NCBI GenBank assembly: GCA_016169945.1
Contig: JADLSH010000312.1
Span: 1-64,000 of the forward strand
DNA length: 64,000 nucleotides
Source of the DNA: Trachythela sp. YZ-2020
Lineage: Eukaryota; Cnidaria; Anthozoa; Malacalcyonacea; Clavulariidae
Direction of reading: 5' to 3'
Shown: in pieces, positions 1 to 64,000 of the stretch
Layout of the letters: each line of letters starts with the position of its first letter
Numbering within the stretch: position 1 is the stretch's first letter
Notes under the pieces: model-generated
Seen by the model: the letters and a program-made list of their open reading frames with translations, nothing else
Databases searched by the model: none
Told to the model about the DNA's origin: nothing
Program-made: the position numbers and the translations under genes

Positions 1-384
1 AGCAAAGTCATTTTAAATTATGTCCTTTAACATAAGCAGAAACATTTTAGCTTAACTGTTCTTTTAACTGAAGTGTCCATTTAACCTAAGTGTCCTTTTA
101 ACGTAAGCAGTGTCCTTTTAACGTAAGCAGTGTCCTTTTAACTCAAGTGTCCGTTTAATGAAAGCAAAGTTATTTTAACATAAGTGTTCTTTTAACGTAA
201 GCAGTGTCCTTTCAACGTAAGCAGTCTCCTTTTAACGCAAGCAAGTCATTTTAACTTAAGTGCTCTATTAACTAAGCAGAGACATTTTAACTTAAGTGTC
301 CTTTTAACGTAAGCAATCATGTCCTTTAACTGAAATGTCTGTTTAACGCAAGCAAAGTCATTTTAACTTAAGTTGTGCTACTCT
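1..384 (-). repeat. 'TTAACGTAAGC / GTGTCC' minisatellite (left-arm copy)
   Basis: Irregular tandem array of 18-20-bp half-units of the types TTTTAACGTAAGCAGTGTCC and TTTTAACTTAAGTGTCC. It mirrors the array at 6255-6735 and is the same family as 10166-11430. In every copy the array lies directly behind the 3' end of a LINE. No gene is seen in it. Confidence 0.85.
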
Positions 385-1180
385 TACTATTATTACTCTT
401 ACAACTTTATTTTGATACGGGACTATTTCACTGCCGTATAAAACTAACTATTTACAAATGAGTGAGCTTCTAATAGGCCGTATATATAAAACTATATTAC
501 AATAAATGGAAATTATGACTACTTTCGTCCATATTAAAGTTTATTTTTGAATGATTGAATAATTTGAGATCTTTTAAGATCACAAGGTAAATTATTCCAA
601 GCCACTGCAAAACTCTAACTAAACGATTTTTTCTTAAAATTAGTGTTTCGTTTGGGTCGAAGACAATTATATTCCACCTATCTCGTTTGGTAATTGTGTA
701 CATCATCTGTTCTTTGAAATAAGTTTGATATGGAGCTTGGAACCATTGAATTCCTGACCTTAAACATTAGTGTAGCAAGTTGCTGGTTCCTTCGAGTCTC
801 CAGGTTATTAAGGTTTAGATGTTGTAGAAGAACATGGGAACGGACATCATATCCACACTTAGTAATAATACGCGCAGCTCTGTTTTGTAAACGCTGTAGT
901 TTATCAGAAAGCGTGGAGCCGAGGCCGCCCCATACCTGTGAACAGTATTCAAAGTATGGTTGTACTAATGTTTTATAAGCAATTAAAGTTTCAGGGTCTA
1001 AGAATTCTCTTAACCTTCTTAGTTAATTCAAACCTTTGTTTATTTTAATATATTTGGCAGTTATTGCGTTCACCTGTTCGTTCCAACATAACGTCTCATC
1101 AGTCTAGCATTCGACCCAATGACTTAATCGTTTTAACTCGTTAAAATTTTTCCTGTACCAAGATAGATTGGAGATATTGT
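385..1180 (-). mobile_element. 5'-truncated LINE 3' end, P1 left-arm copy
   Basis: Mirror image of 5457-6250. Read on the minus strand it encodes the C-terminal part of a non-LTR retrotransposon polyprotein, with the typical 'QPYFEYCSQVWG', 'LQRLQNRAARII' and 'HNYQTR' stretches, followed by a 3' tail of TAA/TAG-type triplets. No RT catalytic core is present, as in ordinary 5'-truncated LINE insertions. Confidence 0.8.
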
Positions 1181-1236
1181 ATCAAATAAAATAAAATAAA
1201 TATATCTTGCAGCGTTAATCTTCAAGGTGAAAAATA

Positions 1237-1513
1237 AGGCCTGCTCTGGGAACTCAACTCGCCTTAACTCGCCTTAAATCGCCTTAAATCGCATCGGTTA
1301 AAAGTCCCAATTTTCCTTAAATCGCCTTAAATCGCCTTAAATCGCCTTAACTCGCCTTAACTCGCAATATCGCCTTAAATCGCCTTAAATCGCCTAAACT
1401 CGCATTGCTTAAAGTCGCAATTTTTCCTTAAATCGCCTTAAATCGCCTTAACTCGCCTTAACTCGCATTATCTCGCGGCGAGTTAAGGCGAGTTACCGTC
1501 CCAGAGCAGGCCT
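1237..1513. mobile_element. 277-bp non-autonomous TIR element, present only in the P1 left arm
   Basis: Begins AGGCCTGCTCTGGGA and ends TCCCAGAGCAGGCCT; with a few mismatches the inverted repeats extend to about 36 bp, through CTCGCCTTAACTCGCC. The interior is a tandem array of CGCCTTAAAT / CGCCTTAACT ten-mers. It is flanked by AAAATA on both sides (1231-1236 and 1514-1519). The other palindrome arm (around 5390-5410) has this AAAATA once and no insert, so it is the exact empty site. Too short to code. A 6-bp TSD does not settle the superfamily. Confidence 0.9.
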
Positions 1514-2878
1514 AAAATATATATTATGTTTAATTAAAATATCCCCCCCCCCCTCCTATCATCTCCCGTCAAAATCAAATGCTCCGTGCCTAGGTAGATG
1601 CATGCATTCTGATAACAGCATAAACAATTCAGTTGTGCGAACGGAGCATATATATCCCGAAATGCTGAATCACTTTGCCCGAATTTTCTGGGCTTTTTGA
1701 ATTTCTCGACTTCCTTTTCTCGTTGGCCTATATTATGGACATAAGGAAGCTAATCAATATTAGATGGCAAGATACACACCAGACTTGCTACAAGTCGACT
1801 CGCATAATGACTGGGTTAATACGGACTGAGTTTACTGGTTCATGATAATAAGTGTACGATATTTTTGGAGTGATTTGCCCCTCTCGCGCTTATAACAACA
1901 TGCAAATTCCTCTTTAAATTATCTTAGTTACTTGGTGTGGCCGAATTGAGCCGTGATTATATGACATTTATTGTGGATCGGCTGCAATTACATTATCCGT
2001 GTTGACAGCAAGAGACAAGTACACAGAATATTGCGAAACTGGTGGCGATTATACTATACGAACTGAATATGCTGGGTCATATGTCGCGCGCTACAGGGCT
2101 TTAATGTCTTTCGTCTCGTGCTTTTTGTATATTTTGTCTCGATCCATATTTTCTTTTCAGCATATATTCAAGTAAAGTTCCTTCGTAATTAAGGAAAAAT
2201 AATAAAGCCTGTATTTTGGTAGAATTTGAAAAATTTCTTTCATTTTAGATTTGAGTCGCTCAAGCAAGTGAATAAAACCTCTTGTTTGTTTTATTGCCAT
2301 GGAATAAAGGGAAGTGTGCAATTTGTGCATGTGGTATTTTAATATTTGCAGTAGTCCTCTTCCATTTACTAGTACCACTGACAACCATCAAACATACCAT
2401 CAGTGAATAGAAATTTTAAAAATCATATTGTCAATTATATGTGTAAATTTAAATAAAAAATTTAAATATATCTAATCTTTTAAACTGTTTAGAATTCACC
2501 AGTTAAATGCACTGTATATTGTTTATATGAAGCAGGTAGGGTGAAATAGTGTTACACGGAGCAATTCTTCATGTAACTTGTCTTTCATGCTGAGGCGTTG
2601 TGAGACGAGTTGCATTCAGGATCACAGTGCATGAATATTAACATTGCTCACAAGGGTACTCCAATACCTAAAAATTCCAGCATTAGGGTAACGGCTTGCA
2701 ACATGTATGCTGTGCGCACCAATTTTTATATAGATTACCAACGATTTCACTCAGGTAAGTTTTGGGACAAGGGGAACTCATATGAACAGACCCTAAGAAG
2801 GTCTGGGAAGCGATGGCATACGAATAAAATTGATAACATTTTAGGGTCTTTAACACTTAAAATTTGCGACGAGGCCAA
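1514..2878. other. Inner part of P1 left arm, no gene recognised
   Basis: Unique-looking AT-rich sequence, mirrored at 4045-5390. The only open frames (75 residues at 2157-2384 minus, 105 at 2610-2927 plus) are conserved in the mirror because the DNA is duplicated, not through visible coding constraint. The 2610 frame differs between arms and runs past the palindrome edge. No motif, splice pattern or family was recognised. Confidence 0.5.
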
Positions 2879-2944
2879 TTCATTTAACCCTTCTACAATG
2901 TCTGTAGGATTTGTTAATTTAGAATAATTGATAATTAGTTCATT

Positions 2945-3210
2945 TTAAATTGTGGGTTTCTTTCCCTTTCCAATCAAACTATTTATAGTTTTCCAAGCGT
3001 GTTTTGGGTTGCACTTTTGGTTAGCAATCTTTTTAGAATAATAGTCTGTTTTGGCTTTTCTTATTTCGGTATTTGTTCGATTTCTGGCTTTTTTATAATT
3101 GAGCCAATCAGATTCTTGTTTTGTAATAATTGCTTTTCTTTTCAATTTATCTCTTTCGGTTATGAGCATTTTAATTTTGCTTGTAATCCAACGGACATTT
3201 TTTGATTTTT
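2945..3210 (-). mobile_element. LINE fragment (linker between endonuclease and RT)
   Basis: The minus-strand frame has the lysine/arginine-rich linker typical of CR1/L2-type polyproteins between the endonuclease and reverse transcriptase, including 'YYSKKIANQ' and 'HAWKTINSLIGK'. The same region is recognisable in the LINEs at 15.2 and 23.0 kb. It is about 85 residues with neither flank of the element, so it is a relic. Confidence 0.7.
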
Positions 3211-3222
3211 GATTTTTTGATT

Positions 3223-3338
3223 TTGCCAGTGCTGCCCTCGCGCTCGCGACTTCGTTTGCTCTCGACTAGCAGAGGTCGACTTGCCAGTGCAGCCCTCGCG
3301 CTCGCGACTTTGTTTGCTCTCGACTAGCAGAGGGCGCT
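3223..3338. repeat. 58-bp tandem duplication
   Basis: Two adjacent units (3223-3280 and 3281-3338), each starting TTGCCAGTGC and containing CCCTCGCGCTCGCGACTT and CTCGACTAGCAGAGG, with three visible substitutions. GC-rich compared with the surroundings. Confidence 0.85.
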
Positions 3339-4044
3339 TGGAGAAAGTCTAGCTGAGGCAGAGCGTTTTAAGAGAGGAGGGTTAGCCGAAACATGGGAAG
3401 TTACATGCTCATTGATTGTAGCCGAAACACAGTAATGCACTAGTCTTTGGAAAGGTCCGCACACCCCTACCCGGGGAACAGCGGGCATTCGATAAAGGTT
3501 GTGTCCTAAATCATTCTAATCCCCCGCTATACGTGGCCTTCTTACTTGTCTAAACTTGACTATAGTCTACCCGAGCACAATTCTAAAATTTCCCCAATTT
3601 GATCTTTGGAGGCCAAACATGCAATCCAGAGTTCGTCAAAATTTTGCCAAAGTAGGTAAATATTTTGCATGTTGTCTGTTATATAGCTCTATCTTGCAAT
3701 GTATACAAGTCAATACATTATCCTGTAAAAGCTACTTTTAGTAAAACAATGTCTATAGAGTATAGCGCAAACCGAGGCACAACAGATGGGCTAATCTGCA
3801 AATATATCCATGTTGTTCGTGATCTTGTCCAGTAAGTCAACCACTTGTTGTTTCGCCGATATTTGGAAGTGCTCTTCAGCCTCTTATGAACTATTATTGG
3901 AGAGCACTGAATAACAAAGTAGGAAGAATTCTTGAAGAACTCCCCGTTTTGGATATAGTGTCCAAATCTGTCGATGCAATGATATTTGGAATTGAAAAAA
4001 AATCCGCCCGGTAATGGATATAATCAACTATACGAAGCTAGCAT

Positions 4045-6640
4045 TTGGCCTCGTCGCAAATTTTAAGTGTTAAAGACCCTAAAATGTTATCAATTTTATT
4101 CGTAAGCCATCGCTTCCCAGACTTTCTTAGGGTGTGTTCATATGAGTTCCCCTTGTCCCAAAACTTACATGAGTGAAATCGTTGGTAATCTATATAAAAA
4201 TTGGTGCGCACAGCATACATGTTGCAAGCCGTTACCCTAATGCTGGAATTTTTAGGTGTTGGAGTACCCTTGTGAGCAATGTTAATATTCATGCACTGTG
4301 ATCCTGAATGCAACTCGTCTCACAACGCCGCAGCATGAAAGACAAGTTACATGAAGAATTGCTCCGTGTAACACTATTTCACCCTACCTGCTTCATATAA
4401 ACAATATACAGTGCATTTAACTAGTGAATTCTAAACAGTTTAAAAGATTAGATATATTTAAATTTTTTATTTAAATTTACACATATAATTGACAATATGA
4501 TTTTTAAAATTTCTATTCACTGATGGTATGTTTGATGGTTGTCAGTGGTACTAGTAAATGGAAGAGGACTACTGCAAATATTAAAATACCACATGCACAA
4601 ATTGCACACTTCCCTTTATTCCATGGCAATAAAACAAACAAGAGGTTTTATTCACTTGCTTGAGCGACTCAAATCTAAAATGAAAGAAATTTTTCAAATT
4701 CTACCAAAATACAGGCTTTATTATTTTTCCTTAATTACGAAGGAACTTTACTTGAATATATGCTGAAAAGAAAATATGGATCGAGACAAAATATACAAAA
4801 AGCACGAGACGAAAGACATTAAAGCCCTGTAGCGCGCGACATATGACCCAGCATATTCAGTTCGTAGTATAATCGCCACCAGTTTCGCAATATTCTGTGT
4901 ACTTGTCTCTTGCTGTCAACACGGATAATGTAATTGCAGCCGATCCACAATAAATGTCATATAATCACGGCTCAATTCGGCCACACCAAGTAACTAAGAT
5001 AATTTAAAGAGGAATTTGCATGTTGTTATAAGCGCGAGAGGGGCAAATCACTCCAAAAATATCGTACACTTATTATCATGAACCCAGTAAACTCAGTCCG
5101 TATTAACCCAGTCATTATGCGAGTCGACTTGTAGCAAGTCTGGTGTGTATCTTGCCATCTAATATTGATTAGCTTCCTTATGTCCATAATATAGGCCAAC
5201 GAGAAAAGGAAGTCGAGAAATTCAAAAAGCCCAGAAAATTCGGGCAAAGTGATTCAGCATTTCGGGATATATATGCTCCGTTCGCACAACTGAATTGTTT
5301 ATGCTGTTATCAGAATGCATGCATCTACCTAGGCACGGAGCATTTGATTTTGACGGGAGATGATAGGAGGGGGGGGGATATTTTAATTAAACATAATATA
5401 TATTTTTCACCTTGAAGATTAACGCTGCAAGATATATTTATTTTATTTTATTTGATACAATATCTCCAATCTATCTTGGTACAGGAAAAATTTTAACGAG
5501 TTAAAACGATTAAGTCATTGGGTCGAATGCTAGACTGATGAGACGTTATGTTGGAACGAACAGGTGAACGCAATAACTGCCAAATATATTAAAATAAACA
5601 AAGGTTTGAATTAACTAAGAAGGTTAAGAGAATTCTTAGACCCTGAAACTTTAATTGCTTATAAAACATTAGTACAACCATACTTTGAATACTGTTCACA
5701 GGTATGGGGCGGCCTCGGCTCCACGCTTTCTGATAAACTACAGCGTTTACAAAACAGAGCTGCGCGTATTATTACTAAGTGTGGATATGATGTCCGTTCC
5801 CATGTTCTTCTACAACATCTAAACCTTAATAACCTGGATACTCGAAGGAGCCAGCAACTTGCTACACTAATGTTTAAGGTCAGAAATTCAATCGGTCCAA
5901 GCTCCATATCAAACTTATTTCAAAGAACAGATGATGTACACAATTACCAAACGAGATAGGTGGAATATAATTGTCTTCGACCCAAACGAAACACTAATTT
6001 TAAGAAAAAATCGTTTAGTTAGAGTTTTGCAGTGGCTTGGAATAATTTACCTTGTGATCTTAAAAGATCTCAAATTATTCAATCATTCAAAAATAAACTT
6101 TAATATGGACGAAAGTAGTCATAATTTCCATTTATTGTAATATAGTTTTATATATACGGCCTATTAGAAGCTCACTCATTTGTAAATAGTTAGTTTTATA
6201 CGGCAGTGAAATAGTCCCGTATCAAAATAAAGTTGTAAGAGTAATAATAGTAAGAGTAGCTAATAACTTAAGTTAAAATGACTTTGCTTACGTTAAACAG
6301 ACATTTCAGTTAAAAGGACATGATTGCTTACGTTAAAAGGACACTTAAGTTAAAATGTCCCTGCTTAGTTAATAGAGCACTTAAGTTAAAATGACTTGCT
6401 TGCGTTAAAAGGAGACTGCTTACGTTGAAAGGACACTGCTTACGTTAAAAGAACACTTATGTTAAAATAACTTTGCTTTCATTAAACGGACACTTGAGTT
6501 AAAAGGACACTGCTTACGTTAAAAGGACACTGCTTACGTTAAAAGGACACTTAGGTTAAATGGACACTTCAGTTAAAAGAACAGTTAAGCTAAAATGTTT
6601 CTGCTTATGTTAAAGGACACTTAATTTAAAATGACTTTGC
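4045..6640. repeat. Palindrome P1, right arm
   Basis: Reverse complement of the left arm, without the 277-bp TIR element. It contains the LINE 3' end at 5457-6250 and the start of the minisatellite. Matching can be followed to at least 6640, where the left arm leaves the window, so the true outer edge on this side may lie further right. Confidence 0.92.
5457..6250 (+). mobile_element. 5'-truncated LINE 3' end, P1 right-arm copy
   Basis: Begins abruptly at the 'CCAATCTATCTTGG' region that also occurs within the longer LINE at 7619-10165 (near 9370), so this copy is truncated shortly before its C-terminal domain. It encodes the post-RT segment with 'CSQVWGGLGS' and 'LQRLQNRAARI', then 'DDVHNYQTR'. 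The 3' end is AATAAAGTTGTAAGAGTAATAATAG, after which the minisatellite starts directly. Frameshifts and stops make it non-functional. Confidence 0.85.
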
Positions 6641-6735
6641 TTACGTTAAAATACACTTAAGTTAAATTTCTTAAAAACTTAAGTTAAAGAAAACTTATAT
6701 TAAAATGACTTCAAATTAAACGGACACTTATGATT
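6255..6735 (+). repeat. Minisatellite array, GCTTACGTTAAAAGGACACT family
   Basis: Tandem, imperfect units of GCTTACGTTAAAAGGACACT and ACTTAAGTTAAAATGACTTT. It follows the LINE 3' end and is interrupted at about 6730 by nested LINE tails. The array resumes at 7541-7618 and closes with TAAATAGATC, the same closing sequence as the array at 10166-11430. Confidence 0.88.
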
Positions 6736-7336
6736 GATTGATTGATTTAATGATTGATTGATAGATTGATAGATTTATTAAAATTAAGATCACATGGCAG
6801 TAGGAACTGAATTGCGTGACTTATTACATAGGTAATTTACTCTAAGATCTTAAAGGTTCTACTAATCTTAAAATACCCCTAAATTATTATATTTACAAAA
6901 TTTCCTTATAAAATACGTTTAAAAGTTTCGTCAACCTAAAATGTACATTTCTTATTTAATTGATTATATGCCTTGCTACCAGCAATTATAAATGAGTTAG
7001 AAAAACGTTTAGTTTTAGTTCTTGGCACTACTAAGGGGTATTGTAACCGCAGGTCATAAGTTTTAGATTCGTGTCTTTCCCGCGTAGCAGGTGTTTCAGC
7101 TTGCTATCGGGACTTTCCTTTATGTTCTGGAATAATTTGTTAGTGAGGGCTTCGTGATGATCGTCAATGGATTGTATGTTAGCTAACTCCAGGGCGGTAG
7201 AGTACGGAAAACCTGAAAAGATACACCTCAACGCTCTTTTCTGGATGCGCTCTAAGTCTTCTCTTAGATATGTTGGAAGAGCATTGTGAAAAAAACAGGA
7301 CAGGCGTAATCCAATGTTGAGCGTATGCACGCACAA
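6730..7336 (-). mobile_element. 5'-truncated LINE inserted in the minisatellite
   Basis: The minus-strand frame at 7031-7336 encodes a LINE C-terminal segment ('LPTYLREDLERIQKRALR', 'IDDHHEALTNKLF'). The 3' tail is the (TGAT/GATT)n microsatellite at 6730-6775 on the plus strand. The family differs from the LINEs at 5457 and 7619. It is a separate insertion that split the minisatellite. Confidence 0.8.
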
Positions 7337-7540
7337 TAGTATTAATAATAATAATAATAATAGCTTTATTCATCCATCTTAAGATTAAAAAGTACAATGG
7401 ACTTACAATTACTTGTTAAGAAAGTATATGCTGTGAATATGTCTTTATATTACAAATTTTGTTAGATAATTAAGCAGTCACATCCTATCTTTACTCTCTG
7501 TGATCTGCAGGTGATGAAACTTACTATCCAATTATAAAGT
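7337..7540 (-). mobile_element. Second LINE/SINE 3' tail with (TAA)n
   Basis: Reads on the minus strand as AT-rich 3' UTR ending ...AATAAAGC(TATTAT)n; the (TAATAA)n run at 7338-7362 abuts the neighbouring LINE. No coding frame. The family cannot be assigned from this tail. Confidence 0.5.
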
Positions 7541-7618
7541 TTAAAAGGACACTTCATTTAAAAGAACACTTAAGTTACAAGAACACTGCTAAGCCTTAAG
7601 GTTCATATAAATAGATCA
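7541..7618 (+). repeat. Distal remnant of the first minisatellite array
   Basis: Carries TTAAAAGGACACTTCATTTA, 'AAGAACACTTAAGTTA', then a TAGCCTTA-like motif and ATAAATAGATC. It aligns with the end of the second array at 11350-11430, showing that 6255-7618 (minus the nested LINEs) and 10166-11430 are copies of one unit. Confidence 0.75.
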
Positions 7619-10165
7619 GGAGGGGGTGTATAGGATTCTATATTAGAAAGACTATCAATTTTCATGAAAGACTTGATTTAAACAACAATGAAATTGAAAC
7701 TCTTACTATTGAAATTCTAAAAGTTAAAATGAAACCATTTCTCATAACTAACTGGTATAGACCGCCAAACTCATCATCTGGCAAACGTAAGGAATTTGAA
7801 AAATTACTGCAACATATTGATCGCGAGAACAAATAAAGTATCACAATGGGAGATATTAATATTGACCTCGCCAAAGACTCAATTGATAACAACGTAGCAG
7901 ATTTGAAATTTCTGATGGATTTATTTCAATATAACCAAAAATTCAAAGAACCTACTATAGAGTTACCAAGGATACACAGACCTTAATTGATCATTTTTAT
8001 TCTAATTAACCTGATTTTATAACTTCAGCCGGAGTCTCAAAAATAACAATTAGTGACCACTATCTAACATATGGTGTTTGTAAATTTCCAAGCCTAAAGG
8101 GAAATAGTAACATCATAGGATATCGTGATTTTAAATAATTCAATGCTGAAGCTTTTGGGCAAGACCTTAACTCCCTTGCTTCACCTAATCTTGAATATTG
8201 TAATGATGTTAATAGAACATGGCTTATTTGGAAAAGTAAATTCATGAAAATCATTGACAAACATGCACCATTAAAAATCGCAGACTAGGCAAAAAAAGAG
8301 TAACGTGGATAAACAAAAATCTCTTGACCAATAAATGGCAAAAGAACAACTTAAAAAGGAAAGCTTGTAAAATAAACAACCCAATGATTGGGAGTGTTAT
8401 AAAATTGCAAAAATCAGTATAATCGTCTGATAAAAATACAATCAAGACTTACTATATAGACGAAATTAAGAACAATAAAGGCAATATAAAAAACACGTGG
8501 AAAAGCATAAAAGAATTAACAAACAAGCAGTCGAAAACCTCCTATACAGGTCACGTTATAAATGAAAGTAATGAAGAAATAAAGGATAAGGATATCCGAA
8601 ATGTCTTTAACAAACATTTCATCGAAATTGGACAGCGGCTGTCTCGGGAAATTCCGTTAACCAAAGCATGATATTATGAATAATTATAGATGGACTAAAG
8701 CATGAAATGAATAATTATAGACCGATATCTGTGATTTCAACTATTGCTAAAGTAATGGATAAGGTTGCCCATAACCAACTTTACTATTATTTGGAAGATA
8801 AGAACCTATTATATCTACCTCCCAACATGGTTTAGACCTGGACATTCCACTGTAACTGCATCACTAGAAATTACAGATAGGCTATATCATAACATTGATA
8901 TTGGGGAGTTAAACGGAGTCGTCTTTCGTCATCTTAAGAAGGCATTTGACACAGTTAATCACCAAATACTATTAAGTAAACTTAGCTGTTGCGGTATAAC
9001 GGAGACTGTCCACAAGTAGTTTTTATCATACTTATCCAATCGCTCACAGTATTGCCAGGTAAATGCAACTATCTCTCAAGCGTCAAACATGATCAGTGGA
9101 ATACCACAGGGTCAGTTTTTGTCCATTGTTATTCCTACTGTATATAAATGACCTTCCCAATTGCTTCAATAATGCTAAGTGTAACATGTCTGCTGATGAT
9201 ACCAAAATTGGTAGATTTAGTAATGACATAAATACTGTCACCAATGCACTAAACGATGACTTAAAAATGTATCTGTCTGGTTGACTGCAAATAAACTCAG
9301 TCTAGACACTAAGAAAACAGAATATATGATTATAGGATATTATCAAAGACTAAATTTAATAGAAACATATCCTCCAATCTATCTTGGTAGAGAAAAAATT
9401 AAGCGAGTTAATTTAAAACGATTAAGTCGTTGGGTGTAATTCTAGATGAGAAGTTAAGTTGGAACGAACAGGTAAACGCAATAACGGCTAAAATAATCAA
9501 AGATTTGAATGTATTAAGAAGGTTAAGAAAATTCTTAGAGCTTGAAACTTTACTAATGCTTATAAAACATTAGTACAACCTTACATTGAATACTGTTCAC
9601 AGGTATAAGGCGGCCTCGGTTCCACGCTTTCTGATAAACTACAGCGTTTACAAAACAGAGCTGAGCGTATTATTACTAAGTGTGGATATGATGTCCGTTC
9701 CCATGTTTTTCTACAACATCTAAACCCGGCTTAATAACCTGGATACTCGAAGGAACCAGCAACTTGCTACACTAGCGTTTAAAGTCAGAAATTCAATCGG
9801 TCCAAGCTCCATATGAAACTTATTTCAAAGAACAGATGATGTACACAATTACCAAACGAGACAGGTGGAATATAATTGTTTTCGACCTAAACGAAACAAT
9901 AATTTTAAGAAAAAATCATTTAGTTAGAGTTGTGCGGTGGCTTGGAATAATTTACCTTGTGATCTTAAAATATCTCAACTATTCAAAAATTCAAAAATAA
10001 ACTCTAATATGGACGAAAGTGGTCATAATTTCCCTTTATTGTAATATAGTTTTTATATATACGTCCTATTGGAAGATCACTCATATGTAGATAGTTACTT
10101 TTATACAGAGAAATAGTCTCGTATCAAAATAAAGTTGTAATAGTAATAATAGTAAGAGTAATAAC
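7619..10165 (+). mobile_element. Degenerate CR1/L2-like LINE (endonuclease to 3' end)
   Basis: Read across several frames, this is a decayed non-LTR retrotransposon. The endonuclease part has 'TNWYRPPNSS' and 'MGDINI' (7740-7860). The linker follows (8200-8660). The RT shows 'NNYRPISVIS' (near 8710), 'TWFRPGHSTV' (8820), a 'FRHLKKAFDTVNHQILL' palm motif A (8925-8975), 'GIPQG' (9100) and an ADDT version of the catalytic box (about 9190). The C-terminal 'YFEYCSQ'-type domain and 'HNYQTR' end near 9860. The 3' end is (TAATAG)n followed by minisatellite. It starts mid-endonuclease, so it is 5'-truncated. Multiple stops and frameshifts are visible. Confidence 0.85.
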
Positions 10166-11430
10166 TTAAGTTAAAATGACTTTGCTTACGTTAAACGGAC
10201 ACTTCAGTTAAAAGGACATGATTGCTTACGTCAAAACGACAATGCTTACGTTAAAAGTACACTTAAATTAAAAGGACACTTCAGTTTAATGGACACTAAA
10301 GTTAAAATGACTTTGCTTACGTTAAAAGAACATTTAAATTAAACTGACTTTGCTTACGTTAAAAGGACACTGCTTACGTTAAAAGGACACTCATGCTTAC
10401 GTTAAAAGGACACTTATGTTAAATGGACACTTCAGTTTAAAGAACACTTAAGTTAAAATATTTCTGCCTATGTTAAAAGAACACTTATATATATTAAAAT
10501 AACTTTGCTTACATTAAACGGACACTTAAGTGAAAAGTACACTGCTTACGTTAAAGGGACACTTAGTTTAAATGGACACTTCGGTTAAAAGAACACTTAA
10601 GTTAAAATGTATCTGCTTATGTTAAAAGCACACTTAAGTTAAAATGACTTTGCTTACGTTAAGAGACACTTAATTTAAAATCTCTCTGCTTATGTTAAAA
10701 GGACATGCACTTATATTAAAATGACTTTGCCTACATTAAACGAACACTAAGGTTAAAAGAACACTGTTTACGTTAAAAGCACACTGATGTTAAAGAGACA
10801 TTTAAGTTGAAATGTCTTTGTGTAGGTTAAAAGGATGCTTATGTTAAAAGTCACTGGATGCTTAAGTTAAAAGGACACTGCAGGCTTACGTTAATAGGAC
10901 ACTTAAGTTAAAATGTCTCTGCTTGTGTTAAAAGGACACTTAAACTAAAATGATTTTGCTTGCGTTAAAAGGATACTGCTTGCGTTAAAAGGAAACTGCA
11001 AACGTTGAAAGGACAATGCTTACGTTAAAAGGACACTTATGTTAAAATAGCTTTGCTTACATTAAACGACACTTAAGTTAAAAGGACACTGCTTGCGTTA
11101 AAAGGACACTTAGGTTAAATGAACACTTCAGTTAAAAGAACACTTAAGCTAAAATGTCTCTGCATGTGTTACAAGGACACTTAAGTTAAAATGACTTTTC
11201 TTACGTTAAAATAAATTTAAGTTAAATTTCTCAGCTTATGTTAAAAAACACTTATATTAAAATGACTTTAGTTACATTAAACGCACACTCAAGGTAAAAA
11301 GACACTGCTTACGTTAAAAGGACACTGGTCACTGCTTATGTTAAAAGTACACTTAAGTTAAAAGGACACTTCATTTAAAAGAACACTTAAATTAAAAGAA
11401 CGTTGCTTAGCCTTAGGGTTAATAGAAATA
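10166..11430 (+). repeat. Long minisatellite array (GCTTACGTTAAAAGGACACTT family)
   Basis: About 1.26 kb of 17-20-bp imperfect units alternating GCTTACGTTAAAAGGACACT with ACTTAAGTTAAAATGACTTT; TTAA recurs in nearly every unit. It starts at the LINE 3' end and stops at TAGAAATAGATCC. Unit length and spacing vary, unlike a CRISPR array or a young satellite. No gene is seen. Confidence 0.9.
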
Positions 11431-11482
11431 GATCCCTTTGATTACCCTTGACATTGACTAACTGTTCGCGTCGAACCGATCG

Positions 11483-11490
11483 TATAAAAG
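11483..11490 (+). promoter_or_regulatory. Candidate TATA box for the vWA gene
   Basis: TATAAAAG in unique sequence, about 90 bp before a good splice donor (CTG|GTATGTATG at 11580/11581). The stretch 11515-11580 could therefore be a 5' UTR exon joined to the start-codon exon at 12353. Only position and consensus support this; no transcript is available. Confidence 0.35.
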
Positions 11491-12352
11491 ATCGCTGAGT
11501 TTGGTCCAACTTCATTGTGCACTGCGCGATTTGGTGGAAAGAATCTTGGAGAAAAATCGTAAAAACTTTTTGTGACCCTGGTATGTATGTATGTTTTTCA
11601 CTTTGTAGCTTGTTATTTGTTTATAACTGTAAAAGCAAGAAATAACAGGTTAGTTGTCAGTAAGTTGGCGAGTTAGTTTTAATTTTAGTCAGCTAGTTAG
11701 TTAATTGCCCTATAGACTAACCCAAATATTTCACGATTACTTTCACGATTACACATTATATCTACTTACAACAGCTCTACTACATGCAAATAAACGTCAT
11801 CAACTACTAATGGTCAATTAGATTATGAGCTCGAGATTTGTATGCAGTGATAGATGATGAGGGCGCAATATTTTGGTAGAAACTAACTTGTGTACGTTAG
11901 TTCTTCTGGATTATATATCAGAAAACGAATATAATGATTTCTTTTGAACAAAAACCAAGGCAAAACAATTTCACCCTTCGTGACATCCATGTTGTCTTAC
12001 TGTATGGCCGCGCGAGTACTGGCACTTATTTCGCTACGTATACTCGCTATCTATCGACGAATAGACATTGAGTAGAGTAGCCAATAAGATTGCAGCATTT
12101 GCCATAGAACACTACAAAGTTTCCCCTAGCAATTTTTAATATAAATGTTTGCAACAACTGATAGTTTCGAACATTTCCTGCCGCAAATTAGAAACCCAAA
12201 AAAGTATAAGTGTATACATGAATGTTTACAGGCATTGACAAATATCTTATTACAAAATTACACATTAGGAAGAGTTGAAGCACAGCAGTTTAACCCATTG
12301 CCATTGGTTTAGTTAAACTCACATTAGTGTTCACATTATAATTGTATAGAAA

Positions 12353-12407
12353 ATGGTTAAATTTCTTGCTTTGCTGTTCCTCATCTCTGCCGTTTCATGG
12401 ACTTCTG
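12353..12407 (+). CDS. vWA gene exon 1: signal peptide
   Basis: ATG followed by 'KFLALLFLISAVSW', a classic basic n-region and hydrophobic h-region. The donor TCTG|GTATGA leaves phase 1. ATG context is AAAATGG. Missed by simple ORF scans because it is only 18 codons. Confidence 0.75.
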
Positions 12408-15400
12408 GTATGAATTTTAATTGATTAATATTTAAATTCAGTTATAGTCTTTATTGAAATAAAGTAATACCAACTAACAGACGCGTTGAACGAATTTAAA
12501 GTGTGTGTGTGTGTGAATTGGGGGTGGGGGGAGGAGTCTGATGTCTAGAGGCAGGTAATTAAACACCGGGTCTTCCCACGGAAATTTTAAAAGCAAATTT
12601 TTCATTTAATTCTGCAGCGTACATAGTTAAAATATTAATATTAACCCCAATAAAAGAGTTATTATAACTCGAAATATGGGGTTGCAATTAATTTTACCTT
12701 CACCAATAATTCACTGAAAATAACATTTATTATATATATATGAGGGAAATTAGTGACTTCCACAAACATCCCTCGGTTTGTCGGGACATTACCATCGATT
12801 TGTAATACCATGATTACCGAGGTAATATATTTTTCATTGTAGAAAACTATTTTCGGAAAAAAAATTTTTAATGATGAGTTTAGATGCGTAAATTCAATGT
12901 GAACAATGCACTGTTGTGACAGGCTTAATCAACTTAATAACAACGTACTTTGTTGTTGTGTTTGGCCATGCACGCAAATGATAATGCATGCTATCTAGCG
13001 GGTAAAGTTAGAAATTTCCCCGGCAAAGCAGCAGAATTAGAAATCTCGCCGTGTTTTTTCAGAACACTGGTTTCTGTAGAGCCAGACGTCTCTTGTGTAC
13101 AATAGATTTCGAGTGTACAACAGTTTATGTTTACAATTGTGTCATTGCGCTGTTATGTATAAATTCCAGATTACCTAAATACCACAAATAAAGCAAACTA
13201 GTTTTGCCTACTACTAAAAACTGTAAACAAGGCTTGAGGCCTGTATGAATATAACCTCAATAACTTTCTGAACTTACAGCCACTGGATCGTTGATTTTTA
13301 ACTAATATATACACATTCTATCTTCAGGCAAGAAATTCTGCGACTGGCCCGACTGCATTTGTTATTACATCCACGATCCTTGTGCACCTGAAAGTCCGAC
13401 CGAGTGTAGTGATTCAAGATATTGCACATTGACAACCAACAAGCCTTGTTGCAAGCGTATGTATTTAATTTAATTTTTTAGGGTATCGCGCTCGACAGAA
13501 CTGGTAAAATATCAAAGCATAACTTGTTCGCTTTGGTACGAGGTTGCAAAATTATAGTCATAAATCAGCCATTCAACCAGAACCCTGCTTGTACTAGGCA
13601 ATATTTTTGGGTTTGAAAGCTTTCCTACCCAGAAAAAAATCGACAAACATTTTAAGCTCTTTCCGTAGCTCTCTGTATTGGTCCGTTTTGCCCAGGAACG
13701 GTGCCTGGAAGTTGCCCAATTGCGTGAACCTCAGAAATTAGCAAACATTTACACTCGAAAATACATAACTCGATCTTATCAACTCGATATCGAGCAATCT
13801 ATATATAGGACAATTTCATCCCTTTCATAATTATTACATATCAATAAATCATTTTTCTCAGACATATTTGCCATGTTTTTCCTGGTATTCATTACGATTA
13901 TTTATGTGGGGGTTAACCTCTGCTATCATCTACAACTTTTTTTAGGTTGGAAGATAACTTTCTTCCGATCTCACTTTCTTTTACGGACCGTTTCATTTAT
14001 ATTTTGTTTTCAACACAATCTTTGTTCTTACTTGTGGGTTTTATTAGTAATGTTTAATAAACTGATAAAACACAAACTGCGAGTTTATTGAACGCCTTAA
14101 AAGACGAACGTTACCCCTTACTAAGTTCATTGGCGTAGAAAATTTGAAAAATAACCTTGTCTAAGACGAGAGAATCAAAGGTCAAGTTTATGTAAATTAG
14201 GAGGTGTCTTTATCACATATCAAGAAACTGGTTAAACATTAATTTCTTTTGAATTTTCATCATGAATTACTGATGAGTTTTTTAACATTATTTGTGAAAT
14301 TCATTAATAGTTAATGAGGCTAAGCAACAATCAAACATGGTATTTTGGTCACATGTATAGCTAGTTGTAAACCTCAATAAAAATTGAATACTAATTAGGA
14401 CGATCTGCCGCATGTATTTTATTTATAACATAGAGGCCAGCGTCCAAATTTCTCGCACTCGGGAACCATTTTTATTTCCTGTGCACTAATAGGCCTAGCC
14501 ACAACATCCTCGGAAACTTTCCAGCAACATTTTAGCATTTGGGCAACTTTTTTGGCATTTGAGCAACTTTCTGTTACAAAGAGCCACTTGACAGCAACTT
14601 GATCCGTTTGTTAAACAATATGCAACATTTCACTACTAAATTATCTACATTTGCTAAAATGTGAGTTATTCATATCACATATGTAATCGAATTTGCTTTG
14701 AACTTGTCGTCTTAGCAGTAATGCATGATTTATGAAGTCAAAAGGTCAGCCGTTAAGCTTGGACTTCCGTAGACTTATTTTCGTATAGGGAAATCAAAAG
14801 GACGGACTCATCTGATTGCGACTCACTGATAATTTTTCTTGCTTAGTCACAATTTTGTAAATCCGGAGTTATCCGTATTGGACTATCTGATCATAGTATG
14901 ATTTTTCTACAAGAAAATATTGTATTCCTAAATCTCGACAGAACGTAAGATATAATCGAAAATTTAACGCCAGCGATTTCTTACTGATCTCGAACAGATG
15001 CCATGGGAGAGTGTAGCCCAGCATGATAACCCAAATGTTTGTTGGCTGGTACTTAGATCCGTTTATCTACAAGTTCTTGACCAGAATGCACCACTTAGGT
15101 GTATGAGAGTTCGATGAAACTCCCTTCTTTGGATTTCCTCAAACATTATGGGCTTGATGAGGCTAAGGGACTTCCATAAAAAAAGGGCTGTTAAATAGAA
15201 TACTCAACATGATTGGGTGAAATACAAAGAATTACGAAACAAGGTAACACAGAATTGAATAAAGCTAAAATAAATCATTTCTGCAATAAAATAGAGGCAT
15301 GTGCTCAATCTAAAGATACGAGACAGAGTTGGAATCTAATTAATAATCTTTTGGGCAAAAACTTGAAATCAAATAATATTTCAAAACTTAAAATCGACAA

Positions 15401-18400
15401 TGTTGTTATTTTAGATGATAATCTAAAAGCTGAAGCATTTAACGATTACTTTGTTAATGTCGCGGTAAGGCTGGCAGCTTAAATTGAGAACGGCTCCTTG
15501 AATATGAACTTATCTGATAGAGAAGATTCTCGTTCAGGTGTTCGTTCAAATACAGCCTTCGGTTTTTCCGATATTAATGAGGATGATGTAATCTATCAGC
15601 TACGCAATCTTAAGATTTCGAAATCGACCGCTATTGATAATATCCCAGCTAAAGCTCTTAAAATATCTGCGGACATTATTGGTCCATCATTAACGTGGAT
15701 ATTCAATATTTCGATCAAAAAGGTAGTGTATGTGGACGAATGGAAAAAGGCCTGGGTATTACCAATTTTTAAGTCTGACGATAAGTAAAGATGCGGAAAT
15801 TACCGTCCAATCTTAATACCACCGATTGTGAGTAAAAGATTAGAGCGATCTGTTTTTAACCAGATCTATAAATTTCTCAATGATAATTCGCTCTTGTCTA
15901 AACACCAACAAGGTTTTCGTCCAAAACACTCCACTCTTATCGCTCTTATTGAGATGTGTGATACATTTTATGAAAATATGGATAATGGTCAGTTGAATGG
16001 TGCTGTTATTCTTGACATTCCGAAAGCCTTTGACTCAATTGATCACAATAAAATCCTTTTGCACAAGTTGAAATACCAAATCGGAATAACTGATGTTGAG
16101 TTGGGTTGGTTTGAATCTTATCTAAAAGTAGAGAGCAAGTTTGTATTGTTAATGGAAAAATTGTCATCCTGAAAAATTATTGTTTGCGGTGTTCCGTAGG
16201 ATCGATTCTTGGTCCTTTATTGTTTTTACTCTACGTTAATGCCTTATCTCCATGATGACGATACTGAAATTTCTTCAACCGGTAATAACTTAATGGAACC
16301 TACCAAAAATCTTAATAACGATTTGAAAAAATCGGTGAATGGCTTTGTAGAAACAAGATGCAACACCATCCAACTAAGGCCAAACTAATGTACATAGGGT
16401 CAAAGCACAAAATTAATGCTATGAATTGTGATCTTCCTGTAATGCTAAACGATCAATCCATGCCCCGAGTTAGTTCGTTCACATGTCTTGGCGTTGCCCT
16501 AGACGAAAATCTTACCTGGAATGAACATATTGAAACAATATGTATAAGAAATTTGGGGCTGGCATAGGAATTATGAAACGCATGAAACATTATCTTCCTA
16601 CAAACACCCTGCAAGCAATTTATCGAGCGTTGATACAACCCTACTTTGATTACTGTTCTCCATTATATGGAGTTTGCGACAAACAACTGAAAGGACAAAC
16701 TAGAATTATAGCTGGCACGATCTACGAGACCAGAGCTGGCGTTCTTCGAGCTCTTGCTTGGGTAAATTTGGATACAAGGCGATGTACAACTAAATCTATA
16801 CTGTTGTAAAACGTCTTGAATGATTACACCGGACGCAATTTGAAAGACACATTGATTAGAAGAAATCTGATCCAAATCAATGATGACCTCAGAAATGGTC
16901 ACACTGATTTAGCCCTTGGAAAGCGAAAAAGAGAATTTCACTCTTTCTCGTCGGTCGAATTTTAATTATATTGTCACAAGAGCACTTTGAGTACGATTTC
17001 CTTTGCAAATATTACCCCCTGGCAATGCAACTAACACCATTGAAATCCTTACAAAATAAGCTTTTCAACAGTGGGTTATGTTGCCGACTAAACATTACAG
17101 AATCAAAAATAATAAAAGTTTAATCCCAAACATACATCCAGTTCAACTCAAACAATCTTTAATATCTTCTTTATTCTTGGATTTGACAACAGACTTCTAT
17201 GGTCGAAAATTTAGCTTTTTATCTGTGTATTTCTTGTAGAAAGTTTTGCTTCGATACGACGAGTAGAAGTATTTATTTTGAATATTTATTTTATTTATCG
17301 GGTATTTTCCACCACGCTTGTGCTTGCCGTAGCTTGACTATATATGGTTTGCCTAAGCGCTTCAGTCACGACAAAAATATCTTTTATAGGGTAAAATACA
17401 CTGGGTAATTCATTCCGGCGACTTCAAAAACCATAGCAACAGTCTTTGGGCCTCTTTCGGTTGTTTTTGTCTGAATGTGCAGTTTCGCCAGCCCCCTAAG
17501 ATTTCAAATTTCGCTGTAACTTTGTCAATTTTTATTGTTTTTCTTTGAACGATGTATTAGCAAAAATCATACGGTTTTTAAAACAGAAGTTATAATCGAC
17601 CAAAATACTGAATATATAATTACTTTACCGCTATAATAAATATATAAGATTACTAAGATTATATAACTCACGGAGATCTGTAAAACAATGTGTTTAGCGA
17701 TTTGTTTGGAATCAGCCAAGAGAAGTTTTTCTTGCTGAATCGATTGGTGGTATTTTCGTCTGTATTGGATGAGGGGCGTCAAAGATACGAGCGCTAAAAA
17801 TCATCATCCTCTGGAGGATGATATTCGACGGTGCCGTGCAGAATCAAATACAGCGGGGCTAAACTTTGGAATAGTCTTTCCTCGATACTAAACTAGCCGA
17901 ATCAATATACTCTTTTAAGAATTTATTGAAACGGAGTATTAACCGGGCAGCTGTACTGTAATACTTTGCAATCGATGGGTTCACCAAAATATTACTTAAA
18001 TATGTACTATTGTATATATATATATTCATGTAAATATCTTGTAAATAGTTTTATATATTTTTTTTCTTGTAATTTTTAATTGTTTGACGCCCCTCGTGCA
18101 AATCAACTAACCGTTGACGAGGCCAGTGTCATTAAATAAAGTTTTACTACTACTACTAATACTACTCCTACTACTACTACTACTAGTACTACTACTACTA
18201 CTACTAAATATGGTACCAGTAGAGGGATATTTGAAAAATAACACGAAGAATGAGTTACTCTTGTGATTTTTGTTAGTTTTACACCAAATTTTTAAATAAA
18301 TTAAGAACAACTTTCCGGCAACTTTTTGAAATATGAGCAACTTTTTGGCAATTTTAGTATATTGTGGCTATTACCGAAGGCGCGGATGCTCCCTGTCGCC

Positions 18401-20704
18401 CGAAATAATGTGCCTTGTTTTAGTGTCAAAACATTCAGGAATGCGACTACATTCCGATGCCTTTTACTGTTAAAATGTCAAACTCTTATTAGTAATATTG
18501 ACGCAATTACCCGCAGACCAATCATATGTCGTTATTCTCGAAATGTCGATTTCTCAACGTTAATAGTTTTTCGCGTTAACACGAAAACATGATTCTCGTT
18601 TTTCGCGGTTTTGCTAATAAGCCTATGCACAAAGCGACACTTTTTGCAATTTCTGTAATCAGATATGTATATAACCGACGTTTTGGTGATTTATTTACAG
18701 ATGCTGAATGTACCGGTAAGGAAATTGATCTAGTTTATGTTGTGGATGCTTCTCTTAGTATAACACTGGCGAATTTTGATGAAGTGAAACGCTTCCTTCA
18801 AGAGTTAAATATCAGGTTTGATATTGGCGATGATAAAGTTCGTGTAGCCGTTCAACAATATGGAAGCACTTTTGTGTATGAGATACAGCTGAATGAGGTT
18901 GCTAAGAATGGAGATAATCGGACATTGAACTCATATATCAATGGAATACAAAGTCTTGGCGGACATACACTCACAGGAGAGGCTCTTCACAATGCTAGAA
19001 CCAAGGTAAAAAATATATATTCAAATATTACTGTTCGTTATTATACATTAAAACTTCATTCAATGCACGTCTGCAAAAACTTCACAACACAGCTGCTCGT
19101 ATTATAGCACATGTGCCAAATGAGGTAGATCAACAAACTGTACTGAATATATTAGGATGGGAGCCACTCAAAGAACAAGAGTGAAAGCCAAGGCAGAAAT
19201 AATGTTTAAAACGCTCAATAACATGCGGCCAAACTCACTAAAATAATTATTTACTTTCAAAACGGAAATATTAAATCACAGTCTTGCCAAAGCCAAATAT
19301 ACGAACAACATGAAGAAAAGTTTAATGTACGAAGGAGCTTCCTCATGGAACTCTCTACAAGAAAATATAAGAGAAAGTAAATCGATCTCAAGTTTAAAAA
19401 GAAAAATCGCGGCTACTCCTAGCTTATAAAATCACATGATTCTTAATGTAAATAGATGCTTATTATTTGTATATTTGTTACTGCATGATACTTCTTTATT
19501 TTATTTTTTTTACTTGTAACTATTTGTTAATATTTTACACGCCCATTGCGGAAACCAGCTTTAGCTGAGAATGTTAGCGTGGTTAAATAAAGTTATTATC
19601 ATCATTCTCGTTCTTTATTGGTCAACATACGCCCGTTGATTCTCAATGTCCGGCAGCTGTGACGTCATTTCCGCCAAATGCTGTGAAAAATTATTGGCCG
19701 CTGATGACGTCACTACCTCAAAGCCGGGAATGGCGCGAAAATTTTCTTGCCGAAGATGACATTGCAATCTATAAAGAATACCATAAAAACGGAACAACTT
19801 AAAATTCTAATGATGCTGGTTGACTAACACTTTGTAAACCTGTGTCCTTCCATTGTCCCCATTCGCAATGGCGTTGTTCCCATGTTCAATCAGGACAATG
19901 GTTGGATTGAACATGAGAACAATGCCAGAATCATGGTTGATTGAACATGGGAAGAATGTCATTGCGAATAGGGACAATGGGAGGACCTTACCCGAGTTTA
20001 TAAAGTGTTAGTCAACTAGCATCATTAGAATTTTAAGTTGTTCAGTTTTTTTAGTATTGTCTATAGTTTATTTTAATGGTGTACTGTTTATACAATTTTA
20101 ACAGCTATGGTTGCATACGTGAGAACAGTGTACTCGGAACAATGCCATTTGAACATTTAGAAACTCAGAATATTAGCTTTTACAATTGTTTTTGTTAGTA
20201 TTGGATTTATTGTATTATTTTAAGCAATTTGCAGTAATTTGCATAATGTACAGTATTTAAGTGAGTTGCTGTTCTAAACCATAATAATCCTGATGATAAC
20301 GTTTTTTAACCAAAATTTTTACCAGTGTCACATACTTATCGATGAAAGTTAAATTTATTAATGTTTTTTGGTTGCTGAGAGTGAGACAATTGTAAATTTT
20401 GTAGATGCTCATCCCGGCGGAAGGTGATAGAGTTAATGTCCCCGATATCTTGATACTGCTCACGGATGGTCGAGCTAGTGATGGAAACCTGCAGTTTGAC
20501 GAGGCGGATAGCCTAAAAGCAGATGATGTGACAATTATGACCATTGGGGTGGGACATGACGTGAATGAAAACGACTTGAAGAAGATTGCAAGCTCAGCGC
20601 ACGACGACGATACTAAGAAGCTTACATACATGGTCGATTTTGATGAGCTGGATACAATTGCTGATGAAATAGTCGAGGAGGCCTGCCACCATGCAAAAAA
20701 ATAA
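12353..20704 (+). CDS. Secreted von Willebrand factor A domain protein with N-terminal Cys-rich module (4 coding exons)
   Basis: Proposed exons: 12353-12407, 13328-13456, 18701-19005, 20405-20704. All boundaries obey GT/AG. Phases agree (1, 1, 0), giving 789 nt or 262 residues. Exon 1 is a hydrophobic signal peptide. Exon 2 adds a 43-residue module with eight cysteines. Exons 3-4 are one complete vWA fold with an intact metal-binding MIDAS: 'DASLS' in the first strand, the Thr of 'GGHTLTG', and the Asp of 'LLTDGRASD'. vWA domains bind protein ligands through a divalent cation; a signal peptide plus one vWA suggests an extracellular-matrix or secreted adhesion role. AATAAA lies at 20863. Intron 2 (5.2 kb) and intron 3 carry LINEs. 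The exon 2-3 join is inferred from phase; the alternative is that exons 1-2 form a separate short peptide ending at 13473. Confidence 0.7.
13328..13456 (+). CDS. vWA gene exon 2: eight-cysteine module
   Basis: Acceptor TCTTCAG at 13321-13327; the first codon is completed by exon 1. It encodes about 43 residues with eight Cys, beginning 'KKFCDWPDCICYY' and closing in a CC pair. The donor AAGC|GTATGT at 13457 leaves phase 1; read-through instead would stop at 13471-13473 after five more codons. The spacing matches no domain that I can name. Alone with exon 1 it would resemble a small secreted Cys-rich peptide. Confidence 0.65.
14205..14290 (+). repeat. Copy of the 34137-34208 repeat end, inside vWA intron 2
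   Basis: Shares 'CTTTATCACATAT', 'TTAAACATTAATTTCTTTTG' and 'CATGAATTA.TGATGAGTTTTT' with the end of the insertion at 33686-34208 in the P2 left arm. Probably a fragment of the same dispersed element. The rest of 13480-14850 holds no recognised gene. Confidence 0.5.
14850..16935 (+). mobile_element. Decayed LINE (end of endonuclease, linker, RT) in vWA intron 2
   Basis: Same strand as the host gene. Starts near the end of the endonuclease ('VIRIGLSDHS', 14865-14895). The linker has 'SWNLINNLLGK' (15330). RT motifs in order: 'KISKSTAIDNIPAKAL' (15610), 'NYRPILIPPI' (15800), 'HQQGFRPKHST' (15905), 'VILDIPKAFDSIDHNKIL' (16005-16060, motif A with Asp), 'GSILGPLLFLLYVN' (16200). Stops and frameshifts destroy the catalytic DD region. 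The C-terminal 'LIQPYFDYCSPLYG' is at 16630. Several frames are needed to read it, so it is inactive. Confidence 0.85.
17840..18208 (+). mobile_element. LINE 3' end with (ACT)n tail
   Basis: Carries the conserved LINE C-terminal 'YSGAKLWNSL' motif (about 17850-17880), then 3' UTR with ATTAAATAAAGTTTT and a (TAC/ACT)n microsatellite (18145-18208). It may be the 3' end of the LINE at 14850. The intervening 16940-17840 contains sequence that I cannot assign. A serine-rich frame on the minus strand is only the microsatellite read backwards. Confidence 0.65.
18701..19005 (+). CDS. vWA gene exon 3: N-terminal half of the vWA domain
   Basis: Acceptor TTATTTACAG|ATGCTG; the first two bases complete a split codon. 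Encodes 'DLVYVVDASLSI' (MIDAS DxSxS), the 'VRVAVQQYGS' strand and 'SLGGHTLTGEAL' (MIDAS Thr). Ends AACCAAG|GTAAAA in phase 0. The reading frame extends left of the acceptor, but that part is not domain-like and is presumably intron. Confidence 0.85.
19060..19608 (+). mobile_element. 5'-truncated LINE in vWA intron 3
   Basis: Encodes the last third of a LINE polyprotein: 'LQKLHNTAARIIAHVP', 'LGWEPLKEQR' and 'SLMYEGASSWNSL'. The 3' UTR ends GTTAAATAAAGTTATTATCATCATT. A related fragment at 35265-35825 carries the matching 'LDWEPLKAER'. The start lies about 55 bp behind the exon 3 donor. Several frameshifts. Confidence 0.8.
19792..20043. mobile_element. 252-bp hairpin MITE in vWA intron 3
   Basis: Nearly full-length inverted repeat. 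It begins GAACAACTTAAAATTCTAAT and ends with its complement; inner arms carry CATTGTCCCCATTCGCAATG and TTCCCATGTTCAATC against their complements. No coding capacity. No clear target duplication was found (left flank AAAAACG, right flank AGTTTTT). Confidence 0.8.
20405..20704 (+). CDS. vWA gene exon 4: C-terminal half of the vWA domain
   Basis: Acceptor AATTTTGTAG|ATGCTC, phase 0. Encodes 'PDILILLTDGRASD' (third MIDAS Asp), 'VTIMTIGVGHDVNENDLKKI' and 'YMVDFDELD', the canonical last strands and helix of a vWA fold, then 'EEACHHAKK' and TAA. The closing Cys probably pairs with the Cys just before the domain in exon 3, as is usual in extracellular vWA modules (inference). Confidence 0.88.
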   Translation: MLIPAEGDRVNVPDILILLTDGRASDGNLQFDEADSLKADDVTIMTIGVGHDVNENDLKKIASSAHDDDTKKLTYMVDFDELDTIADEIVEEACHHAKK

Positions 20705-20862
20705 CATTTGTGTCTTACGTTTTTGAACTTCGTTGTTGCTTATCAGCTCGATTATCGTTCGAACTTTACACTAGTAGATACAGTTGAAATGTGAAATTCA
20801 TTTCCACAAGTACTTTAATTTTTAGTTTTTGTACTCGTACTTTTATTATAACATTGTCTTGA

Positions 20863-20868
20863 AATAAA
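20863..20868 (+). terminator. Polyadenylation signal of the vWA gene
   Basis: AATAAA about 160 bp behind the stop codon at 20704. Confidence 0.6.
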
Positions 20869-21324
20869 ATGAGAATGATTAAAATGGTACACTTTTCTTG
20901 CATTATTTCCGAATACATTAGGTTGATCTGTCAGAATTCCTCCGCGTGTTTCAATATATATATTATATGGTAAGAGTTACTTCCGGCGATTTACATAATG
21001 TGATTGTTTAATTTTTGGTCCGGATTTTTCCGTAGTGCTCGCATGCATTAAAATCATTGTTAATGCCTTCCGAGGGAAAACAAATAGAATTCTCATTTCT
21101 TATTGTCTCAAAAGTATACGTAAAACTGAAATAAATGAAGATAAACATCAGTATTACTGATATTCAGTTTTACTATCGTGACAAGTAAAATCCTAAAATG
21201 AATAACTCCATAAGGTTATATAGACATTTGCCCTCGATAATTTGGCGAAGTTGAAGCAAGCGGCAAAATTGTTTTCGTTCTAAAAAAAAAAAAGTGCCAC
21301 ATATTAATTACTTAATAATCACTA

Positions 21325-21445
21325 CCGTTCGTCTTTACGGTAAAATATCAAACCTCGGCCTTGCTGCATTGATGTCACTATCGCTCGGTCAATACAGCAA
21401 GACCTCGATGTGATATTTTTCCCGTAAAGACATCCCTCTCGGTTA
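21325..21445. repeat. Imperfect hairpin repeat (TCTTTACGG...CCGTAAAGA)
   Basis: Arms of about 35 bp: TCTTTACGGTAAAATATCA and CCTCGGCCTTGCTG face CAGCAAGACCTCGATGTGAT and CCCGTAAAGA across a loop of about 25 bp. Looks like a small palindromic dispersed repeat. The rest of 20880-22310 shows no gene; a lysine-rich 60-codon frame at 21705-21887 has no support. Confidence 0.65.
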
Positions 21446-22319
21446 ATCAAGAGGCCAAGCGGCCCATCTGCAAAATGCTAGATTTTGATTCGTTCTGGAG
21501 AAGACGGCAACGAGCAGTTCGGACCGCTCACGCCAGCAAGTTCTTGTCTGCCGACTGAAAATATGAAAAAAGTTGTTTTTCAACGTTTATAGATATCAAT
21601 CTGAATAACGTTTTATTCCAGTTTATTGTTTATTTTACAAAAGTTGCGAAAAACCTTTCACAGCAGACACATTGGCGCCTTTTTACCGACGCTAACTGGC
21701 TTTATTGTCAATGAGATGTAAACAACGCAGTTTTAACTCAATAAGCAGCTCACCTTTCAAAATTAAAAAATTTTTCAAGAAAAAGATTAGCCGCATAATA
21801 AAAAGCTTATTAAACAAGCTTGCGCGGTTCGGAAAGAAGGATATTGGTCGAGTTCTTTCTTCGCTTTACCTCCCGTTCGGTCAATAACGTATTTTATTAA
21901 TTTTCAATAGGCAGTGATTAACTCGACATTTTTGCTTCTTTGATCGCTGCATGCACGATTTCCCTATTAATATTTATATCTTTTCTATGTTAATGGTGGG
22001 TTTAACTAAGCCGCACCGTAGTGCAGCAGATGGTGTTCAACTTCAGAATTCAGAAATATTGACACTTATACGAGCAAGCAAATTCAACTAAATCTCTCTA
22101 TTCTATTTTGTTTCCACCAAATACAAGACTACTTGTGTTGCATGCAGATTTTCCTATAGCCAGGCTATACATTGATTGATATAAATTATTTAGCCATCGC
22201 CACACAGAATAGAAAACAAGAACTAGCATCACTAAGGCAGTAAGGGACCGTTCTTTAATTATATCTGGGGTGGCGAAGAGAAATTGGTTGGGTGATAGTT
22301 TTTTCAACTTAATTAAAGG

Positions 22320-24423
22320 ATGGGTAGAATAGATTTTATATATACACATATACACATCATATGCGACGTGTCATCGCCATCAATCTCTCGAATGGCTGAG
22401 CCATTTGGATACTGTATACCAACTGTCAAGGAAGTAGGAGACGTTGTGACGACCATGACTATACCTACAAGAATTATTGCACGAAAATCCTTACCATTTA
22501 CTAAAACTTTTGGACGTAATTGTATTTTAAAGCATAATGCCTCAAACTGTATTATAGTATCATCAAGAACGAAACCACCGTGCGGGGCAGGATCCCCAAC
22601 CTTATTCGTACCTTCAATTAGGTTATCTAATGTCATGTCCCTCACCCCCAAGATAGACCAGCTGCGCGAATCAATTACCTTTAGTAATATAGACCTAATT
22701 TGCATCACAGAATCATGGTTACAAAACCATATCCATGTTAACATTGTTTCAATCTCTGGATATAACATTGAAGTTTTCAGGCAAGATCTTACATCACTTG
22801 CTTCGCTTGATCTTGACTCTCATGAAGATGTCAATAAGATATGGCTTCATTGGAAAAGCAAATTTATGCGAATTGTTGATAAACATGCACCATTAAAAAA
22901 ACGTAGAAAAGGCAAATCACGGGAACCATGGATAAACAAAAATCTCATAGTTAATAAATGGCGAAAGAACAATTTAAAAAGAAAAGCTTGTAAAACGAAC
23001 AATCCCAACGATTGGAAAGTTTACACAACTGACAAAAATCGGTATAATCAACTGATTAAAAATACAATTCAAGCACACTACACACATGAAATCCAGGATA
23101 ACAAAGGCAACATGAAAAACACATGGAAAAGCATAAATAGATTGTTAAATAAACAATCGAAAACCTTACATGTAGGGCAACTAAAAAATGCCAATAATGA
23201 AGAAATTGAAGATAAGAATATCCAAGATGCCTTTAACAAGCATTTCATCGAGGTGGGTCAACGACTATCTCAGGAAATTCCTGAAGCCACACAACAGCCC
23301 GAGTCCTACATATATGAGATAAGTGCACAGTTTCATTTTCGTGAAATTTCCCAACAAGAAATACTGCATTTACTATTGAATTTACCCACAAATAAGGCAG
23401 CAGGTCACAAATAGACAATCGTTCACAATATTGTCAGGTCAATGGAAATATCTCTCAACCATTAAACATGATCAGTGGAATACCACAGGGGTCAATCCTA
23501 GGCCCGTTACTATTCCTACTTTATATAAATGACCTCCCAACTGCTTAAATGGTGGCAAGTGTAATATGTTTGCTGATGACACTCAAATTGATATTTCTAG
23601 CAATGACATAAACTGTAACAAATGTATTGAACAATGTATCCCACTGGCTGACTGCAAACAAACTTAGCCTGAATACCAAGAAAACAGAGTACATGGTTAT
23701 AGGGTCACACCAAAGGTTAAATTCAATAGAAACAGACTCTCCAGTGTATCTTGGTACAAACAAAATTCAACGAATTCTTACACCTTGGAACATTAGTGAT
23801 TGTTTATAAACCTTGGTGCAACCATACTTCGAATATTATTCTCAATTGTGGGGCAGCCTCGGCTTCACGCTTGCAGATAAATTGCAGCGCCTGCAAAACA
23901 GAGCTGTGCGCATCAGCACGAAACCTAAACCTTGACAACCTGGAGACTTGAAGGAACCAACAACTCGCAACATTAATGTTTAAGGTCAGACATTCAATGG
24001 TTCCTAACTCCATCTCAAACATATTTCAAAGAACCGATCAGGTACATAATTATCAAACGAGACAGATACAATTCAATTATCTGCCTCCTCAACCAAAAAC
24101 TAATTTTAAGAAAAAATCATTTAGCTACAGGGGTGCGGTGGCTTGGAATAATTTACCCTGTGATCTTAAAAGATCGGAAACCATTCATTCTTTCAAAAAT
24201 CATATAAACCAAATATGATTACATTTCGGACATTACGAGACAACATCTAGTAATCACATATAATTGTAATTAATTATTTTTTCCCATCTTGTAAATATTT
24301 TATACATACGGCCTATTGGAAGATGATTTATTTTTGTTTTCCTGTACATAGTTTATACATAGTGAAATAGTCCAGTATTCAAATAAAGTTTTAATAATTA
24401 TAATAAAAAAAAAATAATAATAA
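22320..24423 (+). mobile_element. Internally deleted LINE (longest reading frame in the window)
   Basis: A 364-codon frame (22320-23414) contains the endonuclease start ('NVMSLTPKIDQL', 'IDLICITESWLQNHI') fused directly to the linker ('LHWKSKFMRIVDKHAP', 'NTWKSINRLLNKQ') and the RT finger start ('NLPTNKAAG'). Most of the endonuclease is thus lost without breaking the frame. A second deletion removes most RT palm motifs; 'GIPQGSILGPLLFLLYIN'-type sequence and 'MFADDT' remain (23470-23590). The C-terminal domain and 'HNYQTRQIQFN' follow. The 3' tail is TTTAATAATTATAATA. Same family as the LINE at 7619-10165 but better preserved. Confidence 0.88.
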
Positions 24424-27400
24424 TGGCGGTGTGTGTGTCTATATAAGAAATTCAATAAGATACGAAGTCTTACATGACATGATGAACATATGGCATCGAA
24501 GCTCTTTGGATAAAATTAAGACCCTCACGCCTTACTTGGGGAATTCCCTGTATTAATTTGTGCAATTTGTACCATCCTCCCAGTGGAAACGATCAGGAAG
24601 TAATCAATTATCTATATGAGTCATTAACAACAATTGAAGCCAAAATTTCCTCATAGCGGAATAATTCTACTGGGTGATTTTAATAGACTAATTACATGTC
24701 GAATAACTAATGGTTTCAATCTCCGTCAGATCGTAAAATTTCCAACACGGGGTCCGAATTGGTTAGATCTAATTGTTACCAATATGAAGGATTTTTATAA
24801 AGATCCAATCAAACGACCGGCATTTGGCCTCTCTGATCATTAGACAGTAGAAGTCCAACCTTTAGAAAGACTACAAATTCAAAAACCAAAATTACGTGTG
24901 AAATCGAGGGACCTGAGACCATCTAAACGTCTTGCGATGAGTACGTTTTTACAATAAGTCGATATCAAATCTTTGATCGCTACGGAGAAATGATGGAAAA
25001 CCTGTGATGGAAAAATACAGATGTTAGGGTCAATAATTGACTTTGGATTAGATTCGTTACTTCCCATCACGACTAAAACAAAATATTGTAACGAACCGCC
25101 TTGGATGTACAAGCAATTTGCCGTCGCCAAAAAGGCCCTAGCCCAGGGAAACATAAGTTTATTCAAAACTCTAAGAAATCGAATAAACCGTGAGCGAAAA
25201 TCGTGTCGATCGAAGTTTTACAAGTCTAGAGTTGAACACTAGTACTTAAAATAATGCTCGCCCTCTATTTGGGGGAAAGAAGTAAAAAAACTGAGTGGTT
25301 TGGCTTCACAGGTTACCTACCGCGAAGATTCGATGTCTCTACTGTAATGTGGGCCTGGCCAAATACCTACTACTCCGTATGACCTTGCCCACCTAATAAA
25401 TCAAACTTTCCTCGAGCCAATGAGAGTTTTTGATCCATTGCCATCCACTTTTACCAACCGAGATATTTTCGAGAATCCCCAACTAACCAACCAATCATTC
25501 TGTACGTTCGAGATTTCTATCTTTAAACACCTTGCAAGCTTAAATCCAAACAAAGCTAGCGGCCCAGACCTTAGAGATTATAAAATAATAGAGGGGGCAT
25601 CCAATTGACAAATGTAGTCAACAAAAAGGAAAAATTGAAGCTTCCTAATGGGGGCCCCTTAAGATTCCCGGATGTAAGTCCCGTATGTGAAATCGAGCAC
25701 CCATTGGCTACATTTGAAATCTCCTTAGCAACACTGCCTTAGCAACAAAAAAATTGTTTTTTGGTAGGGGAAAAATCTGGGAAAAATACACAAAAAACTC
25801 CCAAAAATTAAGTAAGAAACACTCCTATGTGTCTTAAAATTGTAAATATGTGTTAATATTTAATATATATTGAAAATAAACCTGCTAAAAACTGATATAA
25901 TTGATTTGTTTCCCTTTTTTGTCTATTTAAAGTTGACCAACCAAGTGAGAAACACCAAGACTGCAGAGTGAAAACACCCGCCTTTTAAGTTAAATGCCAG
26001 TTCCACTAAGCAGTTTCATTGCTTCACACCAACTCCACATCTTTAAACATCAAATTAAAGACAATTTTGCTCACATAGGAATAGTTTTTCGTTGAATTTT
26101 AACATTTTGCTTAATTTAGACGGATCGTAAACTTTTTCAAAAAATGAATTTTGTTGTTGCTAAGGAAGCGTTGATAAGGAGATTTCAAATGTAGCCAATG
26201 GGAGCGCGATTTCACATACGGGACTTACAAGGGGCCCCCATTAGGAAGCTTCAATTTCCCTAAATTTATCCTCAGATGCCCCCTCTATTCTTTTATAATC
26301 TCTATGGCCCAGACGGCATTCCAGCTTGGATATTAAAGGAAAACGCTGATATCTTGGCCTCGCCTGTTTCAGAAATATTGAACTTATCCTATAAGGAAGC
26401 GCGTCTTCCTTCAATATGGAAACATTCCGATATTATTCCAATCCCGAAACAAAAACCCGTTCGGGAGGTAAATAAACATCTACGACCAATATCCTTAACA
26501 CCCATCATATCCAAAATAGCAGAGGATATTATTGTAGAAGATTTCGTTAAACCTGCCGTACTCCGCCGTATCCCAAAATCAAGCCTACGCCCTTTTAAGC
26601 ATGTTACACTCCTGGAATGGTTCTACCGATGGAAACTGTGCAACGGTTAGAGTCATCCTATTTGACTTTAAAAAGGCTTCTCACTTGATAGATCATGGCT
26701 TATTGGTTGCTAAACTCGATAGATATATCCTACCCCACTGGGTTATTAACTGGATTATAGATTTTCTAACATGTAGAAAACAAAGAATAAAGCTAAATCA
26801 AGATTTCAGCCGGATTGGGCTGAAATTCCCGCCGGAGTTCCACAGGGCACGAAATTGGGCCCATGGCTGTATTTAATAATGATCAACGAATTAACAACCT
26901 CTAGTGGTAACATGTGGAAGTTCGTAGACGACACCACCGTAGACGAATTAATCAGCAAATACAGCGAAAGCAGAATCCAGCCCTCAGTTAATCATCTATC
27001 AACCCAAATTTCTGAAATAAAATTTCAGCTGAACGAGAAGAAATACAAAGAATTACGCATTGGATTTGGCAAACCAAATGCTGTTTTGATCCAATTATTG
27101 TCAGCGATATCCCTTTGGACGCAGTTCCTTGTGCAAAAATTATTGGACTAACCGTTTGATCATGGAATGATCACATTTACCAAACTATTGTGAAAGCAAG
27201 AAAGCGATTGTACTTTCTGACACAACTGATACGAGCCAAGGTCGGGATTTATGAATTGTTCTATTTTACAGCACATGTATTAGACCAATGTTGGAATACG
27301 CATGTCCCGTTTTTCATAAGAGCTTGTCTAACTACCTATCCAACGATCTGGAAAGGATTCAGAAGAGTGCGTTGAGAATAATCCACCCCTGATCCCCATA

Positions 27401-27860
27401 TACTGACGCGATGATACTCACTGGTCTTCAACTTCTTGGTACCAGAAGAGAGAAGATAAGCAATAAACTTTTCCTGAACATTATGATGGACGAAAATCAT
27501 AAACTTCATAAATTTTTCCCACCCCGAAACACGTGTGTCACAGAACTTAGGACCAAATATAAGTTTAACGTTAACTTCCGAACAGATCGTTTTTAAAATA
27601 GTTTTTTTATTGCTGGTTCACTAACATTTTAACCAATGTAAATATATTAGCATAAATAACACTAAATATTAGAACTGATCATCTTAATAATTATTGTCTT
27701 TTAGAGTAGCCTCTTATCTGTTGTTCACCAAACTTTGGCTAGTTTTAAGTAATTTGTAAAATTGGTGTTATATAGCTATAGTGATTGGACTTAACGTAAT
27801 GTAAGCATAATTCAGCCTATGGCTACAAGTTTTACGAATTAAAAACATCTATCTATCTAT
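24424..27860 (+). mobile_element. LINE, endonuclease to 3' UTR, split by a 736-bp element
   Basis: Begins GGCGGTGTGTGTGTC, reading as the endonuclease 'GGVCVYIRN' strand, directly against the tail of the previous LINE. Then 'IILLGDFN' (24660) and 'GLSDH' (24825). The linker ends 'LNPNKASGPD' at 25569, where the MITE interrupts. It resumes 'GPDGIPAWILKENADIL' at 26306. RT motifs follow: 'HLRPISLTPIISK' (26475), 'FDFKKASHLIDH' (26660, motif A degenerate) and 'KFVDDTTVDEL' (26920, catalytic box). C-terminal 'TELRTKYKFNVNFRTDRF' at 27540-27595. A 3' UTR with AATTAAAAACATCTATC leads into a microsatellite. Several frameshifts. Confidence 0.87.
25570..26305. mobile_element. 736-bp non-autonomous Mutator-like element (9-bp TSD)
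   Basis: Flanked by GGCCCAGAC at 25561-25569 and 26306-26314. Removing the element and one copy restores the LINE reading 'KASGPDGIP', direct proof of insertion. Inverted ends: TAGAGATTATAAAA.AATAGAGG at left, its complement at right (CCTCTATTCTTTTATAATCT), then 'TTGAAGCTTCCTAATGGGGG' and 'GTAAGTCCCGTATGTGAAAT' on both sides, giving TIRs of roughly 200 bp. Nine-base TSDs with long TIRs are the signature of Mutator-like elements. No ORF inside. Confidence 0.88.
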
Positions 27861-27945
27861 ACACATATACACATATACACAGATACACATATACACATAT
27901 ACACATATACACATATACACACATACACACATATACACTAACTAC
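27853..27945 (+). repeat. Microsatellite (ACATAT/ATACAC)n
   Basis: Tandem CTAT, then ATACACAT hexamer-type units, directly behind the LINE 3' end; probably grown from its tail. The sequence from here to 28435 has no recognised gene. Confidence 0.85.
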
Positions 27946-28439
27946 CACACATGGTACTTTAAAGTTTTTCCAAAGTATATGACCGTTTACCTTTCTCGTT
28001 AAATTTCAACTTATACAAAATAATATAGCTTCAATAATACCCAATCATTCTCAAACGTGTCTTTGCCTTCCCACTCGCTTAATATGGTTTCATCTGATAG
28101 TATAGCACTTCCCTAGTTCCCTTGCCGGATATGAGAATTTTTGTACATTATTAACGTTCAAAATAACATATTTTTAGTTAACGTAACCGTCACGCACTTT
28201 AAATCTCTATATTGTTTTGAAGGCAGCCCTGCTAATGACGTCAAAAAGGTCATTGACCCCAAAGATAATTTTTTCAAGATGGCGGCAGATGAGCAAATTT
28301 TATGATATTTTACTTGCATTTTACTCGTAAACAAAAATATTTCAGGAAAAATTTGTAACATGTTCACAGTTAGTTAGATGGTCCAGTAAGATTAAATAAG
28401 CCAATAAAAATTTTCGTTGCCAATGTCCTTTCAAAAATA

Positions 28440-28599
28440 GAAGGTGTTAATAGATGGAATACTCGAGCAGAAATTTATATACAGTTTTAGACCTAGCCAG
28501 GAACAGTTGCGAAAAATGCAACTTAAGCCCTCTGGCAGGATTTGAACCTGCAGCCCTACATTCTCGGTGCAGCGCTTCAACCAACTGAGCTACAGAGTC
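28440..28599 (-). mobile_element. tRNA-derived SINE (minus), head 28527-28599
   Basis: The head is a 73-nt tRNA-like sequence on the minus strand. The A box is TAGCTCAGTTGG (28581-28592) and the B box GGTTCAAATCC (28538-28548). The T stem GCAGG/CCTGC is perfect and a 5-bp anticodon stem encloses loop CCGAGAA. It is not a working tRNA: position 33 is C, the first two acceptor pairs fail, and a GAG (Leu) anticodon would require a long variable arm. The body continues GCTTAAGTTGCATTTTTCGC, then CCTGGCTAGGTCTAAAA, ending near 28440. The same body recurs inverted at 28727-28835. Confidence 0.75.
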
Positions 28600-28726
28600 G
28601 AGCTGTTGAGCATCAACCGCAAGTTTGGTATATAAGTTGGGTGTGATGCCAGTAAATGGGGAATGGGTAAATATCAAGATTTGGGAACGGGTGGTATCTC
28701 GTTCGATGGGATTAATAGTAGAAGGC

Positions 28727-28835
28727 GTTCTTGCCAGAGGGCCTAAGTTGCATTTTTCGCACTGCTCCAGGCTAGGTCTAAAAAATGTATATATATTTCC
28801 GCTCAAGTATTCAATCTACTAACACCTTCTACTAA
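28727..28835 (+). mobile_element. Headless copy of the same SINE (plus)
   Basis: Starts GCCAGAGGGCCTAAGTTGC, the last bases of the tRNA-like head, then repeats the body CCAGGCTAGGTCTAAAAAAT, the GCTCAAGTATTC motif and the end AACACCTTCTACT. It faces the minus-strand copy, so 28435-28850 forms a large snapback with a spacer of about 125 bp. Confidence 0.75.
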
Positions 28836-29344
28836 CTTCCCTACTAACTTCCAGACGAAGGGCCTTCGCTCGAAAGGTCAATGTTCTTATTGTATTTTTC
28901 AGGTACTTTTACACAACAGTCAACCGCCATATGTATGCTATATAGTTGTTTTTAAACCTTTAAAACAAATGTACGACAACAAATCGACCCTGGCTTATCT
29001 ACACACGTAAAAATCTCACATCTTGTTGACAAGTTGTTGATTACGTGTATATCCAGCTTCCGCATAACCAACCCCTGCACATCTAGTCACTAGTACAGTG
29101 TCATGGGGACCAGCGTGGTTGAACAACCGCAAGGAAACGGTGAGCATATGATTATAATATACTACTTACTTTGTGAACTACATGGCATGTTTTCTTGTAC
29201 GCATCTAAACCCCTCCACCCCAAATCAATCATATTAGTCAATTCAATTCAACTCCCTTTTTATTTTCATTATTTTATTTTGACATAGCCCAATCAATTGG
29301 TCTAGTTTTTATTCATTGATTACTTGAAGCTCATGGAGAAGTTC

Positions 29345-30200
29345 TTAAAGGGTGCAAGCAGTAAGACATTCATCAACGAAGCCATAACATTTGCTATCGT
29401 TCCAGCAACCCTTTGTGTAACCATCTGCTCTCTTGGTGTAGCACCACTCTCCGCTCGACTAGATAAAAATATAATTTATAGGTTAAAAAATGTTTCGACT
29501 GTGTCTGATATCTCGTATAAATAAGCATCTTAGGGCAACGTTACACAAAACAATTTTTCTTCAACTTTTAAAATTTTCACGAAAAAGTATTTAAAGTTAT
29601 GACGAGGGTTCAGAAATTAAGGTTTATCTATAATTATTGCCCTGAAATTTTTTTCGAACATTCAACATAAAATTCGGTTTCGTTTTTGAGCAGTTATGTT
29701 GGAGCAACCTCCGACTGACGTCATAATTAGGCCAAATATTCCCAAATTTGAAGACAAAATAGCTGACCGCATGCTATTTTTCCGTCATGAAAATATTTAT
29801 AAAATTAATACATGTAAAAAGAGTTGTAAATTATCTTTTTACTCGTATAAATATTTCAAAAAGGTACACGTAATGTAAAGCGGCAGGTGATAAGGTCAAA
29901 ATGGAAAATAGGAAAATGTATTTTTGACATTTGGTTTATACCAATTATTATTGGTTTTTGATTGTTGACTGATAGCCATTTTTTTATAACTTAAATACCA
30001 ACCCAACTAGCGCCACAATACGACCAGCATTTTCCATCATCTGATAACGTGTGCCTTCTGTCACAGCCAAACAGCAACTGACGTCCATTGACCGTCTTTG
30101 TTATGGTTGACCATTCCTCTCTTTTAACCGGACCTTCATGTCGTTTAGCTGCAACATACGCAGTCATTAATAGAGCGGTAACCAATAGAAGGAGCTTCAT
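29345..30200 (-). CDS. Eight-cysteine secreted peptide gene, copy A
   Basis: Two coding exons on the minus strand: 30200-30003 and 29458-29345. Exon 1 has a strong signal peptide ('MKLLLLVTALLMTAYVAA'), a short propeptide ending in the dibasic site 'VKR', then the start of the mature peptide with three Cys ('GKCWSYCGASW'). Exon 2, behind acceptor TTTTTATCTAG, adds five Cys ('GEWCYT' at its start, a CTL end and TAA). The donor is best placed before GTTGGT (phase 0); without splicing, exon 1 would stop four codons later. An acceptor TTTTTTAG lies just before the ATG, so the 5' UTR is also spliced. AATAAA-type signals occur near 29270. Signal, prosegment and mature peptide suggest a secreted defence, venom or signalling peptide; the family is not recognised. 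Confidence 0.72.
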
Positions 30201-31035
30201 AGCTATACCTAAAAAAGAGAAAAAGAACGTAATGCAGAAGCTTTAACAATCACGACGTTACTTGCAAATCTGTTAGAGATATTACAACGGCAATAAATTT
30301 GTATAAGTGGCGGAAATCGCTGTACTATGAGCGCAACTACAATTACGTTATTCTAAAAAGGCCCGATTACGTAATTCTAAAAAGCAAAGCAGAAATATGA
30401 CGTACTAACGGCTCAATCTGTAAGGCTGTACCGGGGAAGAGGGCGGGAGGAGGGGGGAGGTTTATAGGCGGGCTTCTCTGTCACAGAACACTGGGATGCA
30501 GGAACCCAAGGCCCTAAACTTTAAAAAAGTTGAAAAACGGAGGCCTAAGCCCTCCAAATGTAATAATTATATGTTGAATATTTATTAATCTCCATTATAC
30601 GTGTCTTGTTACAGTTGTTGTGCATGAGTGGCTAAGAATTAAAAACGTTGAGGCTTTTGCATGTGATTTAACTATAATTCCACAAGAACGCAGGAAATAC
30701 CATTTGACAGCCTCTAAATATTCCGGGGAGCATGTCTTCGGAATCACGAAGAGTTTCTTCTTAGCCGTTGGCACAAGCTAATCTTTTCTTCCGCTGCCTA
30801 TACTAAATCTTTGAATCGGAATCAGTCGGGAAAAATATTTCTCATCCGGAAATTTTTGATAGGTAAACCCCTCCCCCCTAAATTATAACAGGCTATTCAC
30901 GGCCCTGTTAATCTTACATGCACTTTTAGCTACAGTAGTTGAAGACTTTTATTTAAACAAAGACATTATAAAGACATTTTGGAGGAGGTGTGGTTAATTT
31001 GGTTATGTTGGCATCAGTACTCCGCTCCCACGGAA

Positions 31036-33513
31036 TAGGCCGTCAGCTAGTGCACCAAAACGTTTAGTTTCATTGGACACTTCGCTAAGCTAAAAGAACT
31101 TTACATATTCTTATAGATTAAAACACGCTGAATCCAAATCTAAAAAGTTCTTGTCGAGATACCCTGAAGTTTTTTTGTATTTCTCGATTGAAATCTTAAA
31201 AAATTCACGGTTTTAGCTACGTTTATTAGCAATTCCGTGCTAAACTCATCGTTCAAAAAGCGTTTCGTAAGAATCGGACCAATAGCCTGCATACCGTCTA
31301 CAACTCGGGCATATCTCGGGTCATTTTAAGATATACAAAATAGTGATGTACAAAACATTTGTAAACAAAATGTTACGTAGGCCTATTTAATTCATTTCAG
31401 GTTTCCGATAAAAATAAGCTTTTTTCTGATCGTTTGAATGTTTTTTGACAGCGATTAAGCGTAATATAGAAACATTAGAGCTTCGTGAAGATATCGAGGG
31501 CTTTGTAAGGCATATTGACAATGGATAATGTAGATTTCGACGGGGAAACGAAGGACCAACACGAAGATACTTTCCTGATATTAGCGTTTGCCCTACTTCG
31601 AGTACGAAGATCGTTTAACTTTCAGGTATCTATGGCTATTGCCCAATTTTCTGATGCGCTAAAAAATTGACGGAGAGAAGTTATTTCCTTGTAGTTTGTG
31701 CGACAAAGTCTGCGAAGGACGGCCTATAAACAAAGTCAACAAGGTCTATAGCCCAACAGAATATGGACGTGAGAATACAGACGTGAATCGTGTCACATAT
31801 ATATATATATACATATATCTCCTCTTTTGAATACAGAGGGGATTTGTGCAAGGTGTTGGTACCTTGAACGTTCTTATCTCAAGAAATGAACAGTACCGGA
31901 CAATATTGCAATTTTGTTTCAATTGGAATTGTTTTTTTACAATTAATAATCAGTATTTACAAAATACATTACATTATTGCACTCTATCATTGTTTTGTTT
32001 ATATAAAATACCACATTTATATTCTCTACAAGGCTTTCAATCTGTAAACCCTGATCTATATCTGTGCAAATAATATACATTATTATATTGTTTTGCAGTA
32101 TTTGCACTGATGTATATGTGGCTAACTGATTGAAGGCCTTGCCAAAATTAAGGTTTGCTTTTCTATTGCAGCTTAACAAGTTAACAAGAGGCATAATAGA
32201 TGGGGTAGTCTACCCATTATAAAATTGTATTATAAATCTGCCTCACAATTAGACACTTTGGTTTGCTATGCCACCTCAAAATTCTGGATACAGCAATTAT
32301 ATGCCCCAGTCACACAACAATGTAGCAACTGATGGTACAAGACACCTGGGTACAAGACACCTAGGTACAAGACACCTGCAGCTAGAGAGTTCAAGGGCTG
32401 TTCTTGATGAGGTCTTGGTGGTGCAGAAGCTACAAATCTAGGGGCAAGGCTGCAAAACTGTTTCCAAGGGGATGTCAAGAAGCAGTCAGGGTCACAAAAT
32501 TGACCAAATAGATATTAAAAAAATGAAATTTAGGGGATAGATTAGGAGTATAAAAATTGTTTATATCGAAGCACATGATAGAAATCTCACAGAACAGATG
32601 TACTAAATGTGCTTTGAGGAATAGTGGGCTGACATCTAATTAATGCTCAAATGCATCTCCTTTCATTTATATTTTACTCCAGGAGTGTTTACTGTACAGT
32701 ACAATCTTAATTAAACTACATACAAATATGAATATACGTAGCAAGACTTTTGGGATCTTGAAAATACACAAAACAAATATGCTCTATAATTTAGAACTAA
32801 TAAATACTGTGTATGTATATTGCAGTGAACAATGAGGAATATAAATAATATATATAGACATAGTGTTTAGACAAAGCGCAAGTGTATAATATTATAAAGA
32901 TAAAAACTTGCGCCAAATGTACACAATGGCTTTAAATGAAGGTAGAACAGCAAGATATTGTCATTATTCTTGACCTCAAGAGCAGCAGAACCATTCTTTA
33001 GTTAAAAGCTTTTCGTTTGCGCTGGTATCTTGAAAGCTAACTTCCTTCGCGTTGTCTACTTGTTGAGCGGCCATAAAAGCATTCTTTTGTCCTGTCATAA
33101 CTTAAAACTATCGTTAAAACTATCGCCTAAATGTAGGAATACAATGGAACACATCTGAAATTCGAAGTTTAAGTGACAAATCCATAAGAAAATAAGGAAC
33201 ACATGCCTCAAACAGCTGTCGCCTGTAAGTCGAATAGAAACCGGCAGATAATCGGCGCATGTTCGTACAGGAAGTATGATTTTTGAAAGATGCGTTTTCG
33301 CGAAACTGCTAATAAACATAATCACGCGACAGTGAATTTTTAAGATTTCAATCGAAAAATACAAAAAAACTGCAGGGTATATCGACAAGAAATTTTTAGA
33401 TTTGGATTCAGCGTGTTTTAATCTATAAGAATATGTAAAGTTATTTTAGCTTAGCGAGGTGTCCAATGAAATTCGTTTTCTAGCCATCTTTTGGTGCACT
33501 AGCTCACGGCCTA
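31036..33513. mobile_element. 2.5-kb TIR transposon, private to P2 left arm (TSD GAA)
   Basis: Ends TAGGCCGTCAGCTAGTGCACC and its inverted counterpart GGTGCACTAGCTCACGGCCTA. Inverted similarity continues for about 190 bp ('TTCATTGGACAC', 'AACACGCTGAATCCAAATC'). GAA is present on both sides (31033-31035, 33514-33516) and only once at the empty site in the other arm (near 41346). The interior has no convincing transposase; it includes a triple GGTACAAGACACCT repeat (32334-32377). A 3-bp TSD fits Harbinger/PIF, CACTA or Academ types, so the superfamily stays open. Apparently non-autonomous. Confidence 0.85.
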
Positions 33514-33685
33514 GAAGGCTCTTTATCTTCCTTGCATTCGTAAACATCTACTAAGAAATGCATCGAGTTTTTTCTTACAATATGTTTGCTAAATGTTTGT
33601 CTTTTAAACTTAACTAAATAACGAAGTAAATCTGTTATGCTTCCAGAAAGAAGAATATTTGAAGTTAATTATTGCATTGATTAAA

Positions 33686-34208
33686 GACCATGTAAAGTCC
33701 GCTCTGCGCATGTGCTATGGGGGGTCCCGCGACTGTGCAAGCAATGCTCAAATTTCGCGTTGTTTCGACTAAAATTCGACATCTTCTAAAGCAGAAACTC
33801 GATTACTCGAATCTGTATTTATTTAAAGCATGGAGAACCAGAATACTTCATAATTTTTTAAGTATAGCGTGTTTAAAATGTAAACAAACGGATGTTGCCG
33901 GTTTGTTTATATCGTGAATTTACATCACCTTTAAGTACTATTTAAAACACGAGCAGGAGTGCTTTATCAGAATATAAAACGCGAGGCGAAGCCGAGTGTT
34001 TTGTATCTAATAAAGCACCAACTGCGAGTGTTTTAAATGGCTTCAAAAACGAATCTTATTAGCTCATATAAAAACGAATTTTGAAAATTGTTGTCGTGAA
34101 AGTCAAGAAATTTCGACGAGAAAAACGAGCCGGTCTTTATCACATATAAAGACACTGATTAAACATTAATTTCTTTTGTGTTTTCTTCATGAATTATTAA
34201 TGAGTTTT
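33686..34208. mobile_element. About 520-bp insertion private to P2 left arm, with internal hairpin
   Basis: The right arm (near 41178-41182) reads continuously from GCATTGATTAA into GTGTAGAGTG; here the two are separated by this block. Boundary bases TTAA / TGAA suggest a 4-bp target duplication with one change. It contains an inverted repeat at 33938-34036 (TTTAAAACACGAGCAGG...CGAGTGTTTTAAA). Its right end matches 14205-14290. No ORF of note. Confidence 0.7.
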
Positions 34209-35264
34209 TGAAGTGTAGAGTGATTCCATGCACATTGTACACATGGAACATGCGGCAGAATTTCCGTAAATCAGCGTATATAAGTCAATTTGTCAATCTA
34301 TTCATACGTTTTGTAAGTCCATATGTTTAGTCTATTCGTACTACGAAGTCGAACATTTATACTTCTTTTATTTCCTTTTTTATTTAACAATTCGCCCAAA
34401 CACAATAAAAAAATCTAGATATCTAAGCGTATATTTACAAAATCAGGGCTAGAAACCTACCACAAAAAATAAGGCGTTTATTTAAGGTGCCTACATTATT
34501 TATTTAATTTAATTTTAAACAAAATGTCAGTTCGAATGATGAAAATATTTCTTAAAAAAGAGTGATAATTTTAGAGAAAGACTACGATAAGATGAACTAC
34601 GATAAGATGAACAAATAAGAAATATAAAAGTAATAGCATGCTACATATATTACATCAGAGAAGTTTATAAAGTCAACATGAAGAGACAATTATAGTTATG
34701 GAATTAGTTACGGAATACTTACGGAATCACAGTAGCTAAAGTTCAGGCCACAGATTTGTTCCAACAATTTATCAAAGTCTTAATATGTGTCTTTTGTAGC
34801 ACGTCTTGAACACTATTTAAACATGCAGTGGTCGGTGGAATTTATACCGTTACATTTGTCAATACTTTAAATTAAAAGATAACATTAATAATGGAAAATT
34901 AACACAGCTGCATCAGCGTCAATATTTACCTGAATCTAGCTAATAAAAATTAATTACTTGCCAAAAACGCCAAAACATGTTTAAGAGATTTCAATAACTC
35001 AAAATACAATTGCAAACAGCAATAACGTTCAATAAATATACCTTATTGAATGTCAAACCATTCAATGGGATTTCTATTATATGACAAACTACAAAAAGAA
35101 ATGTTCTTGCCTTTTAATAAAAGATTAGGATGGATGTAAACGGCATAATAGGCCTAGTACTAAAATCGTAATACTAAAATGCGAGGTCAAAAAGTGACGT
35201 TAAGTTAGGTCATTCTACAGACTCGAACGCAACAGTTTGATCATATTAGTGCTGGTATTGGCAA

Positions 35265-35825
35265 GCCCAACCCAATATTGTGATAGATAATAAATCAATT
35301 AAACAAGTGCATGAATGTAAAACCCTTGGAGTAAAAGTTTATCAGCATCTCTCCTGGAAGGGTAATACTGAAAACATTTGTAAGAAAATCACTCCTGGAA
35401 TATCAGCAATGCGTCGTCTTAGGGAATTTACTTACAAAGATACACTACTTTCAGTATATAATTCTATACTTCAATTATTGCTGTGAAGTATGGATGTTTT
35501 GGGGGAAACACAATCTAAAAGCGCCAAAAGCTCCACAATAGATCTGCACGGATTATAATGAATATGAACAATGATACAGGTCACTCGATTGCTTTAACCG
35601 CATTAGACTGGGAGCCTCTTAAAGCAGAAAGAATAAAAGCAAAAGGAAAACTAATGTTTAAGCTATTAAATAAAATGGGGTCCAAATCACTAACTGATCT
35701 TTTCACCTATAAAAATGAGATAACAAAAAAACAACTATGAACTTCGCGGCATATCAATTTCCCTCTGTTTACCACAACCTCGCACAAATAGCATAAAAAA
35801 AGTTTCGTGTATGGCGGAGCATCGG
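35265..35825 (+). mobile_element. LINE fragment private to P2 left arm
   Basis: Encodes a LINE post-RT segment: 'ECKTLGVKVYQHLSW', 'RRLREFTYKDTLLSVYNSI' and, across a frameshift, 'LDWEPLKAERIKAKGKLMF'. The last is shared with the LINE at 19060. The mirrored place in the right arm (about 40020-40050) lacks it and reads straight from the GTATTGGCAAGC side to the CCAACCCATG side. 5'-truncated, with no functional enzyme. Confidence 0.78.
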
Positions 35826-36774
35826 AGCATATATCAAACCCATGCTTGCATGCTTTGTTGAAATTGCAGAAATTGTAAATTTATTACTTATTAAAATAAT
35901 TCAGTACAGAGTTGGCAAGAGCACATGAAGGAAAAATTACAACAAGCAAATGTTATTAAAGTGAAATACTGCGTCATGTATTTCATAAAAAAATTAATTA
36001 AAAAAGTTTAATTACCTGCCCAAAACCCAATAAACATGTTCAAGTGATTTCAATAACTCAATACTTATGACTTGGGCAAAACAACTTCGATTTAAATACT
36101 AGAATTATTAGTTGGAAAAGAATAGTGCTATGTATTCTGCAAAGCAGACTTCAACTCAATTGTAAGGTGATAAATATACAACTTTCAAATTAAAGGCTGC
36201 TTTCCATGCAGTACGCGTTTTTCGTACGCACGTAAACGTACGGAAAACTTTAAACCATTTAAATGTGACTTATGAAGTAACCAAATGAATAAATGTACGG
36301 AATTTAGTGTTCCGTAAATTTTAGTATGCATTTGTTAACTTAGAAGAATTTAAACTTTTCCGTGCACGTTTGTCTGCGGGTAAAAACCGCATGACTGGAA
36401 AACAGCCTTAAAGATCACTCTACGCCCTTAAACCCAAATCTCACATGATTGTTCATTCCTGTTTTACTGACATTCTATATATTGACCAAACGTTGAGTCT
36501 ACCTTCTATTTATTGTCCAGGTTTTCACCAGTTTCATTTCCATGCATTAATATAAAGGTATATTAAGTAATTGTGTTGAGTGAATTACGAATGTAGCTGT
36601 AATTTACACCATATTCAGAAACAAAATTTCAATATTTTGTTGCGTGTTACGACACCAATAAAACAATAGATTGCAGAAATTAAATAAAAGGCTCGCACCT
36701 GTCACACAAATGTCGACATTGAAAATCTTTATATTACCGGCCAATAAGGTGCCGTGTTGCCGTATTGGTTAGAC

Positions 36775-37690
36775 GATATCGTCTTAAAATTTTGCTGGTT
36801 CATATCTTCGGTTCAGTGCATGCTCTGTAGATTACAATACCACCGTTCAATTCAGCGTTTTACGATCTCTTTAGAGAAGTAAATCGTGTTATTTACAACA
36901 CTGTGCGGCCGATTTAGCCCCCTTCAAACACCTCTGAAGTTTGTTTTGTTTACAAATTAACAATAACACAAACTAATTAAATATTCATTTCGCTTTCCTA
37001 CCTTTTGGTTTACTCGCTACAAACTCGACGGGGAAACCACCATTCGACGAGGATTTGCAATCCCTTTAATTTTGTTTGATGCCATTTTTATAGCCATAAT
37101 CTAGCCCTTTGATGTCAATTCTCGTGAAAATGCTATATTTGTTGCGAATCCCGGTATTGTCGGAGCGCGCTCGGGTTGCTCGGACATCTTCGGAAAGCTA
37201 AATCTCCGTGACCTTACACCCTATTGCTTTGAAAGTACCGGCAATCGATTCCTCGTGATGTCATTGCGTAGATGGCAGATTTTCATTGGTTTATAGCAAG
37301 CAACACTGACCTAATATGGATTTCGTAATTTATTTCGCGTGCGGGAATTAATTTCAACGATTTTGGCATTTTGTATGCGACATTCAAAAAATAAAAAAAA
37401 TAGTTATGAAACTTTCCAATAATATTCCATTTTACATGAGCTACAATTTGTGTGGTAACACTTGCTCAGAAATAATAAATCTTGCTCTAACAATTCCGAT
37501 ATATTTCAACAATAATTGTAAAATGTTTAGATAATTTATGAACATGTATGCAAATTAATTTGGATAGGTAATATGAACCGGGACAAACTATTATTTTAAA
37601 GAGGAAGTTATAAGCTATCGAATGACGCGTGTCCTGTTGCCAGAGAATATTTAGATAGATATTTACATTTGAAACAACTGATCGTTATTA
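36775..37690. other. Block private to P2 left arm, origin unknown
   Basis: In the mirrored arm (about 38690-38740) the sequence runs directly from the GCGGTATTGGTTTAAGG side to the GAAGTTTGCTAAG side. Here about 0.9 kb intervenes, starting after GCCGTATTGGTT. No coding frame, TIR or tRNA-like fold was convincing. It is an insertion here or a deletion in the other arm. Confidence 0.45.
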
Positions 37691-38764
37691 CGGCGCAAGC
37701 GCAATTCAACGATAAAGAGTTCAAGGAAGTAGATGTTTGCTAAGTTTTAGGTATAACAGTCACCGTTATGCAAATAATTTCACCTCATCGTAAAAAAATA
37801 ATTTAATTTCCGTTTCTTGCAAAATAATTCAAAATGTAAACTAAAGCAATTTTAGTGCATTAATATTTACTAAAGTTTACTTTTCGGGCAGTTTAATTTG
37901 TTTAATTGAAATTAGCTATTTTGCATGATTGCTTTGCCGATTTATTGTAGGCAGTATAGTTTGTGAATTTGAAAATGTGTAGATCATTCTGTGTGGTCAA
38001 TACAACATTGATTGATCTTAAATCTCAAAAACTTCATTTCAAAGCAAGTTCGAAGTATAAAAATACTGCTCGAAAAGCGGTTGAAGTTTTATGAAAATTC
38101 GAAACGTTTTGTGAACGTCTAAGGTTGAATGTTACAGTAAATCAAAGCTAAAAGAGTACATAATAGCATACCCACTTTATATAGTTGGGCAATTGATAAT
38201 TTTATGGTTAAAAACAAAATAACAATATTTTGTACAAATTACCATGTTACAATGCGTGTTACCATGATTCCACTGGTCAACTCAGTACTTCATGTTATTA
38301 CAATAAGTAAATTGCTTGGTTCAAATGGGCGAGGGGATTCTGCATGCATGTATTTCTCGTAGTTTTATCATAATATCTGTTAGTTCATCTTAATATTACA
38401 CGTCACTAAATTTTGTCCCGTGAGTTTCTCCTTACTATTTGTTATATTCCTAAAGCAAATTTCAAGTTTTTTATTAATCTATATTTATTACTAAATAATT
38501 CACTGGAATTGCTTTGGTTTACACAGCTTTTTCGCTGATTTCACAAAATGTGAAGTTTTAATGCCACAAATTTTGATTAATTTTGCAAAAATCGCCAAAA
38601 TTTCATTTTTTACCGCGATGTGCAATTATTTGCTTAGCGGTGTGGGTTTTACCTAAAACTTAGCAAACTTCTTCTAATTCCTTTAATTATATGTACATTC
38701 CTTAAACCAATACCGCAATACCCGCACCTGATTGGTCGGTTTTGTTTCTCGTTTCAGCAACTGT

Positions 38765-38988
38765 TATGTGATCAGTAAAGCTTCAGTAAATTGTAGATAT
38801 ATATATATATATAATCCTAAGATCTCTTCTATAGTTCTCTTTCTAAATAGCTTTATCGTTTTAAAGTAGATATAATCTATAACTTTGTATATATTGTATG
38901 AGGGCCATAGGTTTTTCAGCTGTATTGCTGTCATGTGTTATTTTACCCTCTTTAAATAAAGTTGTTCATTCATTCATTCAACTATGGT
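38765..38988 (+). mobile_element. LINE 3' tail inserted in the P2 right arm
   Basis: The third copy of this region (near 62960) reads GTTTCAGCAACGGGTTGGCAACT without interruption. Here about 225 bp is inserted after GTTTCAGCAAC. It ends TTTAAATAAAGTTG(TTCA)n, a LINE-like 3' end with microsatellite. CAAC is seen at both junctions. No coding sequence. Confidence 0.7.
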
Positions 38989-41702
38989 TGGCAACTGACC
39001 TTGTAATAAAAATATCCAATATGTTTCAATGTCGACATTTGTATGACAAGTGCGAGTCCATTTTGAAATTTCTGTAGTCTATTGTTTTGTCGCTGTAGTA
39101 ACTCGAAGAAAATATTGAAAGTTTCTAAATATTTGGTAAATTACAGCTACATTCGTAAATTACTCAACACAAATACTTAAAATACCTTTATACTAATGCA
39201 TCGAAATAAAACTGGTGAAAAGCTGCAAAGTAAATAAAAGAAGGACTCAACGTTGGGACATTATAGAATATAATTTAATTTTAATTAATCGCTAGTACGG
39301 TACAGTTGCTACTCCATTGCTAATGTGAGTAAAACAGGAATGACCAATCATGTGAGATTTGGGGTTGGAGTGATCTTTAAGGCTGTTTTCCAGTCATGCG
39401 TTTTTTATACGTACATACAGGCGCGGAAAATTTTAATTAAAGTTTGTAATATTTTACAAATTAGGCTAGTTAACAAATGCATACTAACACTTACGGAACA
39501 CTAAATTATGTACATTTATTCATTAGGTTATTTTATAAATAACATTTAAATCGTTTTAAAAAATTTTCTTACTTGTAGCTACGTACGTGCGTCGAAAAAC
39601 GCGTAACTGCATGGAAAGCAGCAAATTGTATATTTATCGCAATTGAGTATATGTTCAGGAATTTTTGTTAAATAAAGAAAACATTGCTGTTTCATTTGAA
39701 GTCTGCTTTGCAGAATACATAGCCCTATTCTTTTCCAACAAATAATTATGGTATTAATATTTTTATAGAATTAAGTTGTTTTGCCCAAATCATAGTTATT
39801 GAGTTATTAAAATCACTTGAAAATGTTTATTGGATTTTGAGCAGGTAATTAAACTTTTTTAATTAGTTTTTTATGAAATACATGACGCAGAATTTCAATT
39901 TAATAACATTTGCTTGTTGCAATTTTTCCTGCGTGTACGGCTCTTGCCCACTTGAAACATCCTCTGTACTGATTTATTTTAATAAGTAATAAATTTACAA
40001 TTTCTGCAAAGCACATGGGTTGGGTATGTGCTTAGCTTGCCAATACAATCACTAATATCATCAAGCTGTTCCGTGTTCGAGTATGTAGAATGATATAACT
40101 TAACGTCACTTTTTTACCTCGCATTTTAGTATTACGACTTTAGTATTATGTATTATTGTGCCGTTTACAGCGCTTATAATTCATCCTAATCTTGTAAATT
40201 AAAATGCAAGAAAATTCATTTTTGCGGTTTGTCAAAAATAGAAATCCTATTGAATGGTTTGACATATAATCCTGTCAATATGTTTTCGAAACTCGTAAAA
40301 TGCTCGGCCGGATTCCATGTCAAACTATTCAATAAAGTATATTTATTTAACGTTATTACTGTTTGCATTTTGAGTTATTAAAATCTATTATACATGTTTT
40401 GGCATTTTTGGCAAGTAATTAATTTTTATTAGCTAGATTCAGGTAAATATTGACGCTGTTGCAGCTGTGTTATTCTTCCATTTGTAATGTTATCTTTTAA
40501 TTTAAAGTATTGACAAACGTAACGGTATAAATTCCACCGACCACTGCGTGCTTAAATACTGTTCAAGACGTTCTACAAAAGACACATCTTAAGACTTTGA
40601 TAAATTGTTGGGACAAATCTGTGGCCTAAATTTTGCGACTGTGATTCCGTAAGTATTCCGTAACTAATTCCGTAACTATAATTGTCTCTCTTCATGTTGA
40701 CTTTATAAACTTATCTGATGTAATATATGTAGCATGCAATTACTTTTATATTTCTTATTTGTTCATCTTAGCGTAGTTCATCTTATGGTAGTTTTTCTCT
40801 AAAATTATCACTCTTTTTTAAGAAATATTTTCATCATTCGAACTGACATTTCGTTTGAAATAAAATTAAATAAATAATGTAGGCACCTTAAATAAACGCC
40901 TTATTTTTTGTGGTAGGTTTCTAGCCCTGATTTTGTAAATATACGTTTATATATCTAGATTGTTTTTTATTACGTTTAGGCGAAATTATTAAATAAAAAA
41001 GAAAATAAAAGAAGTATAAATGTTCGACTTGGTAGTACGAATAGACTAAACATATGGACTTACAAAACTTATGAAAAGACTGACAAATTGACTTATATAT
41101 AAGCTGATTTACGGAAATTCGGCTATCGCTGCATGTTCCAAGTGTACAATGTGCATGGAATCACTCTACACTTAATCAATGCAATAATTAACTTCAAATA
41201 TTATTCTTTCTGGAAGCATAACAGATCTACGTCGTTATTTAGTTAAATTTAAAAGGTCCGACAAACATTTAGGAAACATATTGTAAGAAAAAACTCGATG
41301 CATTTCTTAGAAGATGTTTAAGCCAGTAAGAAAGATAAAGAGCCTTCCGTGGGAGCGGAGTAGTGATGCAAACCTAACCAAATGAACCACACCTCCTCCA
41401 AAATGTCTTTATAATGTCTTTTTGAAATAAAAGTCTGCAAGTACTGTAGCTAAAAGTGCATGTAAGATTAACAGGGCCGTGAATAGCCTGTTATAGTTTA
41501 GGGGGGAGGGGTTTACCTATCAAAAATTTCCGAATGAGAAATATTTTTCCGACTGATTCCGATTCAAAGATTTTGTATAGGCAGCGGAAGAAAGGTTTTA
41601 TTAGTTTGTACGAACGGCTAAGAAACTCTTGGTGATTCCGGAGATATGCTCCCCGGAAAATTTAGAGGCTGTCAAGTGGGTAGGGATAAAGGGCGGATAC
41701 GG

Positions 41703-42066
41703 ATGCGGATGCGGATGGCGGATGCGGATGGCGGATGCGGATGGCGGATGCGGATGGCGGATGCGGATGGCGGATGCGGATGGCGGATGCGGATGGCGGA
41801 TGCGGATGGCGGATGCGGATGGCGGATGCGGATGGCGGATGCGGATGGCGGATGCGGATGGCGGATGCGGATGGCGGATGCGGATGGCGGATGCGGATGG
41901 CGGATGCGGATGGCGGATGCGGATGGCGGATGCGGATGGCGGATACGGATGCGGATGAGAAAATACGGATGAGAAAATGCGGATGGGGGATAAAACGCGG
42001 ATGGGAAAATGCGGATGGGGGATAAAACGCGGATGGGAAAATGCGGATGGGGGATAAAACGCGGAT
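41703..42066. repeat. Left-TIR minisatellites of the giant MULE
   Basis: 41703-41950: about 19 nearly perfect copies of the 13-mer GGATGGCGGATGC. 41951-42066: about three copies of a 31-bp unit containing GGGGGATAAAACGCGGATGG and GAAAATGCGGATG. Because 13 is not a multiple of 3, all frames stay open and give artefactual repeat 'proteins'. Confidence 0.95.
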
Positions 42067-42169
42067 GATAGCATAAATGTCGCGATAATAATAATTTATA
42101 ATTTTTTAATTTAATAATAAATTATAATTTAATAATTTCTATTATACTGACAATTATTTGCGAAATTAA

Positions 42170-42542
42170 AGGGACAATGTCACCCATATTTGACTAAAAA
42201 ATGCATTTTATTTACAGTCTGAACTGCAATTCTGAAAATAAACATCGTAAATGGATTTATTTATGACATAAGAGTAATATTAAACGACTTTGGGCTTCCA
42301 CATCAACATGTAAGACGACGTTTTCATACAAATTGACCTAAACTTGAAAAAGTGTCTGCCAACAATTAATTAAGATGGTATTTACAATCCATTTCAATCC
42401 TCGCATAATCTTAACCATCCGTACTTCTGTACACGCTTTTTGTGTTTGTTATTGCTTTATTTTGTAATTACAGTCATTCTTTCTCAGTTTTGTACAAGTT
42501 TTGAGAGAGTCAGAATTCTCAAAAATCGGTGACATTGCCCCT
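42170..42542. mobile_element. TTAA-flanked MITE nested in the left TIR
   Basis: Inverted ends AGGGACAATGTCACC and GGTGACATTGCCCCT, flanked by TTAA (42166-42169, 42543-42546). The same element sits in the right TIR at 51554-51771. This copy has about 150 extra bases between GAGTAATA and CGCTTTTTGTG. TTAA duplications are typical of piggyBac and Kolobok derivatives. Confidence 0.75.
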
Positions 42543-42549
42543 TTAAAAT

Positions 42550-43334
42550 GGGATGAAACTTGAAACTCTGGCAAAATATTCATTTCAGAAAGATCTTAAT
42601 TTTATTAAGAAATTGGGAGTCAAAATTCGCAATAGTTTGCTTGGAAATGAAGGAAATGCAAATTTTGTCGCGGTTTTTTTTAAGAATCAAACCGTGAAAC
42701 CGGGGCAAACTATATATCGTTTTAAAAGGAAATAATAGACAAGGAATTTTATTAGAAAGGGTGGTAACACTTTCGCAAATTTATATTTTGAAATAAGGTT
42801 GCGCACCCCGCCAAATGTAAAAACCCGCCGTAGAGAAAGAATTCCCAAAATACAACTCCCGGCCAAACTGAATTATGATTCTGCTGCAAATAAATTTTGC
42901 ATTTCAATTTTATTCACGTGGATTAAACACATGTACAACAAATTTATAGCAGGTCGATTCTTGAGACTTGTAAATCGTTCATACATTATCAAGTAGATAT
43001 GTCATCAGTGCTACTTTTACATCATTATAATAGTACATAATGTAAAATATTTCTTGTACAGAAACGTTAAACGAACTAACAAGTGAATAAAAATGAAAAA
43101 CCTCCATGCATAAGTACATATATGTCCGATATAACGTCAAAATGTACATTGTGTATGCACAACATCTTATGAACGACAACGAAAGTCAAATGAAAGAATT
43201 ACAGTTAGTTAATATTTAAACCAAATTGCCGTAAGATTTGTAAATGCTCTGGGCGTAGATATTGCATAAGCCAATTTGGAAGTAAAGTTATTTGCGGATC
43301 AAAGTAAGGTTGCTTCATCCCGACGCAATTTCGA
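42550..43334. other. Inside the giant MULE, no gene recognised
   Basis: AT-rich sequence between the left TIR and the 3' end of the transposase gene; likely 3' UTR or spacer. Short frames here (42553-42735, 42799-42996) have no domain signal. Confidence 0.5.
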
Positions 43335-46300
43335 TTAAGATGAAAGTAAACATTCCTCCTTGTACATTATTTCATTGCTTTGATTTGCGCGAAAACCTCT
43401 TTTCATTCTCGACACGATGACTAGATCATATGGTGGACGAGCGATGAGACCATCCGGTTTTAATGCCTGGGAGCATCCATGACAGGAACGTACCATAGGT
43501 GAGCAAAACTGCAAGAGATATAAAATAAATTCTCCTACCTTCGGTGTTGGTGGTCCAGGGAAAGCCACGGAGGGTGGTAGTGTTTGAGCAGACGGCACCT
43601 GTGAAGGTCCAGAGAAAGCCATGGAGGGTGATAGTGTTGGAGATGATGGAATCTGTGAAGGTCCAGGAAAGCCACGGGGTGGCAGTGTTCGAGCAGACGG
43701 CACTTGTGAAGGTCCAGGGAAAGCCACGGAGGTGGTAGAACTGGAGATGATGGAATCTGGGAGGCTGTTGAGACTGATAATCCATCGGAAGACAAATTAC
43801 CGGCATTCCTATAAAACGGCCGATCAATAATGGTTGTGACCTCCGGTTGGTTAGCAGTTCTACCACCCTTGCGTCGAGCTGTGGCTGCTTTACCTCCCTT
43901 TTTTCCAGTACCACTGCTGCTGTCGAAAGTCATCATAGCGGTTACGTTCATTCTCGCAGGACCTTTTCGCGAAGCCACTTTAAGTACTTTGCAGTGACAC
44001 CTACTTTCTCTGCAACAGCAATAGCATGTGAACAGATCTTGACGCTTTCCAGGCTGGACACTCTTCGCAAGTCACTTTCCCGTTTTTGCATACATCCACA
44101 TAGTGCGGTCTTTTCGATGTCTGGCTTTCCACCATATAGGCGATCTTATCGGACGTGCCTGGAGCACAAACAATTGAACCTTCGCAATTCAAGAGTTTTT
44201 CAGCCTTTTCGGTCATGGAGGTTAAGACAGCCGGTTGAACAGATCTGATACTTTCGTCTCCCAGATCGACTGAAAGTTGGACCCGCTTCGCTGGAGGAGG
44301 TACGTCTGAACATGCGTCATCTGTGTTATCACGACCTGTTGAGGGGATGCAATCTATATTTGCTTCATTCGACATTCTTTTCGCATGAAATCTTTTTAGA
44401 TGCGCTTCCCGTTGTTTTGTATTCATCTTAAACCAATCACTTTGTGACACTTCAAAGGAAGAAAAAGCAGGTGCCAAACGGTAAGGACCCTTATTAATAA
44501 CTGCGGAATCCACATCCTCTTTTTGTCGAGAGAGTAAGATGCCCATCTCACGGCAAAAATCTGCAATTTCGTTTTGTCGAAAATTAACACCGCGTTTTAT
44601 AAGAGCGTTAGCGGACTCGGGAATGTTCGTATAATATGGAATAGGGGGATCACCCAAACCAGCATTCCTGCGAGCTTCCTTCAACATACTCATTCATCAT
44701 TTCCACCTATAAATATGTGGAAGGTAATGTTAGACACCATGAACTAAAAGTACATGCATATAAACAAGCAGCTTTGCTTGCTACTACTGATGCTTCCTGG
44801 ATGCCATATTAATTACTTTCAAAAAAAACTTAGAACTTAAAATATAAAGCCAACCTTTTCGTTTATGTATTCATAAAATATGGGTGTTTTCCTCTGGAAG
44901 GTACTGTTGTTCGTTGGAGTTCCACACTTCTTTTAAAGAGAGTAGTTTTGCTCGAAGGTCGTCCTCGTCATCGGCGTCGAGAAGTCCTTTGGCGAAAAGC
45001 GGTATGTTATGTTAATAGATTTGAATTTGAAAACCAGCTGTAAAATTTCTGATTTTCATATACTAGTGCGCAGATTTTCACACAAAAGGTTTCCTCGCTT
45101 AGCTACAATGAATGAACGTAAAAATGTAAAATATTACAAACCTTTCTCCCAAGTGTCTCCGATTTTTCGTCCAAATATGTCAGACAGGAATTCTTTCTGC
45201 GCTTGATCGGGTACGTTGGACAATCTCAATTGCGTTTTGCAATTATCTCTAAAATGGCTGAAACACCGTAGATGAACGGCATACGGGAAGTTGTACTTCA
45301 TCGCTTTGAACAGTTCTTCTTCGCCATCGGTTCCAAAAGCTAAAATTTCTCGAATATCCTTATTGAGACCAACAATCTTGCTAAAAGATAGTTATATGAA
45401 TCGAAGGATTTTGTCTGGCCTAGAAGAATGGGACCAATCATGGTTGGATGGTTACCACCAACTCGGTTGACAACTTTTAAGTTTGCGAAAGACGTAACTG
45501 TTGCATTGAATTTACCCAGGTTGAATGTTGGATCTGCTCCAAACACCGAGAAACTAACCGGATCTGTACAAAATGTGGCGACGTCATGAAACTGCCAATC
45601 AAACCCTAAGACACATCGCATTTCGGGAGCTCCTATAACTTCCCGTATGAACGGCTGTTCATCACGTTGCAGCTGTTGTCTCTTGCACTGTTCCAAAAGA
45701 ATTAGCAGTGAATCTACATTGTCGTAGCTCTTTGGATTTGTATGTCCGCGCCTGTAGTATTTCGCCTGTGCACGATTTCGGGGTAGATCACTGATTGAGG
45801 AAGCCTTCGTTACGCCACCTTGCTCCTCTTGAGCATCCTGATATGCGTTCTTTGGAGTTTGAGACAAGGATTTACTTTTCAACGTGCTTACTGTGCTCTC
45901 CTTGATTCTTACATAAGGAGTAGAGTGTTTTCTCTGCAGTTTCCATGCACCATGGGTTCGATTGAATGCTCTTTCCCGTCAAAGAGATACTGAATGAAAA
46001 TCCATCTGGGGAAACCTGCCAAAAAATGAGTAATATTTCTGAGATTTTTCATGTCATTGATTGCTCGCGATGGAAAGACGCTATAACATACATTCTATGC
46101 AAATGACAGTTTTTGAAACACCTTTTTACAAAATTTAGCTATGGGCGAAGAAACTATGAATTATTACGTTTTTTACATATGTTCCCATTATCATCACTGT
46201 TTTTCATGATCTTATCTTCACAAAACTACAAATGTTGATATGCATGATTTCGCAAAACTTTCTACATTTTCGCATAATGCTTCAGTCAACTGACACCACG

Positions 46301-47790
46301 GCCCCCCAACCCCCGGGACATAGCGGGGAATTAACAAAATTTAGCGGGCATTTAACGCTATTTAACAACGTACTATGCCCGGGAGGGCGTCGTATAAGTC
46401 ATTTTTAGTATATTAATTTGTGAATTTGGATGCAATTTTAATATATTATTTCGATAAATATTATTTCAAAACATTCTCCTCGTGATATAGGAAAATAAAA
46501 ACAAACTATTGTTGTCGGGAATTAAAACTTGTGCTATCTTGTACAAAAACTTAAAAGGCTCAAATTTGAGCAAGGAAAGGCGAGAAAATACACTAAATTT
46601 TCATCGCCAGTTCGGTTGCTATCCCGTTGCTAAGGAAAAACACAACTGACCAATCAGCAACGATTTTGGTTGAAGGCCGTATAAATTATGCCGGGATTTA
46701 AACCAGGGGTTTAAAGGATGTGGACTGGGGCGAGTCAATAAAAACAAGAAAATGGCGGCTGAAAAAAGCGCATGAGACAGGTTTAATTAATACAGGTACG
46801 TGCTTTTCTCTATTTAGTGTTCAATCTTTAGCCATCCGTTGCTTTCAATACTCAAATATTATCAGGCATCGTCATTTCCATTGTTTGGATAAACTTTACC
46901 TTTTATAACTTAAGTTGCATTGGTAATTTGACACGCACCAAAGTCCTGAGGCATTATTAAAATATCAATATGTCATTCTCAATTTTTCAATATCAAGAAT
47001 ATTTTGACCGGCAGTCTTTTAAACCTCAGTCCTTCTCTCGCTCCCTCTAAGATCTCCCACTAACTCCCGGCTATGCCGGGGTTTTAACAGACTAGCCCGA
47101 GGGACGGGAGAAATAATGTATATACACAGGACCCTTTTGAAAACCACATTATGTGATATTGGCCGCCTGTATAAAGAATTTTTATAAATAAATAAATGTT
47201 TTTTTAACACTTTGTTGATGTTAAATTCCCTGCTATATCCCGGGGGTTGGGGGCTGTGTTGTCAATTGACTGAAGCATAATGGATGGGCTATCCTGTTAA
47301 TTTGTGTGAAGCACAAGCATTGCTGCTTTTACCTTCTATAAACGAGGCACACTTTTTAGATCAGGAGCAGAATTATTCTTGAAATATGTTCTTTTGACGA
47401 TATACTGTATCCCTTCCTTCAAAGGATCGTCGACGTCAACTGGCAACACCTCTCCTTCATCAAGGCAAAACGCTGGCGTTGAACACCGTTGTTTTTCCAC
47501 GAACCCAGATCGTCGCACTTCCAGTCGTTGTCGTTTTTCAGTGATGATCGGTCGAGTAGAAAGCATGCGTTGTGTTGAATAGCAGTTGGGACCTTCTTGC
47601 ATATCAAAGTATCGTCAATCGGCTTCAGGAGTGTTTCCAGAATTTCGGCTGGACATTTAATTGTCGTTGTCCACTCGTATACCGGGAGAGATTCGTCCCC
47701 ATTATAATGCTGTCCTGGAAGTCTAAACGCCATCAAAGAATATGCAACTGTCGGATTGACATCGACATAAGCATCGAGAGAAGAGTTTAG
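43335..47790 (-). pseudogene. MULE transposase gene, multi-exon and frameshifted
   Basis: Read from high to low coordinates. N-terminal exon from 47790 (acceptor CACCCCAG|CTAAAC): 'VNPTVAYSLMAFRLPGQ', 'WKCDDLGSWKNNGV', then after a shift 'IVKRTYFKNNSAPDLKS'. Next exon from 46015 (acceptor TTTTTTGGCAG): 'FIQYLFDGKEHSIEP', 'LPRNRAQAKYYRRG', and MULE catalytic motifs 'FGADPTFNLGKF' (first Asp), 'HPTMIGPILLGQ', 'LAFGTDGEEELF' (second Asp), 'HLRCFSHFRDN', ending at donor GAGAAAG|GTTTGT (about 45143). Then 'PLFAKGLLDADDEDDL' (about 45000), 'GLGDPPIPYYTNIPESANAL' (catalytic-Glu region, 44650), and a SWIM finger 'TCEECPAW' / 'ICSHAIAVAEK' (44060-44000). A basic 'GTGKKGGKAATARRKGGR' stretch follows. 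The end has a 'CHGC...KPDG' zinc-like pair (43470). At least six one-base shifts are needed, so it is a pseudogene unless the assembly is at fault. Confidence 0.8.
46280..47275. mobile_element. 996-bp TIR element inside the transposase gene intron (7-bp TSD)
   Basis: Ends CTTCAGTCAACTGACACC and, complemented, GACAACACAGCC-type sequence leading to TTGACTGAAG. Inverted similarity runs about 55 bp, through CCCCCAACCCCCGGGA.ATAGC. CATAATG occurs on both sides (46273-46279, 47276-47282). It lies between two exons of the transposase gene. Internal frames (46720-46908, 47019-47210) match nothing recognised. It is a transposon within a transposon. Confidence 0.82.
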
Positions 47791-48239
47791 CTGGGGTGGG
47801 GGGTGGGGGTGTTGTTATCAGACCGACCAATTGCTGATAGAGACTTCACTATGACATATATGGAAAAAAAGTGGTGTAACTTTTCGAAGTATGCACATTT
47901 GGGGTGTTTCTTCATGCAAATGGGGATCCTCCCCTCAGAAATGTTTTGTATTGTTGAGCGCCCTAGACTTAATTTTGTGCAATTTCAATCTGATTTTTGC
48001 TCTTTTAAGACAAATATTTGGTTCATAATCAAATTCGCCATATGCAAGACAAGTGCAAATAAAATGTGAGCTGTGTACTTACAAGGTTGCTACATTAGAG
48101 TTTGCAGTTTCCAACAGTAGTTGAAGCCGACAGTCTCCAAACATATTTTGGTGGTCCCCTAGTTTTGTGTTTGTTGCATCAGGCGAATTAATCCTTATAT
48201 ACATCAGATACATTATACCGAATAACATGCAAGATTTAC

Positions 48240-48945
48240 CTGTCGCTTTGTGTTGGTTTGTCAAAAGCAGGTGGTAAACTGTCATTGCTAATATCCGAAT
48301 CCGATGTCTTAGAACTATCAGACTCACATCATCTGCAACCATTTTTCTTGAGAGTTAGAAAGAGATACAAGTCAAATCTATACGATCAAATCAATTTCCG
48401 AATGGTACGAGTATACGTGCCCATTATAGGCAAGAACTAAGATTACATTCATTTTATTGTGCATGGGGGAGCATTGATATATTTCATGAAACAATTTTTT
48501 AAATCATGATTTGTATATTTATCCCTGCCGAAGGAAGAATTAAAGTCTGATTGTGTACGTATAGCGTATACTTACTTTTTATTGAAATCATTCAAATCAC
48601 TTTGGCAAGTATCGCTGTCGTCAGGCGAGTCGTCAATCGTTATCTATGTCGAAAGGAAAATGTTAAAATAGTACAAAAATTTCTTTTAGTACAAAACTGT
48701 TCGAGCTGTAAAAACGATGGAAAATAACAGTCTTCCAGATGAGCTATAAGATTTAGTCTTATACGATTTATATGAATCTATAATCAGTCTAAGATATAAA
48801 GCTATATAATACACCACCTGTTCAACTTGATTTTCATGTAGTATTTCGATATCATTATCATCATCGAACTCATCAGATGTGTCATGATGCGGCCTCTGCA
48901 CTTTGAAAGATTCACTAGATTGCGCACAGAAAACATAGAACTTGT
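48240..48945 (-). CDS. Acidic Ser/Asp-rich exons between kinase and transposase
   Basis: Three candidate minus-strand exons. About 48940-48822: 'HHDTSDEFDDDNDIEILHE', ending GAACAG|GTGGTG. 48643-48578: acceptor CGACATAG, 'ITIDDSPDDSDTCQSDLNDF', donor GTAAGT (excellent). About 48318-48240: 'SDSSKTSDSDISNDSLPPAF', donor GTAAAT. They share composition and splice logic and could link the kinase exon to the transposase exon at 47790 in one transcript. The frame between the second and third needs a one-base correction, so the gene model is tentative. Low complexity allows no functional call. Confidence 0.4.
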
Positions 48946-48964
48946 TGAACAGAATGTTAAACAT

Positions 48965-50070
48965 AGAACAGAATGTTTAAATTGAGGTTTCCATTTCCAA
49001 CCATAAATCTTTTGTTTTCACCATCAGAGGAATTTCCAAGGATTTTTTTTTATTTGGAGCAATTCCCCCTGACCCTATTTTATTCAGATTTATGTGGTAA
49101 TTCAGAACTTTTTAGAAATCCCCCGCCCTCCTTCCCCACAAAATGAAATATTGAGGTGGCTCGATGTGTAGTAAAACATCGTTTTGAGCAATAATATCAT
49201 GAAGTTTAAGTGTATTACTGACATTACTGGCTGTTAAACCGAGATAATTTGTCAGCGTTTTCAATGGTTGTATTTCCAAAACAAGATATTTAACAGACGA
49301 AAAGATATGAACGAAAACGAGACGAAGAAAAGTTATGAATATATAATTAGGTGTTATAGTTTCAAACGGCTATGAATCGCTTGTATTATGTTCTATACTA
49401 CAAAAATCTAGCTTATATTACTAGTATTTGCATGCTGATTCTGAGGCTGGTCTAGTTTGATCTTGATATAAAATACACTGAAATTAGTAACCGACAAAAT
49501 CATAGTCTCTACTAGTACAGTAGTACTCTAGATTCGGCGTCGGCAAAAATTATATTTTGACACCTTAGCAACACAGTCGAAATTACCAAAACTGCCGGTT
49601 CTCCTTGAATTTTGAAGTTATGGACCAGGAAATATATCTATGAAGAGAGATTTTGACGACGATTTCGATGGTGGTATTGCAAAACAAGACTTTTCACAAA
49701 AGAAAAGTTATCAACGAAATTATATATTTAATTTACTTTCACGCAGGTTATGAATCCCGCGTATTATGATTTATGTTGTCTACTAGTCTACAGTCTACAG
49801 AAATTTAGCTGACGACTGAGCTGATATAAACTAGAAAATTCGAACGGTTGTACGTTTATCTTGATAGCGTACACTGAACCGAAGTTAAGAGCTTTCAAAC
49901 TTATAGAGCACACGAGGGTCAAAAGACTATACCACCTGCTGGCAAAAAGTTAAATTTTTTTGAACAAAAATACCGCGCAGACTCTGACTACCTCGGGAGT
50001 AATACTGTATAATTATATAGTTTAAACTATATAGTTAGTCCTAGAATATACTAATACAATGGCTACGTAC
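48965..50070. other. No gene recognised inside the giant MULE
   Basis: About 1.1 kb of AT-rich sequence between the acidic exons and the kinase; presumably an intron of a kinase-containing transcript, since the kinase exon ends at donor AAGCAG|GTACGT. Nothing else was seen. Confidence 0.5.
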
Positions 50071-51252
50071 CTGCTTATTTGCTCCGTTGGCGTTGTTTTC
50101 TCAACTGACTGAAATTGATTTTTCAAATTAACTTGTAGACTGTCAAAAACGTCCTTAGCACTTGGCCTTAATGATGGCTCGAATTCTGTGCACGCTTCGT
50201 AGATTTCCGCAAGACGCTTCCATTCATTACTCTGCTTTAATACATATTTCTCCTGGGCTATTGGCTTTTGTTTCGCCTTCAAGAAATCTTCCAGGATTTT
50301 CCAGCCTGCTTCATCTTTATATTGATCTGAAAAGGATGCTTCAAACCAGGATTTATTAAATTGAACAACACCATTCCATACGCCCATATATCTGCTTTCT
50401 TTAAATCTTCAACTGACGCGGCAGGCAACTGAAAATCGTTTACTAAAAGTTCCGGAGCCATGAAAACCGGAGTTCCCTGTTAACTTGATTTGTCTTGGAA
50501 TAAAGAATAGTGTTGGTGCGAATATCTTGCGATCTGCTTTCTCCAAAATCTGTAAGTTTGCAAATCAAAGGTGTCTTACGGCTGATTTCTTCAATTTTGG
50601 CAGGGTCGGTTAGCTGACAATAATGCTGGTTTGAGACTAAAATATTGGCAGGCTTTAAATCTCTGTGAGTAATGCCACTTTCGTGTAGGTATTGTAGTCC
50701 AGACGCGACGTCGCTAGCTGCCCGATAAAACACTTGTTTGTCTATGTTTGCGCACGAGTTTTTGTCCAAGTTCAAGAGGAGATCCGCCAAACAGTTCACT
50801 TTAGCCCTTAGACCGAACGGCTTAAAATCAAAATATACATATTCTAGCAGTAGCGTGTACTCGTCGTCACAGATCCCTTTAAACTCTACAATGTTACGAT
50901 GAACAAGATTGTTCAAAAGTTTGGCCTCCTTTAACATTTTTCTTCGTGTTTCTTCTTCGTCTCCTGCGCCAAATAGCTTCTTAACAACGACTTTTTGGTG
51001 ACACGACGGAATTTCAGCAGTAAAAATTGTTGAAAAGCCCCCTTGTGCTATTTCATCTTTATTAATGAAATCAGCAAAATGGAAGCATGGTAGCCCTTCA
51101 ACTTCAAGTGTCGGAGAAGTTGTTGAAAAATCATCAGTTTGAGAAACTAAGTTGCCAAATATCGACATCTTCCCAACTTTGAAATCACAGTCAGATCTTG
51201 ATCTCCGTTGCAATTCCCATGCATTTACATATTGCCCAGACACGAGCAACAC
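50071..51252 (-). pseudogene. Protein kinase carried by the MULE, two frameshifts
   Basis: The minus-strand frame from 51252 gives 269 residues. Glycine loop 'AQGGFSTIF' (69-77), VAIK lysine in 'KVVVKKL' (87-93), αC Glu in 'MLKEAKLL', hinge 'LLLEYVYFDF', catalytic loop 'HRDLKPANIL' (196-205), Mg-binding 'LTDFGES' (233-239). A one-base shift near 50475 then moves 'GTPVFMAPELL' (activation segment) to another frame; 'ADIWAYGMVLFNLINPGLKH' follows. A second shift near 50325 leads to 'ACTEFEPSLRPSAKDVFDSL', the last kinase helix. All catalytic residues are present across the three frames, and HRDLKPAN indicates Ser/Thr-type. It ends at splice donor GTACGT (50070). Either dead by two indels or an assembly-damaged live gene. 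Host-derived cargo or an old passenger of this transposon family cannot be told apart here. Confidence 0.85.
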
Positions 51253-51553
51253 AATGTAGCAAATTTGTTACATTGAATGTCAGTTGTGACATTGAATGTA
51301 GCTAACTAAGTTGTGACACGAATGTTGATATGTCTATTATTGTTGCATGCGTAAGTCCTGAGATGTGGTAAATTTATAGGTCTGGTGAGAATTATTTGAT
51401 CGACATTTGGCGCATAAAAGCGCTTGAATATATTTGGGGTTTGGAAATAATTGTAGGTAGAATTCATACAAAAGAAGTGGCAATCCTAGTTGAATTGATA
51501 CTGCAGTACTAGTACTTGAATAAATCCTTAAATTTTTATTACAACCGACTTAA

Positions 51554-51771
51554 AGGGCAATGTCACCGATTTTTGAGGAATTCTGACTCTCTCAAAACTT
51601 GTACAAAACTGAGAAAGAATGGCTGTAATTACAAAATAAAGCAATAACAAACACAAAAAGCGTATTACTCTTATGTCATACATAAATCCATTTACGATGT
51701 TTATTTTCAGAATTACAGTTCACACTGTAAATAAAATGCATTTTTAGTCAAATATGGGTGACATTGCCTCT
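51554..51771. mobile_element. TTAA-flanked MITE nested in the right TIR
   Basis: AGGGCAATGTCACCG ... GGGTGACATTGCCTC between TTAA (51550-51553) and TTAA (51772-51775). Orientation is mirrored relative to 42170-42542, and both lie at the same place relative to the minisatellites. So it was part of the TIR before this copy moved, or the TIRs were homogenised. Confidence 0.75.
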
Positions 51772-51877
51772 TTAATTTCGCAAATAATTGTCAGTATAAT
51801 AGAAATTATTAAATTATAATTTATTATTAAATTAAAAATTATAAATTATTATTATCGCGACATTTATGCTATCATCC

Positions 51878-52990
51878 GCGTTTTATCCCCATCCGCATTT
51901 TCCCATCCGCGTTTTATCCCCATCCGCATTTTCCCATCCGCGTTTTATCCCATCCGCATTCATCCATCCGTATTCATCATCATCCATCTGCCATTCCATC
52001 ATCCGCATCCATCCGCCATCCGCATCCGCCATCCGCATCCGCCATCGCATTCGCCATCGCATTCGCCATTCGCATCCGCCATCCGCATCCGCCATCGCAT
52101 CGCCATTCGCATCCGCCATCGCATCCGCCATCCGCATGCGCCATCGCATCCGCCATCGCACCCGCCATCGCATCCGCCATCCGCATTCGCCATCCGCATC
52201 CGCCATTCGCATCATTCGCCATCCGCATTCGCCATCCGTGATTCGCCATCGCATTCGCCATCCGCATCCGCCATCGCATTCGCCATCGCATTCGCATTCG
52301 CATCCGCATTCGCCATTCAGATTCGCCATCGCATCGCCATCGCATACGCCATCGCACACGCCATCGCATGCGCCATCCGCATTCCGCCATCGCATTCGCC
52401 ATCCGCATCGCCATCCGCATCCGCCATCGTGATTCGCCATCCGCATCCGCCATCAGATTCGCCATCAGATTCGCCATTCGCATCCGCCATCGCATTCGCC
52501 ATCCGCATCCGCCATTCGCATCCGCCATTCGCATTCGCCATCCGCATCCGCCATCCGCATTCGCCATCGCATTCGCCATTCGCATCCGCCATTCGCATCG
52601 CCATCCGCATTCGCCATTCGCATCCGCCATCATTCGCCATTCGCATCCGCCATCCGCATCCGCCATCGCATTCGCCATTCGCATTCGCCATCATCGCATC
52701 GCCATTCATCCGCCATCGCATCCGCCATCCGCATTCGCCATCGCATTCGCCATTCGCATCGCCATCGCATTCGCCATCGCATTCGCCATCCGCATCCGCC
52801 ATCCGCATCCGCCATCCGCATTCGCCATCGCATTCCGCCATCCGCATTCGCCATCGCATCGCCATCCGCATCCGCCATCTGTGATTCGCCATCGTGATTC
52901 GCCATCCGCATCCGCCATCCGCATCCGCCATCCGCATCCGCCATCCGCATCCGCCATCCGCATCCGCCATCCGCATCCGTATCCGCCCTT
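51878..52990. repeat. Right-TIR minisatellite of the giant MULE (degenerate, expanded)
   Basis: About 1.1 kb of CCGCATCCGCCAT and its variants CGCATTCGCCAT, with GCATCGCCAT deletions; near-perfect 13-mers reappear only at the outer end (52905-52980). Inner end: two to three 31-bp units (CCGCGTTTTATCCCCATCCG). Four to five times longer than the left array and far less uniform. Long frames on both strands are artefacts. Confidence 0.93.
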
Positions 52991-53516
52991 TATCCCTACC
53001 CCTGTCAGGTGGTATTTTCTGCGTTCTTGTGGAATTATATAATTAAATCACATGCAAAAGCCTCAACGTTTTTAATTCTTAGCCGCTCATTCACAACAAC
53101 TGTATCAAGCCACTTATAATGGAGATTAATAAATATTCAACATATAATTATTACATTTGGAGGGCATAGGCCTCCTTTTTCAACTTTTTTAAAGTTGGGG
53201 ACCTTGGGTTCCTGCATCCCGAAGTTCTGTGACAGGGAACCCCGCCTATAAACCTCCCCCTCCTCCTGCCCTCTTTCCCGCTACAGCCCTACAGATTGAG
53301 CCGTTAGGTACCTCACATTTCTGCTTTGCTTTTTAGAATTATGTAATCGGGCCTTTTTAGGATAACGTAATCGTAGTTGCGCTCATAGTACAGCGATTTC
53401 TGCACTTATACAAATTTATTTTCATTGTAATATCTCTAACACGTTTGTAAGTAACGTCGTGATTGTTAAAATTAAGCTTCTGCATTACGTTCTTTTTGTC
53501 TTTTTTAGGTATAGCT

Positions 53517-54213
53517 ATGAAGCTCCTTCTATTGGTTACCGCTCTAGTAATGACTGCGTATGTTGCAGCTAAACCACATGAAAGTCCGGTTAAAAGAGAG
53601 GAATGGTCAACCATAACAAAGACGGTCAATGGACGCCAGTTGCTGTTTGGCTGTGACAGAAGGCACACGTTATTAGATGATGGAAAATGCTGGTCGTATT
53701 GTGGCGCTAGTTGGGTTGGTATTTAAATTATAAAAAAATGGCTGTCGGTCAACAATCAAAAACCAATAATACTCCATTTTAAAACACTAATTGGTATAAA
53801 CCAAATGTCAAAAATAAATTTTTCTATTTTCCATTTTGACCTATCACCTGCCGCTTTACATTACGTGTACCTTATTTCAAAGATTTATACAAGTAAAAAG
53901 ATAATTTACAACTCTTTTTACATGTATTAATTTTATAGATATTTTCATGACGGAAAAATAGCATGCGGTCAGCTATTTTGTCTTCAAATTTGGAAACGTG
54001 AGTCCGCAGTTGCTCCAACATAACTGGTCAAAAACGAAAACGAATTTTAAGTTGAATGTTCGAAACATTTTTTAACCTATAAATTATATTTTTATCTAGT
54101 CGAGCGGAGAGTGGTGCTACACCAAGAGAGCAGATGGTTACACAAAGGGTTGCTGGAAAGATAGAAATTGTTATAGCTTCGTTGATGAATGTTTTTCTGC
54201 TTGCACCCTTTAA
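53517..54213 (+). CDS. Eight-cysteine secreted peptide gene, copy B
   Basis: Mirror copy of 29345-30200. Exon 1 53517-53714: signal peptide, 'PVKR' processing site, three Cys. Exon 2 54100-54213: acceptor TTTTTATCTAG, five Cys, TAA. A 60-bp 5' UTR intron is likely: GTAAGT donor at 53449, TTTTTTAG acceptor ending 53508. AATAAA lies at 54280. The start was set at the ATG behind that acceptor; an upstream in-frame ATG at 53463 would be intronic. Compared with copy A, exon 1 differs at 4 of about 66 residues, whereas exon 2 differs at 6 of 37, all in the last half. Both copies are open, so both may be expressed. Function as for copy A: secreted, disulphide-rich, family unknown. Confidence 0.72.
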
Positions 54214-54374
54214 GAACTTTTCCATGAGCTTCAAGTAATCAATGCATAAAAACTAGACCAATTGATTGGGCTATGTGAAAATAAAATAATGAAAATAAAA
54301 GGAATTGCATTGAATTGATTAATATGATTGATTTGGGGTGGTGGGGGTTAGAATAGCGTACAAGAAAACCTGCA

Positions 54375-55310
54375 AATCATGCTTTTATAACATATATCAC
54401 AAACTTATACAGCATGCACTATCCTAATAAATTGATAAAGTAATGATAAATAATTCCCGAAAATACATTTTAAAGGGCAATGTACCGTAACATGCTCTGC
54501 CCCCCTCCTCTGGACCCAACCCCCCAACAATTTGTAGACAACCACAGCATAGAAATCGTATCACGCTTTCACTGAATTTAAATAAAACTATAAATAGGGT
54601 TATAGGGAATTACAATAACCGTCCAGCCAGTTATACTGTCACTGAATCACTATATGGACTATATAATTAATTCGTCAATTTTATGAATTAGAAATCTCAT
54701 ACTTGACATCAACACATACGAGATTTATACAACTGACACAAAATTCCGCCTCAATTAATTGTTAAATATTCTGTCCTAATTTACATAATGTACGTATTGG
54801 TTTCTATATTCGTCTAATATAGAAGTATATTCCAAGAACAAAACGAGGAATCATTGCCTTATAAATTTGTAAACATTGCTTCATTGATGTTGAAATCTCA
54901 CAAATTCGCTGGCAATAGACACTTGATATAAACAGAGTTGCCTAAATTTGTATGAGATTTTGTAGTTGTACCTTACAACAAACTTCTTCGATTTGCAATG
55001 CAAATGTGAAGTAGAAGTTAGCCACCGAGATTCTACCGTGTTGCGCAACGAAAACATGCCTACCGTGTCTCACCGTGTCTCAAATCACAAAATATTGCGA
55101 TGTGATTGACTTGATGCTGTACCTCCACCCTGACCCAATGTGGCAAGAAGTTACTATATTTAGTAACAGTAGGACCGCGGAGGGTGTCTCAAAATCGCAG
55201 TTGCATTTTACGAGTTATTTCCGAACATGAAAAGCCTAGTTTGTGCATCTATCGGTGAATTGCACTGATCTGTACATAGGCTGGATAACGCAACTCTTAA
55301 TAATTTGATG
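54375..55310. other. No gene recognised
   Basis: AT-rich unique sequence between palindromes P2 and P3. At 54470-54490 it carries AAAGGGCAATGTACC, a partial match to the TTAA MITE end found in the MULE TIRs. Confidence 0.5.
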
Positions 55311-57835
55311 GTCAAAAGTGAAGCCGGAAGTCCAGTGGCCGATCAGTGCCGCCCGATTCTGAGGCCCTACTTTTTTATAGATAGTATTACAGCATCCGAT
55401 CCTAGTTTTTTCGCTTTTTTTGCCATTTAAACGTTTCTGGCCGGGCCAGTTTCACTATCACAAAGATAGAAGCACACGAGAAGAAATTTGAGGAAAATAT
55501 GTGGAGTATTATGGCTTTATAACGCCGTGAAACTGGATTTACAAGTTTGAAGGAGTACACAGCCACATGTTAGTGATGTTTTGTTTTTAATATTAACACA
55601 AGGTCGTTTTGAAACAGATGGATGATATTTCTCAATTCAAAATTTACTCAAAATATAGAATTACTGCTCCTGGACGAAGATACTGAAGGAATTTGATGAA
55701 ATGAACCAGCTCAGATGCAGTATGAACAAAAGCGTGAATGTGGTAAGTTTTTAAAATAGGAATTAGGAACAGTTTTACACTAGTTCAATATTCACGCACT
55801 GAAATGAACACATATTAGTTAATAATCTAACAAAATTTCCAATATTATTCAACAATCAAATATACTTGAATACTTGATATTATAGTAATTGTAATTAATA
55901 TAGTAGTAATTACATGATTGGTGGTGAAAGAAAGAGAAGTTTTTCTTCAAGTGTTGTGTGGCTTCTTCATTTTTTTGTCCTGGGAGTGCAATTTTTTGTA
56001 TAATTGTCTTAAACTGTTGTGGCATGCATATGATTGTCTGTTTAGTTCCAATCATAACCATGATTAAGTTATGACAGGAACCGCAAAAGATGCATGATGG
56101 GAAGGAAATGTTTTGTACAGAATTTTAGAGTGTCTGACAGCCCAACCCAAGCATGCTATGTCTCATGGCCTGTTTATATGACCCGTCTAGGCGGGACACG
56201 ACGTTTTCATCCCTCCTAGCCGGGAAACTTGCCTGGCCATGGGATGGCGTGTTTGTATTGACAAAGATATTGCCGGGATGAAGCCAGTTAATACTTCACA
56301 TCATGCTATGCATGCTCAGAAGGCAAGGTCAATGAAAGGTCATCGCATATGGGATTGTTTGCATTTAAGTGTTTATATGGGAATTTTTCATCCCGCCTAC
56401 AACAGATGCCGGGATCCCAGCTAGGCAGGATGGAAGCAGGATCATATAAACACTCAGTTGAGTTTATATTGCAAGCGGGATCTCGGCCACTGTCCTGTCT
56501 CGCCTAGCCGGGATCATATAAACAGGCGATCAGTTCAAGAACAAATTTACAGCCAGTTTTTTCCGTCTTATTTTGCAGGCTCATCAATGCAGTCAGACCG
56601 GTGTGCTCAGAACAATTGCACGTCACTTGCGAAGCTGAAAGACTTTCCGACAAGTTAATAATTTGGATATTGACCAATGTCCTTGATATTTGTTTGTTGT
56701 TGACACAGTAGTTTTAAATTTCAAACACTTGAACGAAAAAATAAATATAGCAATAGCACCACATTATGACCATTTTAACGGTACTAATGTTTTGCATTTT
56801 CCAAATGTTGTAGCTTTAAATGCAAAAAATTCCATATAAGGCTAGGCGGGATGACCTTTCATTGACCTTGCCTTCTGATCATGCGTAGTATGAGGTGAAG
56901 TAACCTGGTTTCATCCCGGCAATTTTTTTGTCCATGCAAACAGGAGGGTCTCTTTGTCCCGGTTAGGAGGGATGAAACGTCCTGTCCCGCCTAGGCGGGA
57001 TTATATTAATAGGCCCTGAGACATAGCATGCCAGAGTTGGGCTGTCAGACACCCAATAATTGTGTACAAAACATTTCCAATCATGCATCTTTTGCTGTTC
57101 CTGTACGTCATAACTTAATCATGGTTATGGTTGGAATTAAACAGACAATCATATGCATGCCACAACAGTTTAAGACAATTATACACAAAATTGCACTCCC
57201 AGGACAAAAAATGAAAAAGCCACACAACACTTGAAGAAAAACTTCTCTTTCTTTGACCACCAATCATATAATTACTACTATGTTAGTTACAATTACTATA
57301 TATCAAGTATTCAAGTATATTTGATTGTTGAATAATATTGGAAATTTTGTTAGGTTATTAACTTAATATGTATTCATTTCAGTGCGTGAATATTGAACCA
57401 GTGTAGCACTGTTCCTAATTCCTATTTTAAAAACTTACCACATTCACCCTTTTGTTCATACTGCAGCTGAGCTGGTTCATTTCATCAAATTCCTTGAGTG
57501 CCTTCGTCCAGTAGCCGTATTAAATTCTATATTTTGAATGGATTTTGAATTGAAATATCATAAACAAAACATCGCTAACATGTGGCTGTTCACTCCTTGG
57601 AACTTGTAAATCCAGTTTCACGGCGTTATAAAGCCATAATACTCCAAATTTTTTGCTCAAAATTATTCTCGTATGCTTCTATCTTTGTGATAGTAAAACT
57701 GTCCCTGCCAGAAACGTTTAAAAGACAAAAAATGCGAAAAAACTAAGATTCTGTAATACTATCTATAATAAAGTAGGGCCTCAGAATCGTGTGGCGGCAC
57801 AGATCAGTCGCTTGACTTCCAGCTTCACTTTTGAC
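55311..57835. repeat. Palindrome P3 (2.5 kb)
   Basis: Arms 55311-56345 and 56848-57835 around a spacer of about 500 bp. Matching landmarks: GTCAAAAGTGAAGC at both outer ends, GATTCTGAGGCCCTAC, TTATGGCTTTATAACGCCGTG, and a mirrored frame ('IICMPQQFKTI') at 55849-56061 minus and 57028-57234 plus. The inner arms carry GC-rich CCCGCCTAGGCGGGA motifs and ATATAAACA units. Arms are clearly diverged. It may be a long-TIR transposon rather than a segmental palindrome; no target duplication was found. Confidence 0.8.
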
Positions 57836-57899
57836 AATAGAAATCACTGATCTGAGAGGACACTGGATAGAGCAACCTTGCCTATCAAACTTGAAGCCA

Positions 57900-58379
57900 G
57901 TTTTCGACGTGCAAATTTACTTCCGGAGCCCCAAAGAAGCGTGAATCAATATGGCGTTCTATTGGGAAATATATTTTCGAAGCCGATATCTCGCAATTAC
58001 TAGCAATTCACAATGGCTATACAAGCTTATTCACACTAATTTTGAAAGAACACAATGTGACTATAGTTTTGTAGCAAGAAATTTTAAGATTACGCTTATA
58101 CATCGCCGTAACATTGGTTTCAAGAGTGCCATATTCTGTGTCCATTATGGCAACTGTGACGATATCGTGACTTCACGTACGTTCTGGAATTTTGCCTTGT
58201 AAATACGACATCATGATACGATCTACTACAGAACATTTTAAGCAAACGGTAAGAATCGCCTGTTGACATTCGATATTTATTAAAACAAACGGGAGCTTAC
58301 TAGTATATATTTAAAATATTGAAGATACAGTTTTTATCTTAGGAAATTTTCCTTTGCAGACGCGTTATGCGCTGTTGGT
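57900..58379. other. No gene recognised
   Basis: Unique AT-rich sequence between P3 and the gypsy remnant. An 83-codon frame at 57951-58202 has no family signal. Confidence 0.5.
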
Positions 58380-60064
58380 AAAAAAATGAAGCGAAAATCG
58401 ATCAATATCATATGACCCTTACTGGACTTCTAGGGAGAACAGCTTAGAACTGATAGAGCTATCCAGTATAAATATAGCTAGTTTAGGTTTCCTCCTGTAG
58501 TAACACTGGATCAATAAGAGGAAGTTTTTATCTTTTTCGCTCCGTTCCGTATTTGTCGTATTTGTACTGCCATTACCTCGCGATGATTCTTCAACAGCTG
58601 ATGATGATGGATTTCTCTTTTTTGGTATTGTTTTACATGAGTTGTGTTCCGTTTATACTGAATACCCTCTGCTGACTCAATCAGGACACTGTTACAGTGT
58701 TTATCGATCGCCTCATACGGTTCGCTTTCAAATGCTGTAGTCCACTTATTTACGCGAGGCTGTTTCGACAAAACTTTGTCTCCTTCGGATAAATTGTTTC
58801 CTTTGTGCTTCGTCTTTTATCCGCGTATCCTTTCATTTCTTCCTTCTTCTCTCGATCTTGATCTTGCATTTCTTTATCTAACCGAACCTCTTCTCTCAAT
58901 TCTGGCAATTTGGTTCTCAGTTTTTTTCGGAACATCAATTCAGTAGGACACACACCTGTCGTTGGATGACGTGTGTTTCGGTATACAATCAAGTATGTTT
59001 GCACCGCTTTCTTCCAATCTTGTCCTTCGACTTGTGCTATTCGCATCCTCTTAAGCAAGGATCTATTCTGGTGTTCAATCTCACCGTTCCTTCGGGCCAT
59101 AACGGCGTTATCTTCCGGTGTTCAATGCCGTTCTCTTTTAGGAATGATTCAAACATCTCTGCGATGAAATGAGGCCTATTGTCGCTTGCCATTGTCCATG
59201 GTCATTCATGAGTTGCAAACATTCTTTCTATGCTTCTGGTTGCAACATCAGCTGCACTTTTTTTCGAAATGGACTCCTCTACGTATCTGTAATAATCTGT
59301 TGCGGCAAAAACATAGTCTCCCAATGGAAATGGACCCATGACATCAATTGCAATGTCTTGTCATGGTCTAAGCGGTACTTCTGTCATTCGGAATAGCTCC
59401 GGACAAGTTCCAGGCCACCAGACTTTTGTACGCAATCGTTGTTACATCTTGAGAATCATTTGGTGACCTTCGTGACCTGATTCAATTACTCTTGCTCTGA
59501 GACTTTTGCGGTACGACAATCCGCGTACCCCTTAATACAATATATTCGACAATACATAGTTCATTACGAACTGGTTTGTAACTGGCTCATTTAGGACTGT
59601 CCCAATTTCGTGTCTCGATAACACTGACGAACAATTACCAATACTTCGTCATTAGCAGATGCTTCTTCAATTTCTCTGGTACTCATGGCTCTCGGAATTG
59701 CTGTTTTGGCAACAAAACTGACGTAATCTTCTGCTACGTTGCTCGGTTTAGTTTCTCCGATCTTTGTAAGTCGTGACAATGAATCTGAACGTCCCGACAA
59801 CTACTTTACCGCAAACGAATAAGGTTGCAGCCCCAAAACCCATCTCTCGATCCTGGCTAATGGTTTCGAACGAGCTGAGTAGATACATTCCAAACCTTTA
59901 TGGTCGGTCCATAAGACAATGAAAGAAATGGTGTACTGCAAGAAAGAGTTAACTCTCTTATCCGCGAGAACCAGCTTAAAAGCGGTAAAATAAGAAAATA
60001 AGAACCAAAACTGTGGGTAAAAAAGATGGTGGTCATTAGTCAACAATATAACAGGGCGTGCCAA
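58380..60064 (-). mobile_element. Ty3/gypsy retrotransposon remnant (RNase H, integrase, part of 3' LTR)
   Basis: Minus strand, high to low. RNase H end with 'LWTDHKGLECIYSARSKPLA' (59930-59860). The integrase core survives in pieces ('ASDNRPHFIAEMFESFL', about 59195-59145). The integrase tail has 'GEIEHQNRSLLKRMRIAQVE' and 'KLRTKLPEL' (59090-58900). A GPY/F-type end has 'WTTAFESEPYEAIDKH' and 'GIQYKRNTTHVKQY' (58745-58620). A 3' LTR start TGTTACTACAGGAGG follows at 58505, with a TATATTTATA box near 58475. Protease, RT and 5' LTR are missing. Stops break the integrase core, so it is inactive. Confidence 0.85.
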
Positions 60065-60099
60065 TGGTGAGGTACCCTTAAGTTCTATCTTTGACCCAA

Positions 60100-61160
60100 A
60101 GGAAATGAACGAATAATTTCAAAGTATAAACACGGATAATGACTACTCCTCTACCCGTTCATATTCCTAGTGGCACAAAAATTCCTGAATTATCGGTCCA
60201 TACTGTTTGCAAATTATTACTGAATCAGAAGCGAACAGCCTCAGGACCAGATGACTTACCTTATTGGTTCTGGAACAACTATGCACACGATATCGCGCCT
60301 GTAGTAACTACCATCTTCAATAGCTCAATTAAGGTTGGTGTTGTTCCAGACATTTGAAAATTGGCAAATATTTTACCACTCCCAAAGGAAAATCCTCTAA
60401 CTAAAACTAACCAACTCCGACCTATTTCATTGACTAATATAATAATGCGCCTTTTTGAAAGAGAAATTTATAAAACTGAATTAACTCAACCCGTGGAAAT
60501 TTTATTCACAAAGATCAATATTCTTATAAAAAGGGTTACAATTCCACAATGGCACTAATAAAAGCCCAACACACTTGGTTGGAATGGCTGGATGGAGACG
60601 CCAGGATGGTCAGAGTTTTTTCGTTTGACTTCAGCAAAGCTTTCGACACTGTACCGCACGAGATTTTATGTAACAAGCTAAGATACTACTTATAAACCCT
60701 TACTGTATATTATAAACTGGGTTATTAATTTTTTGACAAATAGACACCAACGAGTTGTTGTCGATGGCATAAAAACAGAGTATTTACCTATAAATCGTGG
60801 GATCCCTCAAGGAACAGTATTGGGAACAATCTTGTTGGGGTCTCAAAGACATAAGACCTGTCTCACCTTCTAACCTAATCGTCAAATTTGCAGATGATAT
60901 TACTTTAGGGGTCAAAGTTGGCACTTCGGTAATAGAAACTAAAAATATTAGCAACTGGGCGGATACTAACCGTATGAAACTGAACTATAAGAAGACATGG
61001 GAGATGGTTATACACGGTAAAATATCATGTCCACTTCCTGAGCCGTTACCTACGATATCTCGTAAAAGCTGGTTAAAAATTCTTGGGGTAACGTTCCAAG
61101 AGACCTACAACATTTCTAACCAGTCTTGTTCGTATGAAATTGGAAAAGTTAATAATTAAC
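60100..61160 (+). mobile_element. LINE reverse transcriptase remnant
   Basis: 'KRTASGPDDLPYWFW' (60235), 'QLRPISLTNIIMRLFE' (60415), motif A 'SFDFSKAFDTVPHEIL' (60627-60672), 'GIPQGTVLG' (60795) and the catalytic 'KFADDITLG' (60885-60912), then 'LKILGVTF' (61075). Closest in style to the LINE at 24424-27860. Frames change several times. It abuts the gypsy remnant, which is on the opposite strand. Confidence 0.83.
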
Positions 61161-62322
61161 AGAATATATGTGCGTTTGGGTATAGCATCTTTAATTCCCT
61201 AAGGTTTATTGTGTTTTTAACTTTTATCAATTACGCCCAAAACTATTGAATTATTTAATGTGGTCTGGTAGTCAAATCAGACTATTTCGGTTTAATTATC
61301 TTACATTTAGGGATAGTTTATCGCATAGCAATAGACTTCCGGTTATTATTCGTATACGAGCAATGGATCGGTCAACTGCTAAATTGGGTACTCAAACCAA
61401 ACAAGCGCTTAGTTGAACACGAGTAGTTAATGCGACAGCGTACATCTATCTAGAGCAGAATTCTCAGATAGAATTGTCTCCCCATGACTCTCGTACCGCC
61501 CATGAAGGATCACTCAGATGGTAGTATATTTGGAGGTACCTACGAAAGGTAGGTTGTCACTTGGACATAGCTATAACTTCGACACTACGTTTATGTGGCA
61601 AGTTATCAGAAAGTTCGTGGATAGTAAATAGGATTGTAAACAACCATCCATTATACATTGTTTTGGGCATCAAACAACGCGTCACGGGTGGTTGAACTGA
61701 TATGGTCATCACCATGGTGATGTAAGTCTTTGGTGCCTTTTGGATATATTTTATGTGCAATTTATTCGAATCCTAGAAAATCAACGCAAAGAATTGAGAG
61801 CATGTAATTCATGTTTTTCTAAACTTATTATCAACAATTCTACCTCCTCTTGGGTCAAACCAACGTTAATTGTATGCCCAAGCGATGCTAATAAGATTTT
61901 CCGGAATAGACGATTGCCGTCAAAGTAGCATCGGTTGACACATCGGTTGACACATCGGTTGACAATATATAAAAATGAAATAACGAGCCACTGAAATGCT
62001 TTTAAAACAGAACAAGGCTGAGAATAATATGTTGAGAATATCTAACAATGTGTTTGCTAGTCATTAAAGAGTTTAATTGTGATTAAGCCAAGTTTAGGAG
62101 CGGTTGACACTTTTTTATTCCCGAGCCGGCGCGAAGCGCCGTGCGAGGGTACTAATTGCGCTCGGATATTTACATCCGGGTATGTGAAAAATTGTGGAAT
62201 GCAAAATCGTTCGCCAATTTTTTTTTTCATGGACGGGACGGGACTCGACCTTTTCGTAAGTTATGCGCATGCGCAAGTTCAAGCCGAGAGAAGACTTCCA
62301 TTTTGCAAACTTTTTCAAAAAT
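61161..62322. other. No gene recognised; contains a 12-bp tandem triplet
   Basis: 61190-61900 may be further decayed LINE or other transposon sequence, but no motif is convincing. CATCGGTTGACA is repeated three times at 61929-61964, with GGTTGACAC again at 62102. 62120-62160 holds a GC-rich CGGCGCGAAGCGCCG hairpin. Confidence 0.5.
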
Positions 62323-64000
62323 AGTTTTGTGAACGTCTAAGGTTGAATGTTACAGTAAATCAAAGCTAAAAGAGTACATAATAGCATACCCACTTTATAT
62401 AGTTGGGCAATTGATAATGTTATAGTTAAAAACAAAATAACAATATTTTGTACAAATTACCATGTTACAATGCGTGTTACCATGGTTACACTGGTCGACT
62501 TAGTACTTCATGTTACAATAACTTTTGGGGAGAAAATTGTTTGGTTCAAATGGGCGAGGGGAATCTGCATGCATGTATTTCTAATTTTATCATAATATCT
62601 AATTAGCACAAAACATGTAAAAGATGCCCCTCTTAGTTCATCTTAATTTTGTCTTACTATTTGTTATATTCCTAAAGCAAATTTCAAGTTCTTTATATAT
62701 CTTTATTTAATACTAAATAATTCACCCAAATTGCTTTGGTTTACACAGCTTTTTGGCTGATTTCACAAACTGTCAAGTTTTAATGCAACACACGCAAATA
62801 TTTTCATTTTTTACCGCGATGTGCAATTATTTGCTTAGCGGTGTGGGTTTTACCTAAAACTTAGCAAACTTCTTCTAATTCTTTAATTATATGTACATTC
62901 CTTAAACCAATACCGCAATACCGCACCTGATTGGTCGGTTTTGTTTCTCGTTTCAGCAACGGGTTGGCAACTGACCTTGTAGTAAAAATATCCAATATAT
63001 TTCAATGTCGACATTTGTATGACAAGTGCGAGTCCATTTTGAAATTTCTGCAGTCTATTGTTTTGTCGGTGTAGAAACTCAAAGAAAATATTGAAATTGT
63101 TGTTTCTAAATATTGGGTAAATTACAGCTATATTCGTAAATTACTCAACCCAAATACTTAAAATACCTTTATACTAATGCATGGAAATAAATCTGGTGAA
63201 AACTTGCAAAGTAAATAAAAGAAAGACTCAACGTTTGGACATTATATAATATAATTTAATTTTAATCGCTAGTACTGTACACTTGCTACTCCATTGCTAA
63301 TGTGAGTAAAACAGGAATGACCAATCATGTGATATTTGGCCGTAGAGTGATCTTTAAGGCTGTTTTCCAGTCATGCGTTTTTTATACGTACATACACGCG
63401 CGGAAAAGTTTAATTAAAGTTTGTAATATTTTACAAATAAGTTAACAAATGCATTCTAAAACTTACGGAACACTAAATTCTGTACATTTATTCATTTGGT
63501 TATTTCATAAGTTACATTTAAATGGTTTAATCTTATCCGTACGTGTACGTGCGAACGAAAAACGCGTAAATGGAAAGCAGCCTTTAATTTGAACGTTGTA
63601 TATTTATCACCTTACAATTGAGTATATGTTCAGCAATGTTAGTTGAATAAAGAAAACAATCGTTATTGCTGTTTCATTCGAAGTTTCCTTTGCAGAATAC
63701 ATAGCACTATTCTTTTCCAACAAATAATTCTAGTATTTAAATCGAAGTTGTTTTGCCCAAATCATAGGTATTGAGTTATTAAAATCACTTGAAAATGTTT
63801 ATTGGATTTTGGGCAGGTAATTAAACTTTTTTAATTATTTTTTTATGAAATACATGCCGCATAATTTCAATTTAATAACATTTGCTTGTTGCAATTTTTC
63901 CTGCATGTACTCTTGTCAACTTGAAACATCCTCTGTACTGATTTATTTTAATAAGTTAATAAATTTACAATTTCTGCAAAGCACATGGGTTTGGTATATG
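62323..64000 (+). repeat. Third, direct copy of the P2 core
   Basis: Starts TTTTGTGAACGTCTAAGGTT and follows 38095-40020 to the window end in the same orientation, lacking the 225-bp LINE tail found at 38765-38988. Landmarks include ATAGTTGGGCAATTGATAAT, GCTTAGCGGTGTGGGTTTTA and GTATGACAAGTGCGAGTCC. It continues beyond the window. It shows that the sequence forming P2 is a dispersed or segmentally repeated unit. Confidence 0.85.

Follow-up and report, generated by a model that had tools for sequence, protein, structure and literature searches.

Eukaryotic DNA transposons have few extra genes. Among Mutator-like elements (MULEs), KI-MULE (Kaonashi) carries a ULP-like protease. This element is mentioned in the available part of PMC8277862, and mudrB, MutB, vanB/vanC, SET and OTU are listed as extra genes of other MULEs in the available sections of PMC6446971. 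Foldback-like ends built from minisatellites are also already known, from Phantom/Muta and Tm1 (PMC5225508, PMC3169594, PMC6446971). In the accessible text of these papers, the tandem repeats in the terminal inverted repeats (TIRs) measure 9–15 bp in ten of the twelve long-TIR Aedes families and 13–15 bp in Tm1.

The element described here lies in a window of 64,000 nucleotides (the whole stretch of DNA analysed). Phantom/Muta and Tm1, as portrayed in the same sections, resemble it in having 8–10-bp target duplications, a MULE transposase, many non-autonomous derivatives, and long TIRs of composite build that contain short tandem repeats; reverse-complementing CCTACCC, the terminal motif of Tm1, gives GGGTAGG. 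Unlike the element in the window, the autonomous Phantom/Muta and Tm1 elements are described there without a kinase gene. The Muta1 transposase also differs, with 504 amino acids encoded by two exons. Muta1 has been studied with an excision assay in yeast (PMC5225508, available part).

Ends, target sites and copies of the element

Positions 41678–53001 had been annotated initially as an 11.3-kb Mutator-like element, and this reading held, as inverted ends, 9-bp target duplications, and an empty site were all observed. The inverted terminus GGGTAGGGATAAAGGGCGG is exact at both ends (Table 1); two matches to it occurred in 0/100 shuffles, with up to three mismatches tolerated. The flanking repeats are present on both sides as claimed, but they are not identical (8/9 alike). 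Likewise, the empty site in the other arm, said to be exact, is so in position but not in every letter; a single 9-mer is found there. The ends are indeed built from minisatellites, with a 13-bp unit repeated 20.6 times and a 32-bp unit repeated 3.2 times on the left, and about 76 copies of a 13-bp unit on the right. From terminus to unique anchor, the right end of the window copy measures 1127 bp; in the other copies that were read, this distance is 155–603 bp at either end.

Table 1. Positions of the features in the window
Feature	Position	Strand	Remarks
Empty target site CTGTCAAAT	30702..30710	-	Single copy, in the inverted paralogous arm
Left target-site duplication CTGTCAAGT	41669..41677	+	
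Left terminus GGGTAGGGATAAAGGGCGG	41678..41696	+	Exact
Left TIR	41678..42279	+	19-bp terminus, 13-bp and 32-bp minisatellites, AT-rich subterminal part
Transposase exon D	43205..44706	-	SWIM-like zinc motif and C-terminal region; frame broken in window copy
Transposase exon C (predicted)	44855..44986	-	
Transposase exon B	45142..46015	-	MULE catalytic core DPTFN ... TDGE ... CxxH
Transposase exon A (predicted)	47333..47790	-	N-terminal region; start codon provisional
Kinase exon 5 (predicted)	48079..48193	-	Holds start of stop codon
Kinase exon 4 (predicted)	48240..48346	-	Acidic tail
Kinase exon 3 (predicted)	48576..48643	-	Acidic tail
Kinase exon 2 (predicted)	48818..48914	-	Acidic tail; GT/AG and phase
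Kinase exon 1	50071..51168	-	Kinase domain; 366 codons in family majority sequence
Right TIR	51663..53001	-	
Right terminus GGGTAGGGATAAAGGGCGG	52983..53001	-	Exact
Right target-site duplication CTGTCAGGT	53002..53010	+	8/9 identical to left

The exact terminus was found 37 times in the forward and 38 times in the reverse orientation in the 578-Mb genome, while the reversed-pattern control gave 0/0. Twenty-four terminus-bounded copies of this family (family 1) were read, and 18/24 had target duplications: 13 perfect 9-mers, four at 8/9, and one 10-mer that was read by eye from the flanks. The same kinase was indeed present in other copies, as all 17 copies of at least 8.9 kb matched both kinase and transposase. 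The seven shorter copies are internal-deletion derivatives that still hold pieces of the kinase. Substitutions in family 1 were few and 146/184 single-base deletions lay in homopolymers, a pattern that resembles assembly error and a family of young age. None of the 17 aligned copies had a break-free kinase exon. It may be noted that the kinase exon of one copy (C189 copy c) is without indels but has an early stop.

Another family (family 2) comprised two copies of 9.8–10.0 kb. Its TIRs start with GGCTATCTTTAAAAGC, its ends are unrelated to those of family 1, and its minisatellite has a 31-bp unit of its own. The target duplications are of 10 bp (GTAAACAATT and ATATGGCAAG). Family 2 carries the same two genes in the same order, kinase followed by transposase, and in both families the kinase lies within the TIRs and target duplications. 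For these two families both ends were read; most of the divergent pairs described below were placed by coordinates.

With regard to class, long TIRs occur at both ends in multiple copies, and target duplications in the 8–11-bp range accompany the family-1 copies counted above and both family-2 copies (2/2), as in the MULE superfamily. The TIRs are made of variable-number tandem repeats, as in the foldback/Phantom type. A Pack-MULE has lost its transposase and carries a host gene fragment; here, the transposase was matched in every near-full-length copy (17/17). The window element is a recently active cut-and-paste transposon, in a genome that is probably that of an animal. Going by its sequence, it would be classed as an autonomous-type MULE, of the foldback/Phantom kind as judged by the build of its TIRs, with its genes in tandem, kinase then transposase.

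The kinase and the transposase

In the window element, the kinase is upstream of the MULE transposase, and both are on the minus strand. The kinase assignment was borne out by a Pfam Pkinase match on the window ORF (E 1.3e-23), although the reading frame is broken in this copy, exon 1 being interrupted by two single-base length differences. The Pkinase profile reached 118 bits (E 6.1e-34) against a cut-off of 31.7. The catalytic motifs also stood, the K, E, HRD, and DFG residues being invariant in six divergent members. In these six kinases (36–60% identical to the first), the glycine-loop G, VVxK, KE, HRDxKxxN, DFG, and GTxxxxPE are invariant, and the motifs FD(F/L) and LVSNxHY are shared. 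Stop-free kinase matches covering at least 290 of the 359 query residues numbered 21. The best PDB matches were RIPK1 for one sequence, and CTR1, EGFR, and IRAK4 for a profile. The protein appears to be a serine/threonine kinase of TKL-like type whose tail is acidic. The family-2 kinase matched a PHROG family annotated as serine-threonine kinase (E 8.7e-26), which may be read as general kinase similarity. A structure prediction based on six sequences was of low quality (mean pLDDT 48.9). The tail of the kinase contains ITIDDS, which resembles a SUMO-interaction motif, but this was discarded as not beyond chance, since 7.9% of 5000 shuffles contained such a motif.

The MULE DDE transposase was upheld in part: the window piece matched MULE (E 0.0032) and two of the three acids of the DDE triad could be placed, but the frame is broken. 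An uninterrupted copy matched PF10551 with E 5.8e-6 over profile positions 4–98 of 99, at 27.1 bits compared to the cut-off of 27.6. The two D motifs and CxxH of the core are conserved in three families. For the SWIM domain, the profile gave only E 0.22, but zinc-ligand-like residues are readable by eye. When transposase relatives were sought in IMG/VR, two pattern matches were obtained and none was confirmed.

Genome-wide pairing, constraint and alternative explanations

A related transposase lies within about 15 kb of 57/115 kinase-family loci (55 distinct transposases), and it is downstream on the same strand in 56 of these 57 pairs. The paired loci reach down to 36% kinase identity. When unrelated kinase loci were used as control, a transposase lay in range of 2/118, in one case on the opposite strand and in the other upstream, so that none showed the downstream same-strand arrangement; the chance expectation of pairing was 0.7% per locus. 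Family 1 accounts for 36 kinase loci genome-wide, 20 of them with a transposase in range. No transposase was detected in range at 58/115 kinase loci, including 16 of family 1; those of the latter that were read are mostly deletion derivatives. Similarly, no kinase was detected in range at 69/125 transposase loci, including a five-locus group (C241, C138, C131, C4, C297).

Family 1 was compared with a divergent pair (C19), and pN and pS were 0.24 and 0.85 for the kinase, and 0.18 and 0.82 for the transposase. Both proteins are constrained between families. Within family 1, the N/S rate was 0.98 for the kinase (14 N, 4 S, 3 stops) and 0.58 for the transposase core (8 N, 4 S, 1 stop), with no clear constraint for either.

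If a host kinase had been taken once by a MULE and amplified as inert cargo, as in Pack-MULEs, the N/S rates within family 1 and the kinase pieces kept in short derivatives would be accounted for. Host fragments are captured by MULEs, and the available part of PMC5225508 describes a 276-bp kinase fragment in Aedes Muta1NA3. However, such a capture is unlikely here: the two genes are found again, with order and strand unchanged, at loci where the kinases are 36–61% identical to family 1, open frames and catalytic residues are retained, between-family pN is far below pS, and family 2, with TIRs of its own, largely refutes it. It is very improbable that host kinase genes merely neighbour MULEs, through insertion near genes or shared gene clusters. 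Most of the divergent pairs were located by coordinates alone, which leaves room for this explanation, but the nearly uniform order and strand, the control loci, and the enclosure of the kinase by TIRs and target duplications in both families argue against it. Given the 17 copies with both genes, family 2, and the genome-wide control, random capture and chance neighbourhood were both rejected.

Whether the kinase has descended with one transposase lineage is less clear. Kinase and transposase identities, which come from partial exons and are noisy, were poorly correlated: rho was 0.13 for family 1 as query (p 0.45, n 33) and 0.44 for family 2 (p 0.04, n 22). Replacement or exchange of the kinase is therefore possible. 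In eight pairs, the transposases are 53–68% identical to family 2 and the kinases only 35–40%, and fungal transposons are reported to have transferred TET/JBP genes passively (PMC12730594, in the part available). On the other hand, order and strand are fixed, C19 and another pair (C346) are consistent in both genes (kinase 60–61%, transposase 67–69%), and faster evolution of the kinases may suffice. A kinase module moving among MULE families by recombination is conceivable, though we consider it doubtful. That the two genes are spliced into one fusion protein is improbable, even though they share a strand and the predicted kinase exons 1–5 can be joined in frame up to a point close to the transposase exons. 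Exon 5 of family 1 enters an in-frame TTG TAA in 14/14 aligned copies, and the strong splice sites give no in-frame junction with exon A. In family 2, whose exon chain is partly resolved, TTG TAA ends the last open stretch before the transposase exons. With this stop and no in-frame join by strong splice sites, the fusion was considered unsupported.

Interpretation and comparison with known systems

In two families with unrelated ends, a unit of two genes is enclosed by TIRs and target duplications, and the pair reappears at many divergent loci with its order and strand unchanged; the catalytic residues are conserved and both proteins are constrained between families. Because of this recurrence and the retained catalytic residues, the kinase is seen as an old accessory MULE gene rather than a random capture. 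The element is probably an autonomous-type foldback/Phantom MULE with a tandem TKL-like kinase and transposase, the kinase being an old, selected component of this transposon set. The initial annotation had called the kinase a stable passenger, by analogy with Pack-MULEs. It is found in the near-full-length copies and in many divergent families; this goes beyond a passenger and speaks against the analogy.

Presumably, kinase and transposase are produced jointly and the kinase benefits the element. It would most likely phosphorylate the transposase or host chromatin and repair proteins, by which transposition may be timed or silencing weakened. We regard it as evenly balanced that an animal MULE lineage has long used its own dedicated serine/threonine kinase to regulate transposition or host silencing. 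If so, a signalling enzyme would belong to the standard gene set of a cut-and-paste transposon. With a conserved kinase, the transposon would supply its own signalling step, and phosphorylation control and timing of transposases would thereby become directly testable. Kinase genes able to spread might also be recruited by the host, as the many loci without a detected transposase in range bring to mind.

No description of a kinase gene common to several MULE families was found in the open-licence literature, as far as its text was available, and the word "kinase" is absent from the main text, in its available form, of a survey of 1631 MULEs (PMC6446971). The MULEs with other extra genes are alike in that, in the sections available, the transposase is accompanied by another gene or domain, which in some cases is an enzyme or an anti-silencing factor. 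They differ in the nature of the second gene, which here encodes a canonical protein kinase whose tail is acidic. Alpha-kinases, in comparison, are atypical kinases. The IS3EU DNA transposons of rust fungi also combine a transposase with a kinase gene, an alpha-kinase (PMC12730594, available part), but they have a transposase of another superfamily and genes in opposite orientation, whereas the kinase here is of the Pkinase type, TKL-like, and on the same strand as the transposase. The Drosophila FB4 Pack-MULEs, according to the accessible text of PMC8277862, share the foldback ends and 9–10-bp duplications of the present element; in contrast to it, they are non-autonomous and represent a recent capture of the host gene Ssk.

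The window element and its families

As the initial annotation had claimed, the Mutator-like (MULE) transposon in the window carries an inverted terminus at both ends; its 19 bp are exact at each, which is beyond chance expectation. The ends were also rightly described as minisatellite-built, being composed of tandem units of 13 bp and 32 bp, and the kinase and MULE transposase genes indeed share one strand, the minus strand, with the kinase gene upstream. The claimed 9-bp flanking repeats are present on either side but differ from each other at one base. An element-free site with a single 9-mer was found in the inverted paralogous arm; its description as exact held for position but not letter by letter. 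The right minisatellite is unusually long (terminus to unique anchor, 1127 bp vs 155-603 bp at either end of the other copies read), and either it expanded recently or the assembly has lengthened it.

Coordinates of features in the window and at other loci of the assembly
Feature	Location	Strand	Observation
MULE element	window 41678-53001		
Right minisatellite of the element	window 52010-52979		
Inverted paralogous arm	window 29.2-31.0 kb		
Possibly another foldback-like element	window 1-11409		large inverted duplications; dense 17-, 20- and 37-bp minisatellites of TTTTAACGTAAG type
von Willebrand A-like exon	window 18580-19107	+	judged by eye from ORF
Non-LTR retrotransposon fragment	window 22317-23414	+	judged by eye from ORF
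First C248 copy	C248:85994-117024		
Second C248 copy	C248:346819-363693		
Five-locus transposase group	C241:690k, C138:1158k, C131:392k, C4:823k, C297:1819k		

When the genome assembly (578 Mb, 396 contigs) was searched, the terminus of this family (family 1) occurred 37 times in forward and 38 times in reverse orientation; its reversed control pattern gave no occurrence across the 578 Mb. We examined 24 element copies, drawn from 40 genome stretches and the window; eight copies of 1.9-3.1 kb, three unpaired-terminus loci and some window flank were left out. Target duplications were perfect 9-bp repeats in 13 copies, matched at 8/9 positions in 4 and measured 10 bp in one, the last being read by eye in the flanks; six of the 24 had no duplication or a missing end. 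Two of the 13, both on contig C248, have the identical duplication AAATTTTAC and, therefore, may be one insertion present twice (a segmental duplication or a haplotig); in each, a further terminus lies inside the element, which also contains large inserts.

The idea that other copies hold both genes was borne out: kinase and transposase were matched in 17/17 copies of at least 8.9 kb, although some of these were interrupted by gaps or inserts. Of the shorter copies, four (3.6-5.3 kb) retained only the start of the kinase and the end of the transposase. Another three, of 3.07 kb, retained most of the kinase exon, with the transposase absent.

A second family, of 9.8-10.0 kb, was represented on contigs C107 and C188 at 99% identity. 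Its ends are wholly unlike those of family 1, with a 31-bp minisatellite unit, and its target duplications are perfect and of 10 bp (GTAAACAATT and ATATGGCAAG). The kinase ORF spans 366 codons between stops and the transposase exon ORF 379 codons. The two families, the only ones read end to end, have kinases that are 36-39% identical, and likewise their transposase cores.

Family-1 copies were compared with their majority sequence, 14 over the 4-kb kinase half and 11 over the other half. The kinase half had 3-18 substitutions in 13 of the 14 copies and 60 in the C354 copy; the other half had 0-16. In either half, a copy had 0-6 longer gaps, except C354 with 16, and 146 of the 184 single-base deletions lay within runs of at least three identical bases. 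Such a pattern suggests that the copies are young and that the long-read assembly was left unpolished; frame breaks in the window copy would accordingly be weak evidence of decay. Homopolymer deletions are also frequent across the fetched family-1 copies and C107/C188, again pointing to an unpolished assembly.

Pairing of kinase and transposase across the genome

Kinase and transposase searches with queries from both families were merged into locus lists; family-1 repeats and fragments of listed loci were omitted from one kinase and one transposase list. At least 115 kinase and at least 125 transposase loci resulted, these being lower bounds as the scans scored only the best candidates. Among the matches listed, 57/115 kinase loci had a transposase within ~15 kb. 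These partners amounted to 55 distinct transposases, the median distance was 4.15 kb, and in 56 of the 57 pairs the transposase lay downstream on the same strand. By group, again among the matches listed, a transposase was in range for 20/36 family-1, 12/13 family-2 and 25/66 other kinase loci, 24 of the last in the standard arrangement. The divergent kinases with a partner were 36 to 61% identical in the family-1 search. As a control, 146 PF07714 search rows, minus those <3 kb from family kinases, were merged to 118 loci; two had a transposase in range, in one case on the other strand and in one case upstream of the kinase. The chance expectation is ~0.7% per locus. The many tyrosine-kinase-type loci given by the PF07714 search, along with gene structure, suggest that the genome is that of an animal.

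No partner was detected within ~15 kb for 58/115 kinase and 69/125 transposase loci among the matches listed. For five loci, whose MULE transposases form a related group at 40-41% to those of family 1, the genome searches detected no kinase in range; the group offers a natural comparison for kinase-less elements.

In family 1, TTG TAA stands where kinase exon 5 runs out in all 14 aligned copies, and it recurs at the corresponding position in family 2, where the exon chain is only partly resolved. Hence, kinase and transposase are read from sequence as two putative tandem genes, and a kinase-transposase fusion is disfavoured. The kinase and transposase identities correlated weakly across pairs; therefore, kinases may have been exchanged between MULE families.

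The kinase and its possible role

In the majority sequence, the family-1 kinase has a single open exon of 366 codons and four small predicted exons, giving a predicted 495 residues with a 129-residue tail (31 D/E and 25 S/T). Six kinases taken from different families, with 36-60% identity to the first of them, kept a glycine-loop G, VVxK, KE, HRDxKxxN, DFG and GTxxxxPE; FD(F/L) and LVSNxHY are further motifs common to them. HRD(L/I)K is a serine/threonine-type kinase motif. The nearest solved kinases by sequence were RIPK1 (single sequence) and CTR1, EGFR and IRAK4 (profile), hence the label 'TKL-like'. One of the genome-wide kinase searches gave 21 rows with stop-free matches spanning at least 290/359 query residues.

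Between family 1 and the C19 locus, the proportions of differing nonsynonymous and synonymous sites (pN and pS) were 0.24 and 0.85 for the kinase and 0.18 and 0.82 for the transposase; pS is saturated, so a ratio cannot be stated. Both proteins are nevertheless clearly constrained between the two. No constraint was seen within the family-1 copies, as expected of copies after insertion.

Lying between the ends, the two genes would travel together. Gene-less derivatives keep the ends and their own target duplications, and so would have been mobilised by proteins made elsewhere. A kinase selected across transposon families would be expected to aid the element or its spread. Its most likely substrates would be the transposase itself or host factors of chromatin or repair; an action against silencing would be as likely.

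Comparison with known systems

In the literature searched, with most subscription papers and Repbase outside its scope, a kinase gene common to MULE families was unreported. Extra MULE genes or domains named in the available text of a survey include mudrB, MutB, vanB/vanC, SET and OTU, and the word 'kinase' is absent from its main text as available (PMC6446971). According to the accessible part of an animal survey, MULEs are rare in animals and no Pack-MULE was found in reference genomes (PMC8277862). IS3EU transposons of rust fungi are described, in the available text, as having an alpha-kinase gene on board (PMC12730594). As far as the accessible portions of the reports describe them, the Muta, Tm1 and Phantom MULEs have 8-10-bp duplications and, as in family 1 here, foldback-like ends of short tandem units (PMC5225508, PMC3169594, PMC6446971).
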